DNA of 33,613 nt, taken from assembly GCA_945897755.1 (NCBI GenBank), contig CAMDGH010000021.1, positions 1 to 33,613 on the forward strand, given 5' to 3'. Below are positions 1 through 33,613 of this stretch, piece after piece; the stretch's first letter is position 1; every line of letters starts with the position of its first letter. Below the pieces are notes generated by a model. That model did not search any database and was not told where the DNA came from. It saw only the letters and a program-made list of their open reading frames with translations. This DNA is from Chryseobacterium gleum. Its GTDB lineage: Bacteria; Bacteroidota; Bacteroidia; Flavobacteriales_D; Crocinitomicaceae. Both the position numbers and the translations under genes were made by a program.

Positions 1-1718
1 TGTTTCAATCGAAATAATAATCCACTTTTCACAAATTTTGAAATATACCCTTCCGCTGTTTTATCTGCAATTTCTAATGATTTAGACACTGCTAAATAAC
101 CTTGTCGATTGAAATACTGAGGAAGATTTGCTAAAAACAATTCACGTTGGTTCTTTTTCATTTTTAATGATGCATCTTCGGGTAAATCTGTAAAAACTTT
201 ACTTGCGTGTCTTACCAAAGTTCTTATTATTTCTAATGCTGAATTGAAATCATTGTCTTGGCAAATTAAAGGCGGTGTCATATCACCTGATTCTAAAATT
301 CTCAAACTTGTGAGAACCATAGCTATTCTAAAAGCGATTAAACCTAAACGACGAACAGTTGCCATATATTCCAAACTTTGGAGTGCGAGGTAAGTATCTT
401 GCAATTCTTTAAAGAATTGATTGAATTGTTCCTCTTGATCTTTTGTTAATTTGAATTGAATTTGTTCTTCTTTTAGCAGTGATTCATATAGCTTAAAAAA
501 GTGTTGACCTAATTCATCAAAATAGCTATCCAAACCATCCTCGTATTTTGATTCAAAAACATTTTTCCATGTTGGTGTTACGTTCATGTAATAGAACATA
601 AATCGACTAAACAAACCATTTTCTGCATTTGGAATAAGTGCTGAAATTTGTTTGGGAGTACCTGATAACAAACAAGCTAAACAAGGGTTGTCAATATCTA
701 CGTATTCTCTATCCGTTCTTCTATAATAACTGATTGTTTCGTGGTGAAAGGCTTTTCGAAAACCATCACTGTAATTACCGTAATCAGATTTGAATGCTTG
801 TGCTAAGGTATCACCTTCCGTTTCAAAAATTAATCCGCTCCCTCGGTTATCATTCAATAATTGAAATGCACCTGTTGCGCTATTATTTGCAGGAATGAAC
901 AACATTTTCTCGGGAGGATGAAGCGGTTTAACAGCGTCTGAACCTTTCTTTTTTGCTTGGTTGTATTCTTGTAATTGAGCATCATATTTTTCACGTAACA
1001 ACTTAGATTCTTCTCTCTTTTTCATGTGGATACGTTGCACTAATTGTTTACAATGTACTAATCGACCTTTACCTGCTGATGCTTGCGCTGTGATAAATAA
1101 AAATAGATTTGCAAAGACTTTCTTACCGTCATAAATCCCAACTATTTTAGGCAGACAAGAACTCAATGAAACGATTGAACCTAACAACAATAAATCTCGT
1201 TCTTCATTACTTGCAGCAACTACAACCACTTTTTGAAGGAAACGAGGAAGTTGCGGAAATATAGTATCTGACAATAAAGGAACATTCACTTTTTCTATCT
1301 CACCTTCCTTGGCATCCTCTATTTCCTTTCTTTCCTCAATGTCTTCATTATAAACATTCAAGCCCGCTTTTTCGCATTGATACAAAAAAGTTTTCATTGT
1401 AATGCCAGCACCTTTTGAATTTAGACAAGCGTTGAACTGCTCATCACATTCTTGTTGATTGTAACTGCTATGGAATTGACTTACTCTATGAAAATATGCT
1501 CTTCCTGCTTCTTCAAATTTATCTGCTAAAGCAAAACCTACATTTCTCCATTCAGTATAGGAAGGAGCGATATCGGTTTGCTTCATTTCAAGTTCATTAA
1601 TGATTTCCTCAAAGTCAGTACAAGATTCATCTTTGAATCCTGTACTGCTGATTGGTTTGATTACTTGAGGATTGGTTTTAATCTCAATCCATTCAAATGG
1701 GTTAAATTCTTTCTTCAT
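1..1718 (-). CDS. PriCT_2 / DUF3987 primase-helicase-like protein (3' end outside window)
   Basis: An open minus-strand frame of 572 codons starts with MKKEFNPFEW and runs off the left edge. Residues about 30-110 resemble the PriCT_2 primase C-terminal domain (EWRNVGFALADKF, GAGITMKTFLYQC). The rest matches the DUF3987 family of helicase-like ATPases found on mobile elements, with a P-loop-like stretch ASAGKGR followed by a segment ending PPEKMLFIPANNSATG. The start overlaps the upstream VirE_N gene by 17 bases, which suggests coupled translation. With that neighbour it probably forms the replication initiation (primase plus helicase) module of the element. The family assignment is from memory of conserved blocks. 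The exact C-terminus cannot be seen. Confidence 0.8.
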   Translation of the reverse strand, partial: MKKEFNPFEWIEIKTNPQVIKPISSTGFKDESCTDFEEIINELEMKQTDIAPSYTEWRNVGFALADKFEEAGRAYFHRVSQFHSSYNQQECDEQFNACLNSKGAGITMKTFLYQCEKAGLNVYNEDIEERKEIEDAKEGEIEKVNVPLLSDTIFPQLPRFLQKVVVVAASNEERDLLLLGSIVSLSSCLPKIVGIYDGKKVFANLFLFITAQASAGKGRLVHCKQLVQRIHMKKREESKLLREKYDAQLQEYNQAKKKGSDAVKPLHPPEKMLFIPANNSATGAFQLLNDNRGSGLIFETEGDTLAQAFKSDYGNYSDGFRKAFHHETISYYRRTDREYVDIDNPCLACLLSGTPKQISALIPNAENGLFSRFMFYYMNVTPTWKNVFESKYEDGLDSYFDELGQHFFKLYESLLKEEQIQFKLTKDQEEQFNQFFKELQDTYLALQSLEYMATVRRLGLIAFRIAMVLTSLRILESGDMTPPLICQDNDFNSALEIIRTLVRHASKVFTDLPEDASLKMKKNQRELFLANLPQYFNRQGYLAVSKSLEIADKTAEGYISKFVKSGLLFRLK

Positions 1719-2289
1719 AATTTTTAATGTATTTTGGGTTGATGTAACAGTTTCTATCGTGGGGAACGAAACAAGCTCTTGAAATATCTTTGCCTGATTT
1801 ATCGACTTTTAAATTGTACTTTATAAGTAAATAATTTTCTATCCCTCTGAAGTAATCAAGATGAGTTGCTTTCATTAAATCAATGGAAACAATCCATTTC
1901 AAACCATCGCCAGAAGGAGAAGTAAATAAAAGTTCGGTTTCAAAGTACTCATCATTCAATAACTGTTGTTTCACTTCTTCAAGATTGGATAATTCATCTA
2001 AATCAATGGTCATTAAACCTGAATGTTTGATTAAACTTTTATCTTCTCTTTTTGAAAATGTGCCCGAGAATGTAACGTAATCAAAATTAGATGCCTTGTA
2101 TTGTTTCGCTTCTTTCTTGTCTGCTATTGCTCTTAATTCTTCTGTTTTATGAGCAAAAGTGACATCACGAATAAAGGTGTACATGTCAAAAAGTGAGATC
2201 GTATCCAATGGAGATGTATTCTTGATTGGAGCTTTGAAATAACTGAATTTTTGCAAAGACCTATCGGTCAAATTATTCGTCGCTTCCAT
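1702..2289 (-). CDS. BT4734-like / VirE N-terminal domain protein (primase-type)
   Basis: This 195-aa protein matches the VirE_N (BT4734-like) family common on Bacteroidota mobile elements. Visible blocks are an acidic strand (LMTIDLDEL, about residues 92-100), a glycine turn (TSPSGDGLKWIV, about 123-134) and a basic stretch near the C-terminus (DISRACFVPHDRNCYINP). These three blocks resemble the DxD, SGxG and RxP motifs of archaeo-eukaryotic primase/PrimPol enzymes, so a primase role is my inference. It overlaps the upstream HTH gene and the downstream DUF3987 gene by exactly 17 bases each. In some relatives I recall this domain fused to PriCT_2; here the parts are on separate, coupled reading frames. 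Confidence 0.75.
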   Translation of the reverse strand: MEATNNLTDRSLQKFSYFKAPIKNTSPLDTISLFDMYTFIRDVTFAHKTEELRAIADKKEAKQYKASNFDYVTFSGTFSKREDKSLIKHSGLMTIDLDELSNLEEVKQQLLNDEYFETELLFTSPSGDGLKWIVSIDLMKATHLDYFRGIENYLLIKYNLKVDKSGKDISRACFVPHDRNCYINPKYIKNYEERI

Positions 2290-2572
2290 GATCTATCTTT
2301 TTTGAAGATGAATAATTGGATTCCAACATCAATTGAATGTCCTCTGTTTTGTAATAGAATTTACCGTTGATTCTGCTAAACGGTAATGTTCGATTATCAC
2401 GCATCGATTGAAGTGTTCGTTTACTGATTTTTAGCAATAACATTACTTCTTGTCCATCCATCCAAGTTTCGAGCAACGTTGTTGATTTGGAGTGTTTCAC
2501 ACTCATAATGTATTCTTTTATGAGTGTGAAATCTTTGGACAATTCTTCCATTAATTGAATAACTTTTATCAT
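2273..2572 (-). CDS. Helix-turn-helix (HTH_17) protein
   Basis: This 99-aa protein has a C-terminal MerR/excisionase-type winged helix. The block WMDGQEVMLLLKISKRTLQSMRDNRTLPFSRINGKFYYKTEDI shows the usual order: 'x-x-Q-E-V' helix, SKRTLQ recognition helix, then a PFS..NGKFYY wing. The N-terminal 35 residues look helical. Such proteins act as excisionases or local regulators on integrative elements. The start codon overlaps the preceding HTH gene in an ATGA arrangement, and the end overlaps the VirE_N gene by 17 bases. Specific target and role are unknown. Confidence 0.75.
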   Translation of the reverse strand: MIKVIQLMEELSKDFTLIKEYIMSVKHSKSTTLLETWMDGQEVMLLLKISKRTLQSMRDNRTLPFSRINGKFYYKTEDIQLMLESNYSSSKKIDHGSDE

Positions 2573-2874
2573 AGCTTAACCCTCCCTTTTTTAAGTAAAT
2601 AATTAGCCGCTTGTTGTTCAATCTCTGATTTGGAAGCACTTCTATTGCTTAATAACCAGTTGTCTATTTCTGTACGTTTGAAATAAATCTTCTTTCCATT
2701 CGGTTTGTAATGCGAAATGGTGTCTGCACTTGTTAGTTTGTAAAGGTGTGAACTTGATATTTCTAAATATTCACATGCTTCACTGAAGCTTAATACTTCT
2801 TTTTGAAGTCTATTTTGTTCTTTTAACAAAGTTTCAATACTCGTTAATCGTTCTAAGATGTTTTCATTTTCCAT
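2569..2874 (-). CDS. Helix-turn-helix (HTH_17) protein, excisionase-like
   Basis: This 101-aa protein begins with a predicted coiled-coil-like helix (NILERLTSIETLLKEQNRL) followed by an HTH_17 domain: LSFSEACEYLEISSSHLYKLTSADTISHYKPNGKKIYFKRTEIDNWL, ending in a basic tail. This leader-helix plus HTH layout is common next to mobile-element primase genes in Bacteroidota. It is the first gene of the four-gene HTH-HTH-VirE_N-DUF3987 unit and overlaps the next gene by four bases. The upstream 229-bp gap holds a possible -7 element and repeats that may be its operator. Confidence 0.75.
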   Translation of the reverse strand: MENENILERLTSIETLLKEQNRLQKEVLSFSEACEYLEISSSHLYKLTSADTISHYKPNGKKIYFKRTEIDNWLLSNRSASKSEIEQQAANYLLKKGRVKL

Positions 2875-2950
2875 CTTTTTAAAATTTATACGCTTAATTA
2901 TTCCCTCTCCGCAAACAGAAACGAGAGGAGTTGTCTCTGTTGCTTGAAAT

Positions 2951-2958
2951 CAAAATTA
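2951..2958 (-). promoter_or_regulatory. Possible -7 element of the HTH/primase operon
   Basis: On the minus strand the sequence is TAATTTTG, matching the Bacteroidota -7 consensus TANNTTTG. It lies 76 bases upstream of the first HTH start codon. No good -33 TTG was found at the usual distance, so this is a tentative call. Confidence 0.35.
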
Positions 2959-2981
2959 GAGTATAAACAAGGGGGTATTTG

Positions 2982-3103
2982 ACTCCGAGCTTGTATCTCG
3001 GAATAAACTCGGAGTGTATGAAAACAAAAAGGTTCGGCTTTATAAACCGAACCTTACAAAGGGATTGAGAACTATTTTTAAAATTTTATTTTAAACTCGG
3101 AGT
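2982..3103. repeat. CTCGGAGT direct and inverted repeats
   Basis: The 11-mer AAACTCGGAGT occurs at 3005-3015 and again, identical, at 3093-3103, the second ending one base before the stop codon of the 466-aa gene. An inverted copy ACTCCGAG stands at 2982-2989, and a partial TCTCGGA at 2996-3002. The 2982/3008 pair forms an 8-bp inverted repeat with an 18-nt spacer just upstream of the HTH operon. It may be an operator or recombination site; function unknown. Confidence 0.6.
3029..3055 (-). terminator. Intrinsic terminator after the 466-aa gene
   Basis: A perfect 9-bp stem AAGGTTCGG / CCGAACCTT with a 9-nt loop is followed on the minus strand by TTTTTGTTTTC. It lies about 50 bases past the stop codon of the 466-aa gene and would end the HTH-int-unknown transcript. 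Confidence 0.8.
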
Positions 3104-4504
3104 CTATTTTTTAATACTTTGAACTATTTCTAAAATCTTAGTGTGATTATTAGTTGGTTTTGTATCACTTATTGTTTTGTTATCAAATGTATTTCCATTT
3201 CTAAGAAATAATTTAATTGCTATTAACCAATGACGATTACCAACATTTTTAATTTTATTTTCAGATTTTAATAAAGAAATAAACGACCTCAAATCACCAA
3301 AATCACCTACCCAATCAATTTTACTTGTTGGGATTTTATTCTTAAATACTTTTAGGAAGTCAGACTTTGATTCTAATCTTATACAATTGAAAGAAACCAA
3401 TCTATCAAATAATTCTTTAATAGGTTCATCTGATGTTTGCGCTGCAATCAGTGTGAAGCTTTCTTCAGTTTTTTTGTCATCTTTACTTTGTGTTGCTTGT
3501 AATTTTGGCAAATTAATCGAGTTGAAAGTCGTAATAAATTCCTCCTCGTTTTTTAACCACTGCTTAATTGAATTTATATACGCTTTCTCTTTCTTTTCAA
3601 ATTGAAGCTTATTTTTATCTTGGTTGAGTTTGTATTTGCCTCTTGCTATGTCTAATTGGTGTTTTTGAGAATTTGTGATTTTACCTTCATCAAGTAATTT
3701 AGATGTATCTACTGCATAAAGAACTTTTTTAGTAATTGTATTAAGATAGTCTAATAATACAGACTGAGTAATCAGTTGAACTTTCGCTACACCAGTGTAT
3801 TTATTTTCTACCACTTCCCCATGAATTAACGGAAATGAATTTTCAAATGTTTCCTTTTGATCACTAAATAATTCTAATTCAAATGGAAATATTTTCATCC
3901 ATTTTTCATAAATACTAATCAAAAGGGTGATGTCTGAATTTTTATCTTGCTTTACCTCTCCATATTTAGAAACATAGCTAATAATTTGCTCTCTACGAGG
4001 ATTCATTTCTTTGTTATCAAAGTCTGCAGTTTTCAATAAGTCAAGTAAAAATCTCTTCGCTTGACTAATACCAGCTGGAGCACCACAATCTGATGGGAAT
4101 TGACCAAAACTACCTAAAACATATTCGATGTAACTTGTGATTTCTAAATACCAATCATCACGTTCTATGTTATTGATAGCATGATGATTCATGTAGATTA
4201 CTTTGTTGGCGACTTTATCTCCTAAATCAGAATAATTACCAGCGTAAAACCATTCTTGATTCTTTAAATTCTTATGCAGATCACAACAATTTGGAAATTT
4301 CTTGAAATAAACTTTCATATCAGTTTTCATAATTTCTAAACCATTGCGACAACCCTGACAGCCATCTAAATTGTGTTTACCTTCAAAATGAACTACATCA
4401 AATGGTGGTTCGAATGTTTCTACATCCATGGAAAAAATAGTTTGTCCACAAACATTATGAGTTTGAACGTTGCCTACAAAAAACTGTTTATGTGTTATAT
4501 TCAT
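3104..4504 (-). CDS. Integrase-coupled protein of unknown function, Cys-rich N-terminus
   Basis: I do not recognise a named family. The 466-aa protein has a cysteine/histidine cluster near the N-terminus (C49-x2-C52, then C73-C74-x2-H77 in FPNCCDLHK) that could bind a metal. Its middle is lysine-rich and probably helical (residues about 270-320). The C-terminal 80 residues (IDWVGDFGDLRSFISLL ... HWLIAIKLF) resemble a module I have seen in other Bacteroidota mobile-element proteins. No signal peptide or membrane segment is visible. Its ATG overlaps the integrase stop as TAATG, so the two are translated together. It could assist recombination or be cargo; both are guesses. Confidence 0.6.
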   Translation of the reverse strand: MNITHKQFFVGNVQTHNVCGQTIFSMDVETFEPPFDVVHFEGKHNLDGCQGCRNGLEIMKTDMKVYFKKFPNCCDLHKNLKNQEWFYAGNYSDLGDKVANKVIYMNHHAINNIERDDWYLEITSYIEYVLGSFGQFPSDCGAPAGISQAKRFLLDLLKTADFDNKEMNPRREQIISYVSKYGEVKQDKNSDITLLISIYEKWMKIFPFELELFSDQKETFENSFPLIHGEVVENKYTGVAKVQLITQSVLLDYLNTITKKVLYAVDTSKLLDEGKITNSQKHQLDIARGKYKLNQDKNKLQFEKKEKAYINSIKQWLKNEEEFITTFNSINLPKLQATQSKDDKKTEESFTLIAAQTSDEPIKELFDRLVSFNCIRLESKSDFLKVFKNKIPTSKIDWVGDFGDLRSFISLLKSENKIKNVGNRHWLIAIKLFLRNGNTFDNKTISDTKPTNNHTKILEIVQSIKK

Positions 4505-5598
4505 TATAATTTAATTTTGATAATGTTAGCTGCTTCGATTTTCTTCTTGTCAATTACCTTGCCATAAATTTGTGTGGTTCTCAATTCCTTATGACCAAGC
4601 AATTTTGATACGGTATAAATATCTGTACCCATCGTTAATTGAAGGGTTGCATAGGTATGTCTTGCACAATGGAACGTAATGGTTTTTGAAACTCCACCTT
4701 TCATTACCCATTGTTGTAATTTAAGATTATGCCAAGCACTGTATTTTAAATTACTAAAAACTCTCTCTTCTCCTTCAATTGGATCACCTAATAATTGTCT
4801 TGCTTGTTCTGAAATTGGTAATGTTTCAACTCCTTTTGTTTTCTTCTGTCTAAAACGAATGTAGTAACCTAAATCGTTAGAATGTTGAACTTCTGTCCAG
4901 GTAAGTTTCTCTATATCTGACCATCTTAAACCTGTTAAACAACTAAATATAAAGGCTGTTTTAAGGATTGGAATTTCACAATCTACATCAACCACACTTT
5001 GTAATTCTTCTAATGTTAGGAACTCTCTTTCGGTTTCACCTTCTTTTATACCATCTACTTTTTCAGAAGGGTTTGTTGGGATATACTCGTCTTTGAAAGC
5101 TTGTTTAATAGCCGCTTTGAATTTTGCAAAATAGGAATGTTTCGAATTTTGAGACAGTTTTGCTCCTCCCTTTGTAATTTTCCCTTTGTCTAAATATTCT
5201 CTGAAGTCTTGAACTAACTGAACATCTAACTGACCGAATGTGATTCCATTTGGAGCAAAGTTCTTCAAGTGTTTTAATGTACTATCCCAATTACCGTAGT
5301 TTCCTTGACTATCGAATCTTTTGTTTGCAAGGATTTCAAAGTAAGCGATAAAACTTGCTTTCAGTTTCTCATTATCTCTAAACCCAAAAACTCCGTTTTG
5401 AATCTCAATTTGCCTTTGCGCTCTAATGCTTTCTGCTAACTGTAATGTCTTTTTATTGACTTCTTTTTGTTCTTTACTCGGATTGTTTTCATCTAAATAC
5501 AAACTAAGGTATTCGGTTTTACGAGTCCCTTTATGGTAATAATCTAAGTAAAGGCTTGTTTTACTACCTTTATTTCTTTGTCTTAATGTTACTTTCAT
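4504..5598 (-). CDS. Tyrosine recombinase / integrase
   Basis: This 364-aa protein is a tyrosine-type site-specific recombinase. It has an N-terminal arm-binding region, a SAM-like core-binding domain (about residues 80-180, ending before REFLTLEELQSVV) and a C-terminal catalytic domain. Catalytic residues are visible: Arg in TGLRWSDIEKL, Lys in RQKKTKG, His-x-x-Arg in HCARHTYATL, His in LLGHKELRTT and Tyr in QIYGKV. It has normal length and no frame damage, so it is likely active. It follows the zinc-finger/HTH gene by 7 bases and overlaps the 466-aa gene. Its place behind mnmE suggests it catalysed insertion at the mnmE 3' end. Confidence 0.93.
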   Translation of the reverse strand: MKVTLRQRNKGSKTSLYLDYYHKGTRKTEYLSLYLDENNPSKEQKEVNKKTLQLAESIRAQRQIEIQNGVFGFRDNEKLKASFIAYFEILANKRFDSQGNYGNWDSTLKHLKNFAPNGITFGQLDVQLVQDFREYLDKGKITKGGAKLSQNSKHSYFAKFKAAIKQAFKDEYIPTNPSEKVDGIKEGETEREFLTLEELQSVVDVDCEIPILKTAFIFSCLTGLRWSDIEKLTWTEVQHSNDLGYYIRFRQKKTKGVETLPISEQARQLLGDPIEGEERVFSNLKYSAWHNLKLQQWVMKGGVSKTITFHCARHTYATLQLTMGTDIYTVSKLLGHKELRTTQIYGKVIDKKKIEAANIIKIKL

Positions 5599-5605
5599 TA
5601 GGTAT

Positions 5606-5986
5606 TTATTTAAAGAGTTTTTCTAATTCTTGTCGGTTTATTATTTTCTTTCTTCCAAATTGTTTGAATGGTATTTCACCTCGCTTCAACATTCTTTGTA
5701 TAGACCATCTACTAACTCCAATTAAATCGGAGATTTCATTAATGCTCATAAATTGTTTGTCGTTTAGATCCTGGTGATGAACTGGCTTCCTCCCAACTGT
5801 TTTTTTTGAATTAGCCAATGTAGTTTGCTGTTCAATGAGTGAAGCTTTTATTTTTTCTTCTCTCTGTCTGAGTTTGTAAGCTCTCTTTCTACAAACACTT
5901 GAACAGTTTTTAGTCACCGTCGTTTTAGCTATGAAAATGCTTCCACAGATTGTACAGGTTTTCGGTATTTGTATATTACTACTCAT
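5606..5986 (-). CDS. Zinc-finger plus HTH protein, likely excisionase or int regulator
   Basis: The protein has C11-x2-C14 and C28-x3-C32, a small zinc-finger-like knot, followed by a basic coiled-coil-like helix (RAYKLRQREEKIKAS) and a C-terminal HTH_17 domain (SINEISDLIGVSRWSIQRMLKRGEIPFKQFGRKKIIN). I chose the ATG at 5986 (MSSNIQ, 126 aa). A longer frame starts at 6040, but its extra 18 residues (MMHHNAPYCPMLLHNAPY) are only the translation of five 10-bp tandem repeats. It is first in an operon with the integrase 7 bases downstream, and probably regulates int or directs excision. Confidence 0.75.
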   Translation of the reverse strand: MSSNIQIPKTCTICGSIFIAKTTVTKNCSSVCRKRAYKLRQREEKIKASLIEQQTTLANSKKTVGRKPVHHQDLNDKQFMSINEISDLIGVSRWSIQRMLKRGEIPFKQFGRKKIINRQELEKLFK

Positions 5987-5988
5987 AT

Positions 5989-6038
5989 ATGGTGCGTTAT
6001 GTAGCAACATGGGGCAATATGGGGCATTATGGTGCATC
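5989..6038. repeat. Five tandem 10-bp repeats
   Basis: Five adjacent 10-mers follow ATGKGGCAWY-like pattern: ATGGTGCGTT (5989), ATGTAGCAAC (5999), ATGGGGCAAT (6009), ATGGGGCATT (6019) and ATGGTGCATC (6029). The period is close to one DNA helical turn, so a protein could bind all copies on one face. They sit directly upstream of the chosen start of the zinc-finger/HTH gene and downstream of the int promoter. Confidence 0.8.
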
Positions 6039-6056
6039 ATATCGCCTAATTATGCT

Positions 6057-6139
6057 GCCAACAAAAAAGGCAACAAAATTGAATGTTGGGCAACAATTTA
6101 GCAACAAAAATAGTGATAAAATAGGAAAATGGGCAACAA
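6057..6139. repeat. Five GCAACAA (TTGTTGC) repeats around the int promoter
   Basis: Copies of GCAACAA occur at 6070-6076, 6090-6096, 6101-6107 and 6133-6139, with a variant GCCAACAA at 6057-6064. All are in the same orientation with irregular spacing. The copies at 6101 and 6133 overlap the -7 and -33 elements of the probable int-operon promoter. They could be integrase arm sites, excisionase sites or operators. Confidence 0.75.
6105..6136 (-). promoter_or_regulatory. Promoter of the HTH-int operon
   Basis: The minus strand reads TTG (6136-6134), 21 bases, then TATTTTTG (6112-6105), matching the Bacteroidota TTG / TANNTTTG promoter. It would give a leader of about 110 bases carrying the tandem 10-bp repeats. 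Both promoter elements lie inside TTGTTGC repeats, suggesting repression by a bound element protein. Confidence 0.6.
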
Positions 6140-6204
6140 ATAAAAGAAAAGATTTGTTATAATATATAAGAAAAACAAGTAGTTAGATAAAAAAAGAAAA
6201 GTAA

Positions 6205-6222
6205 CTATTTGCCAATACAGAA
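6205..6222. other. Probable attachment site (attL/attR core) at mnmE 3' end
   Basis: Read in the mnmE direction the last 18 bases are TTCTGTATTGGCAAATAG, encoding FCIGK plus stop. From memory, the SGI1 island core at trmE/mnmE is TTCTGTATTGGTAAGTAA, which is nearly the same. The integrase module begins right behind it. The duplicate copy expected at the other end of the element is outside the window, so the exact core cannot be fixed. Confidence 0.55.
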
Positions 6223-7587
6223 CTTACTAAATATATTACCCAACAAGTCATCCGTAGATATATCTCCTGTAATATTTCCTAAATGATACATGCCTTGTCG
6301 GATATCCATCGCGATAAAATCCCCTGTCGTGCCATTTTCTAATCCTTCGGAAGCTGTTTCTAGTGCGAGTGCTGTTTTTTGTAACTCCTCCACATGGCGC
6401 GCATTCGTCACAATAATCTCTTGTTGAATATCGACTCCTTGTATAATTTGATCTACCATCCAAGAGGATAGTTCCAAAATTCCTTCGCCTGTAAGTGCAG
6501 AGAGGTACATATATGGTACAGAATAAGTTTCTTTAGGATGTATAATGTCAGATTTATTAATCACTAACAATACTTTTTTGTCTGGATTATTTACGCGTAG
6601 TTCAGATGCCCAGGAAGCTACTTCATTTATATCACTGCGAGTTCCATCAGCAAGTAAAAAAACGATTTTAGCTTGTTGTATCTTCTGATGTGAACGCTCG
6701 ATACCAATCGCTTCAATTTTATCACTGTCGGAATCGCTTAATCCTTCACGTATTCCAGCTGTATCTATCAAACGGAATAAGATCCCATCGATATTTAAGG
6801 TTTCTTCAATAACGTCGCGCGTTGTCCCTGCAATGTCACTTACGATTGCACGTTCTTCGCCCAACAATTGGTTCAATAAGGTACTTTTACCCGTATTTGG
6901 TGCGCCAACAATGGCCACTGGAACACCATTTTTTAAGGCGTTCCCTAAATCAAAGGAGCGAATTAATTTTTGAATATACGCCAATACCTCTTTTACCAAG
7001 GCTTTTAGTTCCGAACGATCCGCAAATTCCACGTCCTCTTCTGCGAAATCTAACTCCAACTCTACCAAACTGGCAAAGTGGATTAACTTCTCCCTCAGAT
7101 CACGCAATTCATTGGAAAATGATCCGCGTAATTGGTTCATCGCTACTTGATGAGCATGCTTAGATTGAGAAGAAATTAAGTCTGCAACTGCTTCTGCCTG
7201 AGACAAATCCATTTTACCGTTCATAAAAGCACGCAGGGTAAATTCACCAGGCTGCGCGGTACGACACCCCTTTGCAATCAATAATTGTAAGAGTTGTTGT
7301 TGAATATACGTCGAGCCATGACATGCAATCTCTACGGTTGGTTCGCCTGTAAAACTTTTACCGCCATGCAAGACCGTCAACAGTACCTCATCGATGATGT
7401 CCTCCCCATTTCGAATGCGACCAAAATGTGCAGTATGTGTTTTCACCTGACTTAAATCTTTAGAAAATACAGCTGAAACTAGTTCAAATGCCCTTTCTCC
7501 TGAAACGCGAATTAATGCAATCGCGCCCATCCCATTTGCTGTTGAAAGTGCACAGATAGTATCGTTATTGTGTACGAAATGATTCAT
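6205..7587 (-). CDS. mnmE: tRNA uridine-5-carboxymethylaminomethyl modification GTPase MnmE
   Basis: MnmE (TrmE) works with MnmG to modify the wobble uridine of several tRNAs. The 460-aa protein has full family length. The N-terminal formyl-THF-binding domain starts NDTICALSTANGMGAIALIRVSG. A GTPase domain is inserted in the helical domain with P-loop GAPNTGKS (228-235), DTAG (275-278) and NKSD. The protein ends in the conserved CIGK with the catalytic cysteine. The integrative element appears to have entered at its 3' end without changing the C-terminus. By eye this gene is richer in G+C than the element next to it. It stands alone, 45 bases downstream of the globin gene. Confidence 0.97.
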   Translation of the reverse strand: MNHFVHNNDTICALSTANGMGAIALIRVSGERAFELVSAVFSKDLSQVKTHTAHFGRIRNGEDIIDEVLLTVLHGGKSFTGEPTVEIACHGSTYIQQQLLQLLIAKGCRTAQPGEFTLRAFMNGKMDLSQAEAVADLISSQSKHAHQVAMNQLRGSFSNELRDLREKLIHFASLVELELDFAEEDVEFADRSELKALVKEVLAYIQKLIRSFDLGNALKNGVPVAIVGAPNTGKSTLLNQLLGEERAIVSDIAGTTRDVIEETLNIDGILFRLIDTAGIREGLSDSDSDKIEAIGIERSHQKIQQAKIVFLLADGTRSDINEVASWASELRVNNPDKKVLLVINKSDIIHPKETYSVPYMYLSALTGEGILELSSWMVDQIIQGVDIQQEIIVTNARHVEELQKTALALETASEGLENGTTGDFIAMDIRQGMYHLGNITGDISTDDLLGNIFSKFCIGK

Positions 7588-7632
7588 TTTTTTAAAAAAT
7601 TTATCCCCTAAACTTAAATAATAATTTGTTTT

Positions 7633-7998
7633 TTATAGAATTGATTTACCTCCTTCCGATAATTTGTGGTTTATTGACCATCCAATCAATGTAGCACGTT
7701 GCTTCGCTATTTCTGCTTTTTCACCGGAAAACAGTTGATTAACCGTTCCATGAAATAATTCAAGCCAACGGTCAAAGTGATCCTTATTAAGTTGCATGTG
7801 CATGTGCTTGTCTGTTACATTTGTTGTATATCCTGGCTCATCCAATAAAACGAAAGACCAAAAATAGACCATCTTTGGCATGTGCTCCTTAAAATCAATA
7901 CCCTTAAAAAAGGGGGAGATCATTTCATCTTTTAAAACACGATCGTAAAAAAGCGATACTAATTCTTCTATATCTTGCTTACATTTAATATCACCCAT
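7633..7998 (-). CDS. Group III truncated haemoglobin
   Basis: This 121-aa single-domain protein matches group III truncated haemoglobins (2-on-2 globins): DIEELVSLFYDRVLKDEMISPFF near the N-terminus, the conserved MPKMVYFWSFVLL helix, and HFDRWLELF carrying the probable proximal haem-ligand His (about H74). These proteins bind haem and oxygen or nitric oxide; the physiological role of group III members is poorly known. The gene lies upstream of mnmE in the same direction with a 45-base gap and may be cotranscribed with it. No signal peptide, so cytoplasmic. Confidence 0.88.
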   Translation of the reverse strand: MGDIKCKQDIEELVSLFYDRVLKDEMISPFFKGIDFKEHMPKMVYFWSFVLLDEPGYTTNVTDKHMHMQLNKDHFDRWLELFHGTVNQLFSGEKAEIAKQRATLIGWSINHKLSEGGKSIL

Positions 7999-8188
7999 AC
8001 TAAAACATTGATTTACGGCTTTTAAAAGCTAGGTAAAATTAGTAAAAAGAAGTGCTTTTCCGTGAAAAAGAATAAACAAAGCAAAGAATATATTAAACAA
8101 AATAAAAGGAATTTGAAACTACACTATAATTAGCTTTAAAGACTGAATAATAGAGAAGAATGGTTACATTTACTGCAACAAAATAAAG

Positions 8189-9076
8189 ATGTCTAAAGCA
8201 ACGATTTCTTGGTTATTACTTGCGATTCTTGGGTTGATCTGGGGAAGCTCGTTTATATTAATGAAGCGTGGGATGCATGCAATTGATGGAACACTTTTGT
8301 TTTCTTCAGTTCAAGTTGCTTCATTGAGAATGCTGATTGCAGGTCTTATTTTTCTGCCCTTTTCAGTTTATTTTTTCAGAAAAATAACTGAAATAAAGCA
8401 TTTGCTTTTTTTTGGAATGGTAGGGTTTTTCGGTAATTTTTTTCCTGCATATTTGTTTACCTATGCTGAAACAGGGCTTTCAACTTCTCTTACTGGAATC
8501 CTAAATAGTTTAACGCCCATTTTCACCCTCTTGATTGGATTGATGTTATTCAAAAAGAAGATTCACAAATTACAAGTAGTGGGCCTCTTAATTGCCGCAA
8601 GTGGTGTGTCCGTATTACTTCTAAGTGGGAAAGATGTTTCTTTATCTGGAAGTTACCTCCAAATTAGCGCAGTTGTGGGAGCAACACTATGTTATGCCAT
8701 TTCAGTAAATGTGATTAAATATTCATTAGCAAATTATTCCGCTATCGAAATAGCGTCTATTGCATTTTCACTTACCCTAATTCCCAGTCTTTATATCACC
8801 TTTGATTCAGGCGCGATTCCATTTTTAGAAAAAGAACCTAAAGCAATGGAAGGCCTTTTTTTTATAGGAATTTTAAGCGTTTTTGGCACAGCTATTTCCT
8901 TAGTCCTTTTCAATCGACTAATCGCATTATCATCAACCCTTTTTGCGAGCAGTGTTACCTACTTAATTCCTTTAGTAGCCGTATGTATTGGAATTCAATT
9001 TGGTGAAACAATCAATTATACTCAAGTATTAGGAATGATTGTTATTTTATTGGGGGTTTATTTTAGTAACAAATAA
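8189..9076 (+). CDS. DMT-family transporter (EamA)
   Basis: The 295-aa protein has about ten hydrophobic segments and two EamA repeats. The first begins LLLAILGLIWGSSFILMKRG, typical of the drug/metabolite transporter superfamily; the second starts near residue 150 with VGATLCYAISVNVIKY. Such inner-membrane proteins usually export amino acids or other small metabolites. The substrate here cannot be told from sequence. It is a single gene, divergent from the globin gene and convergent with the DUF2141 gene, whose end is 17 bases away. Confidence 0.9.
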   Translation: MSKATISWLLLAILGLIWGSSFILMKRGMHAIDGTLLFSSVQVASLRMLIAGLIFLPFSVYFFRKITEIKHLLFFGMVGFFGNFFPAYLFTYAETGLSTSLTGILNSLTPIFTLLIGLMLFKKKIHKLQVVGLLIAASGVSVLLLSGKDVSLSGSYLQISAVVGATLCYAISVNVIKYSLANYSAIEIASIAFSLTLIPSLYITFDSGAIPFLEKEPKAMEGLFFIGILSVFGTAISLVLFNRLIALSSTLFASSVTYLIPLVAVCIGIQFGETINYTQVLGMIVILLGVYFSNK

Positions 9077-9093
9077 GACTCATTAAACAAAGT

Positions 9094-9534
9094 CTAATTA
9101 AAATGATACTTTAAAGTGAATTTGATTTTTCTAGAAGAATTCAATAAAACAGCAGCTTTATCAAAAGAAGGTGCAGAAAATCGCTCCCTCACATCGTTAG
9201 ATATAGCATATTTCTCTATAGGAACACCAAGTGCATTTTTATCTAATCGTCCGTTGTTATTTTCATCTAAAAAACCTGCAACTGCATATCTTCCTGGTGC
9301 TAACTTATCAAAAACACATTCAACTGAAGAAGATGAAGGGTTAATTACTTGACCTTTAAAACGACTGTTATGTTTTGGGAAGTTATCTTGTTCTCTATAA
9401 ATACCAACATAAACATTCCCGCGAATATTAGAAACACCTTTAATTTCTATAAATAATGAATGAGTTTGCTCACTACGGAAAGATAAAAATAATGAAGTAG
9501 CAAATAAAAAAAGAAGATTACTAAGAGATAACAT
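9094..9534 (-). CDS. DUF2141 domain secreted protein
   Basis: The 146-aa protein has an N-terminal hydrophobic signal sequence (LSNLLFLFATSLFLSF) and then a DUF2141 domain: IEIKGVSNIRGNVYVGIYRE, a central LAPGRYAVAGFLDENNNGRLDKNALGVPIEKYAIS block and a final FTLKYH strand. The DENNNGRLD piece resembles a calcium-binding loop. It is probably periplasmic or outer-surface and beta-rich; its function is unknown. It follows the small membrane protein gene by 8 bases and seems to end the PGI/PMI-purN operon. Confidence 0.8.
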   Translation of the reverse strand: MLSLSNLLFLFATSLFLSFRSEQTHSLFIEIKGVSNIRGNVYVGIYREQDNFPKHNSRFKGQVINPSSSSVECVFDKLAPGRYAVAGFLDENNNGRLDKNALGVPIEKYAISNDVRERFSAPSFDKAAVLLNSSRKIKFTLKYHFN

Positions 9535-9542
9535 ATCTAAAA

Positions 9543-9773
9543 TTATTTACATATAGAATCTAAGATTATTCTAACTTTAATAGTATTAACGATTGAACTC
9601 GTTTTTTGTTTCATTTGATCTAACTTATTTTTTAAAAAAAATAATAAAATAACTAATAAAACAACATATACAACTACTTTAATGATATATGAGTTTCCAA
9701 ACCTTGGTAAAGTATATTGATTTAAATTGATTTTTTTAATACGACTTTCTTGTTCTTTTTTCTCCTCATTCAT
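9543..9773 (-). CDS. Small single-span membrane protein, unknown
   Basis: The 76-aa protein is not recognised. It has a charged, Lys/Glu-rich N-terminus (MNEEKKEQESRIKKI), one strong transmembrane helix (IIKVVVYVVLLVILLFFL, about residues 29-46) and a basic C-terminal tail that may be helical. Its start overlaps the end of purN by eight bases, and DUF2141 follows closely, so it is likely translated within that operon. The overlap and reading-frame integrity are the main reasons to accept it as a gene. Confidence 0.55.
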   Translation of the reverse strand: MNEEKKEQESRIKKINLNQYTLPRFGNSYIIKVVVYVVLLVILLFFLKNKLDQMKQKTSSIVNTIKVRIILDSICK

Positions 9774-10344
9774 TCCTTGAGTAGACTAAATTTTCTATTA
9801 CTAATGGATAATAATAATGTTCTAATGAAAGCACTTTTTGCATTATCAATTCTGCTGTATCTGTTTCTAGTACTTCGGTGTAAAATTGCGCGATTATTTT
9901 CCCCTTGTCAAATTCTTCTGATACATAGTGAATTGAAGTACCAGTCTCTCTTTCGTTGCCATCTACAACTGCTTGATGCACATGAAGCCCATACATTCCT
10001 TCACCTCCATATTTAGGAAGTAAGGATGGATGGATATTGATTATTTTGTGAGTATACATTTGAATGAATTCTTCCGGAAGTTTTCTCAAAAAACCGGCTA
10101 AAACAATCATATCAATTGCATATGTTGAACATACTGAAGTAAGATAGCCCCTTTCGATAAGCGCTTGATTGGTGCAAATGATTTTATGAATCGGATCCTT
10201 AACCTTTGAAAGAACTGGAGCGTTACTCTTATTACAAAGTAACATCACAATTTCTACAGTTGGGTGATTGTGAAAGTAGTTAATTAATTTACAGGCATTT
10301 GTCCCATTTCCTGAAGCGAAAATTGCTATACGACACTTTATCAT
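9766..10344 (-). CDS. purN: Phosphoribosylglycinamide formyltransferase (PurN)
   Basis: PurN transfers a formyl group from 10-formyl-THF to GAR, the third step of purine synthesis. The 192-aa length is standard. The N-terminal phosphate-binding segment IAIFASGNGTNACKLI is present, as is the catalytic segment INIHPSLLPKYGGEGMYG with N103 and H105. The catalytic Asp is D146 in the EEFDKGKII segment. The gene follows the PGI/PMI gene by 16 bases and overlaps the small membrane protein gene. No other purine gene is nearby. Confidence 0.95.
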   Translation of the reverse strand: MIKCRIAIFASGNGTNACKLINYFHNHPTVEIVMLLCNKSNAPVLSKVKDPIHKIICTNQALIERGYLTSVCSTYAIDMIVLAGFLRKLPEEFIQMYTHKIINIHPSLLPKYGGEGMYGLHVHQAVVDGNERETGTSIHYVSEEFDKGKIIAQFYTEVLETDTAELIMQKVLSLEHYYYPLVIENLVYSRNE

Positions 10345-10360
10345 TCAGTGAAAATTAAAA

Positions 10361-11344
10361 TTACAGTTCGGATAGCTGATTTTTTAAGTCATTAATCACA
10401 TTAATCTCCATCGCATCAACCTTATTTAATTCAGCTAAATAAAGGGAAGCCCAATCAACCAAATGGATTAGATAAATAGACCGCTCTATCATTGAGTTAC
10501 CTTTTGCTTTAATTGTAAAAATATGCGCGGTTTTAGTAGAAATGTACTCTTTTGAAAATATAAATCTTTTTAAATTCCGTTCATTGAGATCTAATGAGTC
10601 AATAAAAACAGCAGCAAAACGATCGTCTCCTCCTCCCCAACCAACTAATTCATTGTGGTTCATTTCAGGTATTAAATGATGAGCGCAAAGCATCTTACCA
10701 TTTTCATTAATCTGTTGTCGAGCTCTAATAGCAACCGCTTCGTAATTTGAAGCAGCATAAATCAAAATAAATTTATCCTTTAAAAAGAGTGCTAATTCAG
10801 AAGCGCGCGTTTTAATTTCAGAAATTGATTCATTCAGTAATAGTGCTGATTTTCCAAACTCTAATAAGCGATCTTTTGAGCAAAATCCAAGGGAAGTGAG
10901 TATAGATAATAGTTGGCCTAATGAAAAAGCCAATGCAGTTCTTGGAGGATTTCCACCGGGAACAAGCATACAATCATATCCACTAGAAGCGCAAAATTCG
11001 GCTAATTTGCCTCCTGTTGTTATCCCTATGATATGAGCTCCTCTCGTCTTTGCTTCTTGGATACTGTATAAAGTCTCTTCCGTGTTGCCAGAGTATGAAG
11101 ATGCTATCACCAAAGAGTGTTTATCAACAAACGATGGTAGTTCATAATCTTGGGCAAGGTATACCGGAACACTTAATTCTTTCTCTAACCACTGAGAAAC
11201 CAATTTACCTCCAATGCCAGAACCACCCATACCACATATCACAATGCTATTAATTTCATTGATAGGCTTAGATAGAGAATACTTAGAAGCTATTTTAATC
11301 GATTCTAAGATATTTGAACTAAATTTAGCAATTAGTTTTTCCAT
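10361..11344 (-). CDS. Bifunctional phosphoglucose/phosphomannose isomerase
   Basis: The 327-aa protein is a SIS-fold sugar isomerase of the PGI/PMI type, interconverting glucose-6-P or mannose-6-P with fructose-6-P. Visible features are the glycine-rich loop ICGMGGSGIGGKL (37-49), the phosphate loop ASSYSGNTEETL (81-92), the conserved GGNPPRTALAFSLG (130-143) and the active-site block PEMNHNELVGWGG. It lacks a signal peptide and is cytoplasmic. It heads the operon with purN. The family name comes from these motifs and length; classical Pgi is about 550 aa and looks different. Confidence 0.88.
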   Translation of the reverse strand: MEKLIAKFSSNILESIKIASKYSLSKPINEINSIVICGMGGSGIGGKLVSQWLEKELSVPVYLAQDYELPSFVDKHSLVIASSYSGNTEETLYSIQEAKTRGAHIIGITTGGKLAEFCASSGYDCMLVPGGNPPRTALAFSLGQLLSILTSLGFCSKDRLLEFGKSALLLNESISEIKTRASELALFLKDKFILIYAASNYEAVAIRARQQINENGKMLCAHHLIPEMNHNELVGWGGGDDRFAAVFIDSLDLNERNLKRFIFSKEYISTKTAHIFTIKAKGNSMIERSIYLIHLVDWASLYLAELNKVDAMEINVINDLKNQLSEL

Positions 11345-11408
11345 AAAAGATTAATTAATATGTTCTTACAAACTTAACTGTTTTTTTTAGAATGTTTAAA
11401 AATGAAAA

Positions 11409-12107
11409 TTAGCTCAATTTATTAACAAAGGCCCCTAAAAAAGCTTCTACTAAAGCTTCATCTGCATTTCCAAACTTGGAGGCATAATCTTCAGTTGCTT
11501 TTTGAATTACTTCATAGGCCTCTTCTCTTCCATAAACATGAGTAATCTCAACATTTTTTGCAGCACCATCAAGGTCTTTATACGTTAAGAAAAAATGCCT
11601 AACTCGATCGATAACCAATTTGGGCATCTCAGATATTTCATTCATTTCCCCATACGCTTGATCGCCTTTCAATACAGCAATAATTTTATCATCTGCTTCA
11701 CCTCCGTCTAACATTCGAAAGCCCCCAATTACTTTAGCTTCACACAAAATATTAGCATGATTAAATTCACGCTCACTTATCACGCAAATATCCAAGGGAT
11801 CTAAATCACCGTCAATATCTGTTCTTCCTGTTTTTTCCCTGGCAAATTCAGCAACAGCTGTATCACAATATGTTTTTGGAATGAAGCCATATAAACAAGG
11901 CATATGATTCGATAATTTTTGAGGTCGATCGACCATAATAAAACCTGACGCTTTATCTATCTCATATTTAACAGCATCCGCAGGAGTGATTTCAATAAAT
12001 GCATTCACAATCGCTGGCGCATTTTTTCCTATTTCAATCCCGTGCCATGGATGAGCAACAAAACGATTTGTTAATGCTTTAGCTAAATTTTTTATTTCTT
12101 CTTTCAT
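11409..12107 (-). CDS. ppa: Inorganic pyrophosphatase, family I
   Basis: The enzyme hydrolyses pyrophosphate and pulls biosynthetic reactions forward. The signature D-G-D-L-D-P-L-D-I-C-V (residues 99-109) carries the metal-binding aspartates. Upstream are YEIDKASGFIMVDR and CLYGFIPKTY, both typical of soluble family I enzymes. The 232-aa length is longer than the roughly 175 aa of E. coli Ppa but usual for the form in Bacteroidota. Read from its own promoter; the PGI/PMI gene follows after a 64-base gap. Confidence 0.94.
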   Translation of the reverse strand: MKEEIKNLAKALTNRFVAHPWHGIEIGKNAPAIVNAFIEITPADAVKYEIDKASGFIMVDRPQKLSNHMPCLYGFIPKTYCDTAVAEFAREKTGRTDIDGDLDPLDICVISEREFNHANILCEAKVIGGFRMLDGGEADDKIIAVLKGDQAYGEMNEISEMPKLVIDRVRHFFLTYKDLDGAAKNVEITHVYGREEAYEVIQKATEDYASKFGNADEALVEAFLGAFVNKLS

Positions 12108-12130
12108 TCTAAAACTTAATTTAATAACAA

Positions 12131-12138
12131 CAAAAATA
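12131..12138 (-). promoter_or_regulatory. Possible -7 element of ppa
   Basis: Minus strand TATTTTTG matches TANNTTTG and lies 23 bases upstream of the ppa start codon. No clear -33 TTG stands 19-22 bases further up, so confidence is moderate to low. Confidence 0.4.
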
Positions 12139-12260
12139 CATTACAATTTTAATAAATTTAAGATATCTTGTCAATTTATATAGTTCGAAGCTGATTTAAA
12201 TGCAAAATCCCATAGGAATTGGAAAAATATACTCACTGGGTTAAAAAACGATTCGATTTT

Positions 12261-13886
12261 TCACTTTCTCAGAACACCAATATTTCCGTGCCCTCTTTTG
12301 GATGTAGAAGACAATAATAATACAATAAAAACAGGAGGAACAACAAAAGTTAGATATACAAGAGGATGAACATAACGCTTTTGATCAATAAAATACAATT
12401 CATTGTTCATGGCTTCAATAAGTTGTGGTTTAATTATCTTTTTATCCCTGTTTTTAACATCAATCGAATTAACTTCTTGTTTATTAATTCTATACGATCC
12501 ATTTTTTTGATTTAAAGTAACATATTCAAAGGTGTTAATTAAGTCTTTTTTTGATTTTGAATACGTTGTAATTGGATCTATTGAAGAGCCATAGGTAATT
12601 AAAAAAGAGGTGTCGTTAAAAAAAATCGCATTAAGGTCTTTAACATTCCAATTGCTGTATTTTTTATACCGGTCTATATTGGTAATCCATTCGATTGTTC
12701 CTTCCCGATTTAACGATATTGTAGTAATATTCTCCTTCTCGCAGTAATAGTTAGTAACACATCCCGTGCTTCCCGAACATGTCGTGGTAGAATAATTATT
12801 CATCCTAGCACAAAAAATGGTTGTATTTGTTGGGCTTGTTAGTGTCTGTTCAATTTGATAATTTGTAGGTAAAGAAACCTCTTCCGACGCTTTTTTAGTC
12901 TTTTTCTTAAAAAAAGACATGTCTTTTCTGTCGGAAATATCGTTTTTAAAAACGTTATCTAATTCTCCTTTTGTGAAAGGATTAAATTTCTCCACCTTAA
13001 TCGCAAGTTGATTGTTTAATTCTTGATAAAAAACGCCATGAATATCTTCTCCTTTTTTATCAAGAAACAAATCACTGTAAAATCCACTAAGCCTAACAGA
13101 GGAATCTGTAAATAAATACTTTAAAGAAATAATTTTTTTGTTTGCAAAATCAGGAGTATAGTTATAAACTGTGTTTGTGCCCGAAACAAAACTATTAAGA
13201 GACTGATTTCTTAAAACGTAAAAAACCTTATTTGAAGATTCAATGTAACTAAAATCAGGTTCAAGATTGGTTTTTTCTAAGGGAATTGAAAATACATTTT
13301 TCTTTAATGCGTTTTCTTTATTTATGGTTTTATAAGATACAACTATGGCTTCTTGAATGTAGTCCGTATGACCTATTGTTATCGGATTTGACTTGACAAT
13401 AAAAAAGGGCGTATTACCAGGATGTTTTTTGAGTTTTACCTCATCAATAATAGTCATGTCTTGAATCAACCGGAGATTAATGTCGTAAATCTGAAAAATT
13501 AACTGATGTTCTTGTTTTGATATTCGTGTCCAAAAAACGAGAATGGTTGAATCAGTTGTAACTGCATTAAAAAATTCTAATTCTTTTAAAAGAGATTGTG
13601 CTATTGTCTTTTTATCAAAACCCTTTAATGAAATGCTGTTTTGAATCCGCATTGTTTTTTTATCGTATGCGATTAACCTAACCTTTTTCATTGGATTAAA
13701 CCCGTAAAAGTTATGTAATACATACACATTATCATGAGTTGAACCTATAATTTCAGCTAAAAAACCATTTGTTTTATTATCATAGTTGACACGATCAGTC
13801 CACGACAATTTAATTTCCTGACTCATTAAAGAGGAAAAAATAAACAAGAAAAAAAAGATGATTTTGTAATGCAATTGAATTTTCAT
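12261..13886 (-). CDS. Secreted, C-terminally anchored protein of unknown function
   Basis: I do not recognise this 541-aa protein. It starts with a clear signal peptide (KIIFFFLFIFSSLMSQE, cleavage likely after SLMSQ or nearby). The long middle alternates short beta-like strands and turns, with repeated phrases such as LIAYDKKTMRI and TISLNREGTIEWITNID, which would fit a beta-propeller. A Cys-rich patch (TTTCSGSTGCVTNYYC) is present near residue 370. The C-terminus has one hydrophobic helix (YLTFVVPPVFIVLLL) followed by a basic tail, so the body is probably in the periplasm and anchored in the inner membrane. It is monocistronic and divergent from the peroxiredoxin gene. Confidence 0.65.
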   Translation of the reverse strand: MKIQLHYKIIFFFLFIFSSLMSQEIKLSWTDRVNYDNKTNGFLAEIIGSTHDNVYVLHNFYGFNPMKKVRLIAYDKKTMRIQNSISLKGFDKKTIAQSLLKELEFFNAVTTDSTILVFWTRISKQEHQLIFQIYDINLRLIQDMTIIDEVKLKKHPGNTPFFIVKSNPITIGHTDYIQEAIVVSYKTINKENALKKNVFSIPLEKTNLEPDFSYIESSNKVFYVLRNQSLNSFVSGTNTVYNYTPDFANKKIISLKYLFTDSSVRLSGFYSDLFLDKKGEDIHGVFYQELNNQLAIKVEKFNPFTKGELDNVFKNDISDRKDMSFFKKKTKKASEEVSLPTNYQIEQTLTSPTNTTIFCARMNNYSTTTCSGSTGCVTNYYCEKENITTISLNREGTIEWITNIDRYKKYSNWNVKDLNAIFFNDTSFLITYGSSIDPITTYSKSKKDLINTFEYVTLNQKNGSYRINKQEVNSIDVKNRDKKIIKPQLIEAMNNELYFIDQKRYVHPLVYLTFVVPPVFIVLLLSSTSKRGHGNIGVLRK

Positions 13887-13925
13887 TTTTTTTTAAATTT
13901 AAGTATGCTAAAATAACTAATCTAA

Positions 13926-13940
13926 TTCATGATGCATGAA
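13926..13940. promoter_or_regulatory. Inverted repeat upstream of peroxiredoxin gene
   Basis: TTCATG-ATG-CATGAA is a perfect 6-bp inverted repeat with a 3-bp spacer. It lies 13 to 27 bases upstream of the possible -7 element, where a -33 would be expected. It may be an operator for the peroxiredoxin or the divergent gene. The regulator is unknown. Confidence 0.4.
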
Positions 13941-13952
13941 CATTTGAATTAC

Positions 13953-13960
13953 TACTTTTG
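13953..13960 (+). promoter_or_regulatory. Possible -7 element of peroxiredoxin gene
   Basis: TACTTTTG fits TANNTTTG and lies 35 bases upstream of the start codon. A consensus -33 is missing; an inverted repeat occupies that place, which would suit an activator-dependent promoter. Confidence 0.45.
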
Positions 13961-13995
13961 TTAAGGTAATAATCAAATTTAAAATTTTAAACATT

Positions 13996-14628
13996 ATGAG
14001 TGTATTAGTTGGTAAAAAAGCACCGCATTTTTCAGCTTCAGCTGTTGTAAATGGAGGTACTATTGTAAATGGTTTTTCTTTAGATCAATTTATTGGGAAA
14101 AATCCTGTTTTGTTTTTTTTCTACCCAAAAGACTTCACCTTTGTTTGTCCATCCGAACTTCATGCTTTTCAAGATAAGTTAGCAGATTTCGAAAAAAGAG
14201 GCACAAAAGTGGTAGCATGTTCTACTGACACTGAAGAGTCTCATTGGGGATGGCTTCAGGTACCTAAAAATAAAGGAGGTATTGAAGGTGTTACTTACCC
14301 AATCGTTGCTGATACATCTAAAACCATTTCTGAAGCATTTGGAGTTTTAGCTGGAGAATATGATTACGATATTGATGGTAACTTAGTTGCCAATGGACCA
14401 ATGATTGCTTACAGAGGATTGTTCTTAATTGACAAAAATGGCGTAGTTATGCACCAATTGGTAAATAATTTCCCATTAGGCCGTAATGTTGACGAGGCTT
14501 TAAGGATGGTAGATGCATTACAATTTTTCGAAGAAAACGGAGAAGTGTGCCCTGCAAACTGGACAAAAGGTGATGAAGGAATGAAAGCATCTTTTGAAGG
14601 GGTTGCTGATTATTTGTCAAAGCACTAA
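13996..14628 (+). CDS. Typical 2-Cys peroxiredoxin (AhpC/TSA)
   Basis: The 210-aa enzyme reduces hydrogen peroxide, organic peroxides and possibly peroxynitrite. The peroxidatic Cys is C51 in FYPKDFTFVCPSELHAF; the resolving Cys is C185 in GEVCPANW. The catalytic-site Arg/Thr context (T48 of FTFVC) is intact. The C-terminus ends ADYLSKH without the YF motif of peroxide-sensitive eukaryotic enzymes, which suggests a robust form. It is cytoplasmic, has a single-gene transcript with a strong terminator after it, and no AhpF neighbour, so a thioredoxin or other reductant is likely. Confidence 0.93.
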   Translation: MSVLVGKKAPHFSASAVVNGGTIVNGFSLDQFIGKNPVLFFFYPKDFTFVCPSELHAFQDKLADFEKRGTKVVACSTDTEESHWGWLQVPKNKGGIEGVTYPIVADTSKTISEAFGVLAGEYDYDIDGNLVANGPMIAYRGLFLIDKNGVVMHQLVNNFPLGRNVDEALRMVDALQFFEENGEVCPANWTKGDEGMKASFEGVADYLSKH

Positions 14629-14647
14629 TCTTTATTTAAATAAATAG

Positions 14648-14681
14648 AAAAGGGTTGTTTCGTTGAAACAACCCTTTTTTT
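14648..14681 (+). terminator. Intrinsic terminator, peroxiredoxin gene (possibly shared)
   Basis: A 14-bp stem AAAAGGGTTGTTTC / GAAACAACCCTTTT with a 3-nt loop is followed by a T-run. It sits between the convergent peroxiredoxin and Ppx genes and, having an A-run at its other side, could also stop the minus-strand transcript. Confidence 0.9.
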
Positions 14682-14724
14682 ATTTTACCTACGGGTTGAT
14701 TTTGACCTATAGATTCTATCCGTA

Positions 14725-15609
14725 TTATTTTTCCCCTGCATAGTTTAAGAACAAATCGTACACGATTCCGTCTGATAATCCAATTTTTGGAACATAGAAT
14801 TCACGTACTTTTAATTCTTTAAATATAAAAGAATAAATGTCACAGGCAGGTACAATTACATCTGCCCTATCCGGCTTTAATTGAAAATATTCAACCCGTT
14901 GCTCTAATGATAATTTACTTAATTCATTGCGTAATTTATTCATGTTAAACAAGGTGATTGGATCTTGCTGCTTAGCACCTAAAATTTTGTGCACTTTATT
15001 AATGTTTCCGCCAGTAGCGAAATAACGGTGCGGAATAGATTCATCGATATTTGAATGAAGCCATAATTTAATTTCATCCCAAACAAAAGAACTTGTTTTT
15101 TCTTTAAGCAAACGAACTGTCCCCAACTCAAAAGACTTAGAAGCTACTCGTTCTCCTCTTTCAAAAACACTTATTTCTGTACTCCCTCCTCCAACATCAA
15201 TTACAATAAAAGGCTGCGTTTTATCAAAATCAAGTAAGAAAAAGGTCCCAAATATCAATCGCGCTTCTTCATCACCCGAAATAATTTCTATTTTAATTTT
15301 AGTTTCCTTGTAAATTTGTTTTACAACTTTACCTCCATTTGACGCTTCTCGCATAGCAGATGTAGCACAGGCTCTAAGATTTTTAACATCAAATATTTCA
15401 GTAATCAATTTAAATGCCTTGATCGTTTTAATAAATTCTTGTTCTTTTTTTTCTGATATTACACCTCCTTCAAAAACATCTCCACCAAGACGAAGTGGTA
15501 AACGAGTATACGACAACTTTTTGATGTAAATATGGTCTTCTTCCTGACATACTTCACCAATAAGCAATCTTGCAGCATTCGTTCCTATATCAATTGCGCC
15601 AAACTTCAT
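14725..15609 (-). CDS. Ppx/GppA family phosphatase (exopolyphosphatase-like)
   Basis: The 294-aa protein belongs to the Ppx/GppA family, which cleaves polyphosphate or pppGpp. It begins with the ASKHA phosphate loop AIDIGTNAARLLIGEV (5-20), then the SGDEEARLIFG segment (111-121) with the catalytic Glu, and the second phosphate loop VIDVGGGSTEISVFE (136-150). It has only the two N-terminal subdomains; the C-terminal HD region of E. coli Ppx (513 aa) is absent, as is usual for short family members. Which substrate it uses cannot be settled. The gene is divergent from pth. Confidence 0.88.
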   Translation of the reverse strand: MKFGAIDIGTNAARLLIGEVCQEEDHIYIKKLSYTRLPLRLGGDVFEGGVISEKKEQEFIKTIKAFKLITEIFDVKNLRACATSAMREASNGGKVVKQIYKETKIKIEIISGDEEARLIFGTFFLLDFDKTQPFIVIDVGGGSTEISVFERGERVASKSFELGTVRLLKEKTSSFVWDEIKLWLHSNIDESIPHRYFATGGNINKVHKILGAKQQDPITLFNMNKLRNELSKLSLEQRVEYFQLKPDRADVIVPACDIYSFIFKELKVREFYVPKIGLSDGIVYDLFLNYAGEK

Positions 15610-15751
15610 GAAAACTTTTTAATAGCGGACTAAATTAACAAAAAAAAGAAGAATTAAGAAAGATGATTCATACATTAATAAAAAATAAATTACCGCTTTT
15701 AAATGCCTTATTTTGTATTTTCGCAGTGACTGAAAACAAAGCGCTACACAA

Positions 15752-16315
15752 ATGAAATATTTAATTGTTGGATTAGGGAATCCAGGGCTAAAATATGAAA
15801 ATACTAGGCATAACATCGGATTTAAAGTGCTTGAAGCATTTGTACAAGAATCTGAAGCTCATTTTGAAGTAAAAAAATTAGCTCAAGTTGCTCAAGTGAA
15901 ATATAAAGGTCGGCAACTCGTTCTAATAAAACCTACAACATTCATGAACCTAAGTGGAAAAGCTGTAAACTATTACTTACAAGCTGAAAAAATACCCTTA
16001 GAAAATCTACTTATCATTACGGATGACTTGTCTTTGCCATTTGGTAAATTAAGAATGAAAGGCAAAGGAAGTAACGGAGGACATAATGGACTGAAAGACA
16101 TTCAATTAACGCTAAATACCATGGAATACACTCGCTTGCGCTTTGGAGTTGGTGACACATTTAAACCAGGACAGCAAGTGGATTATGTACTCGGGGAATG
16201 GGATTCAGTTGAAAATGAAACCCTCATAGACCGAATTCATATCGCCACAGAATTTATAAAAGGATTTGTAAGCATTGGAGTGGAACTGACTATGACAAAT
16301 TGGAACGGAAAATAA
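15752..16315 (+). CDS. pth: Peptidyl-tRNA hydrolase
   Basis: Pth releases peptides from peptidyl-tRNAs that drop off ribosomes. The 187-aa length and all key residues fit: N10 and H20 in VGLGNPGLKYENTRHNIGF, N66 in TTFMNLSGKAV, D91-D92 in TDDLSLPFG, and N112 in GSNGGHNGLKDI. It is cytoplasmic, essential in most bacteria, and has its own transcript between the divergent ppx-like gene and asnS. Confidence 0.96.
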   Translation: MKYLIVGLGNPGLKYENTRHNIGFKVLEAFVQESEAHFEVKKLAQVAQVKYKGRQLVLIKPTTFMNLSGKAVNYYLQAEKIPLENLLIITDDLSLPFGKLRMKGKGSNGGHNGLKDIQLTLNTMEYTRLRFGVGDTFKPGQQVDYVLGEWDSVENETLIDRIHIATEFIKGFVSIGVELTMTNWNGK

Positions 16316-16319
16316 ATTT

Positions 16320-16364
16320 AAGGGAACTGAATTAAGATAATAAAGATAAGAGTTTCCCTTTTTT
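16320..16364 (+). terminator. Probable terminator after pth
   Basis: AAGGGAA (16320-16326) pairs with TTCCCTT (16354-16360), followed by TTTTG. The 27-nt loop is long, so efficiency is uncertain. Confidence 0.5.
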
Positions 16365-16395
16365 GATTCAACTTCCTGTCTTTTGTCTATTTTTG
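16362..16395 (+). promoter_or_regulatory. Probable promoter of asnS
   Basis: TTTG at 16362-16365 and TATTTTTG at 16388-16395, spaced by 22 bases, fit the Bacteroidota -33/-7 promoter. The -33 box overlaps the T-run of the upstream terminator. The start codon is 38 bases downstream of the -7 element. Confidence 0.5.
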
Positions 16396-16432
16396 TTTTA
16401 CTATCAAAACGATATTCATCAAGACTAAAAAA

Positions 16433-17872
16433 ATGAAAAGAATAAGAATCATCGATCTATTAAATCAACCTGAATTAGGCAAAGAAATAAATGTAAAGGG
16501 CTGGGTGCGCGCTTTTAGAAGTAATCGATTTATTCAACTTACTGATGGCTCTACGATTCATACCTTACAAGCAGTTGTAGACTTTGAAAAACACGATGAA
16601 AGTTTATTAAAAAAAATAACTACCGCAGCAGCTTTAAGTTTGACTGGAATTCTAATCGAATCGCAAGGGAGTGGACAAGCAGTTGAATTACAAGTGTCTA
16701 AAATTGAAATACTTGGGGAAGCAAATCCAGATGATGTTCAAAAAACGGTGATGCAACCTAAAAAACATAGCTTAGAGTTTTTAAGAGAACAGGCACACCT
16801 TCGTTTCAGAACAAATACATTTGGAGCGGTTTTTAGAATACGTCATGCTGTAGCTTATGCAATCCACAAATTCTTTAATGATAAAGGATTCTTTAATTTA
16901 CACACTCCAATCATTACGGGTTCAGATGCCGAAGGAGCTGGTGAAATGTTTCGTATTTCTACTTTAGATGCTAAAAATCCTCCTCTAACAGAAAATGGAG
17001 AGGTTGACTTTTCAAAAGAATTTTTCGGCAAACAAGTAAACTTAACAGTTTCTGGTCAGTTAGAAGCAGAACTAGCTGCATTAGCTTTGGGTCAGGTATA
17101 TACATTTGGGCCAACTTTTCGAGCAGAAAATTCAAATACTTCTCGTCACTTAGCGGAATTTTGGATGGTAGAACCCGAAGTTGCGTTTAACGATCTAAAC
17201 GACAATATGGATTTGACGGAAGAATTTCTAAAATACATCTGTAACTACATTATGGATTACTGTATAGATGATTTAAAATTTTTAGACGAAAGAGATCACA
17301 CTGAACAACAAGCTAAACCTCAAGCAGACCGAAATGAACTAAGATTAACAGAACGCCTTCAATTTGTAGCTAATAATCCATTTAAACGCATCTCATATAC
17401 AGAAGCCATCGAAATCTTGTTAAATAGTTCTCAATACAAAAAGAAAAAATTCAAATTTGATGTAGCATGGGGTACTGATTTACAAAGCGAACACGAACGT
17501 TTCTTGGTGGAAAAAGAATTTAAATGCCCTGTGATCATTACCGATTATCCGGCTTCCTTTAAAGCGTTTTACATGCGTCAAAACGAAGATGGCAAAACAG
17601 TAGCTGCGATGGACGTACTTTTCCCTGGAATAGGAGAAATTGTTGGTGGGTCACAACGTGAAGAACGCTTAGACATCTTACTAGAAAAATGTAAAGCGTT
17701 TAACATTCACGAAGAAGAATTATGGTGGTATTTAGAAACACGTAAATTCGGAACTGTTCCTCATGCAGGATTTGGATTAGGATTTGAACGGATGGTTATG
17801 TTTGTTACTGGAATGTCAAATATTAGGGATGTAATTCCTTTTCCTAGAACCCCTCAAAATGCAGAATTTTAA
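16433..17872 (+). CDS. asnS: Asparaginyl-tRNA synthetase
   Basis: AsnS charges tRNA-Asn with asparagine. The 479-aa class IIb enzyme has an N-terminal OB-fold anticodon-binding domain (about residues 15-110; [20 protein letters not shown]), then the catalytic domain with [11 protein letters not shown] (204-214), motif 2 [21 protein letters not shown] (229-249) and motif 3 [12 protein letters not shown] (446-457). The EFWMVEPE and [15 protein letters not shown] phrases mark it as AsnS rather than AspS. Presence of AsnS implies direct charging. rpoN follows after 52 bases and is likely cotranscribed. Confidence 0.96.
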
Positions 17873-17924
17873 TGAAGTTAGGAATACTTTTTAAAATACC
17901 GTATATTTAGATAAACTCTTTTAT

Positions 17925-19373
17925 ATGGCACTGAAACAACAATTATCACAACGTTTGGAGCAACGCTTGTCGCCGCAACAAATTCAGTTGATGAAATTAT
18001 TGCAAGTTCCTACAATGGAATTAGACCAACGTATTAAGCAAGAAATTGAAGAAAACCCTGCCTTAGAAGAGGGACATGAACTTACTGAAGAGGATTATAA
18101 TTCAGATGAAGATTCATACGAAAATGACGGGGATGAGGTCATTGAATTTGATTTGTCAGACTACATGGATGATGAGTCACCAGATTATAAAACCCAAGTA
18201 AGTAATCATTCTACGGATGACGATGTACGCGTAGTTCCTTTATCAGGAGAACAATCTTTTCAGGAACGAATGATAGAGCAATTACACTTACTTGATTTGG
18301 ATAATACGCAATTTAGTATAGCAGATATAATCATTGGTAATTTAGACGAATCTGGCTATCTAAACCGAACCATATACGCATTAGTGGATGACCTTGCATT
18401 TTCATCAAATATTCAAGTAGCAGAAAAAGAAATAGAAGATGTATTAAAACTTGTTCAAGAACTAGATCCTGCAGGTGTTGGTGCTAGAGACCTTAGAGAA
18501 TGCCTCTTACTCCAACTAGAACGTAAAAACGACGGAGACATTACGCGTTTTACAGCTAAAATAATCCTGGAAAATCATTTTGATGAATTTATTAAAAAAC
18601 ATTACTCCAAAATTCAACTCAAATTAGAAATAGAAGATGAAGATTTAAAAGAGGCGATTGATGAAATCCTTAAATTAAATCCTAAACCTGGAGGATCGAT
18701 GAAAGAGTCTTCTAGGCCATTACAACAAATCACCCCTGATTTTAACGTCATTGAGTTTGAAGGACAATTAGACCTAACTATAAACGGAAGAAATTCGCCC
18801 GAATTAAAGGTGAGTAAAGAATATGAAAACATGTTGCGTGGGTATTCTGAAGGTGCAAAAATAAAAAAAACAGAAAAGGATACCGTATCATTTGTAAAGC
18901 AAAAACTAGATAGTGCAAAATGGTTTATTGATGCTATCAAACAACGTCAACAAACATTATTGCTTACAATGTCCGCAATAATGAACTATCAACGTACCTT
19001 TTTTTTGACGGGAAATGAAATGAATTTAAGACCGATGATATTAAAAGACATCGCAGAACTGGTTGGATTAGATATTTCTACGGTATCAAGAGTTGCTAAT
19101 AGTAAATATGTTCAAACTAATTACGGGATTTTCTCTCTTAAATACTTTTTTTCTGAATCACTTACAAAAGATTCAGGAGAGGAAGTATCGACGCGTGAAG
19201 TGAAAAAAATCCTAAAAGAAGCAATTGAATCTGAAGATAAACACAATCCATTAACAGATGAGCAGTTAACTTCAATCTTAAACAAAGCTGGATACCAAGT
19301 TGCGAGAAGAACGATCGCTAAGTACAGAGAAGTATTGGAAATTCCAGTTGCGCGCTTACGAAAAGAATTATAA
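17925..19373 (+). CDS. rpoN: RNA polymerase sigma-54 factor
   Basis: Sigma-54 binds core polymerase and needs AAA+ activators. The 482-aa protein shows all regions: Gln/Leu-rich region I (ALKQQLSQRLEQRLSPQQIQLMKLLQVP), acidic region II (about 45-105, rich in Asp and Glu), core-binding region, the HTH (LVGLDISTVSRVANSKYV), and the RpoN box ARRTIAKYRE (460-469) near the C-terminus. The next gene begins directly after the stop codon (TAA-ATG). No activator gene is in this window. Confidence 0.96.
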   Translation: MALKQQLSQRLEQRLSPQQIQLMKLLQVPTMELDQRIKQEIEENPALEEGHELTEEDYNSDEDSYENDGDEVIEFDLSDYMDDESPDYKTQVSNHSTDDDVRVVPLSGEQSFQERMIEQLHLLDLDNTQFSIADIIIGNLDESGYLNRTIYALVDDLAFSSNIQVAEKEIEDVLKLVQELDPAGVGARDLRECLLLQLERKNDGDITRFTAKIILENHFDEFIKKHYSKIQLKLEIEDEDLKEAIDEILKLNPKPGGSMKESSRPLQQITPDFNVIEFEGQLDLTINGRNSPELKVSKEYENMLRGYSEGAKIKKTEKDTVSFVKQKLDSAKWFIDAIKQRQQTLLLTMSAIMNYQRTFFLTGNEMNLRPMILKDIAELVGLDISTVSRVANSKYVQTNYGIFSLKYFFSESLTKDSGEEVSTREVKKILKEAIESEDKHNPLTDEQLTSILNKAGYQVARRTIAKYREVLEIPVARLRKEL

Positions 19374-20024
19374 ATGAACGACCGATTAGCACACATAATA
19401 TCATGGGTTTTCCTCCCTTTACTGATGCCTTGCTATGCCTTGCTTATCACAATGTATATCCCTTCTTCTGAACCAGGATTATACCAAGAAAAAACAATCT
19501 TTTTTCTTAACCCAATCCTTAAAATAGGGATTTTAGGACTCTTTTTTATATTTTCATTTTTATTACCCTCAATATCCTTAATCATATTAAAAAAAAACAA
19601 CTTAATATCTTCGATTGATGTTGAAAAAAGAACTGAGCGAACTGCACCTATTTTACTAACCGTATTTTCTTGTGGTATTTTAGCGTGGTTTTTAATAACA
19701 AAAGCGCCAACTGGTCTGCTGCCTAAATCAATCATTTTATTACCGATTGGAGGTTTAATTGCAATCCTGATTAGCTGGGGAATAAATTATTATGATAAAA
19801 TAAGTCAGCACGCCTTAGGTGCAGGTATGTTAGTTGGGTTTTTAATCGCTTATTATCAATCACAAGCATTTTTTTACTTAACAATAATTGTTATTGCTAT
19901 ATTGATTTCAGGCGCAATAATGAGTGCAAGAATGTATTTAGGGAAACACACCCTTAGACAATCATTGATGGGATACTTCTTAGGATTTGGAGTATTATAT
20001 TTTACAATACATTACTTTTCTTAG
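19374..20024 (+). CDS. PAP2-like integral membrane protein
   Basis: The 216-aa protein has about six membrane segments. Degenerate phosphatase (PAP2) motifs can be seen: EKRTERTAPIL (about 82-92) as motif 1, SQHALGAGMLVGF (about 145-157) as motif 2, and ARMYLGKHTLRQSLMGYFLG (about 182-201) as motif 3, with the two histidines expected for phosphate transfer. Motif 1 is weaker than the consensus KX6RP, so activity is uncertain. It could dephosphorylate a membrane lipid such as undecaprenyl pyrophosphate. It follows rpoN with no gap, so the two are translated from one message. Confidence 0.6.
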   Translation: MNDRLAHIISWVFLPLLMPCYALLITMYIPSSEPGLYQEKTIFFLNPILKIGILGLFFIFSFLLPSISLIILKKNNLISSIDVEKRTERTAPILLTVFSCGILAWFLITKAPTGLLPKSIILLPIGGLIAILISWGINYYDKISQHALGAGMLVGFLIAYYQSQAFFYLTIIVIAILISGAIMSARMYLGKHTLRQSLMGYFLGFGVLYFTIHYFS

Positions 20025-20069
20025 GTTATAGCAAGGGTCTTATAATGACCTGAGTTTACTTTAATAAAA

Positions 20070-20091
20070 AAAAGGAACCTAAGCTCCTTTT
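20070..20091 (+). terminator. Terminator between rpoN operon and accC
   Basis: AAAAGGA / TCCTTTT with an 8-nt loop lies between the convergent PAP2-like and accC genes. An A-run precedes and a T-rich tract follows, so it could work in both directions. The stem is short. Confidence 0.6.
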
Positions 20092-20178
20092 ATATTTTAT
20101 TAATTTATACCAAACATAACTACAAAACTGTCCAATCTACTTGTTCTTTTTTAAAATAACATTTGGTATTATAAAAAA

Positions 20179-21513
20179 TTAAAATTCAAATGTTTCCATA
20201 AACTTAGTAGTGAAGTTTCCTTTATTGAAATCCTCATTCTCCATTAATTTCTGATGAAATGGAATGGTTGTTTTTACACCCTCAATGATATACTCATCCA
20301 AGGCACGTTTCATTTTTAGAATTGCTTCTTCTCTTGATTGAGCAACCACAATTAACTTAGAGATCATCGAATCGTAATTTGATGGAATCGTATATCCAGA
20401 ATAGGCATGTGTATCAATTCTGACTCCATGTCCGCCTGGACAATGGTAGGTTGTTATTTTACCTGGACATGGTCTAAAGTCGTTATAAGGATCTTCCGCA
20501 TTAATCCTACATTGAATTGCATGTAGTTGAGGATAATAATTTCTACCCGAAATTTTATGTCCTGCCGCAATCTTAATTTGCTCTTTAATTAAATCAAAGT
20601 TGATGACCTCTTCCGTAATAGTATGTTCTACTTGAATACGCGTGTTCATTTCCATAAAGTAAAAATCACGGTTCTTATCTACAAGAAATTCAACAGTGCC
20701 AACGCCTTCATAATTTACAGCTTTAGTAGCTTTTATAGCAGCTTGACCCATACGCTCTCTAAGCTCATCCGTCATAAAAGGAGAAGGTGTCTCTTCCACT
20801 AATTTCTGATGTCTTCGCTGTATAGAACAATCTCTTTCGGAAAGATGACATGCATTACCGAATTGATCCCCGGCAATTTGAATTTCAATATGGCGAGGTT
20901 CTTCAATGTATTTTTCCATGTAAATCCCGTCGTTTCCAAACGCAGCCGCAGCTTCTTGTTTAGCAGAATTCCATAAGGCTTCCATATCTTCTTCTTTCCA
21001 CACAATACGCATCCCTTTTCCACCACCACCAGCAGTAGCCTTGATAATTATGGGGTAAACAATTTTCTTTGCTTGCTCAATAGCATCCGTAATGTCTTTA
21101 ATCAATCCAACAGATCCTGGAATACAGGGTACTCCAGCTTGAATCATCGTTGCTTTAGCATTTGCTTTATCACCCATACCTCTAATTTGTTCAGGTAAAG
21201 CGCCAATAAATTTAATACCGTGTTTTTGACAGATTTCAGAAAATTGTTCGTTTTCTGATAAGAATCCATATCCAGGATGGATAGCATCAGCATTCGTAAT
21301 TTCTGCAGCAGCGATAATGTTTGCAATAGATAAATACGATTTACTACTTACTGCAGGCCCTATACAAACTGCTTCGTCCGCAAATCTAACAGGCAAACTA
21401 TCCTTATCAGCAGTAGAATAAACAGCTACCGTTTTGATTCCCATCTCTTTGCAAGTACGTATTATACGTAACGCAATTTCGCCCCTGTTTGCTATTAATA
21501 TTTTTTTAAACAT
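20179..21513 (-). CDS. accC: Acetyl-CoA carboxylase, biotin carboxylase subunit
   Basis: AccC carboxylates the biotin on BCCP using ATP and bicarbonate, the first half of malonyl-CoA synthesis. The 444-aa protein has the N-terminal domain ([20 protein letters not shown]), the ATP-grasp glycine loop [15 protein letters not shown] (156-169), and the metal/biotin-site phrase [15 protein letters not shown]. Length equals that of stand-alone AccC, without fused BCCP. It follows accB on the minus strand after an 82-base gap that holds a terminator-like hairpin. Confidence 0.96.
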
Positions 21514-21539
21514 GTGAATTAATTTAAATGGTATAAAAA

Positions 21540-21581
21540 AAGGATTTGCATGATTGGTAAAACCAAAAATAACAAATCCTT
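21540..21581 (-). terminator. Terminator-like hairpin between accB and accC
   Basis: AAGGATTTG (21540-21548) pairs with CAAATCCTT (21573-21581); the 24-nt loop holds a smaller stem TTGGT/ACCAA. On the minus strand it is followed by TTTTTTTATACC. It would stop or reduce transcription from accB into accC. Confidence 0.6.
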
Positions 21582-21595
21582 AATAATATAAAAAA

Positions 21596-22072
21596 TTAAG
21601 AAGGATCTACCAAAAATAATGGCTGATCATATTCAACTGGTGAAGCATTATCAACTAATACCTTAACAATTTTTCCTGAAATTTCAGATTCTATATCATT
21701 AAATAATTTCATTGCTTCAATCACACAAACAACCTGTCCTTTTGATAAAGTATCTCCCACATTTACAAAAGATGGTTTATCTGGAGAAGATGAACGATAA
21801 AAAGTACCTATCATAGGAGATTTTACCATAATCAAGTGAGAGTCATCGTTTGCTGTTGGTGATTTTACCAAATCAACCGATGGTGCTGATTGAACAGCTG
21901 GTTGTGGAGCTTGAGTTGGTTGAGGAGCTTGAGCTTGATAAACAACAGTTGGCTCCGCGTATTTATGCTCACCTTTGATCGTAATTTTGAACTCTTGTTG
22001 TTCAATTTTAACCTCGCTTACTCCTGTTTTTCCAACTAACTTAATTAAGTCTTGTATTTCGTTAAAGTTCAT
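21596..22072 (-). CDS. accB: Acetyl-CoA carboxylase, biotin carboxyl carrier protein
   Basis: This is the 158-aa carrier subunit. The N-terminal helix-rich part ([23 protein letters not shown]) is followed by a Pro/Ala/Gln-rich flexible linker (about 45-65: [17 protein letters not shown]) and the biotinyl domain [25 protein letters not shown]. The biotin-attachment Lys is K122 in [13 protein letters not shown]. It follows fabH by 11 bases within the lipid operon. Confidence 0.95.
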
Positions 22073-22083
22073 ATTAGTAAATA

Positions 22084-23073
22084 TTAAGAATTATATGCCC
22101 ATTTTAAATAAATTGCTCCCCAAGTAAAACCACCACCAAAAGCAGATAAAATAAGATTATCTCCTTTTTTTAGTTGTTTTTCCCAATCCCACAAACACAA
22201 TGGTAAGGTAGCAGCAGTCGTATTACCATACTTTTGTATGTTAATCATTACTTTATCTTTTGAAACTCCCATACGTTCAGCAGTAGCATCAATGATTCGA
22301 AGATTTGCTTGATGAGGAACCAACCAAGTAACATCTTCACTTGTAAGGTTGTTTTTTTGCATGATCTCTGCTGAAACCTCAGCCATATTTGTTACAGCAA
22401 ATTTGTAGACTGTTTTACCTTCTTGTCTTACAAAATGCTCACGGTTGTTAACAGTATCTAATGTTGCTGGAAACGCAGATCCACCAGCTGGTTGAATTAA
22501 GTATTTCCTTCCAGAACCATCGCTTCGTAAAATCGCATCTTGTACACCCAATGATTCCGTATTTGGCTCAAGTAAAACTGCACCAGCACCATCACCAAAA
22601 ATAACACATGTAGTACGATCTTGATAATCAATAATGGAACTCATTTTATCTACACCTATAATTAAAACTTTTTTGTGAGTTCCTGCTTCAATAAATTTAG
22701 CCCCTGTTTCAAGTGCGTACAAAAAACCAGAACAAGCAGCTATTAAATCAAATCCCCAAGCATTTGTTAGGCCTGCCTTATCACAGACAATATTTGCAGT
22801 GCTTGGAAAAGGGTGATCAGGGGTAACTGTTGCTACAATTACCAACTCGATTGATAATGGATCTAAATCCATTTTTTTGATCAAGGACTTTACCGCTTCA
22901 GCAGCCATATCGGATGAAGCTCCTTCTTTCATGATCCTTCTTTCAGAAATCCCTGTTCGAGATAAAATCCATTCATCAGTAGTATCAACCATTTTAGCCA
23001 GATCGCTATTTGATAAAATAGTTTCTGGCAAATAGCCTTGTACACCTGTAATTGCTGCTGATATTTTACTCAT
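22084..23073 (-). CDS. fabH: 3-oxoacyl-ACP synthase III (KAS III)
   Basis: FabH condenses acetyl-CoA (or branched starters) with malonyl-ACP to start fatty-acid synthesis. The 329-aa enzyme has the Cys-His-Asn triad: C114 in [14 protein letters not shown]254 in [10 protein letters not shown] and N284 in [11 protein letters not shown]. The C-terminal FGGGFTWGA phrase is also typical. It lies between plsX and accB with gaps of 4 and 11 bases, so it is clearly in the operon. Confidence 0.96.
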
Positions 23074-23077
23074 ATAA

Positions 23078-24016
23078 TTAATTAAAAGCGTCGTTTACTT
23101 TTGTAGATAATCCAGATTTAGCTACATCAAAAGAATGCTTTATCATATTTTTAACAGCAATATCGTTTGATATACCATGACCTATAATTACATTCCCTTT
23201 GACACCTAAAATTGGCGTACCTCCATAATTTTCATAATTAAAACGATCAAAATAATCATCATTAATTCCCCTCTTCTTCATCATGTGATAAATCCCTTCT
23301 GCTTGTTTTAAAACAATATTACCAGTGAAACCATCACACACAATAACGTCTGCTTTACCCCGAAAAATATCTCGACCCTCAATATTACCGATGAAGTTTA
23401 ATTCTTCTGATTCGGCAAGTAACTTATATACCGCAATCGTAATGAGATTCCCTTTCGTTTCTTCTTCTCCAATATTAAGAAGAGCCACCTTAGGGTTATC
23501 AATACCATAGACATTCTTAGCATACAAAGATCCTAACATAGCAAACTGGTATAAGACATCAGGCTTACAGTCAGCATTAGAACCAACATCGAGTAAAACA
23601 GATCTACCACCATCAAAATTAGGAATAGTAGATGTGATGCAAGGTCTAATTATTCCTGGAACAGTGTTAACTTTATAAATAGCTCCTACAAGCATTGCAC
23701 CCGTATTACCAGTACTAGCGAAAGCATCTAACTCTTTTTTCGCTAACATATCGAAACCAACAGCGATTGAACTATTCGGTTTTTGAGGTATAGCTCGGGT
23801 TGGGTGGTCATGCATGGTTATTACATCAGGTGCATGAACAATTTCAAATAATGCTTGATCTATACTACGTGAGTTTAACTCATCAATGATTTGTTTACGA
23901 TCACCTAAAAGAACTATTTTAACATACTCAGGAAGTTCTTTTTGAGCAAGTATTGCACCTGAAATATTCACATTCGGGGCGAAATCTCCTCCTAAAACAT
24001 CTATTCCTATCTTCAT
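23078..24016 (-). CDS. plsX: Phosphate acyltransferase PlsX
   Basis: PlsX makes acyl-phosphate from acyl-ACP for phospholipid synthesis. The 312-aa protein begins [21 protein letters not shown] and has the conserved [16 protein letters not shown] block and the [20 protein letters not shown] region. It sits between rpmF and fabH, the classical order. Confidence 0.95.
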
Positions 24017-24037
24017 TTATAAAAAAATGAATGGATG

Positions 24038-24229
24038 TTAAATTGCTACTTCTTTCTCAATTACAACCTTACCTTTATAGTAAAGTTTTCCTTCGTGCCA
24101 AAAAGCATGATGAAATAAATGAGGCTGACCTGTAGTTGGGCAAATTGCGATATTATCTGCAACAGCTTTAAAATGCGTTCTTCTTTTGTCTCTTCTTGTT
24201 GTCGAAGTTCTTCGTTTAGGATGTGCCAT
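24038..24229 (-). CDS. rpmF: 50S ribosomal protein L32 (zinc-less form)
   Basis: The 63-aa protein starts with the L32 signature [21 protein letters not shown]. The C-terminal half has a single Cys ([16 protein letters not shown]) instead of the four-Cys zinc ribbon, so it is a zinc-independent form; similar sequences are common in Flavobacteriia. It sits between DUF177 and plsX. Confidence 0.96.
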
Positions 24230-24252
24230 TTTACTTTGTTTATGTTATAACG

Positions 24253-24786
24253 TTAATTCTTATTAATAATTGACCAAATTGATTCATTAGACTCATCGTC
24301 GTTGTCATCATCGTCATTCTCTTCTGGTTCATTTGCATTCAAGGTGTGTTTTTGAATTAATTCCCACATCTCTTCATCACATTTACCTTCTGGATGAACC
24401 GCTCTAAGAGGTAATTGAGTAGTAATTAATTCATAGAAAGGAGATGTGACATCAATTTGATATTCATCTGGACGAATAACAATAATGGATTCATCTTCTT
24501 CATCTTCATTTCCAAACTTATAAATAATCCGATACCCTCCGGAACAAGGGATACTTAATGGGGCATTACATCGATTACAGTCAACAGTAATGAACCCTTC
24601 AACCTCAAAACTTGCAAGTAACATTGTTTCTTTTTTCTCTAACTCAAGCAGTCCTTTTAAGGAGCCATCATGAATGATAGAGTAGTCAATTGCATCAAAG
24701 AACGATTTATCAATTTCAAACTCGTAATTGTGTTTACCTTGTTTTAATCCTGTAAAAGGAATTAAAAAAAAACTATTATTAATCAC
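24253..24786 (-). CDS. DUF177 (YceD-like) protein, 23S rRNA/L32-linked
   Basis: The 177-aa protein matches DUF177, the family almost always coded next to rpmF and implicated in 23S rRNA accumulation. It has the Cys pair in VDCNRCNAPLSIPCSG (about 93-108), a second Cys in PEGKCDEEMW and an acidic tail. The start codon is GTG at 24786, because the family's N-terminus (FFLIPFTGLKQGKH) begins just after it and no in-frame ATG is nearby. It heads the lipid operon. Confidence 0.85.
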   Translation of the reverse strand: MINNSFFLIPFTGLKQGKHNYEFEIDKSFFDAIDYSIIHDGSLKGLLELEKKETMLLASFEVEGFITVDCNRCNAPLSIPCSGGYRIIYKFGNEDEEDESIIVIRPDEYQIDVTSPFYELITTQLPLRAVHPEGKCDEEMWELIQKHTLNANEPEENDDDDNDDESNESIWSIINKN

Positions 24787-24806
24787 GTTAATTAGAAATT
24801 AGAAAA

Positions 24807-24814
24807 CAAAGATA
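24807..24814 (-). promoter_or_regulatory. Probable -7 element of the DUF177-accC operon
   Basis: Minus strand TATCTTTG fits TANNTTTG and lies 20 bases upstream of the GTG start. The upstream -33 TTG is not well conserved. Confidence 0.45.
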
Positions 24815-24862
24815 GTAAAATTTAATTTAAATTGTTCATATCTTTTTGAAAAAGATAAAACA

Positions 24863-24880
24863 TGAGCATGATCTTGCTCA
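24863..24880 (-). terminator. Possible terminator after pdxA
   Basis: TGAGCA / TGCTCA with a 6-nt loop; on the minus strand it is followed by TGTTTTATCTTTTT. A second perfect hairpin (TATCTTTT / AAAAGATA) follows at 24839-24857. The stem is short, so the call is tentative. Confidence 0.45.
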
Positions 24881-24902
24881 ATAAACTAGCATCAAAAAGA
24901 GA

Positions 24903-25985
24903 TCATTCTCTTGAAGGATACCTTCTTTTAATCTCAGTCTGTTTTTGAGGGGTTAAAGGGTTTGTATTGTTTTCCTTAATAAATTTCCTCATTTTATAAA
25001 TGTCAATCGCTAAGTAAATCGCATTTCTAAAAGAATTAGGTGACGCTATTCCCTTCCCAACGATGTCAAATGCAGTTCCATGATCTGGAGATGTCCTCAC
25101 GATTGGCAAACCCGCTGTGTAGTTAACACCCTCATCAAAAGTGAGTGCTTTAAAGCCCGTGAGCACTTGATCGTGATACATTCCTAAAACGGCATCAAAT
25201 TTAGTAAACAAAGAAGACCCGAAAAATCCATCAGCAGGATAAGGCCCGTAAATCAAAGCGCCATTATCAAAATGCTGTTTGATTACCGGTTTAATAATGT
25301 CATTTTCTTCGTTACCTAACTGACTGTTTTCTCCAGCATGCGGATTTAATCCCAGTACCGCTATTCTTGGTTTTAACAGCCCAAAATCTTTTTTTAAGGT
25401 CTGTTCTAACGCAGTTAATTTTGCGCTTATTTTTTCTTTTGTTAAGGCAGCTGACACTTCTTTTAATGGAATATGACTTGTTACAAGCGCTACTTTAAGA
25501 ATCGGGCTAACCATCATCATTAAAGCATCATCAACGTTAGATAAATGAGCTAAGTATTCAGTATGCCCTGGAAAGTTAAAGTCGGCAAGTTTAATTGCCT
25601 CCTTACAAATTGGTGCAGTAACTAATACGTCTATTTTGTTTGATGCTAAATCTTGTGTCGCTCTTTCAAGAGCCATAAATGCATATTTACCTCCTGATTC
25701 AGATACTTGTCCTAAATCAAACTTAATTTCATCATTCCAAACATTGATAATATTCACTTTATTTAAAATTGCTTCCTCCGCATTTTTACAAGATTGATAA
25801 TTAAAGTCGTCTTCATTGATCAATTTTTTGTGGTAGGATATCGTTCTCGTAGAACCATATATTATCGGAATAAAGTCTTGTAGAATTCGATGGTCATTCA
25901 AAGACTTAATAATTACTTCTGGTCCGATACCGTTAACGTCTCCTATAGAAATTCCAACACGAATCAAGTTAGTTTTTTGTTCCAT
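24903..25985 (-). CDS. pdxA: 4-hydroxythreonine-4-phosphate dehydrogenase
   Basis: PdxA oxidises 4-phosphohydroxy-threonine in pyridoxal-phosphate synthesis (DXP-dependent route). The 360-aa protein has GISIGDVNGIGPEV (11-24), FPGHTEYLA (138-146) and the three metal-ligand histidines at H171 (TSHIPLKEV), H216 (LNPHAGE) and H271 (GMYHDQVL), each offset by five from E. coli numbering as I remember it. The ATG overlaps the pepA stop (TAATG). Confidence 0.95.
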   Translation of the reverse strand: MEQKTNLIRVGISIGDVNGIGPEVIIKSLNDHRILQDFIPIIYGSTRTISYHKKLINEDDFNYQSCKNAEEAILNKVNIINVWNDEIKFDLGQVSESGGKYAFMALERATQDLASNKIDVLVTAPICKEAIKLADFNFPGHTEYLAHLSNVDDALMMMVSPILKVALVTSHIPLKEVSAALTKEKISAKLTALEQTLKKDFGLLKPRIAVLGLNPHAGENSQLGNEENDIIKPVIKQHFDNGALIYGPYPADGFFGSSLFTKFDAVLGMYHDQVLTGFKALTFDEGVNYTAGLPIVRTSPDHGTAFDIVGKGIASPNSFRNAIYLAIDIYKMRKFIKENNTNPLTPQKQTEIKRRYPSRE

Positions 25986-27385
25986 TAGTCCTCGATATTT
26001 TGTAAAAATTGTAATAGCAATCGAACACCAAAACCAGTTCCTCCTTTTCCTTTATAATTATCAGCAGTTTCCAAAAAAGAAGGGCCTGCAATGTCTAAGT
26101 GAATAAATGGTGCTTTTACAAAATGTTCTAAGAACTTACCTGCAGTAATCATACCCGCATATCTACCACCAATGTTTTTCAAATCTGCAATCGATGATTT
26201 CATTTCATCAAAATAATCATCCCAAAAAGGAAGTTGAACAAGTCTTTCATGGACATGTGTTCCTGAATCAATTAAAGAATTAAAGGATTTTTGCTTGGCG
26301 TTCCCCATTACACAGGCTGCCTTTGTCCCTATTGCTGCAACAGCTGCTCCAGTAAGTGTGGCAGCATTAATCACTAATTCAGGATTTAATTTTTCTGAAT
26401 AAGCTAAAGCATCAGCCAAAATCATTCTCCCTTCCGCATCTGTATTCAAAACTTCAACAGTAGTTCCATCATACATTGTTATAATATCTCCAGGGGTGTA
26501 TGCATTTAAACCAGGTCTATTGTCTGTAGCAGGAATTAATCCGATTAAATGAACATTTAATTTTGATAAAGCAGCTCCATAAATGGTAGCAGCCATGCAA
26601 GCAGCTCCAGCCATATCACTCTTCATTAAATCCATCGAACCTGGCGTAGGTTTCAAACTTAATCCACCCGTATCGTAAACTACTCCTTTTCCAACTAATA
26701 CAATGGGTTTCTTATTAATCGATTTTTTCGGTTTATATTCAATAATCGTGAAGGTTGGTGGTTCAATAGAACCTTTATTTACAGCAAGTAATCCCCCCAT
26801 TTTAAGTGCTTCAATATGCGATTTTTCAAGTGTTTTTACAGAGAACCCAGCTTCATCTCCAAGTAATTTAATTTCATCGGCTAATTGAGTAGCTGTAAGA
26901 AAAGAAACGGGCTCGTTAACCATATTTCTTGCCCAAAACACTGCTTTTAAGGTGTTGTTTAATCGTTCAATCTGAAGTGGTTCAAATTTACCGATTACAT
27001 ATACATTTGCTAATTTATTCTTTTTTTCTTCGGCACTTTTAAGATAATGAATGAACTGGTAATTTGATAAAACAAGCCCTTCCGCTACATATAAGCTAAG
27101 GTCTTTTTTTCCTATTATTGAAATCGAGGTCATTAATAAGTTTGTTAATGATCTCACCTTATGCCCTACAACTCTTAGTTTCTCGTAATTATCAGTTTCT
27201 TTTACAAAGAAAGAAAATTGATTTCCTTTTTTGATGTAATCAAAATCTTCTTTTCCTTTTATAAATTCTTCCGCATGTTCAAATTCAAGTGGAAAGTTCG
27301 TTTTATCAATCGTGTTTTTTTTACTGAGTATAAAAACAATGTTATCTATGTTGGTATATGTTTTTTTTTCTTCGATCATAATCAT
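25985..27385 (-). CDS. Leucyl aminopeptidase, M17 family
   Basis: This 466-aa metallo-exopeptidase has the M17 catalytic blocks GKGVVYDTGGLSLKP (232-246), MDLMKSDMAGAA (251-262) and the signature NTDAEGRMILADALAY (314-329), with the two-metal ligands in place. The N-terminal 150 residues are the divergent macro-like domain. Cytoplasmic. It is translationally coupled to pdxA downstream. M17 enzymes are broad-specificity, and the exact role is unknown. Confidence 0.93.
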   Translation of the reverse strand: MIMIEEKKTYTNIDNIVFILSKKNTIDKTNFPLEFEHAEEFIKGKEDFDYIKKGNQFSFFVKETDNYEKLRVVGHKVRSLTNLLMTSISIIGKKDLSLYVAEGLVLSNYQFIHYLKSAEEKKNKLANVYVIGKFEPLQIERLNNTLKAVFWARNMVNEPVSFLTATQLADEIKLLGDEAGFSVKTLEKSHIEALKMGGLLAVNKGSIEPPTFTIIEYKPKKSINKKPIVLVGKGVVYDTGGLSLKPTPGSMDLMKSDMAGAACMAATIYGAALSKLNVHLIGLIPATDNRPGLNAYTPGDIITMYDGTTVEVLNTDAEGRMILADALAYSEKLNPELVINAATLTGAAVAAIGTKAACVMGNAKQKSFNSLIDSGTHVHERLVQLPFWDDYFDEMKSSIADLKNIGGRYAGMITAGKFLEHFVKAPFIHLDIAGPSFLETADNYKGKGGTGFGVRLLLQFLQNIED

Positions 27386-27453
27386 TATTTAGTTGTGTAA
27401 ATTTAGATAAAAAACAACAAATTAAACTAAATAATAAGCCTATAGCGAACAAA

Positions 27454-27483
27454 AAATCCCAATCATTACATTGATTGGGATTT
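27454..27483 (-). terminator. Strong terminator of the TonB operon
   Basis: A perfect 12-bp stem AAATCCCAATCA / TGATTGGGATTT with a 6-nt loop lies 16 bases past the TPR gene stop, and the minus-strand continuation is TTTTTTG. It ends the exbB-to-TPR transcript. Confidence 0.9.
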
Positions 27484-27498
27484 ACACCTATTTATAGC

Positions 27499-29112
27499 TT
27501 ACTTAACTTTACTAAAAAAAGTTTTTGCTGCTGCATTTGAAGGGTCTAATTCCAAAACGAAAGTCCAAATTGCTTTGGCTTTAGCTAGATCTTTAAATGA
27601 TGAATTATAATAATAATCTCCTAAATAGAGTGCAGATTCCAAACGCATTTGCTTATTATTACCTGTCGTAATTTCTTCAGGCTTAATTAAATCAAATGTT
27701 TTTTCATAAAAAGGTCTAGCCAACCATTTTTCATTTTTAACATCTAATTGGAGCTTAGTTCTCGCTCTCCAAAAATGACCTGCAGCATAAGAAGGGGATA
27801 TGAGACTTAATTTGCTAAATGTGGTATCAGCTAATGTATAATTTTTAGGCCCAAAATAATAAGCCCTGCCCAAATCAAATAATTCTACTGCCGTTAATTG
27901 AGTTTGTGATTGCTTATATTCATAGTTCTCAATCGCTTTAATATAGTTTTTATTTTTTGAGTATATTTTAGCAATAATACCGGAAAGCTCATTTTTTGCC
28001 CTCAAATCCATCAAGCATACTTTTTCATATTCAATAAGAGAAAGTGAGTCTTTCCCTGAATTATAAAGCAACTGAGCTTTGTACTTAAAGTCAACGTAGG
28101 TAATCTTATCCCTTGGTGTTGTGTTAAAGAATTTATCACAAATTAACAACCCTTTAGAAGCATTTTCCTTATCAGAAGTACATTCAGCATAAGCATATAT
28201 CAACATTCTTTCAACATACAGGTTTGAAAAGCCTTTATTTTGAAGTGATTTTAACTCTTCAATTGCTTCACAATACTGTTTACTAGAAAATAAAGCCGTA
28301 GTATATCGATACCTTGCTTCGATACTATTATTTAATTCTAAGTAAATCTTCCAGTTTTCTATCGCTTTTTTTGGTTTGTTGGCATTCAAAAATAGCTCTG
28401 CATTCTCTCTATAAGCAGGCGCATATGATGGGTCTATTTTTTTTGCCCTTGTATAATAATCATTCGCCAATGAATCTGTAAGACTCGTTTTTAATCGTTG
28501 ATAAAGCTTACCAATACGAACTAAACTTCTTGCAGATAAGGGATTTACATCAAACCCAAGGTTGTAATTTTTTAATGCATCCTTGACATTATCAGGTGTT
28601 TTGACTTTAGATAAATCACCCAAAAGGATATAATTCATTTCATTTTTCGGTTCTAGTTCGATCGCACGATTAAGTAATAGAAAAGATTCATCAAAATTTT
28701 GCGTTTCTTTTTCTATATACGCTGTAACAATAGCTCTAATTATCTCCGTATTTTTTCGTTTGGTTTTAGTTAATGACTTGTTAAAAAGTTCGTTAGCCCC
28801 TAAAACATCATTTTTTAATAACAAACATTTACCATTTGCAACTAAAGCTATTGGCGATTCAGGGTCTTTTTCAGATGCTTTTTCCCAATAATACTTTGCA
28901 GAATCTAATTCGTTCTGAACCTTAAAATTTTCACCTAAATAAAAATAATTTAACCCATTGCTCGGTTCACTTTTAATCAAGAGTTTAATGTTTTTTTCTG
29001 CTGTTGAATAAAGTTCATTATCAGTCTCTTTTATTGCTTGTTGCAAAGTCTGACTAAAAACAGCCGTCGAGCTAAAAAATAATAAAAACGCTAACTTTTT
29101 TTTAATTTTCAT
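27499..29112 (-). CDS. Periplasmic TPR-repeat protein
   Basis: The 537-aa protein has a signal peptide (KKLAFLLFFSSTAVFSQ) followed by many helix pairs in tetratricopeptide pattern: for example SNGLNYFYLGENFKVQNELDSAKYYWEKASEKDPE, KKAIENWKIYLELNNS and YYNSSFKDLAKAKAIWTFVLELDPSN. TPR arrays bind protein partners. In Bacteroidota a TPR protein often ends the exbB-exbD-exbD-tonB-PBP operon, so it may be a periplasmic scaffold for the TonB machinery; that role is inferred. Its terminator is directly downstream. Confidence 0.85.
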   Translation of the reverse strand: MKIKKKLAFLLFFSSTAVFSQTLQQAIKETDNELYSTAEKNIKLLIKSEPSNGLNYFYLGENFKVQNELDSAKYYWEKASEKDPESPIALVANGKCLLLKNDVLGANELFNKSLTKTKRKNTEIIRAIVTAYIEKETQNFDESFLLLNRAIELEPKNEMNYILLGDLSKVKTPDNVKDALKNYNLGFDVNPLSARSLVRIGKLYQRLKTSLTDSLANDYYTRAKKIDPSYAPAYRENAELFLNANKPKKAIENWKIYLELNNSIEARYRYTTALFSSKQYCEAIEELKSLQNKGFSNLYVERMLIYAYAECTSDKENASKGLLICDKFFNTTPRDKITYVDFKYKAQLLYNSGKDSLSLIEYEKVCLMDLRAKNELSGIIAKIYSKNKNYIKAIENYEYKQSQTQLTAVELFDLGRAYYFGPKNYTLADTTFSKLSLISPSYAAGHFWRARTKLQLDVKNEKWLARPFYEKTFDLIKPEEITTGNNKQMRLESALYLGDYYYNSSFKDLAKAKAIWTFVLELDPSNAAAKTFFSKVK

Positions 29113-29160
29113 GGAAAATAGATTTAATAAATTAAACTTAACAAAAATCCTGCCTAAAAT

Positions 29161-30102
29161 TTATTCTGATGTAAATTGAATCAAACGAACTGGGGAATTT
29201 GCGGGTAATATTCCTGCGCGTTGCACTATTGTTTGACCAATCTCACTCATCATAAATAAAACAAATCCCGTATTTAAACCTGATTTACTCGCTTTATTTA
29301 TCATCCAAACATCTCTTATTAAAGGATATTCCTTAGTGTAAATAAAACTTGCATAGGGAAGAAAATAATCTGATTTTTTATCTTTTGCAATTGCAACAAC
29401 CTTAATTCCAGCTAAAAAGTCTTTCACATCAAAATCCTGTAAATCACTAATCCAATTAAGACCAATAACCCCCATGGCATTTGGATGATTTTTAACATAG
29501 TTAATCACTTCTTCATTAGATTTAACTGCAAAAACGTTGTTATTGGTGTTTTCTTTTCCGCAAAATGATTTGATATAATTGTAATTTGCAGAATTAATAT
29601 GGTCATATACAATATTAATTTTTTTAGATGAACTATTCCATAACTGCTGTTGTCCAATCAAAATTTGCTTTAGTTCATTAATCGTTAATAAAGTGTCTTT
29701 ATTGGATGGATGAACAATCAAAGCAATTGCATCAATTGCAATTTTATCGCTTCTTACTTCTACTTTTTTCTTTTTTAATGTTTCCTTCTCTATTTCTGTG
29801 AAGTCACGTGAAATCACAATTGTTTTTGTTTTATTCTTATAGAAAGAATCAATAATAGCACTTTCAGAATAATAAGAAGCTACAATTTTAGCTTTTGGAT
29901 ATTGACTTTCAAATGTATAGATGCTTGTTTGAAATAATTTTTTAAATGATTCTTCAATAAAAACGGAAGTTTTCCCTCTACCATGTGTATCTTTTTGATA
30001 CGCTAAAGGATTGTCTACCGAATTACATGAATTTAAAAAAATCAATAATCCCGTTGAATAAACAAGTAACTGAGCCGTACAAAAAAAATGATGTCTAATC
30101 AT
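29161..30102 (-). CDS. Phosphate-binding-like (PstS/PBP_like) lipoprotein
   Basis: The 313-aa protein has a lipoprotein signal ending in the lipobox FLNSC-N (Cys about residue 26). The mature part resembles the PBP-like domain 2 family (PstS-type): HGRGKTSVFIEESFKKLF, a ...SRDFTEIEKETLKKK block, VRSDKIAIDAIALIVHPSN and PNAMGVIGLNWIS. No ABC permease or ATPase is near, so it does not look like a classic phosphate importer. It sits between tonB-side genes and the TPR gene. Its start overlaps the previous small gene by eight bases. Its ligand is unknown. Confidence 0.8.
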   Translation of the reverse strand: MIRHHFFCTAQLLVYSTGLLIFLNSCNSVDNPLAYQKDTHGRGKTSVFIEESFKKLFQTSIYTFESQYPKAKIVASYYSESAIIDSFYKNKTKTIVISRDFTEIEKETLKKKKVEVRSDKIAIDAIALIVHPSNKDTLLTINELKQILIGQQQLWNSSSKKINIVYDHINSANYNYIKSFCGKENTNNNVFAVKSNEEVINYVKNHPNAMGVIGLNWISDLQDFDVKDFLAGIKVVAIAKDKKSDYFLPYASFIYTKEYPLIRDVWMINKASKSGLNTGFVLFMMSEIGQTIVQRAGILPANSPVRLIQFTSE

Positions 30103-30292
30103 CAGACCTTAAAAATGATTTTATTAATTTATATCCTCTAAAAAAAGAATAAACAATTAAAACAATGATGAGTATCCATCGGTTTGAACCGTTTAATCGC
30201 TCAATGATTAATTCTGTACTTATCAAAAAATAGCACAGCACAGCACACATGACAATCGTAAAACAGCTAAGTAGTTGAGAAATTGTTTTCAC
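30095..30292 (-). CDS. Small two-helix membrane protein
   Basis: The 65-aa protein has two hydrophobic segments (LLSCFTIVMCAVLCYFLIS and WILIIVLIVYSFFRGY) separated by a short charged loop, with a basic, aromatic tail (FFRGYKLIKSFLRSDD). I recall similar small proteins between tonB and the PBP gene in Bacteroidota, but no function is known. It overlaps the PBP gene start by eight bases, which supports that it is real. Confidence 0.6.
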   Translation of the reverse strand: MKTISQLLSCFTIVMCAVLCYFLISTELIIERLNGSNRWILIIVLIVYSFFRGYKLIKSFLRSDD

Positions 30293-30310
30293 TATATGAG
30301 AGATACAAAA

Positions 30311-30334
30311 AATCCTCAGCTAAAGTTGAGGATT
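30311..30334 (-). terminator. Terminator-like hairpin after tonB
   Basis: AATCCTCAGC / GTTGAGGATT (one G-T pair) with a 4-nt loop and a following TTTTTTG on the minus strand. It sits inside the operon, so it probably attenuates transcription into the small, PBP and TPR genes. Confidence 0.7.
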
Positions 30335-30348
30335 CTAAAAAAACTTAA

Positions 30349-31206
30349 TTAATTCAATACAAAATTTACCGGTAAACGACACCTAGCTCTCACCGATTTC
30401 GCATTATTTTTACCCGGCTTCCAATGAGGCATAGCACGAATTACTCTTTTAGCCTCTTTATCTAAATCATCTGAAACTCCTCTTTCTACAATTACATTTG
30501 AAATAGATCCGTCCGGTTCAACAACGAAAGAAACATATACCTTACCTTGTTCACCCAACTGAATAGATGCCTCAGGATATCGTACATTTTTAGCAATCCA
30601 TGCCTGCATAGCAGAAGGACCTCCTATAAAAGATGCGTCTTCATCAATAAACTCAAGAATTTCTTCTTCCTTTTTTTCTACTACTTCCGGTTTTTCTTCC
30701 TTTGGTCCTGTATCGGCAGACCAGTTTTCATTATCAGACTCAACCGTTTTAGTAGACGCTTTCGTGTCAGCTATTGTCTCTTGAGTAGGGACTTCATCGT
30801 CAACTGGAATATCCACAATTACAGGAGGAGGAAAAGCAATTGTTCTCTCTTCTGGTGGGGGAATTTCCTCTTTTGGAGGGGGTGGTAAATCCTCCTCTGG
30901 TGGAGCGGGAATAGCGATATTTGCAGTGTCAATTTTTGGTTCTTCAATCACTTCTTCAGGTAAATTTTTAATAAACATAAAAGTACCATAAGATAATCCA
31001 ATTGTTGAAATCACAGAAATCATAATAATTACCATGCGCTTATCGTAATTCTTACGAATAACATAAGCACCATACTCTTTGTTTCGATTTACAAAAACAA
31101 TGTCATTTCTTTCCACTGATGTAACTTGCTGCCATCTTCGCGCTGAAAAATAATCGTATAACGAAATTAAAGCTACTACTAGGGCAACTCCTAAAATTAC
31201 TCCCAT
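30349..31206 (-). CDS. tonB: TonB energy transducer
   Basis: The 285-aa protein links the proton-driven ExbB-ExbD complex to outer-membrane receptors. It has an N-terminal hydrophobic segment (1-17), the Bacteroidota-type phrase RNKEYGAYVIRKNYDKRM, a second membrane helix (about 57-83), a proline-rich linker (98-135: PAPPEEDLPPPPKEEIPPPE) and a C-terminal TonB domain (about 195-285; YPEASIQLGEQGKVYVSFVVEPDGS...). Two N-terminal hydrophobic segments, not one, are seen. It is third in type after exbB and two exbD genes. Confidence 0.9.
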   Translation of the reverse strand: MGVILGVALVVALISLYDYFSARRWQQVTSVERNDIVFVNRNKEYGAYVIRKNYDKRMVIIMISVISTIGLSYGTFMFIKNLPEEVIEEPKIDTANIAIPAPPEEDLPPPPKEEIPPPEERTIAFPPPVIVDIPVDDEVPTQETIADTKASTKTVESDNENWSADTGPKEEKPEVVEKKEEEILEFIDEDASFIGGPSAMQAWIAKNVRYPEASIQLGEQGKVYVSFVVEPDGSISNVIVERGVSDDLDKEAKRVIRAMPHWKPGKNNAKSVRARCRLPVNFVLN

Positions 31207-31208
31207 AC

Positions 31209-31841
31209 TTATCGTTTTTCTTTTAACAACTCTTGTTCACTCTTCAATAAGTCTACTGGTGCAATAACTCCAATTTGAGCTATTTTTAATTCATCAATTA
31301 AATCAATAAAATTTTTACACGTAGCTTTATCATCTGTCTTTATCAACACCTTTAGTGCCTCACTGGTACCTTTAGACTCATTCAACATACGTTCATAAGT
31401 AGTGTCTTGAATTTCCTTCTTTTTTAGTTTTTTATCAAGACCTTCTTTGTTCTTAAGAACCGTAGCGTTTAAATCTGCAAGCAGTTTTCTTAATCCGGTT
31501 GGACTAAAGTTAGTTTCTTCTAATGTTGTAGCAGATTTTCCGTCTGGATTTCCTTTCGTATAGAATTGACCTTTATAATAGAACACTTTATCTTCTGTTA
31601 AAATAAAAGTAACTCCATTATTAACGTTAGCAGGCGGAATAATCTCACCATCTTTAGGTTTAGCAGGATAAACTAAACTCATTACTTTTGGCTTACTAAA
31701 GGTTGAAGTCAATACAAAAAATGTAAGTAATAAAAAAGCTAAATCCACCATAGGTGTCATGTCCACTTTAGTAGAACTCTTCTTAGGTCTTTTCTTTCCT
31801 TTATCGTGGCCTCCACCACCGCCTTCTGCTATTTCTGACAT
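31209..31841 (-). CDS. exbD: ExbD/TolR family protein (second)
   Basis: The 210-aa protein has the cytoplasmic N-terminus (glycine-rich SEIAEGGGGGHDKGKKRPKK), then VDMTPMVDLAFLLLTFFVL with the conserved proton-path Asp (D33), and a periplasmic domain ending LIDELKIAQIGVIAPVDLLK. The two exbD copies in this operon differ strongly, so they are not recent duplicates and may form mixed dimers. It lies 2 bases upstream of tonB. Confidence 0.9.
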   Translation of the reverse strand: MSEIAEGGGGGHDKGKKRPKKSSTKVDMTPMVDLAFLLLTFFVLTSTFSKPKVMSLVYPAKPKDGEIIPPANVNNGVTFILTEDKVFYYKGQFYTKGNPDGKSATTLEETNFSPTGLRKLLADLNATVLKNKEGLDKKLKKKEIQDTTYERMLNESKGTSEALKVLIKTDDKATCKNFIDLIDELKIAQIGVIAPVDLLKSEQELLKEKR

Positions 31842-31853
31842 TATATTCTAATT

Positions 31854-32516
31854 TTAATTAGGAGCTTGCTCCGCGGAAGTAATAAAATTTAAGTTGTTTA
31901 GGTTTAAATCTCTAAACGTGTTAATCACAGTTTGAGCATGAAGGTAAACTGCTTTACCATCAACTTTTAGAATAAACTTTGGCTTAAAATCATTAATCTC
32001 TGGTTTAATACCACTTAACGAAGCTTCTTCATATTTCGTTTTACCCGTATTTAACGCAGCAATATTTCCGAAATGAATCCAATCTTTTAACTGATTATTT
32101 GAAGAATCAGATGGTATTCCGATGGTATTATATTGTTTACGTTCTTCGCCTGCCATGCTAATGTAAGCAGGAAGCTCTTTCATAGAACATCCAAAACTAG
32201 ACATTCCTGCAAAAGTTTCTATTTGCTTTTCACTAAAAGGGACTTTGTACTTAGCACTCATGTTAAGTAACATTTCTTTTCTTGCTTCAGTGTGACTTAA
32301 ATTAACAAACAACCTTCCTCCTTTGTCAATGGTAACCATCAACACGTTTTCAGGAATTATTTTTTGACTAATACTTGAAGGCGTTTCTACGTCAACCGGT
32401 TCGTTAGATCTAAAATTAGCCGCTAACATAAAGAAAGTCACAAGCAAAAATGCCAAGTCAACCATCGGTGTCATATCGATCGATGGGGAATGTTTTGGAA
32501 CTTTTATTTTAGGCAT
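31854..32516 (-). CDS. exbD: ExbD/TolR family protein (first)
   Basis: The 220-aa protein carries the motif IDMTPMVDLAFLLVTFFML with the conserved Asp at D20 and a longer periplasmic part (about 40-220), which ends LNNLNFITSAEQAPN. It follows exbB by 25 bases and precedes the other exbD by 12. Confidence 0.9.
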   Translation of the reverse strand: MPKIKVPKHSPSIDMTPMVDLAFLLVTFFMLAANFRSNEPVDVETPSSISQKIIPENVLMVTIDKGGRLFVNLSHTEARKEMLLNMSAKYKVPFSEKQIETFAGMSSFGCSMKELPAYISMAGEERKQYNTIGIPSDSSNNQLKDWIHFGNIAALNTGKTKYEEASLSGIKPEINDFKPKFILKVDGKAVYLHAQTVINTFRDLNLNNLNFITSAEQAPN

Positions 32517-32541
32517 CTTTTATTTTTTTAAAACGTGCTAA

Positions 32542-33348
32542 TTATTTATTTTTAGCATTAAAATCTTGAACGATTGAAAAACTAGCTTCATCCATACCGT
32601 AAGTCATTGTATCAATTTTGGTAGAGAAAAAGTTGTAAAATATAATTGCTAAAGTAGATGCAAAGATACCAAATGCAGTATTGATAAGTGCTTCAGAAAT
32701 ACCTGTTGCTAATGCAGAAGTATCAGGAGTACCATGTGACATCGCTGCAAAGGCACGAATCATACCAAGAACAGTTCCTATCAATCCGATCAATGTTGCA
32801 ACAGATGCAGAAGTAGATAAAACACTAAGGTTCTTAGACAACATTGGCAATTCCAAAGAAGTTGCTTCTTCTAATTCTTTTTTCAATGTTTCTACTTTTT
32901 GCTCTTTATCAAGGCTTGGATTAGAGGAAATGTGATCGTATTTTACAAGTCCTGCACGAACTACATTTGCTAAGGATCCTCTTTGAGCATCACATGCAGC
33001 AATTGCCTCTTGTATTTTATTTTCATCTAAATTTGCACGAATTCCTTCAACAAATTTATCAACACGTCCTTTCCCTTTTGCTTTTGCTAAAGTGAAAAAT
33101 CTTTCAATTGAAAAAATAATAACAATAAGATTCATTGCAATAAGGAAAGGTACAATGATACCTCCTTTATAAATAATCCCCATAAAGTTTCCTTCTAAAG
33201 GTTCTGCAGTAGGATCATTATCTACAAAGTTTCCTGGATCACCAAAAATATACTTATAAATTGCAATTCCTAAAATTAAAGAAATAGCAACAGCAACTGA
33301 CGCTGTTAGTGAAGTAAAGCCACCTGATGTCTTTTGTTTAGCACTCAT
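32542..33348 (-). CDS. exbB: ExbB/MotA/TolQ proton channel protein
   Basis: The 268-aa inner-membrane protein forms the proton-conducting stator with ExbD. It has four hydrophobic segments: one near the N-terminus (SVAVAISLILGIAIYKYI), one at about 57-78, and two in the MotA/TolQ domain (LGLIGTVLGMIRAFAA, about 185; ALINTAFGIFASTLAIIFYNF, about 225). It is longer than E. coli ExbB because of the additional N-terminal helix. First gene of the operon with a clear promoter. Confidence 0.92.
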   Translation of the reverse strand: MSAKQKTSGGFTSLTASVAVAISLILGIAIYKYIFGDPGNFVDNDPTAEPLEGNFMGIIYKGGIIVPFLIAMNLIVIIFSIERFFTLAKAKGKGRVDKFVEGIRANLDENKIQEAIAACDAQRGSLANVVRAGLVKYDHISSNPSLDKEQKVETLKKELEEATSLELPMLSKNLSVLSTSASVATLIGLIGTVLGMIRAFAAMSHGTPDTSALATGISEALINTAFGIFASTLAIIFYNFFSTKIDTMTYGMDEASFSIVQDFNAKNK

Positions 33349-33378
33349 TTTTTTTAAATTTTAAAGATTAATTTTTGA

Positions 33379-33409
33379 CAAACATACATGAAAACTTTTA
33401 CTTTTTCAA
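33379..33409 (-). promoter_or_regulatory. Promoter of the exbB-TPR operon
   Basis: Minus strand: TTG (33409-33407), 20 bases, TATGTTTG (33386-33379). This matches the Bacteroidota TTG-N19-21-TANNTTTG pattern well and lies 30 bases upstream of the exbB start codon. Confidence 0.65.
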
Positions 33410-33456
33410 CTAAGCAAGGGCTTTTTTATAAATCAATTTACATTTATTAATATCTA

Positions 33457-33612
33457 CTAACTACATGACAAAAATTTGAAAACATCAATTTTTGATTGTT
33501 TTTGAGGGTTAAGTAATATGTTTGAAATGTAATCTAAACCGTGTTTGAATAGACTTTTAGCTCTGTAACCGTGCTTTTTAATCTTGACTTTAATTTCGTT
33601 TTGGTCTATGTA
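33457..33612 (-). CDS. Insertion-sequence transposase C-terminus (partial)
   Basis: A minus-strand frame open from the right edge encodes 51 residues ending in a TAG stop: it begins YIDQNEIKVKIKKHG and ends IDVFKFLSCS. The phrase HGYRAKSLFKHGLDYISNILLN followed by FLSC is, from memory, how some Bacteroidota DDE transposases (IS4-superfamily like) end. No other part is visible, so family and completeness are not settled. Its stop codon lies 108 bases upstream of exbB, and the IS end should fall in that gap. Confidence 0.5.
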   Translation of the reverse strand, partial: YIDQNEIKVKIKKHGYRAKSLFKHGLDYISNILLNPQKQSKIDVFKFLSCS

Positions 33613-33613
33613 A

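Follow-up and report, generated by a model that had tools for sequence, protein, structure and literature searches.

Gene order of the element

The window, the whole 33,613-nt stretch analysed here, carries at one end part of a mobile element that adjoins a host gene (Table 1). The protein under study, called X, is encoded directly 3′ of a tyrosine integrase (int), in a position referred to below as the slot. The host ORF at 6205-7587 is presumably mnmE, judging from its sequence. The zinc-finger and HTH_17 protein at 5606-6040 is possibly an excision regulator. The window element leaves the contig inside the DUF3987 gene (window 1-1718). Its primase-like protein (1702-2289) is 195 aa long and lacks the N-terminal part, the protein of relatives such as L064 being about 302 aa.

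Table 1. Features of the mnmE-side element in the window
Feature	Position	Strand	Basis
PriCT_2 + DUF3987 helicase-like replication protein, runs off contig	3..1718	-	Pfam; contig end at window position 1
BT4734-like primase N-terminal domain protein	1702..2289	-	Pfam
Second HTH_17 protein	2273..2572	-	Pfam, conserved order
HTH_17 excisionase-like protein, core gene after X	2569..2874	-	Pfam, conserved order
X, 466-aa slot protein (N-module NA + C-module C1)	3104..4504	-	ORF list; modules by iterated HMMs
C-module C1, residues 345-466, basic (pI 9.55)	3104..3472	-	58/109 slot proteins; AlphaFold2 pLDDT 89.5, pTM 0.83
N-module NA, residues 1-335: beta hairpin, putative metal site, helices	3500..4504	-	17-sequence alignment; AlphaFold2 pLDDT 82.9, pTM 0.72
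Putative metal site, residues 44-77 (H44, C49, C52, C73, C74, H77)	4274..4375	-	17-sequence alignment
TAATG overlap, integrase stop/X start	4502..4506	-	Direct reading
Tyrosine integrase, Arm-DNA-bind_5 + Phage_int_SAM_5	4504..5598	-	Pfam; relatives at 74% identity and below
144-aa zinc-finger + HTH_17 excisionase-like protein between mnmE and int	5606..6040	-	Pfam, PHROGs; same position in most relatives
Host gene mnmE (trmE), presumed; 3′ end towards element	6205..7587	-	ORF; mnmE-like gene upstream of int in 75/80 related loci

Genome contigs were scanned with an alignment of eight integrases, and the best 80 of 434 confirmed loci were taken. Because 80 of the 434 were kept, the survey of the slot covers the closest relatives only. 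Among these best 80 the recurring order is mnmE, a zinc-finger HTH (Zn-HTH) gene, int, X, two HTH genes, a primase gene and a DUF3987 helicase-like gene. An mnmE-like gene lies upstream of int in 75 of the 80, and competition for this one site is therefore expected. In some relatives a Rep_1 rolling-circle protein (L046, 7483-8577) takes the place of the primase and helicase-like genes, which makes the replication module variable too. Behind the helicase-like gene, L037 and L082 carry type I restriction genes as part of their cargo. In L042, AbiD-like and type IIG restriction genes lie between the integrase and X (8471-15007), which means that cargo can enter at the X boundary. No earlier description of this mnmE element or slot was found in the open-licence literature.

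X is a core gene, with int on one side and the HTH, primase and helicase-like genes on the other. This place fits a host- or helper-interaction factor, for example in replication, packaging or mobilisation, whose alleles would be swapped along with the host, the helper phage or the helper conjugative element. The satellite-like replication module points the same way. So does the lack of an identified conjugation set in the relatives read, with the exception of partition-like and mobilisation-like genes recognised by eye in L114.

Coupling of X to the integrase

The ATG start codon of X (4504-4502, minus strand) has one base in common with the TAA stop codon of the integrase (4506-4504), giving the sequence ATTATAATGAAT. 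The preliminary description had reported a 466-aa ORF, this TAATG overlap and a Cys/His cluster, all of which are confirmed from the sequence; the cluster consists of Cys 19, 49, 52, 73, and 74 and His 44 and 77, and further cysteines of X include Cys 140 and 374. The overlap would tie the amount of X to that of the integrase, as that description had proposed.

Within the element family, the coupling to int is conserved as a rule. At least 1500 nt are available downstream of the integrase in 75 of the 80 loci, and a slot ORF was defined as a same-strand ORF of at least 150 aa that starts -100 to +250 nt from the integrase stop. Such an ORF is present in 69 of the 75 loci, and in 59 of the 75 it starts at -4 to +4 nt. 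By comparison, a same-strand ORF of at least 150 aa follows at -4 to +4 nt in 63 of 577 other ORFs (at least 150 aa, same loci), and the coupling is not a matter of chance. No slot ORF of at least 150 aa is found in the other six loci (L107, L123, L124, L125, L127, and L128). A parallel scan of viral contigs, from which the best 80 of 144 confirmed loci were taken, gave 26 slot ORFs of at least 150 aa, 20 of them without any module. The slot rule therefore holds for close relatives of the integrase and not for all distant kin.

The frequency of coupling favours one rival reading, in which X is a recombination cofactor or directionality factor held at a fixed ratio to the integrase by translational coupling. 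A precedent is the fourth gin gene of the GInts, which is essential for integration and excision according to the accessible part of the source (PMC5385486). However, the six loci that lack a slot ORF of this size argue against such a factor, as do the two or three HTH_17 excisionase-like genes that already flank int. In addition, a Riemerella island integrase with an intN1-like domain excised without any other island gene, as far as the available part of that article describes (PMC6764341).

Modular architecture of X

Searches of X against Pfam, NCBIfam, PHROGs, and PADLOC gave chance-level matches only, the best at E 0.03. The sole Pfam entry was GEP5 (E 0.031), and the gathering score of DUF6617 (PF20322), 27 bits, was not reached. 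Six chance-level matches were obtained in the PDB by phmmer (best E 0.36), and PADLOC returned zero matches, showing no likeness to a catalogued defence protein. An AbiTii domain is absent from X according to Pfam and PADLOC. Excisionase and HTH domains are absent according to Pfam, NCBIfam, and PHROGs; the small genes on either side do encode them. X shows no recognisable catalytic motif, and the fold searches do not point to a function. The initial statement that X has no recognised domain thus stands for curated families (Pfam, NCBIfam, PHROGs, PADLOC) and falls for the C-terminal part, which corresponds to the C-terminal region of DUF6617 slot proteins.

Residues 1-335 form a new module with a putative metal site. 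The N- and C-modules were modelled separately, each with good confidence (Table 1), and AlphaFold2 predicts the former as a beta hairpin followed by helices. Twelve positions of the N-module, including C52, C73, C74, and H77, are invariant across 17 sequences. H44 and C49 occur without C53 in nine of the 17, and the other eight have C53 and H56 without H44 and C49, which creates a tandem CCxxH. Because these alternative ligand pairs covary, the alignment suggests a metal site, and the N-module probably binds a metal. Foldseek searches of the N-module against the PDB and BFVD gave nothing at E 0.001 or better, and VIA-align of its helical part was uninformative (best Z 6.9, rmsd 4.4, 128 aligned); the lack of a match is not evidence of a new fold. 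The match of L049 to the N-module begins at profile position 92, and the metal-site part is absent.

An iterated profile seeded by the window and L015 finds the C-module C1 in a terminal or near-terminal position at the C-terminal side of 58 among 109 slot proteins. Its matches include DUF6617 proteins such as that of L073, which fits the full Pfam model (1-316, E 4.8e-167); by this profile, X shares the C-terminal module of DUF6617 (PF20322). DUF6617 proteins occupy the same slot behind the same integrase family, and their C-terminal region is homologous to the window C-module, whereas their N-terminal part (NB) shows no relation to the window N-module (NA; hhalign NA vs NB 0.1%). No mention of DUF6617 was found in the open-licence literature. 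With Foldseek, the C-module matched nothing in the PDB at E 0.001, and VIA-align was again uninformative (best Z 2.3, rmsd 4.5, 70 aligned). RteC is a mobile-element protein of Bacteroides conjugative elements, from the same bacterial class. RteC (PF09357) was the first guess for the identity of the C-module and was rejected, with an hhalign probability of 7.2% for C1 vs eight RteC proteins and no Pfam match; a sequence relation between RteC and X was not found.

HMMs applied to the 109 slot proteins distinguish four N types, namely NA (window), NB (DUF6617-like), NC, and ND, and four C types. NA is joined to C1 in the window, L074, and L075, to C3 in L044, L048, and L049, to C4 in L115, and to unassigned C-termini in L010, L042, L046, and L047. 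NB is paired with C1, C2, and C3. Mapped onto a tree of 88 integrases, the types require a minimum of 14 changes (N) and 18 changes (C) when "other" is counted as one state, and the window integrase is placed among NB-C1 elements. X is a chimera whose N- and C-modules are recombined independently of each other within the family. Hydrophobic, membrane-like stretches occur in the ND N-modules of L114 and L121.

By hhalign, no relation among the four C types is detectable (all probabilities below 1%), yet all are basic (median pI 9.2-9.3). This pattern would suit a helper- or host-interaction factor in which the N-module contacts a partner and the basic C-module attaches to the DNA or RNA of the element. 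Basic C-modules would suit a DNA-binding regulator too. X might, for instance, be an immunity or incompatibility repressor among mnmE-site elements, with alleles that diversify to avoid recognising a competitor, and the mnmE-like gene upstream of most relatives of int is consistent with this idea. The failure of Pfam and NCBIfam to detect a known HTH family in X counts against it.

Relatives of the N-module and their neighbourhoods

Among 395 genomes of the phylum, eight match X. Among 395 genomes of the class, 11 match the N-terminal profile and seven the C-terminal profile, and X is considered modular because its two halves differ in distribution. A second phylum search with a larger profile returned the same six genomes. 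No homologue was found when genome contigs and viral contigs were scanned with the single X protein, and a search of phage records gave no match. The plasmid search gave one match, from Hymenobacter, which does not adjoin an integrase.

The phylum and class searches found the N-module in 15 genomes, 14 of whose neighbourhoods were examined (the weak match G491 was left out). The N-module gene is directly 3′ of a tyrosine integrase in seven of the 14 (window, L010, L044, L046, L047, L048, and L049), parted from the integrase by cargo in one (L042) and away from an integrase in six (L011, L012, L013, L014, L043, and L045; L014 lies at a contig start, with little upstream visible). The expectation that homologues always follow a tyrosine integrase, on which a dedicated role beside the integrase had been made to depend, is therefore wrong for the N-module. 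Relatives outside such elements also speak against a factor that serves a helper or host partner.

Some of these neighbourhoods favour another possibility, that X is a conflict protein acting in anti-phage defence, exclusion or immunity. In L013 (8429-11104), the N-module gene overlaps two AbiTii genes, one on its own strand and a second on the opposite strand, the latter in a tail-to-tail overlap of the 3′ ends. AbiTii (PF18864) therefore flanks the N-module gene on both sides, although the two are neighbours only and X itself has no AbiTii domain. The AbiTii/N-module/AbiTii arrangement is possibly an uncatalogued trio. L014 encodes an N-module that carries a PD-(D/E)XK-like stretch at its C-terminal side (PDDEXK_9, E 9.5e-4, below the curated cut-off). 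The gene for this fusion protein comes second in a two-gene unit (37-2300), behind a gene whose product weakly matches HEC-02B. DUF2971 (PDC-S31) and DUF4209 occur in the neighbourhood of L045. In L011, the N-module gene is surrounded by uncharacterised genes (5912-16381), a region that may be a defence island. By contrast, the N-module genes of L012 and L043 are, by eye, among ordinary-looking genes.

The slot itself can hold a nuclease. A DUF1016/YhcG nuclease (Pfam; PADLOC candidate PDC-S02, E 2.4e-138) fills it in L097, starting at -4 nt relative to the end of int. The presence of such a nuclease, from a candidate defence family, supports a conflict role and weighs against both a helper-interaction factor and a regulator. 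On the other hand, PADLOC found no match for X, its best match for ten other slot proteins was at E 0.0053 (PbeC), and two further slot proteins yielded one weak Cas11f match (E 0.0025) and none, respectively.

Exchange and divergence of X

Near-identical elements exchange X as a complete gene, and the DNA breakpoints coincide with the gene ends or lie just outside them. The elements of Winogradskyella thalassocola (L064) and an uncultured Cellulophaga (L111) are 97% identical in the Zn-HTH protein, 99% in int, 93% and 99% in the two HTH proteins, 97% in the primase and 95% in the helicase-like protein, with X at 28% and the host mnmE at 77%. Their DNA homology stops at nt 7097 in both, the last base of the X start codon, and is back 93 and 147 nt past the X stop. 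In a second pair, L075 (window-type NA-C1) and L082 (NB-C1), int is 98% identical and X 26%. Here homology stops about 23 nt past the integrase stop and returns a short way into the following gene, which makes the replaced block slightly larger than X. Among 46 pairs with int at least 95% identical, which are not independent, X is below 40% in four and below 60% in nine.

None of the other element genes compared has diverged as far as X. The median dN/dS of X is 0.136, vs 0.036 for int (96 pairs chosen for identities of 80% or more in int and 60% or more in X); on these values, X is under constraint yet evolves faster.

These observations bear on all the roles considered. A factor fitted to the integrase and its att DNA should not be swapped while int stays 98-99% identical. 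The wholesale replacement of X beside such integrases lowers the weight of a recombination cofactor or recruitment factor, two of the functions put forward at first, and leaves this role improbable. Gene-for-gene exchange suggests an arms-race protein rather than integration machinery. A helper- or host-interaction factor also has to accommodate the exchange of X between elements whose replication genes are 95-97% identical; it ranks next after a conflict protein as the main rival and is possible, if on balance unlikely. Fast divergence is what a repressor that distinguishes competitors would predict, but with the points raised against it above, a regulator appears very improbable.

Comparison with known systems

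The nearest known phenomenon is the psu-int defence hotspot of P4-like satellites (Rousset et al., 2022; PMC9122126, available part). In both cases, a fixed, variable position lies beside the int gene of a mobile element, and its content differs per element, as the accessible portion of the P4 report describes. As in such a hotspot, near-identical elements of the mnmE family have differing content at one conserved position. The X slot differs from the P4 hotspot, as presented in that portion, in being one gene that overlaps the integrase stop, has exchangeable halves and is replaced gene for gene, with a function that is here proposed from its context.

NBU1 orf2 was considered as a possible positional analogue of X and is not claimed as one. 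The GInt operon ginABCD encodes three recombinases and the small GinD, and all four genes are essential (PMC5385486, part of the article). GinD and X are alike as uncharacterised proteins at the end of a genomic-island integrase operon. Unlike GinD, as far as that part of the source goes, X is 466 aa long, accompanies a single integrase and is replaced in elements that keep their integrase.

A proposed conflict protein in an integrase-coupled slot

The preferred reading is that X is a conflict protein, to which we assign a probability of roughly 0.4. It corresponds to the third of the initial suggestions, a hidden defence component. The reading draws on the fixed slot and its coupling to int, the two-way mixing of modules, gene-for-gene exchange, the fast divergence of X, and the defence-like contexts of L013, L014, and L097. 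Restriction systems in the element cargo, together with the AbiD-like and type IIG genes of L042, add to these points, and the P4 hotspot supplies a precedent in the part of that report available (PMC9122126). Its weight is reduced by the PADLOC results, by the lack of a catalytic motif or functional fold match in X, by the ordinary surroundings in L012 and L043, and by the basic C-modules, which suit a regulator as well. The exchanged pairs are also few and not all independent.

On this reading X, an allele of a single-gene cassette that can be exchanged within the core of a Bacteroidota mobile element inserted at mnmE, would shield that element, once integrated, and the host cell from phages or rival elements. 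Re-initiation at TAATG would provide a low level of X whenever the integrase is made. Of its modules, the N-terminal one with the putative metal site could recognise the invader or act on it, and the basic C-terminal one would bind nucleic acid. Allele turnover would mirror changing opponents, as may be the case for the psu-int hotspot of P4 satellites. A more general and more tentative proposal is that of an integrase-coupled immunity slot, in which single-gene conflict systems of Bacteroidota mobile elements, assembled combinatorially from exchangeable N-modules, metal-site or otherwise, and several unrelated basic C-modules, would be re-initiated at the integrase stop and traded one gene at a time among competitors for the mnmE site.

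Known defence hotspots are cargo regions of varied gene content, whereas the position described here is a one-gene slot that overlaps the integrase stop. Such a slot would set the traded allele apart from the recombination machinery. If the proposal is true, the ORF behind each integrase of this kind would offer a simple way to mine conflict proteins. Even if X is a helper-specificity factor, the matrix of modules makes the question directly testable.
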